Positions 1 to 42,960 of a stretch of DNA of 42,960 bases are shown here, piece by piece. Positions within the stretch are counted from its first letter, which is position 1; every line of letters begins with the position of its first letter. The notes under the pieces were generated by a model. That model was given only the letters and a program-made list of their open reading frames with translations. It had not been told where the DNA came from and searched no databases. Origin of the DNA: a virus; IMG/VR virus record IMGVR_UViG_3300036791_001259, positions 1-42,960 of that record; one strand, written 5' to 3'. The position numbers and the translations under genes were made by a program.

Positions 1-127
1 CGTTCCAACAGAGACGATGACGGCCGGCGGCACGTTCCAAAGCATTGGCACTTGGTTGACGGCCATCCCTGGCCAGCCGGCTTGGGGGAATCAGATCAAC
101 GATTTTGCTTGCGATCCGGTCGTTTTT
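1..127. repeat. Terminal direct repeat, left copy (assembly overlap of a circular genome)
   Basis: Bases 1-127 are identical to 42834-42960. The repeat lies inside one open reading frame that continues in the same frame across the join. A length of exactly 127 bp equals a commonly used maximum assembly k-mer, so this is most simply the overlap left by a circular contig. A true terminal repeat of a linear virion genome is not excluded by the sequence alone. Confidence 0.9.
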
Positions 128-181
128 GGACCGTGCTATGCACAGACCAATGAGGGTGGTTTTTTCGGCGTGTTTCCATGA
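1..181 (+). CDS. 3' end of the Asp-box spike gene that begins at 39190
   Basis: Reading from base 2 (GTT CCA ACA) the frame continues the protein that runs off the right end of the window and stops at TGA 179-181. It adds the last residues, including the last two cysteines and a Gly/Phe-rich C terminus ending FFGVFP. The segment has no start of its own because it is the tail of a gene cut by linearising a circular genome. Confidence 0.9.
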   Translation, partial: VPTETMTAGGTFQSIGTWLTAIPGQPAWGNQINDFACDPVVFGPCYAQTNEGGFFGVFP

Positions 182-210
182 CCGAAATTGGACAATAACA
201 GGAATCTCCC

Positions 211-1533
211 ATGAGCTGGCCCAACCCGCCCTACCCGTTCGGTTCCGCCACCTCGCCGGAGCCGATGTCGTCGCTCGACACCATGTTCAATCAGGTCGGG
301 GCGATGCTGCAGATTCCCTGCACGGCCTCCGGCACCAACGCCATCTCGCTCAGCCCAAACGTCAACTGCCCGGCGCTGACGTCCTACAACGAGCTGGGCG
401 GTTACCGGTTCGTGGCCGTGAGCACCTCCACCGCGCCGGTCACCGCCCAGTACAACGGGCTCGGCTTCCTGCCGGTCTATCACGCCGATGGCGTCAGCCA
501 GGTTTCCACTGCTGATATTCAGATTGGCCAGCAGTATATTTTCACCTTCCACCAGTCCCTCAACGGTGGCGCCGGCGGCTTTTACTTTGAGGCGCCATCG
601 CAGGGCTTGCCGGTATCCACTTGGTTCACGCCCGGAGGGCGACTGTCGACGAATACCAATCCGGTCAACTTCACCAACACGATTGCCGGCAATATCTCCT
701 ATGTCCCTTATGTGCATCCGTTCGTTCCGATCTTCAATGGAGCAACGGTGCAAATGTATCAGTTCACCACTTCGCTGAGCGACAATATCGGCCTCACTCT
801 GAACATGAACGGCAATGCCACATTTGCAGCCGGCTTTGTCTTCGACATTTTTGTCTTCAACAACAACGGTGTTCTTACCTTGGGGCTGGTGGCGTGGACC
901 AACAACACCACCAGGGCCATGACCTTAAGCAACTTCGGCGGCTTCCTGACCAACTCCGGCGACGTCAGCATGACTATTTCGCCGGCTGGAACGCCCTCTG
1001 CGGTCGGAGTGAGGGCCAATCAGGCGACCTTCCTGGGGTCGGTCTACACTACGGCGAACGGGATCACCACCTGGCAGTTCCCGGGCGCCAGTGCCGCCGG
1101 GTTGTTCTGTCTCAGCAACTACTACAATACGGTGCTGTTCACCGGTTTTGTGCAGGACACCGGGGCGGCCTACACCTATACGTCCGCCACCCCGCGGCAG
1201 GCCGGTGCCCGCACCTATAATCAAATTCAGATGCTGCAGACCAGTTCTGAGCGAGCCATCTCGTTCACCAGTGCGACCTTCGGCATTCCTGTATCGGCAG
1301 CCGGGGCGAGCATGACAACCGGCATCGGGATTGATAGTTCTACAGCATTCGCGTTCAGCGGCGTGGAGAGCGTCGATGCGGCTGCCGGCCCCATCAAACA
1401 CATACCGACCGAGGCGGCGTTTTCGGCAACCGGACTGCATACGGTGTTTTCAGTCGAGGCGTCGGATGGAACGCACGCCAATACGTTCAACAGCCAGACC
1501 ACCAACCAATTGGTATTCCGGGCATGGTTATGA
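211..1533 (+). CDS. Tail or host-contact structural protein, 440 aa
   Basis: ATG 211 follows AGGAA and lies 30 bp after the stop of the spike gene, so this is the next late gene. The protein is rich in Gly, Thr, Ser, Asn and aromatic residues with the alternating pattern of beta structure (for example YNGLGFLPVY and FTFHQSLNGG). It has three cysteines and no signal peptide, unlike the fibre genes just upstream. No enzymatic motif was found. Its place at the end of the tail cluster and its composition suggest a spike accessory or tail surface protein; the exact role is not recognised. Confidence 0.8.
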   Translation: MSWPNPPYPFGSATSPEPMSSLDTMFNQVGAMLQIPCTASGTNAISLSPNVNCPALTSYNELGGYRFVAVSTSTAPVTAQYNGLGFLPVYHADGVSQVSTADIQIGQQYIFTFHQSLNGGAGGFYFEAPSQGLPVSTWFTPGGRLSTNTNPVNFTNTIAGNISYVPYVHPFVPIFNGATVQMYQFTTSLSDNIGLTLNMNGNATFAAGFVFDIFVFNNNGVLTLGLVAWTNNTTRAMTLSNFGGFLTNSGDVSMTISPAGTPSAVGVRANQATFLGSVYTTANGITTWQFPGASAAGLFCLSNYYNTVLFTGFVQDTGAAYTYTSATPRQAGARTYNQIQMLQTSSERAISFTSATFGIPVSAAGASMTTGIGIDSSTAFAFSGVESVDAAAGPIKHIPTEAAFSATGLHTVFSVEASDGTHANTFNSQTTNQLVFRAWL

Positions 1534-1760
1534 TCAAGAACCTGCAGGCGTTTCACGAGGCGATCGCTGCGGTGGCGCCGATCGACGGCGTCAGCGGCGA
1601 CGGCAAGACCATCTGGTTCCAGGAGAGCGCCACCGAGGCTGAGATCGCCGCCGCCCATGCCGCCGCCGCCGCCTTTGTGGACAGCGCGCCAGAGCACCCG
1701 CCGATCGCGCCGCCGCCCTTGCAGGAACCGCCGCGCCCCAAGGCGATCACCGAGGCTTAA
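1530..1760 (+). CDS. Small Ala/Pro-rich protein at the end of the late operon, 76 aa
   Basis: ATG 1530 overlaps the upstream stop as ATGA, so ATG 1530 is preferred over ATG 1524. The N-terminal half (MIKNLQAFHEAI, then VSGDGKTIWFQ) looks folded, followed by an Ala-rich helix and a proline-rich tail. The pattern resembles the small proteins that often follow tail-fibre genes, but no family is recognised. The stop TAA (1758-1760) shares the bases TTAA with the stop of the convergent leftward gene. Confidence 0.65.
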   Translation: MIKNLQAFHEAIAAVAPIDGVSGDGKTIWFQESATEAEIAAAHAAAAAFVDSAPEHPPIAPPPLQEPPRPKAITEA

Positions 1761-2008
1761 TTCAGCGCGCCGGCATCCGGCGCGTACTTGCCGCAGCCGT
1801 CGTCGGCGCCGACCAGCGGAAAATAGCCCCGCACCACATGCGCCACCTCGGCCCCGGGCTTGCGCGGGTCGACCAGTGGGCTCGCCGGCACCACCCCCAC
1901 GATGAATGGCGTCGGCGGGTTGAAAATACAGACCGCCACCGGTTGGTTGTGCGGGTTGTGCCAATACCTGCAGGTTCCGCACTTGCGGGTGCCGATCGCG
2001 TCTTTCAT
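1757..2008 (-). CDS. Cys-rich phage protein, possible zinc-binding, 83 aa
   Basis: This is the last gene of the leftward early operon, 19 bp after the XRE gene. Its cysteines (CGTC-RYW near residue 10, then CIFNPP, and GCGKYAP near the C terminus) are spaced like a small zinc ribbon. The sequence is otherwise Pro/Gly-rich with no known catalytic motif. Small proteins of this Cys pattern occur in phages of Rhizobiales-type hosts as hypotheticals. Function unknown. It ends tail-to-tail with the late operon, sharing TTAA. Confidence 0.65.
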   Translation of the reverse strand: MKDAIGTRKCGTCRYWHNPHNQPVAVCIFNPPTPFIVGVVPASPLVDPRKPGAEVAHVVRGYFPLVGADDGCGKYAPDAGALN

Positions 2009-2027
2009 GTTTGCTCGATGCTCCGCA

Positions 2028-2261
2028 TCACGGTGCGATCTCCGACAGGATGTGGCGCACCGACATCCCGACCGCGCGGCCGAAGGCGATGACGGTGTGC
2101 AGGTGGATGCGCTGGCGGCCGTTCTCGATCAGCGCCAGGTTGTTGCGGGTGATGTGCATGCGGGTGGCGGTCGCCGCCTGGGTCAGGCCGGCGTCCTGGC
2201 GCAGCTCCTGCATGTGCCGCCCCAGCTCCGGGTAGATTTTCTCGATGGTCTTTTTTCTCAT
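2028..2261 (-). CDS. XRE/Cro-family HTH regulator, 77 aa
   Basis: The protein is a compact helix-turn-helix of the Cro/CI (XRE) type: LGRHMQELRQDAGLTQAATA forms helices 1-2 and MHITRNNLALIENGRQRI holds the recognition helix and the conserved L-I-E-N-G turn. It is one HTH domain with almost nothing else, typical of phage Cro-like or excision-type regulators. ATG 2261 overlaps the ERF stop as ATGA (2258-2261), so the two are translationally coupled. It is a candidate for binding the operators at 5257-5295 and 10298-10540. Confidence 0.85.
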   Translation of the reverse strand: MRKKTIEKIYPELGRHMQELRQDAGLTQAATATRMHITRNNLALIENGRQRIHLHTVIAFGRAVGMSVRHILSEIAP

Positions 2262-3181
2262 GTCCTTGGCTCGATGATCTCGCCGCTCTCCTGGTCGTAG
2301 CTTTCGGCAACAGCGGCGTCCCGCATGAGAGCCTTGTCGGTCTCCTCCATGGCCCTGCGCAGTTCGGTCCCCAGGCCCTCCACCACCTTACGTTCGCTGA
2401 GTGTGTCCAAGCTGCGCCAGAACAGGCGGAACTCGCTGGTGCCCCTGGCGGCGGCGGCCCGCGCCGCCTTCTCGAGCGCCTCCACCTGCGGGATGGTGAG
2501 GGTGGCGTTGGGCGGCGGCGAACCGGCAGCGGCCGTTGCTGCAGCGGGGGCAGGCTTGGAGGGCGGCGGGGTGCTGGTGGGGCGGGCCATGGCATCCGGC
2601 GCCGCGACCGGCTCTTTGGCACTGAGACCGTCATCATCGACGGACGCCGCCAGTCCCAGCGCCGCCTTCAATGCGTACCTCGACAGATAAGTCAGGGTCG
2701 AGCCCATGGCTTGGATGGCGTTTTTGTTGCCCGAGGTATCGGCGCCGGCCGACAGGGAGTTTCTGATGGCATGTCCGAGTTCATGCGCGATCACGCAGGT
2801 CACTGTGATCCGGTTGGGCTCGGTCATGGTCTCGAACCGGTGCGACAAGCCGTATTTGCCCAGGATCGGCGCCACCGTCGAGACCACCTCGGCCAGATCC
2901 TCATGCTTGTAGGCGGTGCGCGAGCCACCCCCCCTGGAATCGAACCCCACCTGGCGGTTTTTAATCAAGGTCGGCATTTCCGCGCAGGCGCCGGCCATCG
3001 CCTTCTCGAACGCCTTGCGGGCGATGTTGGCTTCCCACCGCTCCTGCAGCCCCATCAGTTTCTCGATCATCTCGATCGGTGCGCCGTGGTCCAGCGCATT
3101 GGCGATCATGTTCATGGGGTCGATCGGGTCTACCGGCCGCGCCTGCATCGGCACCGGCTGGCCTGGGTTGGGGTCACTCAT
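2258..3181 (-). CDS. erf: ERF-family single-strand annealing recombinase, 307 aa
   Basis: Residues 40-185 match the ERF superfamily: an N-terminal helical part with ERWEANIARKAFEKAM, the block YKHEDLAEVV, and the signature AIQAMGSTLTYLSRYALKAA followed by an acidic DDDG. ERF proteins anneal complementary single strands in phage recombination, typically with a partner exonuclease, here YqaJ at 5233. A Pro/Ala linker (about 195-230) leads to a helical C-terminal domain. Start 3181 has AGGAG upstream and overlaps the preceding VPLPA-CTERM stop as ATGA, so ATG 3181 is chosen over in-frame starts inside that gene. Confidence 0.9.
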   Translation of the reverse strand: MSDPNPGQPVPMQARPVDPIDPMNMIANALDHGAPIEMIEKLMGLQERWEANIARKAFEKAMAGACAEMPTLIKNRQVGFDSRGGGSRTAYKHEDLAEVVSTVAPILGKYGLSHRFETMTEPNRITVTCVIAHELGHAIRNSLSAGADTSGNKNAIQAMGSTLTYLSRYALKAALGLAASVDDDGLSAKEPVAAPDAMARPTSTPPPSKPAPAAATAAAGSPPPNATLTIPQVEALEKAARAAAARGTSEFRLFWRSLDTLSERKVVEGLGTELRRAMEETDKALMRDAAVAESYDQESGEIIEPRT

Positions 3182-3702
3182 TTTGCATCTCCTGTCGCGC
3201 GTCTGCGCCGGGCCAAGGTGTAGACGCCCAGCAACCCGCCGAAGAACATCGGCAGCGCGGCCGGGACGGGCGTTGTCGCGGGAGTGACGGTCAGCCAAGC
3301 CTGCTCGCTGACCGTCGCAGTGGTAGGAAAGCCCTCGCCAAGAGGTTCACACTCGCCGTCCATCTGCACGACACACCCGGGAAGCACGTAATAGTTGACC
3401 CACAGGATGTAGTTCGCATCCACCCCGACAAGGTGGCGACCAGGACGCCGAAAGACGAACGAGGCCGCATAGAGCGTGTCAGAATCCGGCACCAGCTGCG
3501 CCCCGTCAGCATAAAACTGCTCCCCCGCAAAAATGGGCGCGCCCTCGATCGCAATGACATTAAAGACAGACAGCTGAGCCGGCTCCCCAACCTGAACCGA
3601 ATCAGGGGCGAAAAACTCGATGAAACCGTCCGTCACGGAGGTCGCCCCAGCCTCCGGGCACAAAGCCAAACTCAACACCACACCCCCAGCAAAAATCCGC
3701 AT
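3178..3702 (-). CDS. Exported protein with VPxPA-type PEP-CTERM sorting tail, 174 aa
   Basis: ATG 3702 has GGAGG eight bases upstream. The N terminus is a signal peptide (MRIFAGGVVLSLALC, cleavage likely after Ala-Gly-Ala). The body is beta-rich with one Cys pair (LPGCVVQMDGECEP). The C terminus has the three parts of a PEP-CTERM signal: TPVPAALPMFFGGL, a hydrophobic span, then ARRRR. In bacteria such tails are processed by exosortases and the protein is released or anchored at the surface. The stop overlaps the ERF start (ATGA), so it belongs to the phage recombination operon. No exosortase gene was seen here, so a host enzyme would be needed. The specific function of the body is not recognised. 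Confidence 0.85.
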   Translation of the reverse strand: MRIFAGGVVLSLALCPEAGATSVTDGFIEFFAPDSVQVGEPAQLSVFNVIAIEGAPIFAGEQFYADGAQLVPDSDTLYAASFVFRRPGRHLVGVDANYILWVNYYVLPGCVVQMDGECEPLGEGFPTTATVSEQAWLTVTPATTPVPAALPMFFGGLLGVYTLARRRRATGDAK

Positions 3703-3721
3703 CAGATCATCCTCCGTGGAA

Positions 3722-3745
3722 TAGCCCACCGCACGGGATGGGCTA
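3722..3745. other. Inverted repeat between the two VPLPA-CTERM genes
   Basis: TAGCCCA (3722-3728) and TGGGCTA (3739-3745) are perfect 7-bp inverted arms around a 10-base loop. It lies in the 60-bp gap between two leftward genes, with no T-run on either side. It could be an attenuator, an mRNA processing hairpin or a DNA operator. Confidence 0.45.
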
Positions 3746-3762
3746 CGCTGTGCCGTTTGTGT

Positions 3763-4398
3763 TTACGCTTTACGCTGGCGGCGCCTGGCCAGTTGGTAGA
3801 TGCCCATCAGGCCGCCGAAGAACATCGGTAGCGCAGCAGGCAGTGGCGTGGCGGCGGTGCCGGCAATATCCACCCTATAATGTTCAAAATCGGTGATGTT
3901 GCCGCCGGTGTCGATCACTGTGAACAGGTTGATGCTCTCGCCCTTGAGCGCCTCGAGGGTGAAGTTCGCCGGCTTGTTCTTGTCGAGCGCACCCAGGTTG
4001 AACGTGAAGGACTTGGTGCCGCCGCCCGGTTCGTTCGCCGTCACGAACACCTTGGCGGTGCCGGTGCCGTTGAGCGAGAAGACGTCGGTCGCGGTCGGCA
4101 GGACGGTAGTGCCCGCCGAGTCGAACACCTGGACCTGGAGGTCGGAGGTGTTCGTGATCTTGATGTCGTTGCCGCTCTTGGCGCCGGAGAAGCCCATGCA
4201 GCCGGCCAAGCAGCTAAAGTCGACAAGACCTTGATGCTGGCCGTTGAACGAGCCAACGGCGAGATTGGTCCCGTTGAAGCTGTCGAACACGACGTTGTCG
4301 CCGGTGCCGCTCAACTTGTCGAGGATGACGACGTTGGCTTGCGCCGTCCCTAACCCGACGCCAAGCACGGCGACGGTAGCCAGCAATAGTCGCTTCAT
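3763..4398 (-). CDS. Exported VPLPA-CTERM sorting-domain protein, 211 aa
   Basis: ATG 4398 has a perfect AGGAGG eight bases upstream. A signal peptide (MKRLLLATVAVLGVGLGTAQ, cleavage after Ala-Gln-Ala) is followed by a beta-rich domain with FSCLAGCMGF, the only cysteines (CxxxC). The C terminus is a full VPLPA-type PEP-CTERM tail: TPLPAALPMFFGGL, a hydrophobic stretch and ARRRQRK. This family is typical of alphaproteobacteria and is sorted by exosortases. Its tail is nearly the same as that of the next gene, suggesting duplication or swapping of the sorting signal. It lies 46 bp downstream of the YqaJ exonuclease gene on the same strand. Surface remodelling, superinfection exclusion and biofilm effects are possible roles, all inferred. 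Confidence 0.88.
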   Translation of the reverse strand: MKRLLLATVAVLGVGLGTAQANVVILDKLSGTGDNVVFDSFNGTNLAVGSFNGQHQGLVDFSCLAGCMGFSGAKSGNDIKITNTSDLQVQVFDSAGTTVLPTATDVFSLNGTGTAKVFVTANEPGGGTKSFTFNLGALDKNKPANFTLEALKGESINLFTVIDTGGNITDFEHYRVDIAGTAATPLPAALPMFFGGLMGIYQLARRRQRKA

Positions 4399-4444
4399 TT
4401 CAGTTCCTCCTGTTGTGTGGCGGATCCGCCGCTCCCCGGTAGTT

Positions 4445-5233
4445 TCACTCTCCCGCTCGCAGCGAGAGGCGGCCGGCACGATCACGGGAGATCTTCACCC
4501 CATGCCCGAAACAACGCTTGGCCTCGGCCGGCACCAGACTCTTGAGCACCTTCTCGGAATCCTTGGCGGCCTCGGCGGCGCCGTGGGTCTGCAGCCAGCG
4601 CAGTGCTTGCGCCGCCCACTTCTCATTGCCCTGCATGTTTATCTCGGCGGTCGGTTCGATCGGCACCGGCACCGGGGCCAGCTCCACCGGCGGCTTGCGC
4701 AGGCTCACGCACATCATGAAATAATCCCCGCGATCGATCATCTGGGCGATGTAGGGCGGGTGGCCGCTGATGTACTCCACGACCGGCTCGTTGGCGCCCA
4801 TGATCACCGAGAGCGCGCATTGCGTGGCGCCGGTCACCATCATCTGCCATTGCATTTGCGGCTGGTAGCGGTCGATGACGATCTCCAGCGGCTCGCGGCC
4901 GCCGGTGTGCTTGCATTCGACCGGGCATTTCAGCTCGGGATCCCAGCCGTCGAGGGTGGCGGCCGCCCAATGGTATTCCTCCGAGATGGCGACGGTGCCG
5001 CGCTGGGTCAGCAGGCGCTTGTTCTTCTTTTCGTACCAATCGAGGTTCAATTGCTCGGTCGCCGAGCCGAGCTGCACCGGCCACACGTCGTCCAGGTTTT
5101 CCTCCGGGACTTCCCCGATCATTTCTTTATACAGGCGCAGAATTTCCGCAGCGTCGCCTTTCATCAGGACACCGATTCTGGAAGCCGTGAGCTTGCCCTC
5201 TCGTTTGGCAATTTGCTCCGCGCTCAAGCTCAT
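4445..5233 (-). CDS. YqaJ-family viral recombinase/exonuclease, 262 aa
   Basis: The protein has the lambda-exonuclease-like PD-(D/E)xK fold of the YqaJ family: N-terminal GKLTASRIGVLM, GSATEQLNLDWYEK, catalytic LDG (Asp95) and VECKHT (Glu106, Lys108), then a Gln-rich helix YQPQMQWQM. YqaJ enzymes resect double-strand DNA 5' to 3' and hand single strands to an annealing protein, here the ERF product three genes downstream. It is the first gene of the leftward operon and starts just beyond the palindromic control region 5257-5317. AAGGAG lies upstream of ATG 5233. Confidence 0.9.
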   Translation of the reverse strand: MSLSAEQIAKREGKLTASRIGVLMKGDAAEILRLYKEMIGEVPEENLDDVWPVQLGSATEQLNLDWYEKKNKRLLTQRGTVAISEEYHWAAATLDGWDPELKCPVECKHTGGREPLEIVIDRYQPQMQWQMMVTGATQCALSVIMGANEPVVEYISGHPPYIAQMIDRGDYFMMCVSLRKPPVELAPVPVPIEPTAEINMQGNEKWAAQALRWLQTHGAAEAAKDSEKVLKSLVPAEAKRCFGHGVKISRDRAGRLSLRAGE

Positions 5234-5256
5234 TGAAAATCTCCTTAGCCGCGCTA

Positions 5257-5317
5257 GTGTCTAATTGACACCAAGCCTGCGCTGTGTCAAGACACCTGTA
5301 ACAATTACTGTGGACAC
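5257..5317. promoter_or_regulatory. Divergent early control region with palindromic operators
   Basis: The 87-bp gap between the leftward YqaJ operon and the rightward HTH gene has GTGTCTAATTGACAC (5257-5271), GTGTCAAGACAC (5284-5295) and a further GACAC half site (5313-5317). TTGACA occurs on both strands inside the palindromes (5265-5270 on plus; 5285-5290 read on minus), so the operators overlap likely -35 boxes. I see no good -10 at fixed spacing. A related 15-mer occurs at 10298-10312. Confidence 0.7.
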
Positions 5318-5320
5318 ATC

Positions 5321-5665
5321 ATGGCGCTGCCCCAGAGACCGCCGACCAGGAAACGCGACCGCGCGCTGGCTGAACGGCTGCGTGACATGCGGCATAAATG
5401 GAAAGAGACTCAGCGGCAGTTTTACCGGCATTTCTCGGTGGCGTTCAAAACCTACTGCGGCTGGGAACGTTCCGGGGTGCCGCGCGGGCCGACGTCCTTG
5501 ATGGTCAAGCTGGTGCTGGTCCGGCTCAACACGCTGCATTACGAGCACTATCGCCGCCCGCGCGATCCCGCCAAGGAACGCGAGCGTGAGCATCGAAAGG
5601 AACGCTACCTTGCCCGCCACAAGGGCGCGGCTGACAAGAAGCAGGAGGACGTGGGAAACAAATGA
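5321..5665 (+). CDS. Basic HTH-like protein, candidate early repressor, 114 aa
   Basis: Residues 15-70 resemble a divergent Cro/CI helix-turn-helix: LAERLRDMRHKWKETQRQFY, then FSVAFKTYCGWERSG, where the W-E-x-G turn matches the family. The C-terminal 40 residues are very basic and rich in Arg, Lys, Glu and His. It is divergent from YqaJ and immediately follows the operator cluster, the usual place for an autoregulating early repressor. There is no good Shine-Dalgarno sequence before ATG 5321, so translation may be weak or near-leaderless. It is not a canonical repressor; the assignment is moderate. Confidence 0.7.
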   Translation: MALPQRPPTRKRDRALAERLRDMRHKWKETQRQFYRHFSVAFKTYCGWERSGVPRGPTSLMVKLVLVRLNTLHYEHYRRPRDPAKEREREHRKERYLARHKGAADKKQEDVGNK

Positions 5666-5745
5666 TTATGCTAGATATTCTCGCCGTTTTCTTGCTCTTT
5701 CATTTCATCTTTATACTTTGGTTGCGTTGGGTAAGCGACGCGTGA
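5662..5745 (+). CDS. 27-aa single-span membrane peptide
   Basis: ATG 5662 overlaps the stop of the HTH gene as ATGA and the frame stops at TGA 5743-5745. The peptide starts MIMLDILAVFLLFHF and is almost wholly hydrophobic, ending in Arg-Trp-Val-Ser-Asp-Ala, so it would span a membrane once with a positive end. GGAGG lies upstream at wide spacing (5644-5648). Local base use is AT-rich compared with neighbours. No homologue is recognised. Confidence 0.5.
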   Translation: MIMLDILAVFLLFHFIFILWLRWVSDA

Positions 5746-5770
5746 AGCCGAACGAAAGAGGGCCGCCGCC

Positions 5771-6208
5771 GTGGCCAAGACCAGGTGGACGATCGCGCAA
5801 GACCAGCAACTGCTCCAGCTTGAACGGGCTGGCTATTCGGCAAGTCTGATAGGTGAACAGATCAAAAAAACCCGCAATGCCGTGATCGGCCGCTCGCAGC
5901 GGCTGCGCGGCTACAGGCGTCGCAGCAAGGCAGCGCCGCGCGAGCAGGAGACCACCGTGCAGAAACCGACCAACCCGATCAAGCCGGCGGCACCGGCACT
6001 GGCGCCCACCCTGGTCATAGCCCGCGAAGACGGGCGTAAACGCCCTGAGGATGACGGCCGGCGCCTGATCTCGATCTTCGAACTGACCGAGACGACCTGC
6101 AGGTGGCCGTATGGCGAGCGGTCGCCGTACCTGTTCTGCGGAGCGCCGCGGCATCCGCACGGCAGGCCGCCCTATTGCAAGCAGCACGCCCGCATGCACT
6201 ACCGCTGA
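5771..6208 (+). CDS. gcrA: GcrA-family cell-cycle regulator homologue, 145 aa
   Basis: GTG 5771 is preceded by GAAAGAGGG. The N terminus is the GcrA DNA-binding region (WTIAQDQQLLQLERAGYSAS, then KKTRNAVIGRSQRLRG), followed by a basic/proline linker and the C-terminal GcrA block with CRWPYGE, FCGAP and YCKQHARMHY. In alphaproteobacteria GcrA works with sigma-70 at promoters bearing methylated GANTC. Phage copies are thought to redirect host cell-cycle transcription. It is in the rightward early operon. No CcrM-type adenine methylase is present; the only methylase here is a C5-cytosine enzyme at 10924. Confidence 0.9.
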   Translation: MAKTRWTIAQDQQLLQLERAGYSASLIGEQIKKTRNAVIGRSQRLRGYRRRSKAAPREQETTVQKPTNPIKPAAPALAPTLVIAREDGRKRPEDDGRRLISIFELTETTCRWPYGERSPYLFCGAPRHPHGRPPYCKQHARMHYR

Positions 6209-6211
6209 ACC

Positions 6212-6616
6212 ATGGGAATCAGACTGATGGAAGAAAAAACAACCTACACGACAATCCCGGCGCAGCCCGGTTGGTACATCTCGATCCTGCTGGAAGCATA
6301 TGACGAGGATCCGGCGAGTCTTCAGGATGAGCCGGTCATTGCCTGGGAAATAGAGCGCTCGGAGGAGGTGGACCATCACGGCGCCAGCTACGTCAGCCGG
6401 GATGCAAGGCCGCTCACGGCCGATTTTGAGCTGAATGGCGGCACGATCAGTGGCGGCGTCACGATCGGCAACCATTGGGTCATCAAACGCCCTGACGGCA
6501 AGTATCTCGTTCCGGGCGATTGCGTGCTCGACAACGATGCGGCGGCGCTTGCGTATCTGGTTAAGCAGGTGGCGGACAAAAGAGCGCGCCGTGCCGCCAA
6601 GAAGGCCGCGCAATAA
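6212..6616 (+). CDS. Conserved-type phage protein of unknown function, 134 aa
   Basis: It starts 3 bp after the GcrA gene; ATG 6227 is an alternative start with GGAA upstream. The protein has a beta-rich core (IPAQPGWYISILLEAY, PVIAWEIE, GNHWVIKRPDG) and a basic helical tail rich in Arg, Ala and Lys. No catalytic motif or membrane segment is seen. Operon position suggests an early accessory protein. Confidence 0.7.
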   Translation: MGIRLMEEKTTYTTIPAQPGWYISILLEAYDEDPASLQDEPVIAWEIERSEEVDHHGASYVSRDARPLTADFELNGGTISGGVTIGNHWVIKRPDGKYLVPGDCVLDNDAAALAYLVKQVADKRARRAAKKAAQ

Positions 6617-6729
6617 AATTACGTCTTGGGGCAGCACTGCTGACCGGTGTCTATTGGTAGCGGCTTGACGGAGCGATGACAGTGGAGCGAGGGTTGACAC
6701 CGACAATCAAACCGCGGTAGGACCGCAAA

Positions 6730-6747
6730 TGTGCGGGGCACCGCACA
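6730..6747. other. Perfect short hairpin in the 6617-6817 gap
   Basis: TGTGCGG (6730-6736) and CCGCACA (6741-6747) are perfect inverted arms with the loop GGCA. No T-run follows, so it is unlikely to be a terminator. TTGACA occurs at 6694-6699 upstream, but no matching -10 is clear. It could be a protein binding site or an mRNA 5' structure of the 6818 gene. Confidence 0.4.
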
Positions 6748-6817
6748 ACATAAGCCGAGCGCGGGCTGGTTGGCTGGTCCCTTCCAGCTCCGCTCGCGCC
6801 CCCCGAGGACCAGCGGG

Positions 6818-7165
6818 ATGATTCCAGACGACAACCTCCAGAAAATAGCGCTCCTGATCGGGATGCTGGGCTCCGCCCATGACGGCGAGGTGCTCAACGC
6901 CGCGCGCGCCATCGGGCGCCAACTCGCCGCCTGTGACCAGACCTGGGGCGACCTGAAAACCTGCGTCCTGCAAGTGCCGGAATATCCTGATCCGCGCCGC
7001 CACAGCGACATATTGGCGAACATGGCGGAGGAGATTCTCGAGCAGCAATTCGTGAATTGCGCTTCCGTGCGCGACGTGCGGGCGCGCCTGACGTCCAATC
7101 CAGACTACCGGATGAGCGAGAAGCAATCACGCTGGTTCTCGCACCTCTATAGCAAGTTGGCGTGA
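6818..7165 (+). CDS. Phage protein of unknown function, 115 aa
   Basis: ATG 6818 is preferred because the protein begins MIPDDNLQKIALLIGMLGSA, which looks like a conserved N terminus, and the 29 codons upstream have unlikely composition. It contains DGEVLNAARAIGRQL and TWGDLK, a pattern seen in hypothetical proteins of alphaproteobacteria and their phages. The end, MSEKQSRWFSHLYSKL, is helical. No enzymatic motif. Confidence 0.65.
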   Translation: MIPDDNLQKIALLIGMLGSAHDGEVLNAARAIGRQLAACDQTWGDLKTCVLQVPEYPDPRRHSDILANMAEEILEQQFVNCASVRDVRARLTSNPDYRMSEKQSRWFSHLYSKLA

Positions 7166-7282
7166 GTACGCAGGGTGTGGAGATAATTTCTCAGCGGGGA
7201 TGCGTGCATTGGTAAATGCCCCGCACTGGCGATGTCCCAAGCCCGGGATGACCGGACAGACATTGGCCAGCCCTCCTACCCG

Positions 7283-7302
7283 CCATTGGGCTTTCCCAGT
7301 GG
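7283..7302. other. Short hairpin in the 7166-7393 gap
   Basis: CCATTGGG (7283-7290) and CCCAGTGG (7295-7302) form an 8-bp stem with one G-U pair and loop CTTT. The 228-bp gap otherwise shows no convincing coding frame. Function unknown. Confidence 0.3.
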
Positions 7303-7393
7303 GGGTAAGGGGGTGCTGGCTAGAACCCAGCCCGAACCACCGGACAGGGACTAGGAAAGAAGTAAGGGAGTCAACAGCATAAGGGAGGGGTGA

Positions 7394-7798
7394 ATGGCTG
7401 ACTTCGATGACTTCTGGGTGATCTATCCGAGGCATGTAGCCAAGAGGGCTGCGCAACTTTCTTTCGCGCGCGCGCTCAAGTCAGCGACCGTGGAGCAAAT
7501 TCTGGCTGGCGCCAGATGTTACGCCTCAGTCCGCGCCGGCGAGGATCCCCGCTACACCAAGCACCCGACCACCTGGCTCAATGGCGGGTGCTGGGACGAC
7601 GAGCCGCCGCCCCCATTCAAGCCCCGCAACGGAGGACCGATCGATGGCCGAGAACAACGACTCCAAGACCGCAACCGGCGGATCAACGAATGGGAATCTG
7701 CCCTCGCGGATGCCCGCGCCTTCGCTGCCGGATCGGGAAAAAGCGGTGGCGATGGCGGGACGCCTGCTTTCACAATTTTCCCCCCAAAACGGGCTTGA
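7394..7798 (+). CDS. Replication-associated type protein (stand-alone FDxFW/YPR domain), 134 aa
   Basis: A strong GGAGGGG precedes ATG 7394. The sequence FDDFWVIYPRHVAKRAAQLS, then SVRAGEDPRYTKHPTTWLNG and W-D-D, matches the domain often found at the C terminus of phage and plasmid replication initiators (FxxFWxxYPR with HPxTWLN). Here it stands alone, without a winged-helix N-terminal domain. The C-terminal third is a low-complexity Arg/Ala/Gly tail whose DNA also encodes the start of the next gene in another frame. It is the only gene seen with a link to replication. Confidence 0.75.
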   Translation: MADFDDFWVIYPRHVAKRAAQLSFARALKSATVEQILAGARCYASVRAGEDPRYTKHPTTWLNGGCWDDEPPPPFKPRNGGPIDGREQRLQDRNRRINEWESALADARAFAAGSGKSGGDGGTPAFTIFPPKRA

Positions 7799-8234
7799 CC
7801 CGCGCGCCTTCCTGACCGCGATCGCCTCGATCCTGATGCACTATCCGATTGCCATCGGCGAGGAGATCACGGACCCGTTTCACGGCCTGCCCTCGCAGCT
7901 CAAGTTCCCGCCCGCCCCTTACGACGTCAGACAGGCCTGCGACGCGCTGATGCCAAAGCCCAGTTTTTCCGAGGCCTGGACCGGCCGGTCGTGCGCGCAA
8001 CTCAAGGAGCGGGCGCAGCTCGAGCAGGCGCCGCGGCCGAAAAAGACCATAGCCGAGATCGAGGACGGCTGCGCCGCCCGCGGGATCTTCATGTCCGGCT
8101 GGCTGGCGCGCCAGGGTGGGCTCGGGGCTGATGGAAGGCCGCACGGCGAAACGCCGGAGACCGTCCGTGCGAAATTCGGCCTCACCCCCGAGCAGTGGGC
8201 GGCGCTGCCAAACGCTCACCCACGGGCTCCGTAA
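7644..8234 (+). CDS. Phage protein of unknown function, 196 aa
   Basis: ATG 7644 has GGAGG upstream and overlaps the previous gene by 155 bases in a different frame. The first 45 residues (MAENNDSKTATGG and on) are low complexity. The rest is well-formed: REKAVAMAGRLLSQFSPQNG, FLTAIASILMHYPIAIGEEI, then a basic helix and FGLTPEQWAALP. This pattern resembles conserved hypotheticals of alphaproteobacterial phages. A later start near ATG 7710 would shorten the overlap. Confidence 0.7.
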   Translation: MAENNDSKTATGGSTNGNLPSRMPAPSLPDREKAVAMAGRLLSQFSPQNGLDPRAFLTAIASILMHYPIAIGEEITDPFHGLPSQLKFPPAPYDVRQACDALMPKPSFSEAWTGRSCAQLKERAQLEQAPRPKKTIAEIEDGCAARGIFMSGWLARQGGLGADGRPHGETPETVRAKFGLTPEQWAALPNAHPRAP

Positions 8235-8235
8235 G

Positions 8236-8550
8236 ATGATAGGCGTCCTTCCCCCGCCCGCGATCTACGACCACGAATACCCTGGCCAGCTCACGCTCGA
8301 GCTCGGCACCCAGGCCGAGGTCTCCCGGCGCTGCATCGGCATAGGGGCGCCTGGTCGCATCCCTGGCCGGCAGGTGACCATCTACGGGTGCGCGCATCGT
8401 ACCAATGGGGGCGCGGCCTGCATCATCGTGGTTACGCGCGCGAACGGGTGGTGGATTACCGATGAGGACCAAGCCGAGATCTACCGCCATGAAATTGCGC
8501 ACTGCAACGGCTGGCCGAACGATCATTCGACTCCGGTGGCCGACCGATGA
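8236..8550 (+). CDS. Small protein with zincin motif HEIAH, 104 aa
   Basis: ATG 8236 begins one base after the upstream stop. Residues 85-97 read HEIAHCNGWPNDH: His85, Glu86 and His89 form a classic HExxH zinc-protease motif, with a further His97 as possible third ligand. That is two residues later than in metzincins (HExxHxxGxxH). A Cys/His cluster (YGCAHRTNGG, then C62) lies before it. At 104 residues it is very short for a complete peptidase. It may be a small metal-dependent hydrolase or a fold that only retains the motif. Lysis or host-protein cleavage is conceivable but not shown. Confidence 0.65.
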   Translation: MIGVLPPPAIYDHEYPGQLTLELGTQAEVSRRCIGIGAPGRIPGRQVTIYGCAHRTNGGAACIIVVTRANGWWITDEDQAEIYRHEIAHCNGWPNDHSTPVADR

Positions 8551-8585
8551 CCCCCTTTGTCCCGCAACCCCGAAAGGAAACTACC

Positions 8586-8891
8586 ATGGACGCCAAGAGC
8601 TTGACTGTGATCCCTGAGGTTGAACCGCTGGCCGCGCCGCTGCCCGATTGCGGGGCGCTCAAGCTGGCTGATGCGCTGTCCGTCCAGATGACCAACGCCA
8701 CCGAGTATATCGTCAGCGAACTGGATCAACTCATTGAACAGATTGAGGCAATAAAGGCCAGGGTGATCGAGGACTCCGGGCTGGTGCGGGAGGCGATCGA
8801 CGGCCACTTCAAGCTGGCGTCGGAGGCGCTGGCGTTCAGGGCCAAGGTCAGCCAGCGGCTGGGCGAGCTGGTCGAGCGGCAGGGGGCTTAA
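8586..8891 (+). CDS. Helical phage protein of unknown function, 101 aa
   Basis: ATG 8586 has AAAGGAAA upstream and is preferred; ATG 8547, overlapping the upstream stop as ATGA, would add 13 residues. The protein is mainly helical, with ALSVQMTNATEYIVSELDQL, EQIEAIKARVIED and FRAKVSQRLGELVER, likely coiled-coil. It is the last gene of the rightward early operon before the terminators at 8913-9112. Confidence 0.65.
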   Translation: MDAKSLTVIPEVEPLAAPLPDCGALKLADALSVQMTNATEYIVSELDQLIEQIEAIKARVIEDSGLVREAIDGHFKLASEALAFRAKVSQRLGELVERQGA

Positions 8892-8912
8892 GCCGGATCC
8901 ATCCTGGCTCCC

Positions 8913-8945
8913 AAAAATCGCCCGGTTCGCCTTCGGGAATCGGGC
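8913..8945 (-). terminator. Rho-independent terminator for the leftward small-gene operon
   Basis: On the minus strand the arms at 8945-8937 and 8928-8920 form a 9-bp GC-rich stem with one G-U pair and an 8-base loop. They are followed by GATTTTT (plus-strand AAAAA at 8913-8917). Placed 163 bp past the last leftward gene. Confidence 0.6.
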
Positions 8946-9079
8946 TAGGACCTCGCCGCCCATAGCCGGCGCCGTCGAGCAGCAGCAGCCAACCGGCAGA
9001 GGTTGGCGACCGCTGATCCCGAGCAGCCGCGTCGTGAGGGCGGCGGAAGGCGGGAGAGCTCCCGCAATGCCCTGGCCGG

Positions 9080-9112
9080 AGCCCGGGAGTTGTCCCCGGG
9101 CTTTCGTCTATT
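9080..9112 (+). terminator. Hairpin terminator for the rightward early operon
   Basis: AGCCCGGG (9080-9087) pairs perfectly with CCCGGGCT (9095-9102) around a 7-base loop, followed by TTCGTCTATTT. The tail is only moderately T-rich. It lies between convergent operons, 190 bp past the stop at 8891. Confidence 0.55.
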
Positions 9113-9194
9113 TGTTGCACTGATTCAGCGTAACCAGCAGCAACCATGCCAGCAGGGTCAGCAGCAGGCCTTCGCATCTTTTCAGCAAGTTCAT
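9108..9194 (-). CDS. 28-aa hydrophobic peptide
   Basis: ATG 9194 overlaps the stop of the 34-aa gene as ATGA (9191-9194). The peptide begins MNLLKRCEGLLLTLLAWLLL and ends in Asn-Gln-Cys-Asn-Lys: a basic N terminus and one membrane span. It forms a tight pair with the upstream membrane peptide. Small paired membrane peptides can act in lysis or its inhibition, but nothing here proves that. Confidence 0.45.
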   Translation of the reverse strand: MNLLKRCEGLLLTLLAWLLLVTLNQCNK

Positions 9195-9295
9195 GGGCGG
9201 TTGCTCCAATCGGCCGCGACCATCAGCACGGCCAGGGCCAGGCAGAGCGCAAGGAACGGCGTGGCCCAGAGCAGGGCGATATGATCGAAGGACAT
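9191..9295 (-). CDS. 34-aa single-span membrane peptide
   Basis: ATG 9295 lies 2 bases after the stop of the 97-aa gene (TGACAATG), so translation is probably coupled. It begins MSFDHIALLWATPFLALCLA and has one hydrophobic span followed by Asp-Trp-Ser-Asn-Arg-Pro. The stop overlaps the start of the 28-aa peptide. No homologue is recognised. Confidence 0.45.
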   Translation of the reverse strand: MSFDHIALLWATPFLALCLALAVLMVAADWSNRP

Positions 9296-9297
9296 TG

Positions 9298-9591
9298 TCA
9301 GGCTACTGGGCAGATCGGGACATTGCGGCAGGCGTCCCAGATCGCTGTTTTGAATTGGCTGTAGGGAATGCCGGATATGCGAGTGCCGTGGCCAGCAAAC
9401 TGTAGGACCTCCAACGCTTGCGGCTCGGTCGATACCAGCAGCTCACCTTGCACGGCGCCATCCGAGGGAATGACGTAGACGGCGGCGTCATAAATGCCGG
9501 AGCAAGCAAGTCGCGATACCGCAGAACGAACCTTGTCGGCTTGTTCCGCGACCCATTCGGCATATGAGAATAATTCAGCCTTGGTTTTCAT
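9298..9591 (-). CDS. Phage protein of unknown function, 97 aa
   Basis: ATG 9591 is chosen because the 17-base leader TCCTCGAAAGGGAAACA, with a Shine-Dalgarno AAGGGA, lies just upstream and occurs identically before two other genes. The protein is mixed alpha/beta (ELFSYAEWVAEQADKVRSAV, YDAAVYVIPSDG, VSTEPQALEVLQF). It has three cysteines and no membrane span or known motif. Confidence 0.65.
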   Translation of the reverse strand: MKTKAELFSYAEWVAEQADKVRSAVSRLACSGIYDAAVYVIPSDGAVQGELLVSTEPQALEVLQFAGHGTRISGIPYSQFKTAIWDACRNVPICPVA

Positions 9592-9593
9592 GT

Positions 9594-9610
9594 TGTTTCC
9601 CTTTCGAGGA
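9594..9610 (-). promoter_or_regulatory. Repeated 17-nt translation leader, copy 1
   Basis: On the minus strand this reads TCCTCGAAAGGGAAACA, two bases before ATG 9591. Identical copies precede the genes starting at 10268 (minus) and 13073 (plus). It includes the ribosome binding site. Confidence 0.75.
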
Positions 9611-9666
9611 GGGCGGAATCGCCCGATAGTCGGCCCGCATGGGGCCGACCGTCGCGCGATCAAGAT

Positions 9667-9777
9667 TTATTGCGCCAGCATTCCCGCAATCCACCCTTTG
9701 ACGTATTGCCAATTGAGCCGCTTGCGGATTGCCGCCCACTTGCCGGCGGCGAAGCCTTGCCAGTACTGGACATTCAT
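9667..9777 (-). CDS. 36-aa basic/aromatic peptide
   Basis: ATG 9777 overlaps the stop at 9774-9776 as ATGA. The peptide begins MNVQYWQGFAAGKWAAIRKR and has four tryptophans and five basic residues, so it may be amphipathic. It lies between a frameshifted upstream frame and the 97-aa gene. No family recognised; the start-stop overlap is the main support. Confidence 0.45.
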   Translation of the reverse strand: MNVQYWQGFAAGKWAAIRKRLNWQYVKGWIAGMLAQ

Positions 9778-10015
9778 TGCGCCAGCCTCGCCTCGAACGC
9801 TGCCATGTTGACGGGGACGCCTACCGGCTCCGGCGCGGGCGCCGCCAGCGTGCGTTCCATTGACTGCAGCCCGTTTTCACGTAGGCGTCAGAGAGTTGCT
9901 GGTACTGATTGAACGCCCGAGTCGAAATGTCCTTCCTTGCGGCATCGAACGGAATGCCCAGCACACCCTTAAAGAATTTCGAGGTATCGGCGTTGGTCAT
10001 CTGCGACAATGCCAT
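9774..10015 (-). pseudogene. Apparently frameshifted small gene
   Basis: From ATG 10015 the frame reads MALSQMTNADTSKFFKGVLG, then a helical segment with FNQYQQLSDAYVKTG, after which it turns into an Arg/Trp-rich stretch and ends at 9821. A -1 shift near 9872 restores plausible sequence (LQSMERTLAAPAPEP) ending at TGA 9774-9776, which overlaps the next start as ATGA. Upstream of 10015 the frame is also open and coding-like without a start. This suggests a decayed gene, a sequencing error, or less likely a translational frameshift. A 28-aa frame from ATG 9860 could also be translated alone. Confidence 0.4.
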
Positions 10016-10076
10016 GGCATCGCCGATCGCCTTGAACTCGGTAAAGGATTGCGCCAGGTTGCCGACGGCGGCGGCA

Positions 10077-10268
10077 TCAAACCTGGGCCACGATGCTCAA
10101 TTCCGCGATTGCATCCTCGCGGCACACGCCATAGTCGGAAATTACCGCATCGTAATCGGCAAAGCCGTAATCGCGTGCCATCGCGTCAAGAGCGGCGGAT
10201 TCAGTTTCAGCGGAATAGACGCCTAGATGCTCGCCAGTGTTCATGTTGTAGATCGAATAGGTGCGCAT
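10077..10268 (-). CDS. Small conserved-type phage protein, 63 aa
   Basis: ATG 10268 follows the shared 17-base leader. The protein (MRTYSIYNMNTGEHLGVYSA, then ALDAMARDYGFADYDA) matches a small family seen as hypotheticals in alphaproteobacteria and their phages. The family has an N-terminal beta hairpin and a helix with D-A-M-A-R-D. It is the first gene of the leftward small-gene operon. Its upstream region has an operator-like palindrome at 10298-10312. Function unknown. Confidence 0.75.
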   Translation of the reverse strand: MRTYSIYNMNTGEHLGVYSAETESAALDAMARDYGFADYDAVISDYGVCREDAIAELSIVAQV

Positions 10269-10270
10269 GA

Positions 10271-10287
10271 TGTTTCCCTTTCGAGGA
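10271..10287 (-). promoter_or_regulatory. Repeated 17-nt translation leader, copy 2
   Basis: The minus strand reads TCCTCGAAAGGGAAACA two bases before ATG 10268, identical to copies 1 and 3. Confidence 0.75.
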
Positions 10288-10297
10288 GCGATTTAAT

Positions 10298-10312
10298 GTG
10301 TCCAATATACAC
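10298..10312. promoter_or_regulatory. Operator-like palindrome related to the 5257 site
   Basis: GTGTCCAATATACAC matches 12 of 15 positions of GTGTCTAATTGACAC at 5257-5271 and is itself palindromic at its ends. It lies 30 bp upstream of ATG 10268 and covers a -10-like TATATT on the minus strand, a suitable place for repression. Confidence 0.55.
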
Positions 10313-10525
10313 AACCCGGGAAGGATTGCACTACGGACAAAACCGGACAACTCCGTAAAGATCGGCAATCCCCGTAGACGCGGGGATAGGCTCAGGATGC
10401 GCACATTTCCGCAATTCCGTTTTTGTTCTGGATCAGCCACAATCCCGAGCGGCCCGAAATCAGGTCCGAACCGGCCCATTATTGTTAAAACCATAACAGC
10501 TCCAACATGTTAACCCTGCGACATG

Positions 10526-10540
10526 TTGTCCAATTGACGT
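10526..10540. promoter_or_regulatory. Third, weaker operator-like site
   Basis: TTGTCCAATTGACGT shares 11 of 15 positions with the 5257-5271 operator, including the TGTC-AATTGAC core. It lies directly beside the ACATGT palindromes in the same intergenic region. Confidence 0.4.
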
Positions 10541-10766
10541 AATTCCCACCCGTCGATTGTCTCACGCGCGGCTCCTCGGCACTAGCCAAACCGACCCGGC
10601 AGCGATCGCCGCTCGAACGCCACCGGGACGGCCCAGAGCCCACCGGACAGCCAACTCGGCCTCAAGCCGGCGGGAACGGAACCAAAAGACCCAACCCAAT
10701 CGCTCACGACCACCAAACCCAGCGACCCCAAAGCCCGCGGTCGAAGCAATGAAAGAGGGTTAGTCG

Positions 10767-10796
10767 TTGCACGGCCTAGGCTTTTACTCCTATTCT
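10767..10796 (+). promoter_or_regulatory. Candidate sigma-70-type promoter for the methylase operon
   Basis: TTGCAC (10767-10772) and TATTCT (10791-10796) are separated by 18 bases and lie upstream of the methylase gene on the plus strand. The match is moderate and unsupported by other data. Confidence 0.35.
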
Positions 10797-10836
10797 GACG
10801 GCTTTCCCGCCTCCGGTTCTGCCTCCGTTCCGTTCG

Positions 10837-10852
10837 CATAATGTGCATTATG
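10837..10852. promoter_or_regulatory. Perfect dyad CATAATG-TG-CATTATG
   Basis: Seven-base arms are perfectly inverted around a 2-base centre. The dyad lies 41 bp downstream of the candidate -10 and about 70 bp before ATG 10924. It is a plausible operator, possibly autoregulatory for the methylase. It stands out as AT-rich within GC-rich DNA. Confidence 0.5.
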
Positions 10853-10923
10853 GAACATCGGTGTTTCAGTACCTCTCCGGGGGTGCCTGGTCCCCCCCGG
10901 GGCGCGCCGCGGCGCCCAGGCCG

Positions 10924-11793
10924 ATGGGTCCGCGCGGCTACCCGCAAGTCGCCCCCTCCATCCCCCGCCCCAAAAAATTCTGCGAGGATTGTGGCAGGGC
11001 GGACGGTGAGGCATTCTCTGTCTGGGGTGCTGGGATATTGTGGGAGGTGTGTCTGGTGCGGTCTTTGGCGGTTGACCTGTTCTGCGGGTTGGGTGGTTGG
11101 GCTGAGGGGCTGATGGCTGAGGGCTATGATGTCGTCGGGTTTGACATCGAGCTCCACGTTTACGGCCAGCACCGGTATCCGGCGCAGCTCGTCATTCAGG
11201 ACGTGCTGACCTTGCACGGCTCGCAATTCAAGGACGCTGCGCTGATCGTGGCATCGCCGCCGTGTCAGGCCTACAGCTATAGAGCCATGCCATGGTCGCG
11301 AGCCAAGGCACTGCCGCCGCCGGACAACACGCTGTTCGAGGCGTGCTTCCGCATCCAGCGCGAGGCGTGCGCGGCGGCCGGGCGGCACATTCCGATGGTG
11401 GTCGAGAACGTGCGCGGGGCGCAGAAATGGGTTGGGCGCGCGCGCTGGAACTTCGGCAGCTTCTATCTGTGGGGCGACGTGCCGGCGCTGATGCCTGTCA
11501 TTGGCGGTCGCGTGAAGCTCAAGGGCGGCGATGTCGGATGGCGCGAGCGAGGGCCAGGGCGCCAACTGCAGGACCGCGCCGTCGCCCACAACACGACCAG
11601 CGGCAAAGGGCGCAACCCGGATGGGCGCAAGGGCGTTGGCTCCGGCGCGGCATGGTTCGACGCCAATCTGTGCGTCTATCCAAGCAGCAGTCCGCGCCGC
11701 AAAGCCGCATCGGCCATGATTGCGAAGATTCCGTTTGATCTGGCGCGCCACATCGGGCGCTCATTGCGGGAACCGCAAGGGGTCGAGCGATGA
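10924..11793 (+). CDS. C5-cytosine DNA methyltransferase, 289 aa
   Basis: Canonical C5-methylase motifs appear in order: motif I AVDLFCGLGGWAEGL, motif II VGFDIE, motif IV VASPPCQAYS with catalytic Cys114, motif VI VVENVRG, and motif X IPFDLARHIGRSL. The target-recognition region is short. Before motif I lies FCEDCG with a later Cys43, possibly a small zinc knuckle. The start is uncertain: GTG 10843, ATG 10924 and GTG 11056 are all in frame, and 10924 keeps the Cys cluster. It likely protects phage DNA from restriction; no cognate nuclease is nearby. It heads a rightward run of small genes leading to the 2OG oxygenase. Confidence 0.9.
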   Translation: MGPRGYPQVAPSIPRPKKFCEDCGRADGEAFSVWGAGILWEVCLVRSLAVDLFCGLGGWAEGLMAEGYDVVGFDIELHVYGQHRYPAQLVIQDVLTLHGSQFKDAALIVASPPCQAYSYRAMPWSRAKALPPPDNTLFEACFRIQREACAAAGRHIPMVVENVRGAQKWVGRARWNFGSFYLWGDVPALMPVIGGRVKLKGGDVGWRERGPGRQLQDRAVAHNTTSGKGRNPDGRKGVGSGAAWFDANLCVYPSSSPRRKAASAMIAKIPFDLARHIGRSLREPQGVER

Positions 11794-11972
11794 AGACGAT
11801 CGAGGAGTGGCAGGAGTTGTGCCGGCCTGGGATGCCGTTCACGGGCTATGCGGCTGCGGTGATTGCGGAGATGCGGGGCGGCGAGACCGACAAGGTCGAG
11901 GTGCTGGCGCGTGCGATGGAGGCGTTGAGCCGCAACGCGCATGCGGGGGAGAAAGAAGATGACCGAGCCTGA
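11790..11972 (+). CDS. Small protein of unknown function, 60 aa
   Basis: ATG 11790 overlaps the methylase stop as ATGA. The peptide is helical (MKTIEEWQELCRPGMPFTGY, then AAVIAEMRGGETDKVEVLAR) with an acidic end. No known motif. The tight overlap and normal codon use support it. Confidence 0.65.
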   Translation: MKTIEEWQELCRPGMPFTGYAAAVIAEMRGGETDKVEVLARAMEALSRNAHAGEKEDDRA

Positions 11973-12120
11973 TCATGTGACGGATGCGGTCGAGGACTTG
12001 AAGGCGTGGCTGGTGACGTGGTTTGGGCGCCATGCTGCGGAGGCTTTGCCGGACATCGATCTGGACGAGCTCGCGGTCGACCTGGCGCTGTGGATGGAGC
12101 AGGGCGGTAATGGGCCATAA
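11959..12120 (+). CDS. Small acidic protein, 53 aa
   Basis: ATG 11959 overlaps the previous gene by 14 bases and has GAAAGAAG upstream. The sequence (MTEPDHVTDAVEDLKAWLVT, later DIDLDELAVDLALWMEQGG) is a strongly acidic helical protein with three tryptophans. Unknown function. Its stop is directly followed by the hairpin leader at 12121. Confidence 0.55.
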   Translation: MTEPDHVTDAVEDLKAWLVTWFGRHAAEALPDIDLDELAVDLALWMEQGGNGP

Positions 12121-12148
12121 GGACGTTCACGTCCGTCTTCGCGAGATA
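12121..12148 (+). promoter_or_regulatory. Hairpin leader motif, copy A
   Basis: Stem GGACG/CGTCC (12121-12125 and 12130-12134) with loop TTCA, followed by GTCTTCGCGAGATA. It ends six bases before ATG 12154, which opens a 7-codon frame (MTRAQHD) overlapping the start of the next gene at 12170. The stem differs from the other copies at positions 3-4 with compensating changes. GAGA may serve as ribosome binding site. Confidence 0.7.
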
Positions 12149-12169
12149 ACGCAATGACTAGGGCGCAAC

Positions 12170-12340
12170 ATGACTGAACCGGTGCCGCCGGTGGTGCCGC
12201 CGGTTCCGACCGAGATTGAGTTGGCGGGCGACCTGCAGGCGGCGCTGGCGCAGATCGTGGTCGAGCTCAAGGCGATCGTGGCTGCGCTGCGGGATCAACC
12301 GACGCCGCCAGAACCACCGCCTCCACTCGTTCTGAAATGA
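12170..12340 (+). CDS. Small Pro-rich helical protein, 56 aa
   Basis: ATG 12170 has AGGG upstream and lies within the 7-codon leader frame that begins at 12154. The peptide starts MTEPVPPVVPPVPTEIELAG, has a central helix (LQAALAQIVVELKAIVAALR) suitable for a coiled coil, and ends in a proline run. Function unknown. Confidence 0.5.
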   Translation: MTEPVPPVVPPVPTEIELAGDLQAALAQIVVELKAIVAALRDQPTPPEPPPPLVLK

Positions 12341-12474
12341 CGGAATTTCCGGTTGACGGCCAGGTCCGCGCGTGGCCCAATCGCACGCTGGATGGCGGGG
12401 GCGGCTCCACTGACCGTACAGCCCCAAGCACCACGCGATGTGAACGCCCCGGCCATCCGCACGGTCCCTGCTGA
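12337..12474 (+). CDS. Possible 45-aa protein with Cys/His cluster
   Basis: ATG 12337 overlaps the upstream stop as ATGA. The frame runs to TGA 12472-12474. It ends RCERPGHPHGPC, a Cys/His arrangement that could bind zinc; the rest is low complexity. Support is limited to the overlap and the lack of any other gene in the stretch. Confidence 0.35.
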   Translation: MTEFPVDGQVRAWPNRTLDGGGGSTDRTAPSTTRCERPGHPHGPC

Positions 12475-12538
12475 CCTGGGGTCCGTTGTCGGATGTAGTC
12501 TTACCCCACGACTTGATACTTGATACATGAAGACTTGG

Positions 12539-12563
12539 CCCCCGTGCGCAACGGGGGTTATTT
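12539..12563 (+). terminator. Rho-independent terminator
   Basis: CCCCCGT (12539-12545) and ACGGGGG (12551-12557) form a perfect 7-bp stem with a 5-base loop, followed by TTATTT. It ends the methylase-side transcript and lies before the start chosen for the winged-helix gene (12599), which argues against an earlier start at 12527. Confidence 0.7.
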
Positions 12564-12598
12564 CCGAATCCGGCTCGAAAGGCCAAACAAGAACTCCC

Positions 12599-12889
12599 AT
12601 GACTCGACGCAATGTCGAAATATGCCCGCACTGCCACCAGCCGATGCGCGCCATGCGCCTGGGCATCTACCTCTCGCCGCGGCGCGCGGAAATTCTCGAT
12701 CTGATCAAGGCCGCCGGCGAAGGCGGCATTTCCTGCGATGGCCTCGGCGAACGCCTCGGCATCGCCAGGAATACCGTCACCTCGCACATCAACCAGATCA
12801 ACATCGTGCTGGAGGAAACTGACTGGAAGATCATGCGGTTTCCGGGCGGCAACAGCCCGGATAATGCCTATGAATTGGTGAAGCGATAG
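12599..12889 (+). CDS. Winged-helix regulator with N-terminal zinc knuckle, 96 aa
   Basis: The protein begins with a CPHCHQPM zinc-knuckle-like motif. A winged helix-turn-helix follows: LSPRRAEILDLIKAAGEGGI, then GLGERLGIARNTVTSHINQI as the recognition helix and TDWKIMRFPGG as the wing. Small regulators of this arrangement occur in phages of Rhizobiales-type hosts. Start 12599 is placed after the terminator at 12539-12563. It is isolated from the methylase operon by that terminator, so it should have its own promoter. Target unknown. Confidence 0.75.
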   Translation: MTRRNVEICPHCHQPMRAMRLGIYLSPRRAEILDLIKAAGEGGISCDGLGERLGIARNTVTSHINQINIVLEETDWKIMRFPGGNSPDNAYELVKR

Positions 12890-12896
12890 GACAAAA

Positions 12897-12923
12897 GGCT
12901 GTTCACAGCCGTCTCGGCGTAAT
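12897..12923 (+). promoter_or_regulatory. Hairpin leader motif, copy B (variant)
   Basis: Stem GGCTG/CAGCC (12897-12901 and 12906-12910), loop TTCA, followed by GTCTCGGCGTAAT and ATG 12924. The 21 bases AAAGGCTGTTCACAGCCGTC-T (12894-12914) are identical to the copy before 26738. The downstream GAGATA part is absent here. Confidence 0.6.
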
Positions 12924-13013
12924 ATGTCTGGCGCGCGGCGCCCTTTCGCTCGGTTACCCGGGGATCGAGACCGCAAGGCTCCAGGGGCGCGCCGCTTCTT
13001 GTTTACCCCCTGA
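12924..13013 (+). CDS. Possible 29-aa Arg-rich peptide
   Basis: ATG 12924 directly follows hairpin copy B and the frame stops at TGA 13011-13013. The peptide has nine arginines (MSGARRPFARLPGDRDRKAP and on). It could be a real basic microprotein or a leader. The only support is its position behind the repeated leader. Confidence 0.3.
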   Translation: MSGARRPFARLPGDRDRKAPGARRFLFTP

Positions 13014-13051
13014 GCCAACCCGGGGCCCCCCGCCTTCGCAGGGGCAAGCAT

Positions 13052-13068
13052 TCCTCGAAAGGGAAACA
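13052..13068 (+). promoter_or_regulatory. Repeated 17-nt translation leader, copy 3
   Basis: TCCTCGAAAGGGAAACA lies four bases before ATG 13073, identical to the copies before 9591 and 10268 on the other strand. Confidence 0.75.
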
Positions 13069-13072
13069 ATAA

Positions 13073-14131
13073 ATGACCCCCCTCCTGCTCGATAATTTCT
13101 TCCCGGCTGAACTGTACGATCGGCTGCGCGCGACCGTGCGCGAAGCGCCGATGAGCTACGGCTCCAAGTCCAACCGCAACACCGACCCGCACGGCCACTG
13201 GTCGTGGAAGCCGATCCACGACTCGACCCACAATCTGGCCGATCTGAGCGATCTACTCAACAGCACACACAATTTATGGGCCACGAATGAGGGCTGGAAA
13301 TTTCTGCGCATCAATCGCTGCAATGACATGAAGCTGGTGCGCTGCTACGCCAACGGCTACACCTACGGGACGGACGGCTACTTCCATACCGACAGCGAGC
13401 GCGCCGGCGACCTGACCGTCATCATCTACATTTGCGACGACTGGCCGATGGACTGGGCCGGCGAGACCGTGTGTACGGATGGAAAGACTTACTGGTCCTA
13501 TCTGCCGCGCCCCAATCGGGTGGTGATCCTGCCCTCCGACATGCTGCACGCTGCTAGAGCAGTAAGTAGAAAATGTACATCGCTACGGACTACGTTGATG
13601 TACAAGGCGCGGCCGGCCCGGTCGGAAACCTTTGAGCATCAATCCGCTTGGCTGCGCGACCACGGTGCGCTCGCCATCAAGCACGCGACCGGCTCGCTGC
13701 ACGACCACCTGATGCGCTGCCATCAGCTGCTGGACGATCGCAAGACGACGCCGCCGTTTTCATGTTTATGGACCGCCGGTGGGCTGCACTCGATCTATGG
13801 CACCAATGCTTTCGCCAAGGTGCTGGTCGAGCCGACCGAGAGCAACCGTGCCGAGGTGGCCGACGCCTTCGGCAAGGCGGCCGAGGAGCTCGCCTACCTG
13901 TTCCATCTCATCGACCGCCCCAAGACGCTCGATCGCGAGATCAGGGAGGGGATGGACGTCGCCTACCGCTTCGCCGCCAACGGCTTCATCCCCAACGAGA
14001 AGTTCCGGGCGCTCCAGCTCATCGAGTGCGCCAACCTGGCCGACCAGAATAAGCTCGCGGGGTGGCCCAACCTGGCGAAACTGTGGAAGGGAAAAAGTGA
14101 TGCCGCCGCATCCGTATCCTCCGGCCTATAA
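13073..14131 (+). CDS. 2OG-Fe(II) oxygenase fused to an HD-like (DUF6817-type) domain, 352 aa
   Basis: Residues 1-180 form a prolyl-hydroxylase-type dioxygenase: FHTD with His105 and Asp107, WAGETVC as the strand before the core, LHAA with His159 as third iron ligand, and Arg172 as probable 2-oxoglutarate anchor. Residues 195-320 look like a separate metal-binding helical domain: IKHATGSLHDHL, then AGGLHSIYGT with His239, as in DUF6817 HD-like proteins. Oxygenases of this type hydroxylate protein, small-molecule or nucleic-acid targets; the substrate here is unknown. The gene uses the shared 17-base leader and sits near a cytosine methylase, but it does not show TET/JBP signatures. Confidence 0.85.
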   Translation: MTPLLLDNFFPAELYDRLRATVREAPMSYGSKSNRNTDPHGHWSWKPIHDSTHNLADLSDLLNSTHNLWATNEGWKFLRINRCNDMKLVRCYANGYTYGTDGYFHTDSERAGDLTVIIYICDDWPMDWAGETVCTDGKTYWSYLPRPNRVVILPSDMLHAARAVSRKCTSLRTTLMYKARPARSETFEHQSAWLRDHGALAIKHATGSLHDHLMRCHQLLDDRKTTPPFSCLWTAGGLHSIYGTNAFAKVLVEPTESNRAEVADAFGKAAEELAYLFHLIDRPKTLDREIREGMDVAYRFAANGFIPNEKFRALQLIECANLADQNKLAGWPNLAKLWKGKSDAAASVSSGL

Positions 14132-14288
14132 GCCGGGCGTGCATTGGGCGATCGACGAGGCGTGGAACATCCTCGATCGGCTGCCGGTCGGCATGCTGCC
14201 GAGCGACTATCGATTCCTGCTGGCCGGCCAGCTCGCCGGAACCTTGATACGTATAAAGGACCAGCAGGTGTTTCCGCCGCCGCCTTGA
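14100..14288 (+). CDS. Small phage protein upstream of packaging genes, 62 aa
   Basis: ATG 14100 overlaps the 3' end of the oxygenase gene by 32 bases in another frame. The protein begins MPPHPYPPAYKPGVHWAIDE and has WNILDRLP and DYRFLLAGQLAGTLIRIKD, a compact helical pattern common in phage hypotheticals. It is the last gene before the terminase cluster. Function unknown. Confidence 0.65.
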   Translation: MPPHPYPPAYKPGVHWAIDEAWNILDRLPVGMLPSDYRFLLAGQLAGTLIRIKDQQVFPPPP

Positions 14289-14322
14289 TCCGGGCTCCGA
14301 TCCGGCTTAAAAGCCTTGCCTC

Positions 14323-14601
14323 ATGCGCAAGGGTCCGCTCCTCATTCCCGACTCCGAGGAAGATCCGGCGACGCCGGTGTTCGGCGAGCCGGAGCCGGTG
14401 GTGCTGCCGCCGCGGGCGGTGATCGACGCCGGCGTGGCCAAATTCCAGGAAATGCTGCGGCTGCACTGGCCGGCGCGCGAGTCCGGCGTCAGCAAGGCGT
14501 TCGACGTCACCAACGAGCGCCAGCTGCGGATGGCGCTGGGGCTGGTCTACATGGCGATGCGCGAGGCGGATGGGAGCCCGCACCCAACGGATTCCGAGTG
14601 A
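14323..14601 (+). CDS. Protein just upstream of TerL, possible small terminase subunit, 92 aa
   Basis: The stop (14599-14601) overlaps ATG 14601 of the large terminase as TGATG. The protein has a Pro/Glu-rich start (MRKGPLLIPDSEEDPATPVF) and then two helices (GVAKFQEMLRLHWPA, NERQLRMALGLVYMAMREAD). No helix-turn-helix is obvious and it is shorter than usual TerS proteins, so the assignment rests mainly on position. Confidence 0.55.
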   Translation: MRKGPLLIPDSEEDPATPVFGEPEPVVLPPRAVIDAGVAKFQEMLRLHWPARESGVSKAFDVTNERQLRMALGLVYMAMREADGSPHPTDSE

Positions 14602-16475
14602 TGCGCGGCCCACCGCCCAAGGTGGCGCCGTTCCCGCGCGAACGGTTCCTCGCCTTCTGCGCCCGCCTGAAAATCCAGACCAAGGACTTCGGCATGGTGC
14701 CGATGGAGCTGCTGGGCACCCAGATCTTTGTGCTCGACCAGATGTGCGCCGCCACCGACCGCGGCGTCACCACCTTCCTGATCCTGAAGGCCCGCCAGCT
14801 CGGCATGACCACGTTCTTCATCGCGCTCGACCTGTTCTGGGCGTTCGAGCACGACGGCCTGCTCGGCGCCTTCGTCACCCACACCGACCAGGCCAAGGCG
14901 CTGTTCCGCAACACCATCAAGATTTTCTTCACCGGGCTGCCGAAGTCGCACAAGATCAAGTGGGACGTCGAAAACCGCGACATGATCGTGCTCAAGAACG
15001 GCTCACTGCTCCAGTACCTGGTCGCGGGCATAAAGGAAAAGGTTAAGGGTGGGCTCGGCCGGTCCTCCGCCAATAATTTCATACACGCAACGGAAGTAGC
15101 TTTCTGGGGATCGCCAGACGACCTCAATGAACTTTCGGCGACCATGTCGACCCACTACCCGCATCGACTCAAGATCGAAGAGACTACAGCTAACGGCTTC
15201 AACTTCTGGGAGGAGCGCTGGCGGGACGGCAAAGACGACCCGACCATCTGTACCATCTTCGTCGGCTGGTGGCGGCATGACGACTACGCCTTTCACGATG
15301 ACGACGAGCGCTTTCTGCTGTACATGCCCAAGGGCCACCAGTCGGCGCTGACCGCGCTCGAACGAAGGCGGGTGAACGAAGTCTACAAGCGCCACGGCAT
15401 CACCGTCAACCACAACCAGATCGCCTGGTACCGCTGGAAGCTCGACAGCGAGAACCACGGCGACCAGAACAAGATGGACGAGATGTTTCCATGGGTGGAG
15501 GACGATGCTTTCGTCGCCACCGGCACCCAGTTCTTCTCCTCGCTGCACCTGACCGAGGCCGCCAAGCTCGGCCGCACCGTCAAGTTCATGCCGTACAAAT
15601 ATCAGATGGGCGACACCTGGCGCGACACCCAGGTGATCCCGATGCGCAACCCGCGCGCCGAGCTGAAGGTTTGGGAGGAGGCCGATGCCACCGGACATTA
15701 CGCGATTGGGTGCGATCCGGCTTACGGAAGTGGAGAGGAAGCTGATCGATCAGTTATTATCGTCGTTAGGTGCTACGCCGATAAACTGGTCCATGTTGCC
15801 GAATTCGTCACTCCGCTTATCTCGACTTACCAATGTGCCTGGGCGCTCTGTCACCTTGCGGGTTACTATCGGAACGTGATGGTCAACCTGGAGATAACCG
15901 GCCCCGGCGAGGCCGTGTTCAACGAGATGAACAAGCTGCGCCAGGAAGCCAGCCAGATGATCGACCGCACCCCGGACGGCAAGATCGAATACGACCTGCG
16001 CTACGTCTTCACCATGATGCGGCACTTCCTCTACTCGCGCCCCGACTCGATGCAGCAGTCGCTCGCCTTTCAGTGGAAAACCACCGGCAACAACAAGTTC
16101 AGCATGCTCTCCAGCTTCAAGGACTCGTTCGAACTGGGCCGCTTCAAGACCTTCTCGCTCTACCTGATCGATGAGATGAAAACCATCGTGGTTGACGGCG
16201 GCGCGGTCGGCGCCGAACCGGGCAAGAAAGACGACCGGGTGGTGGCGGCGGCGCTGGCGCACGAAGCCTGGCGGCGCTGGCTGCGGCCGCGGCTGGAGGC
16301 CAACGGCATCACCTATGCGGCGGCCGCTCGCGAGCTGGAAGGCAAAGGCCCGACTGTTGCCGAGAAGGCCGCCATCAACTACCTTCGCGCCGCTGGGGTC
16401 ATCCGCAAGGTGGGAGATTTGCAGCCAGCCGGAATCCTCCGCAATGCGGGAGATTTGCTGCATGTTGTGAAGTAA
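14601..16475 (+). CDS. terL: Terminase large subunit, 624 aa
   Basis: This packaging motor has an ATPase domain with a Walker A-like ILKARQLGMTT (residues 61-71), Walker B FIHATEVAFW with catalytic Glu165, and a C-terminal RNase H-like nuclease with GCDPAYGSG (Asp372), VNLEITGPG (Glu431) and KKDDRVVAAALAHE. The Walker A lacks the textbook GKS, as in other terminases with the R-Q-x-G-x-T-T form. ATG 14601 is chosen because it overlaps the upstream stop (TGATG) and gives the usual family length. It cuts and packages concatemeric DNA through the portal encoded at 18764. Confidence 0.95.
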   Translation: MRGPPPKVAPFPRERFLAFCARLKIQTKDFGMVPMELLGTQIFVLDQMCAATDRGVTTFLILKARQLGMTTFFIALDLFWAFEHDGLLGAFVTHTDQAKALFRNTIKIFFTGLPKSHKIKWDVENRDMIVLKNGSLLQYLVAGIKEKVKGGLGRSSANNFIHATEVAFWGSPDDLNELSATMSTHYPHRLKIEETTANGFNFWEERWRDGKDDPTICTIFVGWWRHDDYAFHDDDERFLLYMPKGHQSALTALERRRVNEVYKRHGITVNHNQIAWYRWKLDSENHGDQNKMDEMFPWVEDDAFVATGTQFFSSLHLTEAAKLGRTVKFMPYKYQMGDTWRDTQVIPMRNPRAELKVWEEADATGHYAIGCDPAYGSGEEADRSVIIVVRCYADKLVHVAEFVTPLISTYQCAWALCHLAGYYRNVMVNLEITGPGEAVFNEMNKLRQEASQMIDRTPDGKIEYDLRYVFTMMRHFLYSRPDSMQQSLAFQWKTTGNNKFSMLSSFKDSFELGRFKTFSLYLIDEMKTIVVDGGAVGAEPGKKDDRVVAAALAHEAWRRWLRPRLEANGITYAAAARELEGKGPTVAEKAAINYLRAAGVIRKVGDLQPAGILRNAGDLLHVVK

Positions 16476-16487
16476 CGGAGGCAACCA

Positions 16488-16811
16488 ATGTCGGTTTCTG
16501 ATGCCGTGCGCTTCAAGCAGGAGATTGAAGTCAGCCCGGTCGAGGAAGCGGTGGCCTATGTTTCGCACCAGTGGGTGCAGGTGCTGACCCCGATCTGTAG
16601 CCGCTGCTATCGCTGCCACCGGGATTCTCCGATCGTGCATGTGCCGGAGGGGGCGATGGCGTTCGGCAACCAGCGCCTGCTGCGCAAGGGTAACGGCCAG
16701 AAGTACCGCGACATCACCCGCGACACCATCGAGGCGTTCGCCAAGATCGGCTGGAAGTTCCAACTGCGGCGCAGCTACTGTCCCGATTGCAAAAATCTAG
16801 GAAGCGTCTGA
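16488..16811 (+). CDS. Zinc-ribbon-type phage protein, 107 aa
   Basis: Start 16488 has CGGAGG upstream. Two Cys pairs, ICSRCYRCH in the middle and YCPDCKN at the end, form a likely zinc ribbon. Between them lie GQKYRDITRDTIEAFAKIGW and a basic strand. Function is unknown; the place between terminase and portal is typical of small packaging-region proteins. The final codons and stop (CGTCTGA) are repeated at the end of the next gene, an HNH endonuclease. Confidence 0.7.
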   Translation: MSVSDAVRFKQEIEVSPVEEAVAYVSHQWVQVLTPICSRCYRCHRDSPIVHVPEGAMAFGNQRLLRKGNGQKYRDITRDTIEAFAKIGWKFQLRRSYCPDCKNLGSV

Positions 16812-17315
16812 TGAAAAAGCTCAAGCCCATAGAAGCGGTCGGAGATGTTTGCCTGGTGCCGTTGAGTAAGGGCAAGGTGGCCGTGGTCGATATTGCGGAT
16901 CGGCACCTCGTCGAGGGTCACAACTGGTTCGCAAGCCAGACCAGGGCCGGCGGAAGCTTCTACGCCGTCAGGAATCGGCCAAGGCCGCACCGTGGACTGG
17001 TCTATATGCACCGTGTCATCTTCGGTCCAGGATTGGCTGACCACAAAGATCGTGACACCATGAATAATCGCCGTTCCAATTTGCGACCGGCAGATGCCCG
17101 CCAGAACAGCTGTAATGCAGAAATTCGACGCAACAATACCAGTGGAGCCAGGAACGTAACATGGAACGCCAAGCGCGGGCTGTGGCAGGTGCAGCTTGCG
17201 ATAGAGAAGGGTAAGTATCGCCCGGTTGGTTTTTTTGTCGATAAGGAACAGGCTTGTTCGTTTGCTGCTGAGCAACGGAGGATTTATTACGGCGAGTTTG
17301 GAGTCGTCTGATGAA
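16805..17315. mobile_element. HNH gene unit flanked by 11-bp direct repeats
   Basis: CGTCTGATGAA occurs at 16805-16815 and again at 17305-17315, exactly 500 bp apart, at the start and end of the HNH gene. Deleting one repeat and the intervening DNA would join the zinc-ribbon gene to the HTH gene with the same TGATG overlap. This looks like the footprint of insertion of a free-standing homing endonuclease. Confidence 0.55.
16811..17311 (+). CDS. HNH homing endonuclease with AP2-type DNA-binding domain, 166 aa
   Basis: ATG 16811 overlaps the upstream stop as TGATG. The HNH core is VYMHRVIFG, then DHKDRDTMNNRRSNLRPA with the conserved His and Asn residues. The C-terminal AP2-like domain has NNTSGARNVTWNAKRGLWQV, FFVDKEQACSFAAEQRRIYYG. 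This arrangement is typical of free-standing phage homing nucleases that cut intron- or gene-less alleles. Base use is a little more AT-rich than neighbouring genes. The gene is bounded by 11-bp direct repeats. Confidence 0.88.
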   Translation: MKKLKPIEAVGDVCLVPLSKGKVAVVDIADRHLVEGHNWFASQTRAGGSFYAVRNRPRPHRGLVYMHRVIFGPGLADHKDRDTMNNRRSNLRPADARQNSCNAEIRRNNTSGARNVTWNAKRGLWQVQLAIEKGKYRPVGFFVDKEQACSFAAEQRRIYYGEFGVV

Positions 17316-17640
17316 CAAGGAAGAGATTATAAGATGGTTCAGACGCTTCCGCTATGACCCGGAGTTTCGGGGCACGGTGCCGATCACCCGGATCTGCGCC
17401 TTCGCCGGCGTCCCGCGCGACAATGTCTACCGCATCCTGCGCGGCGACCTGGCGCTGACCGAGAATTCCAGTGCCCGGCTGGAGACCGCTATTCGGGCGG
17501 TGGAATCCGGTTTGCGTTGGCGCAAGCGCGGCCGTCATTGGGAGATGGTCGATGAAGAAAAGTTCCAGGCGCTGCCGCGTTTCGAGCGGGGGAAGCACCG
17601 ACCAACGAATGTCTATGGTTGCTTCGTGAAGCCACCATGA
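17311..17640 (+). CDS. HTH-like DNA-binding phage protein, 109 aa
   Basis: ATG 17311 overlaps the HNH stop as TGATG. Residues 24-60 look like a helix-turn-helix (PITRICAFAGVPRDNVYRIL, then GDLALTENSSARLETAI), followed by a basic region WRKRGRHWEMV. It may be a late regulator or a terminase-associated DNA-binding protein; the family is not firmly recognised. Confidence 0.65.
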   Translation: MNKEEIIRWFRRFRYDPEFRGTVPITRICAFAGVPRDNVYRILRGDLALTENSSARLETAIRAVESGLRWRKRGRHWEMVDEEKFQALPRFERGKHRPTNVYGCFVKPP

Positions 17641-17816
17641 AGAACCTGCTCAACAACCTGGTCGACGGCATGCGGCTACAGCCGCTCGCGTTCGCGCTGG
17701 TCATCGTCAACCTGGCGTTCCTGGCCGGCTTCACCCTGCTGTTCCGCGAGGTGGCGCAGTCGACCGAGCGTAAGGACGCCCTCATTATCCAGATGCTGCA
17801 GCAGTGTAAAACATGA
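17637..17816 (+). CDS. Small single-span membrane protein, 59 aa
   Basis: ATG 17637 overlaps the upstream stop as ATGA. An amphipathic N terminus (MKNLLNNLVDGMRLQ) leads to one hydrophobic span (FALVIVNLAFLAGFTLLF) and a charged tail ending in Gln-Gln-Cys-Lys-Thr. Small membrane proteins like this may act as holin or spanin components, but no endolysin is adjacent. Its stop overlaps the next HNH gene. Confidence 0.6.
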   Translation: MKNLLNNLVDGMRLQPLAFALVIVNLAFLAGFTLLFREVAQSTERKDALIIQMLQQCKT

Positions 17817-18301
17817 TCAATCCACGCAAGGCGACGAAGGAAGAGTGGCGAGAATACATGAAGGCTCGCCGCGAGCGAATGGTTGAAAAGATCATTCAAT
17901 TGCTGGGCGGTGAGTGCCAATGCTGCAAGGCCAAGGACGGCCTGCAAGTCCATCACCTTGACCAGAGCAAGAAAGAACTGGACCCGACGCGCTGCAATAA
18001 GGCGTGGTCAAAAATTCTGAAAGAACTGGAGAAGTGTGAGTTGCGGTGTGGTCCGTGCCATAGAAAGGAGCACGAAGCCGCACATGGAACCCAAACTCGG
18101 TATGTCATACATCGTTGCAGGTGCGATCTATGCGTTGACCGGCAAAAGAACCGCGTGAGAGAGTCCAATAAAAGATACATGGCAAAATTGAGAAACGATC
18201 CAGAGCGATTGAAAATACGAAATGCCAAGGCGTATCAGTATCTCAAGAGGCGTCGAGCAAGGAAAAAAACCGATGGTGGTCCGAAGTTGGTTTTGCCTTA
18301 A
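17813..18301 (+). CDS. HNH endonuclease, zinc-finger type, 162 aa
   Basis: ATG 17813 overlaps the upstream stop as ATGA. The HNH core has CQCCKAKDGLQVHHLD, an intervening helix, and CELRCGPCHRKEHE, giving the two CxxC zinc pairs and the His-His of the active site. A second Cys/His group (HRCRCDLCVDRQ) and a very basic tail follow. The gene is visibly more AT-rich than the surrounding late genes, consistent with acquisition. Its 3' end overlaps the start of the zinc-ribbon gene at 18273. Confidence 0.85.
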   Translation: MINPRKATKEEWREYMKARRERMVEKIIQLLGGECQCCKAKDGLQVHHLDQSKKELDPTRCNKAWSKILKELEKCELRCGPCHRKEHEAAHGTQTRYVIHRCRCDLCVDRQKNRVRESNKRYMAKLRNDPERLKIRNAKAYQYLKRRRARKKTDGGPKLVLP

Positions 18302-18767
18302 TAAATTTTGTCGCCATGAATTCACGGTGGCGGACGCCGATCATCCGCCCTGTCCGCGCTGCGGGGGCCTGCATGTGCGCTGGGTGCCCAAGCCAGTGGC
18401 AATCAAAAGTGAAGCGACCAAAAAGGCCGACGCGACCGTTGCGGAAATGCAAAAGATGTACGGGGATAAGAATTTTCAATCACCGCGCATGCACGAGCGC
18501 ATGGCCCCGAAGGTCAATCCGACAGTGGTTCCCGGGAAGACCCAGCGATTTGCTCCTGCATCACCTCTCCCAGGTTTTGCGCTTGACGTACCGGTCGGTC
18601 CCTCCGGTACCATCGAGCAGGCGTATTGCGGCCCGACCGGGGTGACCGCCAAGGTGTCAGCGGCAGTCGGCGCGCGCGCCGGCGACACCAGGGTCGGTGG
18701 CCGCCGCCTCGGCGTCGGCGGCAGATTCGAGGCCTCGCACCGGCCGCCAGGGGGAATACCAAAATGA
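18273..18767 (+). CDS. Zinc-ribbon protein upstream of portal, 164 aa
   Basis: Start 18273 has AAGGA upstream and overlaps the HNH gene by 29 bases. The N terminus is a zinc ribbon (WFCLNKFCRHEF, then PPCPRCGGLHVRW). The central part is helical and basic (KADATVAEMQKMYGDKNFQS) and the rest is low-complexity Gly/Pro/Val. The stop overlaps the portal start as ATGA. This arrangement is common next to portal genes in related phages. Function unknown. Confidence 0.7.
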   Translation: MVVRSWFCLNKFCRHEFTVADADHPPCPRCGGLHVRWVPKPVAIKSEATKKADATVAEMQKMYGDKNFQSPRMHERMAPKVNPTVVPGKTQRFAPASPLPGFALDVPVGPSGTIEQAYCGPTGVTAKVSAAVGARAGDTRVGGRRLGVGGRFEASHRPPGGIPK

Positions 18768-20482
18768 TCATCCCGAAGTCTGCAAAAAAGCGCGATGACA
18801 CGATCGACACCATCGTGTCGATCTGCCAGCAGTCGCAGCGCGGCCGCGACATGCTCTACACCATGCGCCGGCGCTTCCTCGATTACGGCACCAACGATTA
18901 CACCATCGAGGTGAAGTACAATCGGCTGGAGGCGCACCTCGACCTGGTCACCTCGTTCCTGTACGCCGCCGACAATTGCCGCTTCAACATCGCGGCGCCG
19001 CGCAATGCCGAGGACGTCATCATCGAGCAGATCACGGCGCTGGAGGATGAATGGAACGACAGTTTCCGCGACTGCGGCCTGGCCTACATGTTCTCGGAAG
19101 CGGTCTATTGGTCGCTTGCGCTCGACAGCATGGTCCTCAAGCTGGGCTGGAACGACTCGACCAACGACCTGTTCGGCAAGCTGGTGCTGCCGGGGGACTT
19201 TTCGGTCTATGACGAGAGCGAGCCCGATCTGGACAGCCAGGAAGCGTTCATTCACACGTATTGTCTCAATTGGGATAACGCGGTGCTGCGGCTGCTGCGC
19301 GCCGGCAAGCAAGCCGAGATCAAAAAGATGCGGCAGTATCCCGGGCAATACAACGAGGACTTGCCGCCGATCCTGTCCAACCTGATCATCGATGCCACCG
19401 GCGGCCCCAATCTGGGCGGCGCCATGCTGGGCCGCGCCTCCGCCGACTTCCAGCCGCGGCCGACCTACGAGGCGCAATCGGAAAATCCGATGGTGCGCTT
19501 CCATGAAGTGTGGGTCTGGGACGATACCACCGAGGACTACGCGATCTTTACCAAGTGTGACGGGGTCGACGGCGTGCTGGCGGACTCGCGCGAGACCATT
19601 GCGGCCATGCGCAAGGCCGATGCCAGCCGCGCCGGCGAGCTCTACAAGGGCGAAAGCAATATCTTCGGCATCGAGCAGGAGCACCCGTTCATCCCGGTGG
19701 TGCCGTATCGGCGCCCGGACTTCTTTTTCGGCAAGGCGCACAGCGATATTCTGATCCCGCTCCAGATATGGACGAATGAAAGACTGCAGCAGATCGCCGA
19801 CCTGCTCGAGCAGAACGTCGACCCGACCCGGGTGGCGACCGGCTTCTCCGGCCTCTCCGACGAGAAGGTCGATACCCTCGGCGGCCCAGGATCCTGGGTC
19901 TACGACATGGTGCCGGGCGCCAAGCTCGAGCTGCTGCGACCCCCGGTCAACAACGATCTGTTCAATGAATTCCGGGAGATCGGCGCCATCTTCCTGGAAG
20001 CCTCCGGCCTCACCGAGACCATCATGGGGCGCGGCGCCGAGGGCGTGCGCGGCGAAAAGCAGGCCAAGCACATGGCGATGACCGGATCCGGGCGGATTCG
20101 CAAGGTCGCGGTCGGGCTGGAACAGCCCCTGGTGCAATGCGCCGAGAAGGGAATCAAGATCATCCAGCGCAACTCGACCAAACGCATGCGCACCGACAAG
20201 GGCGAGGTGCTGATTCCGAGCCAGGTGGCCGATCCCAACCTCAAGATCAGAGTCGCCGGTCACTCGCACTCGCCGCTGTTCGCCGACGAGTCGAAAGAGC
20301 AGGCCGCCGGCCTGTTCAAGTCGCAGGCGATCGATCGTGAGATGCTGGTGCGGATGCTTAATCCGCCGAATGCGGATGCGATTATTCATAAGTTGAGGAA
20401 ACGGGTCATTGCGGAAAAGCAGGAGGCCGAGCAGCAGGCCAAGGCGCCGCACGCGCCCGGCAAGCATCCGCGCGCCGCATAA
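18764..20482 (+). CDS. Portal protein, 572 aa
   Basis: ATG 18764 has GGGGGAA upstream and overlaps the previous stop as ATGA; the preceding in-frame codons are Arg-rich and improbable. The protein shows portal features: an N-terminal helical region (RGRDMLYTMRRRFLDYG), a wing with SEAVYWSLALDSMVLKLGW, central PVVPYRRPDFFFGKAHSDIL, a long stem helix (LQIWTNERLQQIADLLEQN), and ETIMGRGAEGVRGEKQA. It forms the dodecameric ring through which TerL pumps DNA. Length fits podovirus/P22-type portals rather than the shorter HK97 type. Confidence 0.85.
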   Translation: MIIPKSAKKRDDTIDTIVSICQQSQRGRDMLYTMRRRFLDYGTNDYTIEVKYNRLEAHLDLVTSFLYAADNCRFNIAAPRNAEDVIIEQITALEDEWNDSFRDCGLAYMFSEAVYWSLALDSMVLKLGWNDSTNDLFGKLVLPGDFSVYDESEPDLDSQEAFIHTYCLNWDNAVLRLLRAGKQAEIKKMRQYPGQYNEDLPPILSNLIIDATGGPNLGGAMLGRASADFQPRPTYEAQSENPMVRFHEVWVWDDTTEDYAIFTKCDGVDGVLADSRETIAAMRKADASRAGELYKGESNIFGIEQEHPFIPVVPYRRPDFFFGKAHSDILIPLQIWTNERLQQIADLLEQNVDPTRVATGFSGLSDEKVDTLGGPGSWVYDMVPGAKLELLRPPVNNDLFNEFREIGAIFLEASGLTETIMGRGAEGVRGEKQAKHMAMTGSGRIRKVAVGLEQPLVQCAEKGIKIIQRNSTKRMRTDKGEVLIPSQVADPNLKIRVAGHSHSPLFADESKEQAAGLFKSQAIDREMLVRMLNPPNADAIIHKLRKRVIAEKQEAEQQAKAPHAPGKHPRAA

Positions 20483-20494
20483 CAGGAGGCCGCC

Positions 20495-20710
20495 ATGGGT
20501 CTGGTTATCCAAATCATCATCGCGCTGCTGATCGCCGGCTTCGTGTTCTGGGCGGTGCGCCAGATCATTGCGCTTATTCCGATGGAACCGATCTTCCGCC
20601 AGGTGGTCGACGTGCTGCTGATCATCGCGGTGGTGGCGATCATCCTGTTCTTTGTCGTCATCCCGCTGCTCGATCTGCTGGCCGGCGTCCACATCGGGGT
20701 GGGACGATAA
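20495..20710 (+). CDS. Two-span membrane protein, holin candidate, 71 aa
   Basis: AGGAGG precedes ATG 20495. Two hydrophobic segments (VIQIIIALLIAGFVFWAV and DVLLIIAVVAIILFFVVI) flank a short loop with Pro-Met-Glu-Pro. The pattern resembles the small Thivi_2564-type membrane family. In a late operon a two-span protein of this size is a reasonable holin candidate, although no endolysin is seen. Confidence 0.65.
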   Translation: MGLVIQIIIALLIAGFVFWAVRQIIALIPMEPIFRQVVDVLLIIAVVAIILFFVVIPLLDLLAGVHIGVGR

Positions 20711-20811
20711 GCTCAAGTGTAACTTGGCCGCAGCGCGGGTTTGCGCCTATGCTTGCTGTTGCATTCCTAACAACACCGGCTCGTACCGGGCAACAAGCAC
20801 AGGAGGGCAGC

Positions 20812-20850
20812 ATGGCGCGCAGGCGCAGGCACCGTCGCGGTCGTCGGTAA
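20812..20850 (+). CDS. 12-aa arginine-rich microprotein
   Basis: ATG 20812 follows a near-perfect AGGAGGG (20801-20807) at good spacing and the frame ends TAA 20848-20850. The peptide is MARRRRHRRGRR, with eight Arg and one His. A strong terminator follows 18 bp later, so it would be the last product of this transcript. Strong translation signals on so short and basic a peptide suggest a real product (nucleic-acid binding or charge neutralisation) or a leader peptide. Confidence 0.45.
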   Translation: MARRRRHRRGRR

Positions 20851-20867
20851 GGGCCGCTGGAATCAGA

Positions 20868-20904
20868 AGCCCCGGGCATGCGATTGGCTGCTCGGGGCTT
20901 TTTT
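20868..20904 (+). terminator. Strong Rho-independent terminator inside the late cluster
   Basis: AGCCCCGGGCA (20868-20878) pairs with TGCTCGGGGCT (20889-20899) in an 11-bp stem with one G-U pair, loop of 10, followed by six T (20899-20904). It separates the packaging genes from the capsid genes, so capsid genes probably have their own promoter or depend on read-through. Confidence 0.85.
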
Positions 20905-20950
20905 CATGTGTAACTATGCAGAATTGCATATTCGGTGGTAAGCGCGGCTT

Positions 20951-21403
20951 ATGCCCCTCCCTGGTGCGATGCCCCCGACGACCATGGGCGGCCCGATGCC
21001 GCCCGGCAGGCCGATGCCGAAGTCGCCTTTCGGTGGTCCCGGTGGACCCGGCGCCTCGCCGGCGCTGTCACCGGGCGGCGGTGCCGGCAACGAGGCCGCC
21101 GCCATCGCCGACATCAAATCCACCATCCCGCTGCTGATGAAGTCGGCCAACAACTTTCCGGTCGGCGACAAGCGCCGCCAGGCGCTGTTGCGCGCGGTGA
21201 TGGCGCTGGAGGCCAATTTCGGCAAGAGCGACACCGACGACCTGACCGGCGCGGCGGCGCAGCGCATCGGCGCGGCCGCCAAGAGCGGCCAGGGCTTGCA
21301 AGGTCACAATATGCCGCCGCCGGGGATCATGCTGGGCGGCCCGTCACCGATGATGGGCGGCGGCATGGGCGGCGGCATGGGAGCGCCAGGAGGCATGGGA
21401 TGA
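20951..21403 (+). CDS. Pro/Gly/Met-rich head-region protein, 150 aa
   Basis: The N terminus (MPLPGAMPPTTMGGPMPPGR) and C terminus (Met/Gly repeats) are low complexity. The middle is a helical segment (AAIADIKSTIPLLMKSANNF, RRQALLRAVMALEANFGK). Such small proteins often lie between portal and capsid genes. A role in head assembly is inferred from position only. The stop overlaps the next HNH gene as ATGA. Confidence 0.65.
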   Translation: MPLPGAMPPTTMGGPMPPGRPMPKSPFGGPGGPGASPALSPGGGAGNEAAAIADIKSTIPLLMKSANNFPVGDKRRQALLRAVMALEANFGKSDTDDLTGAAAQRIGAAAKSGQGLQGHNMPPPGIMLGGPSPMMGGGMGGGMGAPGGMG

Positions 21404-21855
21404 GCCTCACCTCGCTGCCCGCCAGAATCGAGCGCAAGATCATCCCGGAGCCGATGAGCGGGTGCTGTCTATGGCTGGGCGGTGTTGACGGTCGCGGCTA
21501 CGGCTATCTGAAAAACCGACAGACCATGCGCGTGCGCGGTGTTCACCGCATGGTTTACGAGAACATCAAGGGTGAATTGCCGGATGATGTTTGTTTGATG
21601 CATTCGTGCGACAACCCGCCGTGCTGTAACCCTGATCATTTGTTTCCCGGCACCAGGTTGGACAATAATCTTGACCGGGATCGGAAGAACCGCGTGCGGC
21701 ACGGCGAGCGGCACACCAAAGCGAAGCTGAGCGCGGCCCAGGTTGCTGAAGTCAGGGCTTCCGCTGAACGCGCTTGCGATATTTCCGTCCGGCTCGGAGT
21801 TTCGAGTTCGACAATTTCGAACATCCGTGCGGGCCGGACCCGGCGACGCGGTTAG
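21400..21855 (+). CDS. HNH endonuclease with C-terminal HTH, 151 aa
   Basis: ATG 21400 overlaps the upstream stop. The protein begins with the module RKIIPEPMSGCCLWLGGVDG, shared with the HNH gene at 28553. The HNH core is VHRMVYENIKG, CLMHSCDNPPCCNPDHL and NLDRDRKN. The C-terminal 40 residues (KLSAAQVAEVRASAE, ISVRLGVSSSTISNI) form a helix-turn-helix for DNA recognition. It is a free-standing homing-type endonuclease inserted in the head gene cluster. Confidence 0.88.
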   Translation: MSLTSLPARIERKIIPEPMSGCCLWLGGVDGRGYGYLKNRQTMRVRGVHRMVYENIKGELPDDVCLMHSCDNPPCCNPDHLFPGTRLDNNLDRDRKNRVRHGERHTKAKLSAAQVAEVRASAERACDISVRLGVSSSTISNIRAGRTRRRG

Positions 21856-21869
21856 AGGAGACAACCCAG

Positions 21870-22067
21870 ATGAGTGATTATAATTTCCTAAAACCTAAAG
21901 TAACTGCTGGGAAGATGGAGGAAAGGAAGAAGAAGAACGGACTTTTTCAGAACGTTGGTTCTTACCCTGAACTGGGTGGATTCACCGCTGCCTCCAAGGT
22001 GCCGGAACGTCAGCGTCCACTAGCCCTGGAAAAAGGCGATTTAGTTCGCAAGGGAAAGCCAATCTAG
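21870..22067 (+). CDS. Small phage protein in the head cluster, 65 aa
   Basis: GAGGAG precedes ATG 21870. The protein is basic at its centre (KMEERKKKNG) and has NVGSYPELGGFTAASKVP. It is followed directly, without a gap, by the next ATG. Unknown function; probably a minor head protein or assembly factor. Confidence 0.65.
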   Translation: MSDYNFLKPKVTAGKMEERKKKNGLFQNVGSYPELGGFTAASKVPERQRPLALEKGDLVRKGKPI

Positions 22068-22322
22068 ATGGTGAAACGCAACGAACGCAACGACAAGGTC
22101 TACGAGACCACCTCGCCGTTCGAGGCCGGCGCCAGCAACAAGTCGCTGGCGGCCACCTCCAACGAGGTCAATTCGATGACGCCGGCCAAGGACTGGACGG
22201 CGCGCTTCAATCCCAGCTTTGACGCCAAGCACTTCGGCAACCCGGCCGGCATGCCGGGGGTGGCGCTCATCCAGCGCGGCGGTGAAGCATCGAAGCTGCC
22301 CTGGAAGGGAGGCAAACCATGA
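22068..22322 (+). CDS. Small phage protein in the head cluster, 84 aa
   Basis: ATG 22068 directly follows the previous TAG. The sequence is polar (MVKRNERNDKVYETTSPFEA, NEVNSMTPAKDWTARFNPSF) with no membrane segment or motif. Its last codons overlap the start of the scaffold candidate by four bases (ATGA). Function unknown. Confidence 0.65.
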   Translation: MVKRNERNDKVYETTSPFEAGASNKSLAATSNEVNSMTPAKDWTARFNPSFDAKHFGNPAGMPGVALIQRGGEASKLPWKGGKP

Positions 22323-22828
22323 CCACTTTGCACCCGCAGACCGCCGCCGCCATGGGCAACCTGCTGCACCGGCTGGCCGGCAATCCCAAGACCCGCGCCC
22401 AAACGCTCGGTCTGATCAAGGAGATCGATCCGAGCTATCGGCTGCCGGGTGACGTCGAGATCGCCAATCTGCGCAAGGAGCTGGCCGACAAGTCGGAAGC
22501 CGACAAGCGCGCCGAGCAGCAGCAGCGCGCGCAGAACCGCCGCGCCAACCAGCGCAAGAAGCTGGTGGATTCGCATGGCGAGGACGTGGTCAAGCAGATC
22601 GAGGAGGTTACCCTCAAGAAGTATCCGCACATCGACCTGGAGGACGCCGCCAAGATCTACGCCGCCGACAACGGCCCGGTGATGGCGCCGAGCAATTCCA
22701 ACAAGCCGGCGCGGCACGGCCAGTACTGGGAATTCCCGGATATTCCGGGACTGCTGTCCAATCCCGACAAGGCCGCCAGCGACATGGCCTACAGCATGAT
22801 CGACGAGTTTCGGGGCAGAGCAGCTTAG
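22319..22828 (+). CDS. Scaffold-type coiled-coil protein upstream of capsid, 169 aa
   Basis: ATG 22319 overlaps the previous stop as ATGA. The central part (residues 50-110) is a charged coiled coil: NLRKELADKSEADKRAEQQQ, then RANQRKKLVDSHGEDVVKQI. The ends are compact (PQTAAAMGNLLHRLAG, YSMIDEFRGR). The place directly before the capsid gene and the helical, charged composition fit a scaffolding protein, although the family is not recognised by sequence. Confidence 0.6.
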   Translation: MTTLHPQTAAAMGNLLHRLAGNPKTRAQTLGLIKEIDPSYRLPGDVEIANLRKELADKSEADKRAEQQQRAQNRRANQRKKLVDSHGEDVVKQIEEVTLKKYPHIDLEDAAKIYAADNGPVMAPSNSNKPARHGQYWEFPDIPGLLSNPDKAASDMAYSMIDEFRGRAA

Positions 22829-22853
22829 GCTTTAGATTCAGGGGTTAACCAAA

Positions 22854-23861
22854 ATGCCGCAATTTGGCCAAGGTATCATTCCCGCCCAAGGTGCCATCGC
22901 TGCTGAATTGGCTGCAGTCACAAGGCGAGCGTTCCTGCCCAAGGTTTTCGTCCAGCTCTGGAAGTCGACGCCCTGGATGGCCGCCATGCTGTCGCATGCG
23001 CAGGTTGCCAGCGGCGGTCTGTCACCAATCACTGTCCCATTGCAGGGCAATCCTATGGTGACAATTCAGAACGTTGGGTACGACGGCTCATTCAACCAGC
23101 CGGGGACCACTCCCGGCCTGCAGAATGCTGAGTTTAATCTCAAGGGTTACCTCACGGCCATCCCCTTCCTCGGATTCGAGGGTCTCGTTCAGCTTGACTA
23201 CAGCGTCGTCCCTCTCATCGAGGCACGCATGAATGACGCGACGAACGTGACTCTCGATCGTTTCTCGTCCGACATGTACAACAACATCACCAACCTGCAG
23301 TCCATGGTCGGACTTCCGGCGGCGATAGACGACGGTACATTCTCCGCCACGTACGGTGGCATCAACCGTCCAAACAATCCGTTCTGGAAGTCGACCTACG
23401 TCCATAATGGCTCTCCGGTCACCCCGACCCGCAACCTGATGCTGCAGTATATCTCGCAGGTCACCAAGGTCACCGGCGAAATCCCGAAGATGGGGCTGAT
23501 GGGTTTCGGCACCTGGACCAACCTGGCGCAGGACTTCACCCCCAATGAGCGATACGTGGTCACGCCCTCGCAGCCGTTCGGCGAGGGAAAGGTCGAGGCG
23601 CTGTTCCGCGCTCTGGATGTGGCGGGCGTGCCGTTTTATCCCGACCCCTATTGCCCCGAGGGCACCCTCTACCTGCTCAACACCGACTACCTCTCGCTTT
23701 ACGTCCACGAGCGCGCATCATTCTACTTCACCGGCTTCGAGTCGACGCTCTCCAACGGCCAGTTCGGCTACATCGGGGCGCTCTTGACCTTGCTCGAGAT
23801 GGTCGACGTGAAGTGCAAGGCGCACGGCAAGTTCGACAACATCGCCTTCCTGCCGATTTAG
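22854..23861 (+). CDS. Major capsid protein, 335 aa
   Basis: AGGGG precedes ATG 22854. The protein begins MPQFGQGIIPAQGAIAAELA and shows capsid features: KVFVQLWKSTPWMAAMLSHA, a basin of beta strands (PITVPLQGNPMVTIQ), long middle helices with FSSDMYNNITNLQSM, and a C-terminal domain with RYVVTPSQPFGEG and YLSLYVHERASFYFTGFE. Position after the scaffold candidate and before adaptor genes supports the call. It is expected to adopt the HK97 fold. Confidence 0.85.
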   Translation: MPQFGQGIIPAQGAIAAELAAVTRRAFLPKVFVQLWKSTPWMAAMLSHAQVASGGLSPITVPLQGNPMVTIQNVGYDGSFNQPGTTPGLQNAEFNLKGYLTAIPFLGFEGLVQLDYSVVPLIEARMNDATNVTLDRFSSDMYNNITNLQSMVGLPAAIDDGTFSATYGGINRPNNPFWKSTYVHNGSPVTPTRNLMLQYISQVTKVTGEIPKMGLMGFGTWTNLAQDFTPNERYVVTPSQPFGEGKVEALFRALDVAGVPFYPDPYCPEGTLYLLNTDYLSLYVHERASFYFTGFESTLSNGQFGYIGALLTLLEMVDVKCKAHGKFDNIAFLPI

Positions 23862-23869
23862 GGGCAACA

Positions 23870-23897
23870 GGGTGCTCGCACCCGTCTTCGTGAGATA
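23870..23897 (+). promoter_or_regulatory. Hairpin leader motif, copy C
   Basis: Stem GGGTG/CACCC (23870-23874 and 23879-23883), loop CTCG, followed by GTCTTCGTGAGATA and then ATG 23903 after five more bases. Compared with the other copies, stem positions 3 and 4 differ on both arms so that pairing is kept. It lies between the capsid gene and the next head gene. Confidence 0.7.
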
Positions 23898-23902
23898 GTG
23901 CC

Positions 23903-24850
23903 ATGAGAACTGGTGGTCCGTTTCCGTTCAATCCAGCCGGCTCATTTCCGGTTGCGCTCGGCGCCGGCGCCTATTTCTACGTTCCGCCCGGCCAGTACCT
24001 GATGAACCTGGGACCGCTGACCGCGCTGCAATGGTGGGATCCGATCGGCTACACCTGGCGCGGCGGACTGTCGACCACAGACCATGCCTTCGCCATGTCG
24101 ACCGACGGCTACAACTACCGCCTCATCAATGTGTCGGGCGCGGTGGTCAGCGTCACGGTCGGCACCGCCGGCTCGGGTGGCGTGAACGGCATCGGCCCGA
24201 CCCAGACCGGCTCCAATGTGAACTTCGCGGCCGGCGCCGGCCTCACCGCCAAGGGCTACGTCATCGTCGGCGGCGCGCTGGCGGCCCCGACCGTCACCCA
24301 GGCCGGATCGGGATTCACGGCCATACCCTTGATTCTGATCGACCCGCCCCCGGCCGGCGGCATCCAGGCCACCGCCATCGCCACCATCACCGCCGGCGGC
24401 GCGCTCAATACCGTCACCCTGGTCAATGCCGGCGCCGGCTACACCACGCCGCCCAACTTTTACGTCATCCCGCAGTTCCTGGACTATCCGGGCGCCCCGG
24501 CGATCCCGGGCGTCATCCCCAATGCGCCGACCCCGATCGCCCCCAACTTCCCGCCCGGCCAGATCGCCATCGGCCCGGGTGGCGGCGGCGCCGCCTACCT
24601 CCCGCAGAATTTCATGCAGGGCCTGCAAGGCGCGTTTCCATTCTCGACCGGCGCGCTGGTGACCTCCGGCGCCTTGACCGGCTCCGGCACCGTGACCGGC
24701 ATCGTCGTGACCAATGGCGGCTCGGCCTATGCGGCGGCGCCCGCCGTTACTTTCAGCGGCACCTCGCTCGGCACCGCGGCCGCCACCGCCGTCCTGGGCG
24801 CGGCCGCCGCCACCGACTCATCGATCATCCAGGCTTTCGTCAACGAATAG
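23903..24850 (+). CDS. Beta-rich virion protein with repeated G-x-GY modules, 315 aa
   Basis: It follows the capsid gene and hairpin copy C. The protein is Gly/Ala/Thr/Val-rich and beta-type, with at least two copies of a module of the form T-x-x-G-S-G-[FY]-x-x-x-P (VTQAGSGFTAIP near residue 130; VVTNGGSAYAAAP near 270). The module also occurs in the genes at 25808 and 26738. The N-terminal part (FYVPPGQYLMNLGPLTALQW) is better ordered. A head decoration or stabilisation protein is likely; no catalytic motif. Confidence 0.7.
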   Translation: MRTGGPFPFNPAGSFPVALGAGAYFYVPPGQYLMNLGPLTALQWWDPIGYTWRGGLSTTDHAFAMSTDGYNYRLINVSGAVVSVTVGTAGSGGVNGIGPTQTGSNVNFAAGAGLTAKGYVIVGGALAAPTVTQAGSGFTAIPLILIDPPPAGGIQATAIATITAGGALNTVTLVNAGAGYTTPPNFYVIPQFLDYPGAPAIPGVIPNAPTPIAPNFPPGQIAIGPGGGGAAYLPQNFMQGLQGAFPFSTGALVTSGALTGSGTVTGIVVTNGGSAYAAAPAVTFSGTSLGTAAATAVLGAAAATDSSIIQAFVNE

Positions 24851-24862
24851 GGCACCAGACTG

Positions 24863-25408
24863 ATGGACTGGTCCGCTTACACGGAGCTCCTCAACGAACT
24901 GGCGCAGGCGCGCCGCGATGCCTATGAAAGCGCGCCCCGCACCACGCCTGCGCACCTCGACGCCGCCATCTTCCTGGCCATGCTGCAGGCGCTCAATAGC
25001 TACATGAAGGACAACCCGGCTCCGGTTCTGTCCGCGCTGACGCCCGCCACGGCCGTTTCCGGCGCCGATGACTTCACGCTGTCCTGCACCGGTACCGGTT
25101 TTACCGACAGAAGCGTCATCGTGTTCGGTTCGCACGACGAACCGACCACCCTGGTGTCCGATACCGAGGTGACCACCATCGTGAAGCCGTCACTGTTTGC
25201 CCCGGCGGAGGTGCCGGTGTGGGTGCGCAACGGCCCATCGGCCTCCGATTCGGTCAATTTTACCTTCACGGAGCCGGAATTGCCGCGCGCGGCCGCTGCC
25301 GAGCATCCAGAACCGGTCGCGGAGGCCGAATCGGAGGCCGAATCGGGCACCGAGGACGATTCCGAAGACTCTTCCTCCAAGAGGAGCAAGCATGCTCGCC
25401 GAAAATAA
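24863..25408 (+). CDS. IPT/TIG-domain virion protein, 181 aa
   Basis: An N-terminal helical segment (WSAYTELLNELAQARRDAY) is followed by an immunoglobulin-like IPT/TIG domain: VLSALTPATAVSGADDFTLS, then GTGFTDRSVIVFG and VPVWVRNGPSASDSVNF. The C terminus is a very acidic, Ser-rich tail ending in a Lys/Arg patch. Ig-like domains of this kind are often displayed on phage heads. Function as a head or collar decoration is inferred. Confidence 0.75.
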   Translation: MDWSAYTELLNELAQARRDAYESAPRTTPAHLDAAIFLAMLQALNSYMKDNPAPVLSALTPATAVSGADDFTLSCTGTGFTDRSVIVFGSHDEPTTLVSDTEVTTIVKPSLFAPAEVPVWVRNGPSASDSVNFTFTEPELPRAAAAEHPEPVAEAESEAESGTEDDSEDSSSKRSKHARRK

Positions 25409-25808
25409 CGACCAGGAACCCGAAATCATGGCGATCCGGGTCATCAACAGCAACGACTTCACCATTTCCGACCGCTTCGACGGCGTGCCCTACACGTTCG
25501 AGCCGCAGGTGCCGCTGGCCGTGCCGGTCGACGCCGCCTTCCACATCTTCGGCTGGCACCGGGAATTCGACCCGGCCGTCATGAAGAACTATGTGATGAA
25601 GCGGTTTGGCTGGAACACGCCCAACATGATCGATGGCGGCCGTGCTGAACTGTTCTATTCCCTGCTCAAGTTCCAGCCGATCATGTACCGCATGGTGCCG
25701 GTGGAGGTGGACGGCAATGGCGTGCCGGTGGCGAAGCCGCGCGCCCCCAAGGCCAACCGGCTGATGGAATCAACCACTGAGCGGGAGGCGGCGCACGCTG
25801 ATGCTTGA
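25392..25808 (+). CDS. Head-completion-type protein, 138 aa
   Basis: ATG 25392 has GAGGAG upstream and overlaps the previous gene; ATG 25428 is a possible alternative. The sequence VINSNDFTISDRFDGVPYTF, AAFHIFGWHREFDPA and MKNYVMKRFGWNTP matches a family of phage virion proteins between capsid and adaptor genes. The exact role is unknown. Confidence 0.7.
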   Translation: MLAENNDQEPEIMAIRVINSNDFTISDRFDGVPYTFEPQVPLAVPVDAAFHIFGWHREFDPAVMKNYVMKRFGWNTPNMIDGGRAELFYSLLKFQPIMYRMVPVEVDGNGVPVAKPRAPKANRLMESTTEREAAHADA

Positions 25809-26704
25809 TGCTCCTGTCCGATTATATCTTTCAGGTTCAGGAACTGGTGCATGACTCCGCGTCGATCGATTACACGACGCAGGAGCTGACCGCCTACATC
25901 AACGACTCGCGCAATCAGATCGCTGACGATTTTTGGTGCGTTCGGACTTACTACAACAATCTGAGCGCCATCGTTAACCAGGAAACCTACCCGATCGCCT
26001 CTGGAGTGGGTGGTGCAAGGGTGACGGCTGGCGGGGTGTACGCGGCGCCGCCCACCGTTACCTTTGGCCCGCCGCCGCTCGGCGGCACCCAGGCCACCGG
26101 CGTGGCGATCATGGGCGGCATCGCGCCCAACCTGTTCGTGCAGCAGATCGCCATGACCAATTGGGGGCTCGGCTACGCCGCAGTCCCGGCCGTGAGCTTC
26201 GGCTCCGGCAGCGCCGCCGCCACCGCGATGGCGCTGCTCAATGTCATCGACATCTACACCATCTCCAGCATCCCGGCGCCGGTCGGTCCCAACCGCCAGA
26301 TGCTGCTGTGGGAGCCGTTCGCCCGCTTCAACGCCATCTACCGCATGAACACCACCAATGCGGGGCGCCCAACGGTGTGGAGCGGATATAACGAGCAGAA
26401 CCTGTTCTATCTCTACCCCGCCAACCCGGACCAGAACTACCTGCTGGAGATCGATGCTTTCGTGCGGCCGTTCCCACTGGTCAGCCCGACCGACGTCGAC
26501 ATCCAGGTCAACGCCCCGATGAACGATCTGGTGCAGTATTGGGCCGCCCACAAGGCGCTGCTCAAGGCGCAGAATTTCGAGCAGGCGGAGTATTACGCCA
26601 AGAAGTACGAGGTGCAGGCCAAGAAAAAGGGCGCCAGCAGGTTTGCGCCGCGCCGTCCCAATATCTATCAGAACGTCTGGCGGCGCACGCAGCGGGGATA
26701 CTAA
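25808..26704 (+). CDS. Head-to-tail adaptor with inserted beta module, 298 aa
   Basis: ATG 25808 overlaps the upstream stop as TGATG. The N terminus (LSDYIFQVQELVHDSASIDY, TTQELTAYINDSRNQIADDF) and the C-terminal part (YWAAHKALLKAQNFEQAEYY, KKYEVQAKKKG) fit helical adaptor proteins of short-tailed phages. Residues about 70-145 are a beta-rich insert (YAAPPTVTFG, WGLGYAAVPAVSF) of the same type found in the neighbouring genes. The protein would dock under the portal. Confidence 0.75.
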   Translation: MLLSDYIFQVQELVHDSASIDYTTQELTAYINDSRNQIADDFWCVRTYYNNLSAIVNQETYPIASGVGGARVTAGGVYAAPPTVTFGPPPLGGTQATGVAIMGGIAPNLFVQQIAMTNWGLGYAAVPAVSFGSGSAAATAMALLNVIDIYTISSIPAPVGPNRQMLLWEPFARFNAIYRMNTTNAGRPTVWSGYNEQNLFYLYPANPDQNYLLEIDAFVRPFPLVSPTDVDIQVNAPMNDLVQYWAAHKALLKAQNFEQAEYYAKKYEVQAKKKGASRFAPRRPNIYQNVWRRTQRGY

Positions 26705-26705
26705 A

Positions 26706-26733
26706 GGCTGTTCACAGCCGTCTTCAAGAGATA
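26706..26733 (+). promoter_or_regulatory. Hairpin leader motif, copy D
   Basis: Stem GGCTG/CAGCC (26706-26710 and 26715-26719), loop TTCA, followed by GTCTTCAAGAGATA, then ATG 26738 after four more bases. The sequence matches the copy at 12894-12914 over 21 bases. GAGA probably acts as the ribosome binding site of the stabilisation gene. Confidence 0.7.
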
Positions 26734-26737
26734 GAGC

Positions 26738-28543
26738 ATGCCCGACCTGACCGCGCTCCAACTCAACACCAAGAAATACATCGTTTTCTCCGGCTTTGAA
26801 ACGATGGACACGCAGTCGGCGCGCGAGGCGTTGCCGGTGACTCGGCTGGCGTGGTGCGAGAATTTGCAGATCGTCGGTCCCAACCAACTGGTGTGCTGCA
26901 ACGGCCCGGCAGCGCCGATCAACAACATTCCAAACGAAAGCATCTCGGCGCAATACTACGCCAACTTCACCCCGCCCGGCGGCGTCAATACCGATTACAT
27001 CATCTGTTTTTGCCAGTCCGGGGCGGCCTACCAAGTCAATGCCCTCACCGGCGCTTTCGTCAAATTTGCGCTCGCCGGCACCTTCTCGCCCACGCCGGAT
27101 ATGACGGTGTGGTCGTCGCAGCGGCTGCTGATTGCGGACCCGATCGCCGGCTACTGCACCTGGGACGGCAACGCCTTTGTTCAGACCGGCAGCGTGTCCC
27201 CAAATATCGTGGTCACCAACGGAGGCTCTGGCTATGCATCTCCCCCCTCCGTCACCATCACCGGTGGAGCGGGCTCCGGCGCCCTCGCCCACGCCGTCAT
27301 CACCGGGGGAGTGGTCACGGCAGTTGTTCTCGATGCCGCCGGGACCGGCTACAAGGCGGGGGACACCCTCACTGTCACCTTCGGCAGCGGCACTGCTGCT
27401 GCAACGGCTATCGTATGGCCATTCTTCAGCGTCACGCCTACCACCCTCGCCGTCTATGCCGGCCGTGTCTGGCTGGCGGGCACGCGCGTCGTTACTTGGA
27501 CGGGAACAAAAGGCTTTGACGACGCAGCTGCGGCGAATGCGTCGGGGTCAACGACCCTGAACGACGCCGACCTGGTCCACACCATCACGGCATTGCGCTC
27601 GCTCAACAACTTTCTCTATATCTTTGGCGACAACTCGATCAAGCAGATCGGCACCGTCACGGTTTCCGCCAGCACCACGATCTTCAACATTGTGACGTTG
27701 TCGTCGGACCAGGGAACTCCATTCCCGAGGGCGATTGCCTCGTACAATCGTTTGATCCTATTCGCGAATAAAGTAGGGGTGTACGCCATACTTGGAGCCT
27801 CGGTGGAGAAAATCTCCGATCAGATGGATGGGGTGTTCTCGTCGTTGGACTATTCGCAGCAGATTCAGGCGGCGGTGAACGATCTGCACACATCCTTGCA
27901 CACGTTCCTGCTGCTGGCGCGCTACAAGGACCCGATCGCCGGCGTCACCCGGTCGCTGATCATGTGCTTCTACAAGAACCGCTGGTTTGTCGCCAACCAG
28001 GGCAGCAATATCACCACCATCTGCTCGGCCCCGATCGGCGGCATCATCGAGACCTTCTCCTCCTCCGGCGCGGATGTCACGCAGATTTTCCAGTCCACCA
28101 CGCCGGTGCCGATCATCCTGCGCACCTCGCTGTCGGCCAACCAGGAATTTCACATCGGCAAGAAGGCGCTGCGCGGGGCGGTGGCGCTCAATTCGAGCAC
28201 GCTCACCACCATGTACGGCACTTGCGACACCGAAAACAACAACCCCGGTGTTCCGTTCTCGTTCTCGACCGCGATTCCGATCCTGTGGGTGAACAATGCC
28301 GGGATCGTCATTGCGTGGCAGAACAACGCATTGCAGCCGATCACCTGGGCCGCGGTCGGCTTCCTCTACCAGCGGGTCGAGGTGTCCGGCTCGGGAGTAT
28401 TTCTCGGGCTGACCTTGACCGGCACCTTCATGGGCAGCGCCGGCGGGGGCGGTTCGCCGGGCAACACGCAAGGTCTGGTGATCAATGGTCTGGTCATCGA
28501 GTATCAACCGAAGACTGTACTAGCCTCCCGTATGAATGCATAG
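26738..28543 (+). CDS. P22 gp10-like packaged-DNA stabilisation / tail hub protein, 601 aa
   Basis: The protein has a beta-propeller-like organisation with repeated aromatic strands: VWSSQRLLIADPIAGYCTWD, VYAGRVWLAGTRVVTW, LNNFLYIFGDNSIKQIGT, YNRLILFANKVGVYAI and MCFYKNRWFVANQGSN. This fits the family of packaged-DNA stabilisation proteins that close the portal in P22-like phages. Residues 155-225 contain the G-S-GY beta module (VVTNGGSGYASPPSVTITGG). It starts behind hairpin copy D. The family call is moderate because repeats diverge. Confidence 0.7.
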   Translation: MPDLTALQLNTKKYIVFSGFETMDTQSAREALPVTRLAWCENLQIVGPNQLVCCNGPAAPINNIPNESISAQYYANFTPPGGVNTDYIICFCQSGAAYQVNALTGAFVKFALAGTFSPTPDMTVWSSQRLLIADPIAGYCTWDGNAFVQTGSVSPNIVVTNGGSGYASPPSVTITGGAGSGALAHAVITGGVVTAVVLDAAGTGYKAGDTLTVTFGSGTAAATAIVWPFFSVTPTTLAVYAGRVWLAGTRVVTWTGTKGFDDAAAANASGSTTLNDADLVHTITALRSLNNFLYIFGDNSIKQIGTVTVSASTTIFNIVTLSSDQGTPFPRAIASYNRLILFANKVGVYAILGASVEKISDQMDGVFSSLDYSQQIQAAVNDLHTSLHTFLLLARYKDPIAGVTRSLIMCFYKNRWFVANQGSNITTICSAPIGGIIETFSSSGADVTQIFQSTTPVPIILRTSLSANQEFHIGKKALRGAVALNSSTLTTMYGTCDTENNNPGVPFSFSTAIPILWVNNAGIVIAWQNNALQPITWAAVGFLYQRVEVSGSGVFLGLTLTGTFMGSAGGGGSPGNTQGLVINGLVIEYQPKTVLASRMNA

Positions 28544-28552
28544 GATACTCCC

Positions 28553-28948
28553 ATGCCAAAAACACTCACCAAAGCGGATTTTGATGAGCGTTACATCCCC
28601 GAGCCGATGAGCGGCTGTTGGATTTGGCTGAACAGGCTGGACCGAAACGGATATGGATTTTTCCGGGGCGTCACTGCCTCCCGGGCTTCGTATTTGTTTC
28701 ATAAAGGTCCACTTCCTGATGGACACGAGATTGATCATCTGTGTCGCCTGCGCTGTTGCGTCAATCCAGATCATTTAGAGGCGGTAACTCACAGCACTAA
28801 TGTTCTTCGCAGCGATCATCGTTGCCGGAGGCAGACGCATTGCATCAACGGTCACGAATTTAATCTTGAAAACACTTACATATCCAAGAAGAACAAGCGC
28901 ATGTGCAGGGAGTGCTCAAAACTCAGAATGAGAAGAAGGAGAGCGTAG
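28553..28948 (+). CDS. HNH endonuclease, 131 aa
   Basis: The protein starts with RYIPEPMSGCWIWLNRLDRN, the same module as in the HNH gene at 21400. The nuclease core has GHEIDHLCRLRCCVNPDHLE and NVLRSDHR with the HNH residues. The end has a zinc-type CINGHEFN and MCREC with a basic tail. Base composition is more AT-rich than the virion genes around it. Free-standing homing endonuclease; the upstream stop is 10 bp away rather than overlapping. Confidence 0.88.
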   Translation: MPKTLTKADFDERYIPEPMSGCWIWLNRLDRNGYGFFRGVTASRASYLFHKGPLPDGHEIDHLCRLRCCVNPDHLEAVTHSTNVLRSDHRCRRQTHCINGHEFNLENTYISKKNKRMCRECSKLRMRRRRA

Positions 28949-29302
28949 ATGCCCATCTTCTTCCACTCAACAGTTTTGCCGCACGACGCCACCGGCTTCT
29001 CAATCTGGCTGCAGGAGCATTACCTGGAACATGCGCAATTCGTGCAGATCTTCCAGGCCAAGACGCCGACGCCGATCTTCATCCCAGACTACAACTTCGC
29101 GCTCTGGGGTGACGACAAAAAGGTGATGAGCGCCTGGCTGGAGTCGCACCAGGCCACCCATCAGTCGCTGCGTGACTTTACCGGCGTTTCCGGTATTGAT
29201 CTTTCCGACGTCGACCTGACCCAGGATGACCAATTCTTTGACTGGATGGACTCACACGCTGCTGAACATGCTGATATAAGAGCCGTATTGAGGATCATCT
29301 GA
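28949..29302 (+). CDS. Phage virion-region protein, 117 aa
   Basis: ATG 28949 follows the HNH stop with no gap. The sequence has HDATGFSIWLQEHYLEHAQF, a beta strand PTPIFIPDYNFALW and a C-terminal helix WMDSHAAEHADIRAVL. Proteins with this His-rich pattern sit next to GNAT genes in related phages. Function unknown; the stop overlaps the GNAT start. Confidence 0.65.
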   Translation: MPIFFHSTVLPHDATGFSIWLQEHYLEHAQFVQIFQAKTPTPIFIPDYNFALWGDDKKVMSAWLESHQATHQSLRDFTGVSGIDLSDVDLTQDDQFFDWMDSHAAEHADIRAVLRII

Positions 29303-29769
29303 TGGACAAGATCGTTTTTGCCGTGGAAGAACTGACGCCCGATCTGATCCCGACCGAGATGATGCTCGATCATTACGAGGAGAACGCCCCGTTCAAGCAC
29401 ACGTTGCGGATGGACATGGATTGGACGGAGTACCTGGACGCACAGGATGATGACGAATTTTTCCTGATCACCGCCCGGCTCGACGGCAAGCTGGTCGGCT
29501 ACATGGGCATTTTCGTGCATCCGCACCTGCACTATCGTGAAACCATGGTGGCGGTGGATGACGCCCATTACCTGATGCCGGGCTTCCGCGGCCAGGGCGC
29601 CGGCAAGGCGATGATCGATTTTGCGGAAAAGACCGCGGCCGCGCGCGGCGCCACCGTGTTTTCGATGCGCTGCAAGGTGGCGCAGAATCACGGCCACATT
29701 TTCGAGTCGCTCGGTTACAAGCTCACCGATCTGGTGTACCTGAAAGACATCGGCAGACCGCGGGAGTGA
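29302..29769 (+). CDS. GNAT-family N-acetyltransferase, 155 aa
   Basis: The acetyl-CoA binding motif A is clear: FRGQGAGKAMIDFAE, with the preceding strand HYLMPGF and the following TVFSMRCKVAQNHGHIFESL, then GYKLTDLVYLK. Length fits a single GNAT domain. GNAT genes commonly lie among virion genes of podoviruses, where the acceptor is unknown. Acetylation of a host or virion protein is inferred. Confidence 0.88.
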   Translation: MDKIVFAVEELTPDLIPTEMMLDHYEENAPFKHTLRMDMDWTEYLDAQDDDEFFLITARLDGKLVGYMGIFVHPHLHYRETMVAVDDAHYLMPGFRGQGAGKAMIDFAEKTAAARGATVFSMRCKVAQNHGHIFESLGYKLTDLVYLKDIGRPRE

Positions 29770-29772
29770 ACC

Positions 29773-31887
29773 ATGATCAAGTTTCATGGCAATTGGTGGC
29801 AACCGGAGTGGTTGTTCTGCTGCGCCGACGATGATGGCGGTGACGATGATGGCGGCGGCGACGATAGTGCCGGGGCAGACGACGACGGCGCTACTGACGG
29901 TGGCGATAAAGGCGCCGCTGGTAGTGGTGACAAAGGTGGCGGCGGCGCGGCCGATGGAGGTGGTTCGGCTGACAGCGCGGCGACAGATGATGATGCCGCA
30001 GCCACAGACCGAGCCAACGCCAAAGATGATGCCCGCGAAGCTGCGGGGCTGAGCGACCCCGGCGGTGGCGGCACCGCCGCCAGAGACCCCGGCACCGATC
30101 CCAGCGATCCGACCGGCAGCAATCAGAGTCCCTCCGGTCTGTCCGAGGGCGGGCAAGTCGGCGACCAATCTTTTTCCGAGCGCGCCGGGCAAATGTTTTC
30201 CGGCGGTGGCGGCGGCGGCAATGAAGTCACCACCGACCCCAACGACCCGACCGGTAGCAACCAGAGCCCGACCATCGAGAGCGGCTTCGGCACCCGGGTC
30301 GGCGGCGACGTCGCCTCGGCGCTCGGCACGGCCGGCTCCACCCCGGCCCAGGATGTCAGCAATCTCGCCGGCACGATCGGGCAGGGCGGCATCTCCTCGG
30401 CGCGCGACGTGCTGGCCGGTGACACCCCGGTCTCACAGGCGCTTTCTGACGCCAACACACCGTCCAACCAGACTTCGTTCGGGAGCGAACTGAGCACCTT
30501 GCCGGGCGCGTTCTCCGGGCCCGGCAACGATGTGTTCACCAGTCCAGCCGCCACCACGACGCAGGGGCCGGAGAGCTTTTTTGATCCGGCCCAGCAACAG
30601 CCGGGGGTCAACGATCCGTTCTTTGCGCCTGGTCAGCAGGATCCGCAGGGTCCAGTTGCGCCCAACGACTCGATCACGCCGCCCGGGCAGCAGCCTACCG
30701 CACCCGACCCCAACACCCCGAGCGGGGTTCCGGGGAACTTCGCCCAGGCGCAGCCCGGCAACAGCTTCAACGTGGGAAATTTGCTCGGTATCAGCAGCGC
30801 GCAGGCGGCCGATCTGTCGCCGGCTGTGATGTCGCCGCAGTCGCAGCAGAGCGGGACGCCGGCCAATATCTTTGCCGGCCCAACCCCGACCGGGGATGCC
30901 ACCTTCACGACCATCCCCGGAGCCCTCACGCCGGGGCAGTTCAGCCCCGGCTACACCGGCACCCCGCCGTCCGACCCCGTGACGGAGAGCCAGCTTTCGA
31001 ACCCAAGCCTGACCCAGCAGTCGCCGATGGACCCGAGCCTGGTCGACAAGATGTTCCCGGTGGCGGGCCAGCAAGATTCACTGATCAAACCGGTCGACGC
31101 CAGTGCGCTGACGCCTGCCAATCTTGACCCCAACGTCCAGCCCGGGTGGACGACGTTCAGCGATCATCCTGCGATCCAGCAGCCGGGAAATTTTAATGCG
31201 ACTCCCGACGCCAATGTGCCGACCCCCCAGGATCGTCCGTTTGCGACCGATCCGAGCGCTACGGTCGATCCTTCCCTGCTCGATCCGACTTTGTCGAAGG
31301 ACCAGACCCCGGCGCTCACGACCAACACATTCGCGGACACGCAACAGGGCCTGGTGACCAACACCTCTCCGCTGGATCAGCAGCTTGCGTTCGATCCAGC
31401 GGCTATGCAGGCGCCCGCATCAACTTTAACAGGGGGCCAGACACCTGACACCAGCCCGCCGACGCCCGCTCCGACGATCGCCGACAAGGGCGGGCAACCC
31501 GCGGTCACCAGCCCGCCGGACGAAGGGCCGGGCCAGACCACAACGCCTGATGTGCTCAGTGCGCTTAACGACGCGAGCGGCGGCGGCGGCACACAGTTGC
31601 CCTCGGCCAATGCCGGCATCATCAGTCCGGCCCAGCTCATCCAGCCGATCCCGGGTGCTGCCGATGGGGGTACCCCCTCGGGCGGCCCGCTCAACCCGCC
31701 GGTGGCACCGCCGTTTGTGCCGCCGGTGTCGCCGCTGCTCGAGGACATTGGGTTTGGTAATATCAATCCCGAGGAAGGTCTTTTTGCTCCACCGGGGCAT
31801 CCTGGTGGATCCACCGGCGTGCCCGGAGGTGTGCCTGGCAACATGCTCGACACGCTCAACAATGCGGTTGACACGGGCGCCCCTTAA
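29773..31887 (+). CDS. Large acidic low-complexity internal virion protein, 704 aa
   Basis: The N terminus has aromatic residues (MIKFHGNWWQPEWLFCC) followed by a long Asp/Gly-rich acidic region. The rest is Pro/Gly/Thr/Gln/Asp-rich and probably disordered, with repeats such as DPTGSNQSP (residues 112-120 and 158-166). At 132-142 it has QSFSERAGQMF, a motif shared with the proteins at 33288 and 36940. No enzyme motif was found. Position suggests an internal or ejection protein. The high GC and repeats also make it prone to spurious antisense frames. Confidence 0.65.
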   Translation: MIKFHGNWWQPEWLFCCADDDGGDDDGGGDDSAGADDDGATDGGDKGAAGSGDKGGGGAADGGGSADSAATDDDAAATDRANAKDDAREAAGLSDPGGGGTAARDPGTDPSDPTGSNQSPSGLSEGGQVGDQSFSERAGQMFSGGGGGGNEVTTDPNDPTGSNQSPTIESGFGTRVGGDVASALGTAGSTPAQDVSNLAGTIGQGGISSARDVLAGDTPVSQALSDANTPSNQTSFGSELSTLPGAFSGPGNDVFTSPAATTTQGPESFFDPAQQQPGVNDPFFAPGQQDPQGPVAPNDSITPPGQQPTAPDPNTPSGVPGNFAQAQPGNSFNVGNLLGISSAQAADLSPAVMSPQSQQSGTPANIFAGPTPTGDATFTTIPGALTPGQFSPGYTGTPPSDPVTESQLSNPSLTQQSPMDPSLVDKMFPVAGQQDSLIKPVDASALTPANLDPNVQPGWTTFSDHPAIQQPGNFNATPDANVPTPQDRPFATDPSATVDPSLLDPTLSKDQTPALTTNTFADTQQGLVTNTSPLDQQLAFDPAAMQAPASTLTGGQTPDTSPPTPAPTIADKGGQPAVTSPPDEGPGQTTTPDVLSALNDASGGGGTQLPSANAGIISPAQLIQPIPGAADGGTPSGGPLNPPVAPPFVPPVSPLLEDIGFGNINPEEGLFAPPGHPGGSTGVPGGVPGNMLDTLNNAVDTGAP

Positions 31888-31902
31888 CAGCGGGGGTTGA
31901 GA

Positions 31903-33291
31903 ATGGGTTTTGACGTCGCACTCGGAGAGTTGGTTGGCAGCCTGTTCTTTGGCGCCGACGCCGCCGCGGCCGCGGCGCCCGAGGTGGCCGCCGGAGCGGC
32001 CGATCTGGGCGCGGCCGCCGGTCTGGGAGTCGCTGATATTGCGCCCGGCGCTGGGCTCGCAGCTGATCTCGGCGCCGGTCTCGGGGCCGGAGCCGAGGCG
32101 GGTGCCGGTGCGGCGGACATTGCCGGCGCCGGTATTGGAGCCGCCGACCTGGCGGGAGCCGCAGGCGCCGCCGCCGATCTTGGCGCCGGTATCGGCGCCG
32201 CTGCTGCGGACGTCCCATCGGCGGTCGATACCCTGGCGAGCGCCGGCCTGGGTGAGAACGTTGGTGGGGCTGGCGTCACTAACGCCCTGTCCTTCGCACC
32301 CACCGCGGACACCGCGGCCGGTGCCGCGCCTGGCGCAGCCGGCGCTGGCGCTACCACTGCCTCGCTCGACCCGGCGGCACTTGTCGGCAGCGGCGGCGGT
32401 ACGCAGTCGGCATCCGCCGAGCTCGCCGCCGGGGGCTCGCCCAGCCTCAATGCGACACTCGGAGCCGATACGGCAGCCGCCACCCCGGTGACCGAGCCCA
32501 CCACCGCGCAGGCCGCTTTTGCGTCCAACCCAACACAATTCACCAATAATCCATTCACGGCGGAGACCGGCGCAGCCTTGTCTCCTGATACCACTGCGGC
32601 GCTGGCGAGCGCCCCCCCCACTACTGCGGGCGCTGCCGGCGGCGGCCTTACCAGCACCCTGTCCTCGGCGCTCAACTCGCCCTACACCAAGCTGGCGGAG
32701 CTCGGCCTCCCGCTCGGCTTCCTCGGCTACAATCTGGCCAAAGGACCGCCGCCCATTGCGCCGCAGGCCAATCTTGCGGTCGCCAATGCCGAGAACCAAC
32801 TCGCGCCCCTGCAAGGCAAGGCGACCGCCAATACCGACCTGTTCAACCAGACTGCCGCCACCGATCTTAATCTGGCGAATAATTTTCAGATCAGTCCGGC
32901 GCAGGCGGCCTCGATCAGTATCTACCAGCAAGACTCGATGAATCAGCTCTACCAGCAGATCGCCAAGCAGGGGAACACCGACCCGACCAAGACGTCCGAG
33001 TTTATCCAGGGCAAGCAGCAGATCGACCAGCAGGCGCTGGCGATGCAGGTGCAGATGGTCAACCAGTTGATCAGCACGGCGTTCCAGGCGTCCGGGGCGG
33101 CCACTTCCGGCCTCAGCGCCGGCACCAACGTCACCAATGCGCTCGACCAGACCCTGATGCAGGCCGCCCAGCTGCAGGTGCAGCAGGACAGCAACTTCCA
33201 GAACGCGGTCGGCTCGGCGCTGCAATCCTTCGGTCTGATGGCGGCGCTGAGCGGCCGCTTCGGCTCCAGTAATACGGGGGCGACAGCATGA
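31903..33291 (+). CDS. Ala/Gly-rich internal virion (ejection-type) protein, 462 aa
   Basis: ATG 31903 has GGGGG upstream. The first 250 residues are Ala/Gly/Asp-rich and amphipathic (repeats of A-A-D-L-G-A-G type). The last 200 are helical and Gln-rich: NLAVANAENQLAPLQGKATA, DSMNQLYQQIAKQGNTDPTK, LAMQVQMVNQLISTAFQASG. This fits podovirus ejection proteins that form a DNA conduit through the cell envelope. The stop overlaps the next start as ATGA. Confidence 0.65.
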   Translation: MGFDVALGELVGSLFFGADAAAAAAPEVAAGAADLGAAAGLGVADIAPGAGLAADLGAGLGAGAEAGAGAADIAGAGIGAADLAGAAGAAADLGAGIGAAAADVPSAVDTLASAGLGENVGGAGVTNALSFAPTADTAAGAAPGAAGAGATTASLDPAALVGSGGGTQSASAELAAGGSPSLNATLGADTAAATPVTEPTTAQAAFASNPTQFTNNPFTAETGAALSPDTTAALASAPPTTAGAAGGGLTSTLSSALNSPYTKLAELGLPLGFLGYNLAKGPPPIAPQANLAVANAENQLAPLQGKATANTDLFNQTAATDLNLANNFQISPAQAASISIYQQDSMNQLYQQIAKQGNTDPTKTSEFIQGKQQIDQQALAMQVQMVNQLISTAFQASGAATSGLSAGTNVTNALDQTLMQAAQLQVQQDSNFQNAVGSALQSFGLMAALSGRFGSSNTGATA

Positions 33292-34763
33292 CCGACACCC
33301 AGAGCTTCGATGAGCGTGCCGGCGAAATGTTTGCCGGTGCCGACCCCAGCGGCGCGTCCTCGACCATGCCTTCATCGGGGCCGTCCTGGATGAGCGCGCT
33401 TGCCGCCGCGCCACCGCCCTCGCTGCAAGAAAAGGACGACCAGGGCGACCAGGGTGGCCAACCAGCCAAGCTCGATCCCGCCTACCAGGACATGATCGAT
33501 CGGCTCGACAAGGCCAATGCGCAGGGCGAGAGCCTGATGGCCGGCCAGCGCGAGACCAACGCCAAGATGATCAGCGAGCTGGAGGCGGGCCGCAAGGACC
33601 TGACGTCCACGCCGCAGCCGCAGCTCGAGCGCCAGCCCAAGGAGCCGTCATCGCAGCAGCTTGGCCAGGGCATGATGGAATTCATGCAGGTCGCTACCGT
33701 GCTGGGGGCGATGGCCGGTGGCTTGGCGCGCGGCAACACTACTGTGGCGCTGACCGCCTTTGCCGGCGCCGTCAAGGGGTTCTCCGAAGGCAACAAGCAA
33801 CAATTCGATGCCAACGTCGAGACCTGGAAAGCGGCTTCCCAGCGCGTCAAGGACGATAACCAGGCCAAGCTCGACCAGTACAACATGGTCTGGAACAACA
33901 AGAAACTTTCGATGGACATGAAGCTGGCGCAGATCAAGATCATCGCGCAGCAGTACAAGGATGAGATCACCTATAACCTGGCTGAGCAGAAACAGTATTT
34001 GCCGCTTGCCATGGCGCTGCAGCGCCAGCAGATGGAACAGCTCAAGTTCGACAAATCGATGACTCAGCTCGGGCTCCAGGTACAGCGTGCCCAAGACGCC
34101 CACGAGGAGCATGTGAATTTGCAAGACGCCGGCACCGACATCGCTGCGGGAATTGAAGACGGCCGCATTCCCCCCGACCAGCAGGGCTCTTATCGCACCA
34201 AGAATTACACGCTCATGAAGCTGGCCAAGGACAAGTTTAACCTGCAAAAGGCAGCACTGGAGTATAAAGCGGCGACCAAGCAGATTCAGTCGATCTATAG
34301 CCCGCAGCTCACGCGCTTCAACGCCACTGCCGATTCGGTGGTGAATACCATCGATGAGGTGAAGGCGTTGGCGGCGGAGATGAAGAACAGCGGCGTGCCG
34401 CTCGCCAACAAGGCCAAGCTCACGGAGATGATGCAGACCGAGGGCAACAGCCCGCGCGGGCAACTCGCCACCAGATACATTACCGCTGTCAACACCCTCA
34501 AAGAGGAGTTTGCGACCCTGGCGCAAGGCGGCTACGCGCCCACCGAATCGGTGTGGACTTTGACAAATGCGCAGATCAACGGGGATTACGGCGTGCAGCA
34601 GATGACCGCCTCGTTGAGCGAAATACAGCGGCTGATCCGCTATCGCATGCAGGCGTTTGAGAAACTGGACCCCCTGCACCGCCAGATCGGAACGCAGCCA
34701 GAACAGCAACAACAAGTCGGCGGCGCTCCTGCTGCCGGGGACGGGTGGAGCATCGTGAAATAA
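33288..34763 (+). CDS. Helical internal virion / ejection protein, 491 aa
   Basis: The start overlaps the previous stop (ATGA). The N terminus MTDTQSFDERAGEMFAG carries the F-x-x-R-A-G-x-M-F motif. The centre is long coiled coil: RLDKANAQGESLMAGQRETN, KMISELEAGRKDL, then LAQIKIIAQQYKDEITYNLA and LPLAMALQRQQMEQLKFDKS. Large Gln-rich helical proteins in this position are typical of ejected virion proteins in P22- and T7-like phages. Confidence 0.68.
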   Translation: MTDTQSFDERAGEMFAGADPSGASSTMPSSGPSWMSALAAAPPPSLQEKDDQGDQGGQPAKLDPAYQDMIDRLDKANAQGESLMAGQRETNAKMISELEAGRKDLTSTPQPQLERQPKEPSSQQLGQGMMEFMQVATVLGAMAGGLARGNTTVALTAFAGAVKGFSEGNKQQFDANVETWKAASQRVKDDNQAKLDQYNMVWNNKKLSMDMKLAQIKIIAQQYKDEITYNLAEQKQYLPLAMALQRQQMEQLKFDKSMTQLGLQVQRAQDAHEEHVNLQDAGTDIAAGIEDGRIPPDQQGSYRTKNYTLMKLAKDKFNLQKAALEYKAATKQIQSIYSPQLTRFNATADSVVNTIDEVKALAAEMKNSGVPLANKAKLTEMMQTEGNSPRGQLATRYITAVNTLKEEFATLAQGGYAPTESVWTLTNAQINGDYGVQQMTASLSEIQRLIRYRMQAFEKLDPLHRQIGTQPEQQQQVGGAPAAGDGWSIVK

Positions 34764-36382
34764 TGCCCCAGTTCAAGGTCAAGGCTCCTGATGGATCGAT
34801 CATCACCGTCAACGGCCCCGAGGGCGGGACCGAGCAGCAGGCTATCGAATTTGCCAAGAAGCAATACCAGCCGCAGGGCGACAGCGAGCGCAGCCTGGGC
34901 GGCGCGCTGGTCGAGGGGGTGGAGCACCTGCCGGAGAGCGGCATCAACTTCGCCAGGGACATCGCGCAGCCGTTCCTGCATCCCTATGACACCGCCAAAT
35001 CGATGAAGAACCTCGGGCTCGGGATCCTGGAGAAGCTGGGATCGCCGCTGAGCAGCGGGCACGAGCAGTATGCCGAGCAGTTTGGGCAGATGCTGGCCGA
35101 CCGTTACGGCGGCTGGGAGCAAGTCAAGAAGACGCTGGCGACCGACCCGGTCGGCTTCATGGCCGACGCCTCCCTGCTGCTGGGTGGCGGTGGCGCCGCC
35201 GCGCGTATTCCAGCGGTCGGCGGCAAGATTGCCCGGGTGGCCAAGGAACTGGACCCGCTGACTCAGGCTGGCCGGGTCGGCAAGGTCGGCGGCGAGGTGC
35301 TTGCGCATGGGGTGGGAGACATTGCCACCGGCACCAGCGCCGAAGCCATCCGCTCCGCTGCCCGCGCCGGCTATGAGGGCGGTGCCAAGGATGAGGAATT
35401 CACCAGGAACCTGCGCGGCCAGGGCAGCGCCAGTGACATAACCGAGGGCGCCCAGCGTGCGGTCGGCTACCTCAAGCAGCGCAAGAACGCGCAATACAAA
35501 AGCGACATGGTGTCGACCGGGCTTGATAAGACGATCCTGAGCTGGAACGATATACAAACTGCCCAGCACGAGATGGACAAGGTTGCCAACTTCAAGGGCG
35601 TGTCGATCTCGCCGTCAACCGCTGACGTGCGCAACCACATCAATGCCGCGATCGACTTTTGGCAAAACCAGAAGGCCAGCGAGTTCTGGACACCGTCGGG
35701 CTTTGATGCGCTCAAGCAGTATGTCGGCGATATTCTCGACCAGACCAAGCCCGGCACCCGCGAGCACATGGTCGCCAACACCATGTACAACGCCATCCGC
35801 GACACGGTTATCAAGCAGGTTCCCGATTACGGCAAGGCCATGAAGGGATACGAGGAGGCCAGCCAGATCATCCGCGAGCTGGAGAAGACCCTTTCGCTCG
35901 GGCAGACCAACACGGTCGACACCCAGCTCCGCAAGCTCCAGTCGGTGATGCGCAACAACGTCAACACCAATTGGGGACGCCGCGCCGAGCTGGTGGACTT
36001 TCTGAAAGACGCCGGCGCGCCCCACATCCTCGAGCAACTGGCCGGCCAGGCGCTGGGCACCTGGGTGCCGCGCGGGCTGGCGCGCTACTTTGCCGGCGCC
36101 GAGGGGGCGAGCCTGCTGCGCACTCCAGCCAAGCTGCCGCTGTTGGCGGTGGCGTCGCCGCGCGCCGTGGGCGAGATTACCCGCGGCGCGGGCAAGGTTG
36201 GCAAGACGCTGCGGCAGCTGCGGGTGCCGCAGTCCCTGCCTTATGCCTACCAGGCCGGGCGCGCCGCCGAAAACCAGGAAAACCAGCCGGAGCCGCAGCC
36301 GTTCAACCTGGGCACCATCCACCCGCAGCAGCAGACCCCGGCCGAAGTGCTCGATAATCCATCGGGGATTCCGCTGCAGTGA
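34763..36382 (+). CDS. Internal virion / DNA-ejection protein, 539 aa
   Basis: ATG 34763 overlaps the upstream stop as TAATG. The N terminus FKVKAPDGSIITVNGPEGGT then QAIEFAKKQYQ resembles the N-terminal domain seen in phage internal proteins. It continues with a hydrophobic Gly/Ala region (GFMADASLLLGGGGAAARIP) and long helices (AMKGYEEASQIIRELEKTLS). This combination fits an ejected pore-forming component. No lytic transglycosylase motif was seen. Confidence 0.68.
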   Translation: MPQFKVKAPDGSIITVNGPEGGTEQQAIEFAKKQYQPQGDSERSLGGALVEGVEHLPESGINFARDIAQPFLHPYDTAKSMKNLGLGILEKLGSPLSSGHEQYAEQFGQMLADRYGGWEQVKKTLATDPVGFMADASLLLGGGGAAARIPAVGGKIARVAKELDPLTQAGRVGKVGGEVLAHGVGDIATGTSAEAIRSAARAGYEGGAKDEEFTRNLRGQGSASDITEGAQRAVGYLKQRKNAQYKSDMVSTGLDKTILSWNDIQTAQHEMDKVANFKGVSISPSTADVRNHINAAIDFWQNQKASEFWTPSGFDALKQYVGDILDQTKPGTREHMVANTMYNAIRDTVIKQVPDYGKAMKGYEEASQIIRELEKTLSLGQTNTVDTQLRKLQSVMRNNVNTNWGRRAELVDFLKDAGAPHILEQLAGQALGTWVPRGLARYFAGAEGASLLRTPAKLPLLAVASPRAVGEITRGAGKVGKTLRQLRVPQSLPYAYQAGRAAENQENQPEPQPFNLGTIHPQQQTPAEVLDNPSGIPLQ

Positions 36383-36567
36383 CGACCAACAAGAGCGATG
36401 AATTGTTGAGCGAAATGGAAGCCGGAATTTTGTCTATGCTCAAGAACAAGCGGCTAACCAACACCGAGCGGATGAAGGCGATCGAGGCCGGGGCCAAGGT
36501 GCTGATGATCAGACACAAGATTTCAGATGGAGGTGCGACTGATGGAGCCTTCTTTGCAAGGAAATAA
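36379..36567 (+). CDS. Small helical protein, 62 aa
   Basis: GTG 36379 overlaps the upstream stop (GTGA). The sequence is a two-helix protein (SDELLSEMEAGILSMLKNKR, TNTERMKAIEAGAKVLMIRH). Its 3' end overlaps the start of the membrane protein at 36542. Function unknown; regular late-operon spacing supports it. Confidence 0.65.
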   Translation: MTTNKSDELLSEMEAGILSMLKNKRLTNTERMKAIEAGAKVLMIRHKISDGGATDGAFFARK

Positions 36568-36943
36568 GCCCCTCCCCGAGGGTGTGTCCGAGTCCGACCT
36601 GGTGGATGGGCCGAAGGTGCATCATCTGCCCTCCGGCCGCGGCTCGTTCCTGCCGCCGGAGCCGGAGGCCCTGGTCAAGCCGATCCCGGCCAGCCCACCC
36701 CCCACACCTAGTACGGCGCAGATCAAACTGGAATATCCCGCTGCGATCGAGCTTGCCCTCGACGTGCTTTCAGCCCGCCTTCTCGGTCTCATCTGCCTGG
36801 TGGCGGCCTGCCTGATCTGGGCCGGCATCGTCTGGGACCCGCAGCGCGACCGGATTATTGCGGGCGGCGTTTTTTCGCTAACTGTGTTCCTCCCGATTAT
36901 GGCAATCTACTGGCGTGCTGCCATGAAAGGAGAACAAGCATGA
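36542..36943 (+). CDS. Two-span membrane protein, holin candidate, 133 aa
   Basis: ATG 36542 has a strong GGAGGTG (36529-36535), so it is preferred over ATG 36527. A 65-residue soluble Pro/Glu-rich N terminus leads to two membrane spans (LLGLICLVAACLIWAGIV and IAGGVFSLTVFLPIMAIYW) near the C terminus. It could be a holin or a membrane-anchoring partner. The stop overlaps the next start (ATGA). No endolysin gene is adjacent. Confidence 0.6.
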   Translation: MEPSLQGNKPLPEGVSESDLVDGPKVHHLPSGRGSFLPPEPEALVKPIPASPPPTPSTAQIKLEYPAAIELALDVLSARLLGLICLVAACLIWAGIVWDPQRDRIIAGGVFSLTVFLPIMAIYWRAAMKGEQA

Positions 36944-37194
36944 AAACCATCGTCGTGACCTTTGCACTTTTGACCGGCTGCAGCGTCATTCTATGGGGCG
37001 TGCAGCACTTTCACGCCCGGGCGCATGCCATGACCTTCGAGCAACGCGCCGGCCACATGTTCGATAGCGTTGACCGCACGCTCAAGGGCGACCGGCTGCC
37101 GCTTTCGGGCCTGGAAGGAGGTGCATTGATCGACAGTCATTCGGTCCATGCGCTGATCTTTCGAACCGGCGAAACTGAAATGCCGGCCCGCTGA
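36940..37194 (+). CDS. Exported or lipobox-bearing protein with R-A-G-x-M-F motif, 84 aa
   Basis: The start overlaps the previous stop (ATGA). The N terminus is an export signal (MKTIVVTFALLTGCSVILWG) that contains a canonical lipobox LTGC; an alternative signal peptidase I site is Ala-His-Ala at residue 30. Directly after that comes MTFEQRAGHMF, the motif shared with two internal virion proteins. The rest is short and polar. It may be a lipoprotein or membrane-anchored factor; spanin or entry roles are possible. Confidence 0.6.
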   Translation: MKTIVVTFALLTGCSVILWGVQHFHARAHAMTFEQRAGHMFDSVDRTLKGDRLPLSGLEGGALIDSHSVHALIFRTGETEMPAR

Positions 37195-37205
37195 CGGAGA
37201 GTGCG

Positions 37206-37376
37206 ATGCCGAGCTCGACCCCAAAGCAGAAACGGTTCATGGCGGCGGCGGCGAACAACCCCAAGTTTGCGCGCGAGGCCGGCATTCCGACCAGGGTTGC
37301 CCGCGAGTTTCACGCCGCCGATCGCGGCACGGGTCGCACGAAGAAGCGCCGTAGTCGGCGCGGCAGGAGGGGTTGA
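37206..37376 (+). CDS. Small basic phage protein, 56 aa
   Basis: The sequence MPSSTPKQKRFMAAAANNPK, then FAREAGIPTRVAREF and an Arg-rich tail, matches a small conserved phage family typified by QxRFMAAAAxNPxFAxxAGIP. GGAGAG precedes ATG 37206. Its stop overlaps the next start as TGATG. Function unknown; the family is usually found in virion gene clusters. Confidence 0.75.
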   Translation: MPSSTPKQKRFMAAAANNPKFAREAGIPTRVAREFHAADRGTGRTKKRRSRRGRRG

Positions 37377-37723
37377 TGAGGGCTTTCTGGCTTGTCGCAA
37401 TGTTGCTGGCCACCCCGGCCAATGCCCAACAGGCGCGCTTCAACTGGCTTGGCTACTGCCAGATAACGTCGCTGGCCACGGCCAAGCCGATGGTCACCGC
37501 TTCCTGCTCCACCGGAGCGGTGCCGCCGACGCCGGTGGTCGCGGAAATATGCGTGAGCGGCGCCGCCGTGCGCTACACCAGCAGTCCCACCGTCACCCCG
37601 ACCGCCAGCCTCGGCATTCCGGTCTCCACCAATACCTGCTTTCAGTATTCCGGGCCGGTCAACAGCCTGCAGTTCATCCAGCAGGCTGCCACCGCCACTC
37701 TTGACATCGAGTTCTTCCAATGA
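37376..37723 (+). CDS. Exported small tail-region protein, 115 aa
   Basis: ATG 37376 overlaps the upstream stop as TGATG. The first 17 residues (MRAFWLVAMLLATPANA) are a clear Sec signal peptide with an Ala-x-Ala site before Gln-Gln. The mature protein is beta-rich with four cysteines (GYCQI, ASCSTG, EICVSG, NTCFQY), an even number suited to disulfides. The stop overlaps the start of the fibre gene. The function is unknown; linkage suggests a partner of the fibre. Confidence 0.7.
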   Translation: MRAFWLVAMLLATPANAQQARFNWLGYCQITSLATAKPMVTASCSTGAVPPTPVVAEICVSGAAVRYTSSPTVTPTASLGIPVSTNTCFQYSGPVNSLQFIQQAATATLDIEFFQ

Positions 37724-39186
37724 GGGCGCCCAGCGCGTTGATCGCGCTCGCGCTGTTGGCGGGCGTTGCCCAGGCGCAGATCGGCCCACCCGGCACCGCG
37801 TCGATCGGTCCTGGCGGCGGTGGCGGCGGCGGTGGTGGCGGCGGCGGCGGTACCGTCACCAGCATTGCCACCGGCTGCCAGGCGACCGGCGGCACCATCA
37901 CCACCACCGGCACGATCTCGACCCAATTCATCCTTTCCGCATCTTCGCCGGTCGTCACCACGCCCTATACCATCCAGGCCGCCGATGGCTGCAACAACCT
38001 GCTGCTGGGCACCGGAGCTTCGGTGCTGACCTTGCCGGCGACCGTCACTGCCGGCTTTGGCAACGGCAACTACTTCACCATCGACAACCGCTCGGCCGGG
38101 GCGGTGACGATGAACGTCACCACCAACAACCTTGACGGCGCGACGGCGGTCACCATTCCGGCCAACGGCACCATCTCGTTTCAGAGCGATGGCACCAATT
38201 ACCACTACACGCAGGCGCCGGCGGCCGGCGGCGCCGGCATCACCCAGCTTACCGGCGACGTGACCGCCGGCCCCGGATCGGGCTCGCAGGTCGCCACCTT
38301 AGCCGCCACCACCATCAACAAGATGGCGGTGACCGCGCCGGCCACCGGCTCCACCATCGCGATCGCGGACGGCACCACCTTCGCATCCAGTACTTCAATG
38401 ACGCTGGCCGCCGGCACCACCAGCCAGACTTGGACATTCCCTGCTGTCACCGGCGGCACCATTGCCGTTCTCAGTGTTGGCAACACATTCACGCAGCCTG
38501 TTAATGTCACCAACAGCGCCACAATTCTCAGTAACGAACTTGCGATACGCAACACCAGCACCGCTAATGGGGCGGCAGCGGGCATATCGCTTAGTAACAA
38601 TGCTGCGCTGAATGTGGTGTCTATGTTTTTGAATGGTAGCAACACCACTACCGGCAACAACACTTCTTCATTCACTATTAACAACACCGAAGCGACGGCT
38701 ACCGGAGGAATCTTTCTTCAGGCGCAGGGCGTCAATGCCCTTACCATCAGCAAGGCGGCGGCGGTCGGCTTGCCTTCGATTGCTTCCTCGTCGGCCGCGA
38801 CCACCGGGACCGTCTGCTGGACCACCGTCACCGGTAACCTGACGGTCGACACCACGGTCGCCTGCCTGTCCTCGCTGGAGGAATTGAAGGACATCAAGGG
38901 GCCGATCACCGGGGCGCTGGACGAGATTTCGCAGCTCGAGCCGTTCTGGTACGAATGGAAGGAAGGCACGCCGCAGCGCGCCGGCGACACCCACGAGCAG
39001 CCGGGGCTCGGTGCGCACCAGACCGAGCGCGTCGACCCACGGCTGGCCGGCTACAATCCCGAGGGCAAGCTGATCGGCGTGCGCTACCAGCAGCTCGTCG
39101 CGCTGCTGATCGCCGGCATGCAGGAGCAGCAGCACCAGATCGACGACCTCAAGGCCCTTATCGGCCGGCGCGCGGAGGCGCGGTAA
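37720..39186 (+). CDS. Exported fibre protein with S74 intramolecular chaperone domain, 488 aa
   Basis: The start overlaps the upstream stop (ATGA). Residues 1-19 (MRAPSALIALALLAGVAQA) are a Sec signal peptide, followed by a run of 13 glycines. The body is Thr/Asn/Gly-rich beta structure as in trimeric fibres. The C-terminal 100 residues are the Peptidase S74 chaperone: SSLEELKDIKGPITGALDEI, LEPFWYEWKEG, then GLGAHQTERVDPRLAG and a C-terminal helix. S74 domains fold the trimer and cut themselves off at the Ser before the domain. It has four cysteines. An export signal on such a protein is unusual. Confidence 0.85.
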   Translation: MRAPSALIALALLAGVAQAQIGPPGTASIGPGGGGGGGGGGGGGTVTSIATGCQATGGTITTTGTISTQFILSASSPVVTTPYTIQAADGCNNLLLGTGASVLTLPATVTAGFGNGNYFTIDNRSAGAVTMNVTTNNLDGATAVTIPANGTISFQSDGTNYHYTQAPAAGGAGITQLTGDVTAGPGSGSQVATLAATTINKMAVTAPATGSTIAIADGTTFASSTSMTLAAGTTSQTWTFPAVTGGTIAVLSVGNTFTQPVNVTNSATILSNELAIRNTSTANGAAAGISLSNNAALNVVSMFLNGSNTTTGNNTSSFTINNTEATATGGIFLQAQGVNALTISKAAAVGLPSIASSSAATTGTVCWTTVTGNLTVDTTVACLSSLEELKDIKGPITGALDEISQLEPFWYEWKEGTPQRAGDTHEQPGLGAHQTERVDPRLAGYNPEGKLIGVRYQQLVALLIAGMQEQQHQIDDLKALIGRRAEAR

Positions 39187-39189
39187 TCA

Positions 39190-42100
39190 ATGCTCAATAG
39201 GGTGTTCCTGCTGTTCGCACTGCTCGGCGCGTTGCTTGGGCACGCGGACGCCCTGCAGTTCTATGTGTCGTCGACCGGTTCGCTCCCCGCGATGCCCTGG
39301 CAGTCGGCCCAGCAATGGGGCGGCGGGCTCTATGCGCACCAGAGCCTGGCGGCCAATACCGGCGTGCATCTGCTGGCCGGCGACGGCGGCGGCGTCTATC
39401 TGCAAAGCTCGGTGGATGGCTCCTGGCACCAGCTCATGACCTTCGCCGGGTTGGCTCCCGCCACTTGCGGAGGCGTTGCCTGCATCGGCATCACCGGCAC
39501 CGGCACCACGCAGGCATTTCAGCCCTGGGTCGGCGCCAACGACATATGCGCCTCGCCGGCCAGCTCGGGGCGCGCCTGGATCGTCTGGAACGGGTACATC
39601 TTCCGCAGTAACAACGTGAATCCGGCCAACCCGGAGGCCACCACCTTCATCAACACCAACCAGCTTCCCAACGGCGGGTTCACCAAGAGCACGGACAGCA
39701 ACAACACGACCAATCGGGTGACCGGGCCATTTCTCGGCTGCGATCCCAACAACGCTAGCCATGTGATATTTGGCTCGCAGGGCGCCTCGGCCACGACGCC
39801 GCAGGTATGGGAAAGCCTCGACGACGGCTCCACTTTTGCGGCTTACCCGTCTGGCGCCATCCCGGTCGCGCCGTTCACCAGCAACGGCAATATTTACATC
39901 AACGCTTTCGATCCTGCTTCCGGGGTTACCGGCACGGTCACCACGGCGTCCGGGCTCACCGGCACCGGGCTGACCAAGACCTGGTGCGTATTCACCAGCG
40001 CCGCCGGCACCGGCCATGTGTTTTGCACCGTCGACGGCGGCGTGACCTGGTTTCAGGCCGGCACCGGAGGACCGACGACTGCCGCTCACCTGGAGTTCAA
40101 TCCGACCAATCATACCTTGTTCGTGGTCGACAATGCCTCGCTTGCTTCGTTGTGGAGCTGCAGCATAACAAGCTCCAGTTCTTGCACCACATGGACTACG
40201 CTCATCACCGGCTCATCTGGCACTTCGGTGGCCTGGATGGCCTGCGATCCTGTCACCCCGACGCATTGCGCTGCCTTGGATGGCGGCGGGCAGCTTTATG
40301 TTTCCACCGCTTCGGGGGCGGCCGGTACCTGGAGTTCAGGCTTTACTTACAATATCGCGGCCGGTGATTCCGTATGGTACGCGAACACTTTGTTCACGTT
40401 TTCGTCGTCCTACAACATCGTGTTCGATTCGGCGCATCCCGGAATCATATACGGCGATCTTGGGCAGGGGCATTACAAGACGACATTTCCGAGCGGCTCT
40501 TTCACATGGACCACCAACTTGCTGGGATCCATGCACGCTTCGGCTTCCTCCGTGGGCATATCCGCCTCGTTGAAGCCGCTTTACGGGTCGCAGGACATCA
40601 GCCTGTGCAACATCGACATCACGATGCTGCCGCAGACCGTTTGCGGCCGTCTCAGCATTTTCAACGGCTTGAAGTACACTTCCTATGTGGGTCCTTCGGT
40701 GTCGGACCCGACCTACACGGTAGCGGAGGTGGCTGCCAACTTTTCGGCCAATGGCGATCTTTCCGGCTGGTCGCGCGACGGGTTTCTGACCGATTACCAT
40801 CCTTGGAACCGCTGGGAAAACGAGGTTGTCGCCAATGTCGGGATTTGCGGCTCGATCGGCAGCGGTAATTGCGCGACGGCTTCCGGCAATGTGCGGGTGA
40901 CGATCAATCCGTCCGGGACGGTTCATGACACGTCTGGCCTGACGACCTGGGTCAATGGGCAAGGCACTATTTTGTGCAGTATTTCCAGGTTTCGTATCAA
41001 TGGGACGAATGTGCTTTATAACGGAAACACCCCGATCAAGAGCTGTTTCCCGGTTTCCGTTGTCAGCTCATCGCAGTTCGATCTGATCGGCGCGGCTTAC
41101 ACCAGTGCCTTGACGAGCATCACCAGTCAGATCAATGGCGCTCCAGGGTCTTACTTTTTTTTCGATCCTACTTATCCGGGGTCGAACCTTTCCTACGCGC
41201 GCAACATCACCTCGGTGGGCACGGATGCCGGCAATGGGCTCATTCAGGTGTGCATGTTCGACACGCGCGGGGCTCCAGTGTCCCCTATGCTCATAGACAT
41301 AACCGGCATCATCGACAACACCGGGCTGTCGCCGGTCAACGGCCGCTATATTATCGAGAACCCTTCTTCCAGCAGCATAAACGGACTTCGCTGCATGGAT
41401 CTCGGTCCTACGTCGACGCTTCCGGGCGGGTTCAGTTATGTCAGCGGTGGGACCGGGTTGACTTATGTTCAAGCCGGCGGGGCGCTGGCGGCTTCTGGAA
41501 ATTTTCTTGTTGTTGCCGCTGGCAGCAATGAGACTCCGCGCTGTTCCACCGATCTTGGAACCAGCGTGGCCGGCTGGAGCGACATTGTGAATCCAAGCCC
41601 GCCGTTTCTGGACACGGTGGCGAGCGGCGGGACATCTGGGTCCACCAGGATAACGACCGCGGGCAGCGGCATCGGGACTGCTGCCACCATCCTCATGCAG
41701 ATGGACGATGGCCGTTTTACTTATATTCTTCCAGAAGGAAATCTTTCGATCGGCTCTGGAACGTATACCACTGGGTCGGGAATGGTCACGCTTACGCTGC
41801 CGATCGAAACAGCGGCCATTACCGGCGATCAGGTGACACTCACTGCGTTGACGGGCACCGGAGCCTCTGCGCTCAACGGAACATATACACCCATAACGGT
41901 CACCGGTGGCGGCACCACGGTTTCGTTCATGGCGACCGCTGGCCTTGGCGCCATAACGATCACGGGCGGCACCTTCAACATCAGCGGTGCCGCCGTTCCG
42001 TTCGCGCGCGTCCCCAGCGCCTCCCCGGCCAACACCCACTATTCTATTCCTCCAGGTCGCACTGTTGCCAACGGCACGGGCATTCTCGATATTTCTCGCG

Positions 42101-42960
42101 GGTGGCCGCCCAACAATTTTCTGTTCGGCAAGGTGATCGCCGCCGACAAGGTTACGCCCAATCGGTTCTATCTGGTCAATTGGAAAACCGGCTTGTTGGC
42201 GTTTACCGGTTGCGGTTCACCTGTGCTCGTCAACGCAATGGCACGCCCCAATGGCTGGCTGCAGTTTGGCGGCACCAACGCCAAGCTCGATTCGGTTCCG
42301 GGCGAAGCAGGACACTTATTTTACACCGATGGCCCGCAGGGCAGTCCCTCGCATGGCAATGGGAGCCATAAGCTGCAGCGCACCTGCAACGGGGTGACCA
42401 ATTCTGCGGGCACTGGCAACGCTTTGCCGGGTGCGGTCATGCACGGCACCTTGGGCACATTCGCGCCGGCGACCTTTGGCTTTGGCATCCACGCTCCGGG
42501 CAAAACGTATCCGTCCATTGCGTATGTCGGGTTTTACGATCCAACAGGGAAGAATCTGGAAGCCAATGCCGTATATGGCATCTGGCGGTCGACGGACGAT
42601 CCCAATCACGGCAACACCGGCGCGGCTGCAGCATGCTTCGATTACAATGGCCAGCTCAATGGCGCGCAAATCATGGGCACAAATCTCACGTTCACCAGCG
42701 TGACTGCCGGCGCTGCGGGCGTCGGCGCAGTGGCGATCGGAGACGGTATTCTCGGCGTGAACGGCGACGTGGCGACAGGGACCAGGATCGTTTCCGGCAG
42801 CGGGCTGTCCTGGCAGGTCAATATATCTCAAACCGTTCCAACAGAGACGATGACGGCCGGCGGCACGTTCCAAAGCATTGGCACTTGGTTGACGGCCATC
42901 CCTGGCCAGCCGGCTTGGGGGAATCAGATCAACGATTTTGCTTGCGATCCGGTCGTTTTT
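39190..42960 (+). CDS. Exported Asp-box (beta-propeller-like) tail spike candidate, 5' part of a gene crossing the contig ends
   Basis: From ATG 39190 the frame is open to the end of the window and continues at base 2 to TGA 179-181, giving 1274 residues over the circular join. GGAGG (39174-39178) precedes the start. The N terminus is a textbook Sec signal peptide: Asn-Arg, then a Leu/Phe/Ala-rich core, ending in Ala-Asp-Ala near residue 21. The first third has Asp-box-like turns (SLDDGSTF, CTVDGGVTW) and WD40/BNR-like blades. The rest is Gly/Thr/Ser-rich beta-type sequence. I count 24 cysteines in the whole protein, often as neighbouring pairs, which suggests disulfides. Position after the fibre gene suggests a host-range or glycan-binding spike. 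An export signal is unusual for a virion protein, so a secreted or surface role is also possible. Confidence 0.85.
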   Translation, partial: MLNRVFLLFALLGALLGHADALQFYVSSTGSLPAMPWQSAQQWGGGLYAHQSLAANTGVHLLAGDGGGVYLQSSVDGSWHQLMTFAGLAPATCGGVACIGITGTGTTQAFQPWVGANDICASPASSGRAWIVWNGYIFRSNNVNPANPEATTFINTNQLPNGGFTKSTDSNNTTNRVTGPFLGCDPNNASHVIFGSQGASATTPQVWESLDDGSTFAAYPSGAIPVAPFTSNGNIYINAFDPASGVTGTVTTASGLTGTGLTKTWCVFTSAAGTGHVFCTVDGGVTWFQAGTGGPTTAAHLEFNPTNHTLFVVDNASLASLWSCSITSSSSCTTWTTLITGSSGTSVAWMACDPVTPTHCAALDGGGQLYVSTASGAAGTWSSGFTYNIAAGDSVWYANTLFTFSSSYNIVFDSAHPGIIYGDLGQGHYKTTFPSGSFTWTTNLLGSMHASASSVGISASLKPLYGSQDISLCNIDITMLPQTVCGRLSIFNGLKYTSYVGPSVSDPTYTVAEVAANFSANGDLSGWSRDGFLTDYHPWNRWENEVVANVGICGSIGSGNCATASGNVRVTINPSGTVHDTSGLTTWVNGQGTILCSISRFRINGTNVLYNGNTPIKSCFPVSVVSSSQFDLIGAAYTSALTSITSQINGAPGSYFFFDPTYPGSNLSYARNITSVGTDAGNGLIQVCMFDTRGAPVSPMLIDITGIIDNTGLSPVNGRYIIENPSSSSINGLRCMDLGPTSTLPGGFSYVSGGTGLTYVQAGGALAASGNFLVVAAGSNETPRCSTDLGTSVAGWSDIVNPSPPFLDTVASGGTSGSTRITTAGSGIGTAATILMQMDDGRFTYILPEGNLSIGSGTYTTGSGMVTLTLPIETAAITGDQVTLTALTGTGASALNGTYTPITVTGGGTTVSFMATAGLGAITITGGTFNISGAAVPFARVPSASPANTHYSIPPGRTVANGTGILDISRGWPPNNFLFGKVIAADKVTPNRFYLVNWKTGLLAFTGCGSPVLVNAMARPNGWLQFGGTNAKLDSVPGEAGHLFYTDGPQGSPSHGNGSHKLQRTCNGVTNSAGTGNALPGAVMHGTLGTFAPATFGFGIHAPGKTYPSIAYVGFYDPTGKNLEANAVYGIWRSTDDPNHGNTGAAAACFDYNGQLNGAQIMGTNLTFTSVTAGAAGVGAVAIGDGILGVNGDVATGTRIVSGSGLSWQVNISQTVPTETMTAGGTFQSIGTWLTAIPGQPAWGNQINDFACDPVVF
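42834..42960. repeat. Terminal direct repeat, right copy
   Basis: Identical to bases 1-127. When the two copies are merged the genome is a 42,833-bp circle and the 1274-aa spike gene becomes intact. Confidence 0.9.

Follow-up and report, generated by a model that had tools for sequence, protein, structure and literature searches.

Why should a soil-type phage carry, inside its recombination operon, two genes for secreted proteins that end in a host-type sorting tail, and where would the products go? The window (the whole stretch of DNA analysed, 42,960 nucleotides) is a complete phage genome. Its two ends share an exact direct repeat of 127 nt, and one ORF runs on across the ends; the terminal repeat and the end-spanning ORF together indicate that the genome is circularly complete. 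Our answer, which we place slightly above an even chance, is that the two proteins, gpA and gpB, are early phage proteins with host-like sorting tails that are delivered to the surface by the exosortase of the host, where they coat the infected cell and exclude other phages. The anatomy of the proteins and their early placement are supported, and the reading of the tail as a sorting signal is supported in part.

Anatomy and early placement of gpA and gpB

The minus strand of the window reads, in order, YqaJ/RecE-like exonuclease, gpA, gpB, ERF, and HTH regulator (Table 1). The profile matches (phrog_434, PF09588, and phrog_155) confirm the original prediction that the two genes sit between YqaJ and ERF. 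A good SD (AGGAGG) lies upstream of gpA. Read from the sequence, the TGA of gpB overlaps the ATG of ERF in an ATGA at 3178–3181, and the stop of ERF overlaps the start of the HTH gene, again through an ATGA. As both overlaps are of this kind, the second gene was correctly described as start-stop coupled to ERF.

Table 1 Features of the gpA–gpB region and of a nearby regulator gene, in window positions
Feature	Position	Strand	Basis or remark
HTH_31 transcriptional regulator	2028–2261	-	PF13560, 4e-13
ERF single-strand annealing protein	2258–3181	-	phrog_155, 2e-28
gpB (P0001), 174 aa, ATG start, companion secreted protein (predicted)	3178–3702	-	Tail class as in gpA
gpB sorting-type tail TTPVPAALPMFFGGLLGVYTLARRRRATGDAK	3181–3276	-	TIGR03370 12.1 bits, TIGR02595 13.8 bits, both below cut-off
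Tail-coding direct repeat D2, copy 1 (gpB)	3205–3281
gpB signal peptide MRIFAGGVVLSLALCPEAGA	3643–3702	-	Sequence inspection
gpA (P0002), 211 aa, secreted (predicted), C-terminal sorting-type tail	3763–4398	-	In phage-only family
gpA sorting-type tail ATPLPAALPMFFGGLMGIYQLARRRQRKA, TM helix 189–210	3766–3852	-	PF07589 11.6 bits, below cut-off
Tail-coding direct repeat D2, copy 2 (gpA)	3781–3857		77% identical to copy 1
gpA core, predicted all-beta sandwich, residues 22–178	3865–4335	-	AlphaFold2
gpA signal peptide MKRLLLATVAVLGVGLGTAQA	4336–4398	-	Sequence inspection; position conserved in 57-row alignment
YqaJ/RecE-like recombination exonuclease	4445–5233	-	phrog_434, 4.7e-32; PF09588, 1.9e-12
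GcrA-like cell-cycle regulator	5771–6208	+	PF07750, 1.2e-22 among window proteins; ORF assigned by eye

Each protein starts with a Sec-type signal peptide and closes with a TPLPAALPMFFGG/transmembrane/Arg-rich tail, an anatomy that was claimed at the outset and that sequence inspection confirms. The N-termini are MKRLLLATVAVLGVGLGTAQA/NVV in gpA and MRIFAGGVVLSLALCPEAGA/TSV in gpB (the bar marks the predicted cleavage site). The signal peptides thus end AQA/N and AGA/T, respectively, with no lipobox Cys at +1. In both tails the motif TP(L/V)PAALPMFFGG is followed by a hydrophobic helix and an Arg-rich end, and the C-termini of the two proteins are TPLPAALPMFFGGLMGIYQLARRRQRKA and TPVPAALPMFFGGLLGVYTLARRRRATGDAK. 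At the DNA level the tails share 77% identity over 77 nt (direct repeat D2); the cores of gpA and gpB are unrelated to each other.

The window proteins score below the curated cut-offs: gpB reaches 12.1 bits against TIGR03370 (cut-off 25.35) and 13.8 bits against TIGR02595 (cut-off 16), and gpA reaches 11.6 bits against PF07589 (cut-off 20.7) and does not match TIGR03370. Therefore, gpA and gpB are not formally filed under TIGR03370. A relative with the gpA core and a PEP tail (L092) passes both NF035944 (36.1 versus 35) and TIGR02595 (23.2 versus 16), and NF035944 is matched at E ≤ 0.01 by 10 of 57 gpA-family members. The proposed check with PEP-CTERM/VPLPA-CTERM models thus succeeds for same-core relatives and fails for the window proteins themselves. 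Judged by sequence, gpA and gpB probably act like TIGR03370 members.

In the AlphaFold2 model of gpA (57 natural rows; mean pLDDT 90, core blocks mostly 93–98), residues 22–178 are predicted to form a beta-sandwich and residues 189–210 a C-terminal helix. The best solved matches found by Foldseek are carbohydrate-binding modules and a flagellar sheath protein, with E-values of 2e-4 to 1e-2 and TM-scores of ~0.3–0.4. The matches of the model to CBM29/4/6/61 are weak (TM <0.5) and give a hint that gpA may have a CBM-like fold.

The early placement is a feature of the family. gpA shares its orientation with replication or recombination genes (DNA polymerase A, SNF2 or UvrD helicase, YqaJ, ERF, RecT, and PD-(D/E)XK, within the fetched flanks) in 28 of 30 loci. 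Where amidase, terminase, or portal genes are compared, gpA runs the opposite way in 14 of 17 (orientation contrast, p = 2e-7). These counts were made by hand, and terminase, portal, and one AAA/RecA-like cluster were named by eye because the representatives had no Pfam match or were not scanned. Gene orientation thus extends the claim that the genes are not late to gpA loci at large. One locus has, upstream of gpA, a gene for an intein-containing SNF2-type helicase (L060:3569–6004).

GcrA is an alphaproteobacterial regulator, so the GcrA-family protein of the window points to an alphaproteobacterial host. No integrase is recognisable among the 45 predicted proteins of the complete genome; the phage is therefore probably lytic, and a role during lysogeny, as once suggested, finds no support. 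The genome also encodes a C5-cytosine methylase (10903–11793). The ORF at 13073–14131(+) is labelled 'DNA endonuclease V' by phrog_274; its start resembles a 2OG-Fe(II) oxygenase (PF13640 is matched among the window proteins), and the label may be wrong. Three late tail-fibre-like ORFs, at 37373–37723(+), 37720–39186(+), and 39190–42960(+), begin with Sec-type signal peptides (MMRAFWLVAMLLATPANAQQ..., MRAPSALIALALLAGVAQAQ..., and MLNRVFLLFALLGALLGHADAL..., respectively), which is odd for virion proteins, and one window protein matches the Peptidase_S74 chaperone.

A phage-only core with exchangeable tails

Single-sequence search retrieves 14 relatives of gpA from viral contigs and alignment-based search at least 120, of which 80 were kept. 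Every complete relative examined (56 representatives below 90% identity) keeps the signal peptide and the C-terminal sorting-type tail, and the phages that carry gpA are largely unrelated to one another. Two scans of ~85,000 bacterial and archaeal GTDB genomes give no intact homologue. The sole genomic trace is a 76-nt fossil in a Rhizobium MAG (L095:1283–1360), 91% identical to gpA of phage L023 and followed by a stop codon; it sits where an autotransporter-like ORF region begins. gpA is absent from INPHARED phages and plasmids, has no meaningful family in PHROGs, and gives only chance matches in a PDB sequence search. For gpB, viral contigs, phages, and fetched loci hold no relatives outside the tail.

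Close gpA pairs have dN/dS values of ~0.05–0.4 over the core and mostly <0.5 over the tail; gpA is under purifying selection. The low values for close pairs, together with at least 120 viral relatives, indicate that gpA is not a chance ORF. A chimeric or contaminated assembly, raised in the original prediction as a way in which it could fail, is excluded by the complete circular genome with its terminal repeats, the viral relatives, and the lack of an intact gpA in the ~85,000 genomes.

Four tail classes occur on the gpA core: PEPxxW(A/G)MMLLGF, PLPAALP (the class of the window), xPxxGAGLPG, and PLPGAVWLF. On a maximum-likelihood tree made from the core only, with the tail columns excluded, the tail class changes at least 13 times, and nested swaps are well supported (for example, L053). 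Many phages encode a second or third tail protein, often on the same strand and directly adjoining gpA. Among the phage contigs that encode more than one tail protein, 28 of 28 are concordant in tail class, as compared with a mean of 11.2 and a maximum of 19 in 5000 shuffles; a few of these contigs are near-duplicates. The D2 repeat of the window and the locus L043 look like tail DNA copied between neighbouring genes, so the agreement within a phage may reflect more than host selection alone.

Pattern scans of viral contigs yield 31 stretches of PEPxxWxMMLLGF, 22 of PLPAALPxF, and at least 120 of PGPxxGAGLPG, most of them on signal-peptide proteins with cores other than that of gpA; the 22 PLPAALPxF stretches answer the earlier call to look for the same tail in viral genomes. 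Scans for three tail classes brought up many further phage families, a sign that phage envelope proteins of this kind form a large class still lacking annotation. Many more families with a signal peptide and these tail classes are found in L186–L264 and L133–L185, among them 'LGGQxWT...VPGGNQPxNxPCxIC' and 'ATINLVxxxLxFTG...PAQGTV'. Companion proteins of three phages (L047, L050, and L063) share their core, with E-values down to 2e-95, and their tail class with a protein of the cellular genome G662, which suggests, at the level of sequence, that surface proteins are exchanged between host and phage.

Proposed sorting by the host exosortase and its alternatives

The 37 phage records encode no exosortase; any sorting must therefore use host machinery. 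Tail class and exosortase are related here by the phylogenetic-profile reasoning that gave rise to the PEP-CTERM/EpsH proposal (PMC1569441). Profile A3, built only from phage tails of the PLPAALP type (the window type), finds tails in 21 of 367 genomes of the alphaproteobacterial class. Exosortase (PF09721) is present in 18 of these 21 and in 33 of the 346 A3-negative genomes (p = 1.9e-14). The host proteins with A3 tails whose complete sequences were read each start with a signal peptide, and their cores are unrelated. A separate sample at order level contains two genomes with exosortase, G023 (8 A3-tail proteins) and G034 (20), as well as a tail-rich draft, G003, in which no exosortase is detected. 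Reliance on a host exosortase, as originally predicted, is thus backed by tailed secreted proteins, by the lack of a phage exosortase, and by a tail class that tracks the host enzyme, and is weakened by the scores of the window tails below the cut-offs.

GAGLPG, the commonest phage tail class, is found in 2 of the 367 alphaproteobacterial genomes, one of them with exosortase. G662 has six GAGLPG-tail proteins (loci L313, L314, and L316) and no detected exosortase; it could have an unrecognised sorting partner or be an incomplete draft. The rarity of GAGLPG in the sampled genomes and the case of G662 suggest that the link to exosortase may not extend to every tail class.

These observations are compatible with the following sequence of events. 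gpA and gpB would be expressed early in infection and would leave the cytoplasm of the infected cell by the Sec pathway. The C-terminal tail would mimic the signal by which the host sorts its own exosortase substrates; the host exosortase would then recognise it and deliver the proteins to or beyond the outer surface. There they may coat the already infected cell or bind its exopolysaccharide or receptor. Further phages would be excluded and, as we guess, progeny would be spared adsorption to debris. Superinfection exclusion is our leading guess for the role of gpA and gpB, and expression of exclusion proteins early in infection is well documented among phages (PMC9586334).

The same sorting could serve another end: the proteins might remodel the exopolysaccharide, floc, or biofilm matrix of the host, keeping infected cells together or loosening the matrix for progeny release. 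PEP-CTERM proteins do act with EPS (overexpression of PepA restores flocs and raises bound EPS; PMC9850573), and the predicted beta-sandwich of gpA weakly matches CBM29/4/6/61 folds. However, the TM-scores are below 0.5, the likeness to PepA lies in the tail, with the cores unmatched, and no enzyme domain is detected; we regard matrix remodelling as unlikely. A quite unlikely reading dispenses with exosortase and takes the tail as an ordinary C-terminal membrane anchor that holds gpA and gpB in the inner membrane, facing the periplasm, where they might block DNA entry as SieA does or play some other part in the envelope. Such a topology needs no more than a signal peptide and a C-terminal helix, the window tails score below the curated cut-offs, and GAGLPG-type tails occur in G662, where exosortase is not detected. 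But motif, helix, and basic cluster are kept, the tails fall into discrete host-type classes with full concordance within phages, same-core relatives pass NF035944 and TIGR02595, and class switching would be superfluous for a plain anchor. Since the window tail class tracks exosortase in alphaproteobacterial genomes, the ordinary anchor that the original prediction set against its own reading is improbable for this class; it is possibly likelier for GAGLPG-type members.

Finally, gpA and gpB could be host-derived cargo or mis-binned host DNA, that is, cellular exosortase substrates acquired by chance and with no phage role. The cores shared between the three companion proteins and the G662 protein speak for such a source, but gpA is absent from ~85,000 genomes, lies beside phage genes in many unrelated phages, and evolves under purifying selection, and the terminal repeats show the window genome to be complete. 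A host-cargo origin, which we consider extremely improbable as an explanation of the locus, is contradicted for gpA; for gpB, which has a core without relatives, it may hold.

Surface delivery of exosortase-sorted early proteins can be extended, tentatively and with rather less than even confidence, to a general proposal: phages of exosortase-bearing alphaproteobacteria may share a diverse set of early secreted proteins with interchangeable, host-matched tails, hijack the exosortase (for GAGLPG, perhaps an unrecognised enzyme), and re-coat the cell, with cores re-addressed by tail swapping as phages move between hosts. A phage-only core that retains its signal peptide and exchanges host-type tails amounts to an experiment by nature on the specificity of sorting signals; the tail class should predict the sorting system of the host of each phage, and gpA-type proteins offer small, testable sorting substrates. 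GAGLPG, an abundant class not matched to an enzyme in these data, may be an entry to a sorting system that has escaped recognition.

Comparison with known systems

Both PEP-CTERM proteins and exclusion proteins of phages have been described before; phage-encoded exosortase-type substrates appear new: no description of phage-encoded PEP-CTERM or exosortase substrates was found in the open-access literature, of which coverage is incomplete, and a paper that combines phage with exosortase/PEP-CTERM wording concerns host genes (PMC12642866). PEP-CTERM and VPLPA-CTERM exosortase substrates (TIGR02595, TIGR03370, and NF035944; Haft et al. 2006, PMC1569441) resemble gpA and gpB in the signal peptide, the two-proline motif, the hydrophobic helix, and the C-terminal basic cluster, as well as in having diverse cores without homologues and, for the window tail class, in co-occurring with exosortase. 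Unlike them, gpA and gpB come from the early region of a phage whose genome encodes no exosortase; a single gpA core bears several tail classes, and the window tails fall below the cut-offs. The flocculation protein PepA (NF033554) is likewise secreted and has a PEP-CTERM tail, but its core is unrelated to that of gpA and the likeness is confined to the tail. Homology between the gpA and PepA cores (a match of 0.012) was considered and rejected; nine tail-less cores fail to match PepA, which is matched only by the control that retains its tail.

SasX of staphylococci, an LPXTG surface protein encoded by a prophage, relies on a C-terminal sorting enzyme supplied by the host. It is thus, as gpA and gpB would be, a surface protein encoded by a mobile element and handled by a sorting enzyme of the host. 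Unlike gpA and gpB, SasX belongs to a Gram-positive sortase system and does not lie in an early recombination operon; we know of no tail-class switching for SasX. The exclusion proteins Llp of T5, Cor, and Ltp of S. thermophilus phages are, like gpA and gpB, small, secreted phage proteins, are expressed early or from a prophage, and act in the host envelope (PMC9586334, PMC3952083). They are lipoproteins, whereas gpA and gpB, for which exclusion is only proposed, lack a lipobox Cys and instead carry a C-terminal sorting-type tail.

Follow-up and report, generated by a model that had tools for sequence, protein, structure and literature searches.

Tail fibres and spikes are regarded as products of the cytoplasm. 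Phage lambda encodes a protein with an export signal, Lom, between its tail-tip and fibre genes (PMC12309495). For the fibre-type proteins of tailed phages, we met with no description of signal peptides in the open-access literature searched. Here we have analysed a viral DNA record of 42,960 bases (the whole stretch is termed the window below), in the late region of which three consecutive genes, D, E and F, encode proteins that begin with predicted Sec signal peptides. Judged from sequence, these are fibre- or spike-type proteins fitted for export and oxidation, lying in an exchangeable cassette.

The genome and the signal peptides of its late operon

The two ends of the window form an exact direct repeat of 127 bp (positions 1-127 are identical to 42834-42960), so that the record is circular, i.e. 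complete, and gene F crosses the junction. An assembly artefact is ruled out by the circular repeat together with the existence of relatives from several metagenomes. This is a soil-type virus of bacteria. Its capsid protein belongs to phrog_9953, and no tRNA was found within the window. A 42.6 kb contig (L057, JANXPR010000126.1) that was binned with an Acidobacteriaceae metagenome-assembled genome encodes a capsid protein 93% identical to that of the window. The binning provides a hint of an Acidobacteriaceae host, with the possibility that L057 is a mis-binned phage. Elsewhere in the genome there are Ig-like/TIG-type domain proteins encoded after the capsid gene (23903-24850, 24863-25408 and 26738-28543), in the early/middle region a protein that combines DUF6817 with a 2-oxoglutarate/Fe(II) oxygenase-like domain (13073-14131), two HNH_3 homing-endonuclease-type reading frames in the structural module (20935-21855 and 28553-28948) and an acetyltransferase-like gene (29302-29769).

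The late operon comprises, in order, genes starting at 34745 (545 aa) and 36379 (62 aa), genes A, B, C, D, E and F, and a gene encoding a protein of 440 aa. Those from A onwards are discussed below, and all are on the plus strand. Gene A (36527-36943) lies upstream of the slot that contains D, E and F, encodes a membrane protein of 138 aa, and was found in all relatives examined. Gene C (37206-37376) is a conserved backbone gene encoding a basic protein of 56 aa (phrog_16759, 1.4e-15), and forms the left border of the slot in the alignment with the close sister L064. The right border is the 440-aa gene (211-1533), which is conserved in the relatives and encodes a fibre-like protein without a signal peptide. 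The N terminus of the latter resembles that of a classical fibre (profile match over 24 residues, E 0.0019).

Gene D (37376-37723) encodes a protein of 115 aa and gene E (37720-39186) one of 488 aa. The main part of gene F lies at 39190-42960, while its last 17 codons and stop lie past the circular junction at 128-181 (stop at 179-181), joined over the terminal repeat. The full-length protein of 1274 aa is thus complete only across the junction. The signal peptide of D is 17 residues in length (MRAFWLVAMLLATPANA/QQ, where the slash marks the cleavage site; 37376-37426), that of E is 19 (MRAPSALIALALLAGVAQA/QI; 37720-37776) and that of F is 21 (MLNRVFLLFALLGALLGHADA/LQ; 39190-39252). Each ends in Ala-x-Ala, as a first-pass annotation of this DNA had noted for three of four proposed signals. 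The signals were called using a home-made heuristic scoring rule, and the cleavage sites were placed by hand. D, E and F are all positive, and exhibit the properties of a type I Sec signal, i.e. a positive n-region, a hydrophobic core of 7-15 residues, small residues at -3 and -1 and a total length of ~17-25 residues. Among 171 control phage reading frames the heuristic called 6 (3.5%), of which two encode slot proteins of relatives with a hydrophobic N terminus, and it called 1.4% of N termini that had been shuffled. Since this base rate is low, the occurrence of three consecutive signal-bearing genes is not due to chance.

The positions of the starts are well defined. The ATG of D at 37376 overlaps the stop of gene C, that of E at 37720 overlaps the stop of D, and that of F at 39190 follows E, with GGAGG upstream. 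The frames are closed 0-7 codons upstream of the starts. With the starts lying beside the preceding stops, the hydrophobic N termini could therefore be avoided only by starting translation far downstream.

Four exported proteins had been proposed in the first-pass annotation. The closed frames, the heuristic and the Ala-x-Ala sites uphold this for D, E and F, while the fourth, the 84-aa product of gene B (36940-37194; phrog_12008, E 0.002), is better set apart. Its hydrophobic stretch of ~18-20 residues is longer than those of D, E and F, and contains the sole cysteine of the protein. Moreover, an alignment of four homologues shows that the Ala-x-Ala is absent in some relatives (e.g. AKAEHY in G011). 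B was therefore rejected as an exported protein; it is a product of the conserved backbone, and is probably anchored in the membrane by an N-terminal transmembrane segment rather than having a cleaved signal peptide.

The slot between gene C and the 440-aa gene

Relatives were found using a 618-aa portal-like gene and the 440-aa gene, and their late regions were read. The same slot is occupied in these relatives by non-homologous sets of signal-peptide genes. Five signal-bearing proteins are encoded there in G011, namely a homologue of D, a LamG-like protein, one of 879 aa and two others. At this position the G005 group has a small protein termed T, a D homologue, and proteins of 65, 269, 310 and 746 aa, the last with a twin-arginine-type signal; a similar set is present in G012. 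In the close sister L064 one 98-aa gene without a signal replaces the 5.7 kb of D, E and F, and the sequences aligning with window positions 37029-37339 and 209 onwards (~74% identity) map ~370 bases apart. No exported genes were seen in the slot of L057 or of two phages from Manatee Spring (capsid identity 55-56%). On the evidence of gene content, the segment between gene C and the 440-aa gene is an exchangeable accessory cassette.

Such genes are also found between the portal, capsid and tail genes of L096 (capsid phrog_212) and L091 (phrog_334), so that exported sets lie among the virion genes of three capsid families, including that of the window. The largest exported set seen is that of L096, where at least six to seven signal-peptide genes lie between the capsid and tail genes (2163-11808). 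We note that several small exported proteins (G005, G011, L091 and L096) end in the short motif CxGxLDLSxGC; in G005, G011 and L096 at least, a second exported family follows immediately downstream of them. The motif was seen in the slot regions of L051, L048, L062, L091 and L096.

Domains, homologues with and without signals, and cysteine residues

The mature part of D is a 98-aa domain assigned as a jelly-roll/double-stranded beta-helix; the assignment of D draws on the heuristic, the homologues and a structural model. The AlphaFold model has a pLDDT of 83.8, with the first 20 residues (i.e. the signal region) unstructured and of low confidence. The fold is close to those of many uncharacterised tailed-phage proteins (BFVD, E 2.8e-5, TM 0.6-0.7). 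A search of the PDB gave just the common jelly-roll/cupin arrangements, the best being spike P1 of PM2 (Z 8.2). Disulfide-linked endospore appendages (7a02 and 8pdz) also matched weakly, but this match was not trusted.

Signal-bearing homologues of D are present in G005-G007, G014 and G011. Conservation of the signal, which the first-pass annotation had put forward as a point to check, was assessed for D; in G005 and G011 the signal is kept as a signal while its sequence drifts. Cysteine residues are present at D positions 59 and 88 (C59 and C88) in all three signal-bearing forms compared. By contrast L081, L082 and L087 contain the D domain lacking both the signal and any cysteine, beginning where mature D begins (MIDQRFVPVGYQQ... 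in the signal-less homologues compared to ...ADA/QQLFVYVPVGYQQ... in D). The neighbours of these signal-less forms are tail sheath and neck genes in L082, and a collagen-type fibre in L087.

A second small beta-protein of the relatives behaves in the same manner. Its R form has no signal, while the T form has a hydrophobic N terminus followed by A-x-A-Q. The alignment of R with T begins at T residue 34 (97.3% probability, E 2.4e-11), and a fixed pair of cysteine residues is present in T and not in R.

A third family in the slot of relatives is a spike with a Tat-type signal. A twin arginine before the hydrophobic core together with AxA is found in this spike, a protein that the window does not encode. 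The signal has RR in four lineages and KR in one, with AxA/W (or SLA/W) in all five. In L102 the domain has no signal and begins at the mature domain (MPYVFGGNPNV...); its gene adjoins capsid and head-tail adaptor genes, and the protein contains 9 cysteine residues compared to 13-18 in the signal-bearing forms. The modelled spike is a right-handed beta-helix similar to GH136 (Z 18.8) and the Fri1 tailspike (Z 13.9), and also to lyases (VIA-align), in a model with a low overall pLDDT of 45.5 that reaches 70-90 just within about residues 130-400. Foldseek found nothing significant for this model. The signal-less homologues in the D, T/R and Tat families, which are the central line of evidence here, indicate that signals have been gained or lost on existing domains of tailed-phage structural regions. 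This change goes with a fixed cysteine pair in D and T/R, and with more cysteine residues overall in the Tat family.

In E the signal peptide is followed by a Gly-rich linker, a beta-rich tail-fibre-like body, and a C terminus (about 38872-39183) resembling the Peptidase_S74 intramolecular chaperone. The match to PF13884 (E 3.5e-4) scores 21.2 bits, slightly under the curated cut-off of 22. In Peptidase_S74 domains the lysine of the dyad lies five residues after the serine, and in E both are in place as S385 and K390. E also matches tail/fibre families of PHROG and Synechococcus phage fibres. Beyond the S74 end no relatives were found in GenBank phages, IMG/VR or PDB sequences. In Acidobacteriota genomes (L128-L146) most of the 19 sampled S74 proteins (annotated 'tail fiber domain') bear signals as judged by the heuristic or by eye, indicating that S74-type domains can fold after export.

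Mature F comprises 1253 aa. Its description draws on the cysteine count and a motif scan, which found three Asp-box motifs (S/T-x-D-x-G-x-T-W); in shuffled sequences three were reached in 2.4% with one relaxed pattern, and the count was reached in 0.05% with another. There is a weak match to the BNR-type glycosylhydrolase family NF045728 of NCBIfam (E 0.006), far under its cut-off. No Pfam model matched even at E 10, and no relatives of F were found in GenBank phages, IMG/VR, 199 Acidobacteriota genomes, plasmids or PDB sequences. F is probably a glycosidase-like beta-propeller, the predicted activity towards glycans resting on the motifs. A GH74-like reading of F based on motifs was unconfirmed, and is not claimed.

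The cysteine content is consistent with the signals. Mature D, E and F contain 4, 4 and 24 cysteine residues respectively, our recount agreeing with the numbers first given. An even number was found in 29 of 31 signal-bearing slot proteins compared with 24 of 61 cysteine-containing control reading frames (Fisher 3e-7). For this count the cleavage sites were assigned manually, a mechanical gene caller supplied the controls, and the sequence of one protein (G012_X) was pieced together from two nearly identical contigs. The 31 are not independent, and fall into ~17 families by hand grouping. Sixteen of these families are wholly even, and the Tat-type family is mixed (3 even, 2 odd). The median cysteine density is 2.1% in the signal-bearing slot proteins and 0.56% in the controls. 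The paired mature cysteines are missing from the signal-less forms in both the D and the T/R families. From the parity and the pairs we infer that D, E and F form disulfide bonds.

It might be argued that the N-terminal segments are uncleaved anchors in membrane or virion, or result from misjudged starts. B carries such an anchor, and in the T-type proteins AxA lies a long way beyond the hydrophobic core. Yet AxA precedes mature sequences that are unrelated, the Tat motif is conserved, and the cysteine parity is even when the mature part alone is counted. Moreover, the signal-less homologues start where the segment ends, and the starts are fixed by the gene overlaps and closed frames. We consider an anchor or a false start to be highly improbable. 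The first-pass annotation had raised the related case of N-terminal residues that belong to a tail-attachment domain. This does not hold, as the signal-less homologues start at the mature domain and residues 1-20 are unstructured in the model of D. No N-terminal virion-attachment domain was found on D, E or F, where the signal peptide occupies that place; by contrast the 440-aa neighbour has the classical N terminus.

It is thus very probable that D, E and F are exported, that their signals are removed and that they become oxidised. This proposal of the first-pass annotation is strengthened by the recurrence of signals in the slot, the even cysteine numbers and the signal-less homologues. The suggested kinship with fibres and spikes also stands, with B outside the set.

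Possible roles of the signal-bearing proteins

We propose that D, E and F would be made late, together with the virion proteins, carrying cleavable Sec signals. The host Sec machinery would take them to the periplasm, where leader peptidase would cut the signals and their even-numbered cysteines would form disulfides. E may trimerise, and trim itself by means of its S74-type domain. Lysis (or a host exporter) would then release the three as extracellular glycan-binding or glycan-cutting proteins. These could act on the surface polysaccharide of the host, for example by clearing receptors or slime, so that progeny could spread. The D-E-F cassette would be accessory, lying beside an ordinary non-exported fibre gene, that of the 440-aa protein. 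The signal peptides, the exchange of the cassette, the signal-less homologues in structural gene clusters and the cysteine parity are seen in the sequences, whereas cleavage, disulfide formation, trimerisation, release and the glycan targets are inferred. A final role as free extracellular glycan-binding or glycan-cutting proteins is the one that we tentatively favour, at a little under an even chance, because of the glycan-type domains, the large size, the fast exchange and the dispensability of the cassette in a close sister.

High turnover between sisters is also what receptor matching would predict. Exported D, E and F might bind a host glycan or receptor from the periplasm or cell surface late in infection, blocking the adsorption of other phages and of progeny to doomed cells. 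This would fit the presence of late receptor-type domains with export signals. However, we saw neither an outer-membrane anchor nor a lipobox on D, E or F, and there are up to seven proteins in one slot (L096), whereas the known periplasmic exclusion proteins are to our knowledge small single proteins. We therefore regard exclusion or receptor masking as unlikely.

Alternatively, D, E and F might be oxidised in the periplasm and then dock onto tails, either at the envelope or when lysis mixes the compartments, thereby providing disulfide-stabilised fibres or spikes. They lie in a fibre slot beside a non-exported fibre gene, and in most sisters examined the slot encodes a small beta-protein, which may or may not bear a signal. 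The exported lectin-like LamG-like protein of G011 matches a virion structural family (3e-13). In addition, completed particles can be supplied with tailspikes in vitro, as in P22. For the mature domains of D, T/R and the Tat-type spike there are cytoplasmic homologues encoded in structural gene clusters of phages, although this speaks equally for a virion role and for a free one. Against docking, we found no shared docking domain, the phage already owns a fibre gene whose product has an N terminus of the classical type, and the close sister L064 lacks D, E and F altogether; nor was there a precedent among tailed phages in the open-access literature searched. On balance docking appears doubtful, if a serious contender, and we retain a preference for free extracellular proteins.

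Both outcomes would be unexpected, being either a secretome of a tailed phage aimed at host polysaccharides, or a part of the virion that is built outside the cytoplasm. If docking were true, disulfide-stabilised appendages would be acquired by a route that is undescribed for tailed phages in the literature searched. The same domain families exist in a plain and an export-ready form, the latter having a fixed cysteine pair in two of them, and the phages with export cassettes span three or more capsid lineages. To a gene caller, or to a program that predicts hosts from fibres, such genes pass for those of ordinary fibres. Disulfide-stabilised glycan binders and hydrolases would also be useful reagents.

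The individual folds are already known. In the open-access literature searched, nothing matched an exchangeable late cassette that encodes exported, oxidised proteins of fibre or spike type, uses both Sec and Tat signals and occurs in several lineages. E shares its beta-rich body, S74-like C terminus and Ser-Lys spacing with the endosialidase-type S74 tail fibres, but a Sec signal peptide replaces the virion-attachment domain and the 21.2-bit score falls below the cut-off of 22. It resembles the exported bacterial S74 proteins in combining a signal peptide with an S74-like domain, but these are products of bacterial genes while E is encoded in a late phage operon. D has the same fold as small jelly-roll proteins of tailed phages (also a domain of the fibre protein A0A0F7L5U5), but has a signal peptide and cysteine pair that are absent from its sequence homologues in structural regions. 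The Tat-type slot protein of the relatives has the predicted beta-helical fold of tailspikes, GH136 and pectate lyases, from which it differs in its twin-arginine-type signal and its 13-18 cysteine residues. Lom of phage lambda is similar to D, E and F in that it bears an export signal and its gene lies next to fibre genes, but it forms a barrel in the outer membrane and is produced in lysogens (PMC12309495). By contrast D, E and F are predicted to be soluble proteins of fibre or spike type, and are encoded in a late operon.
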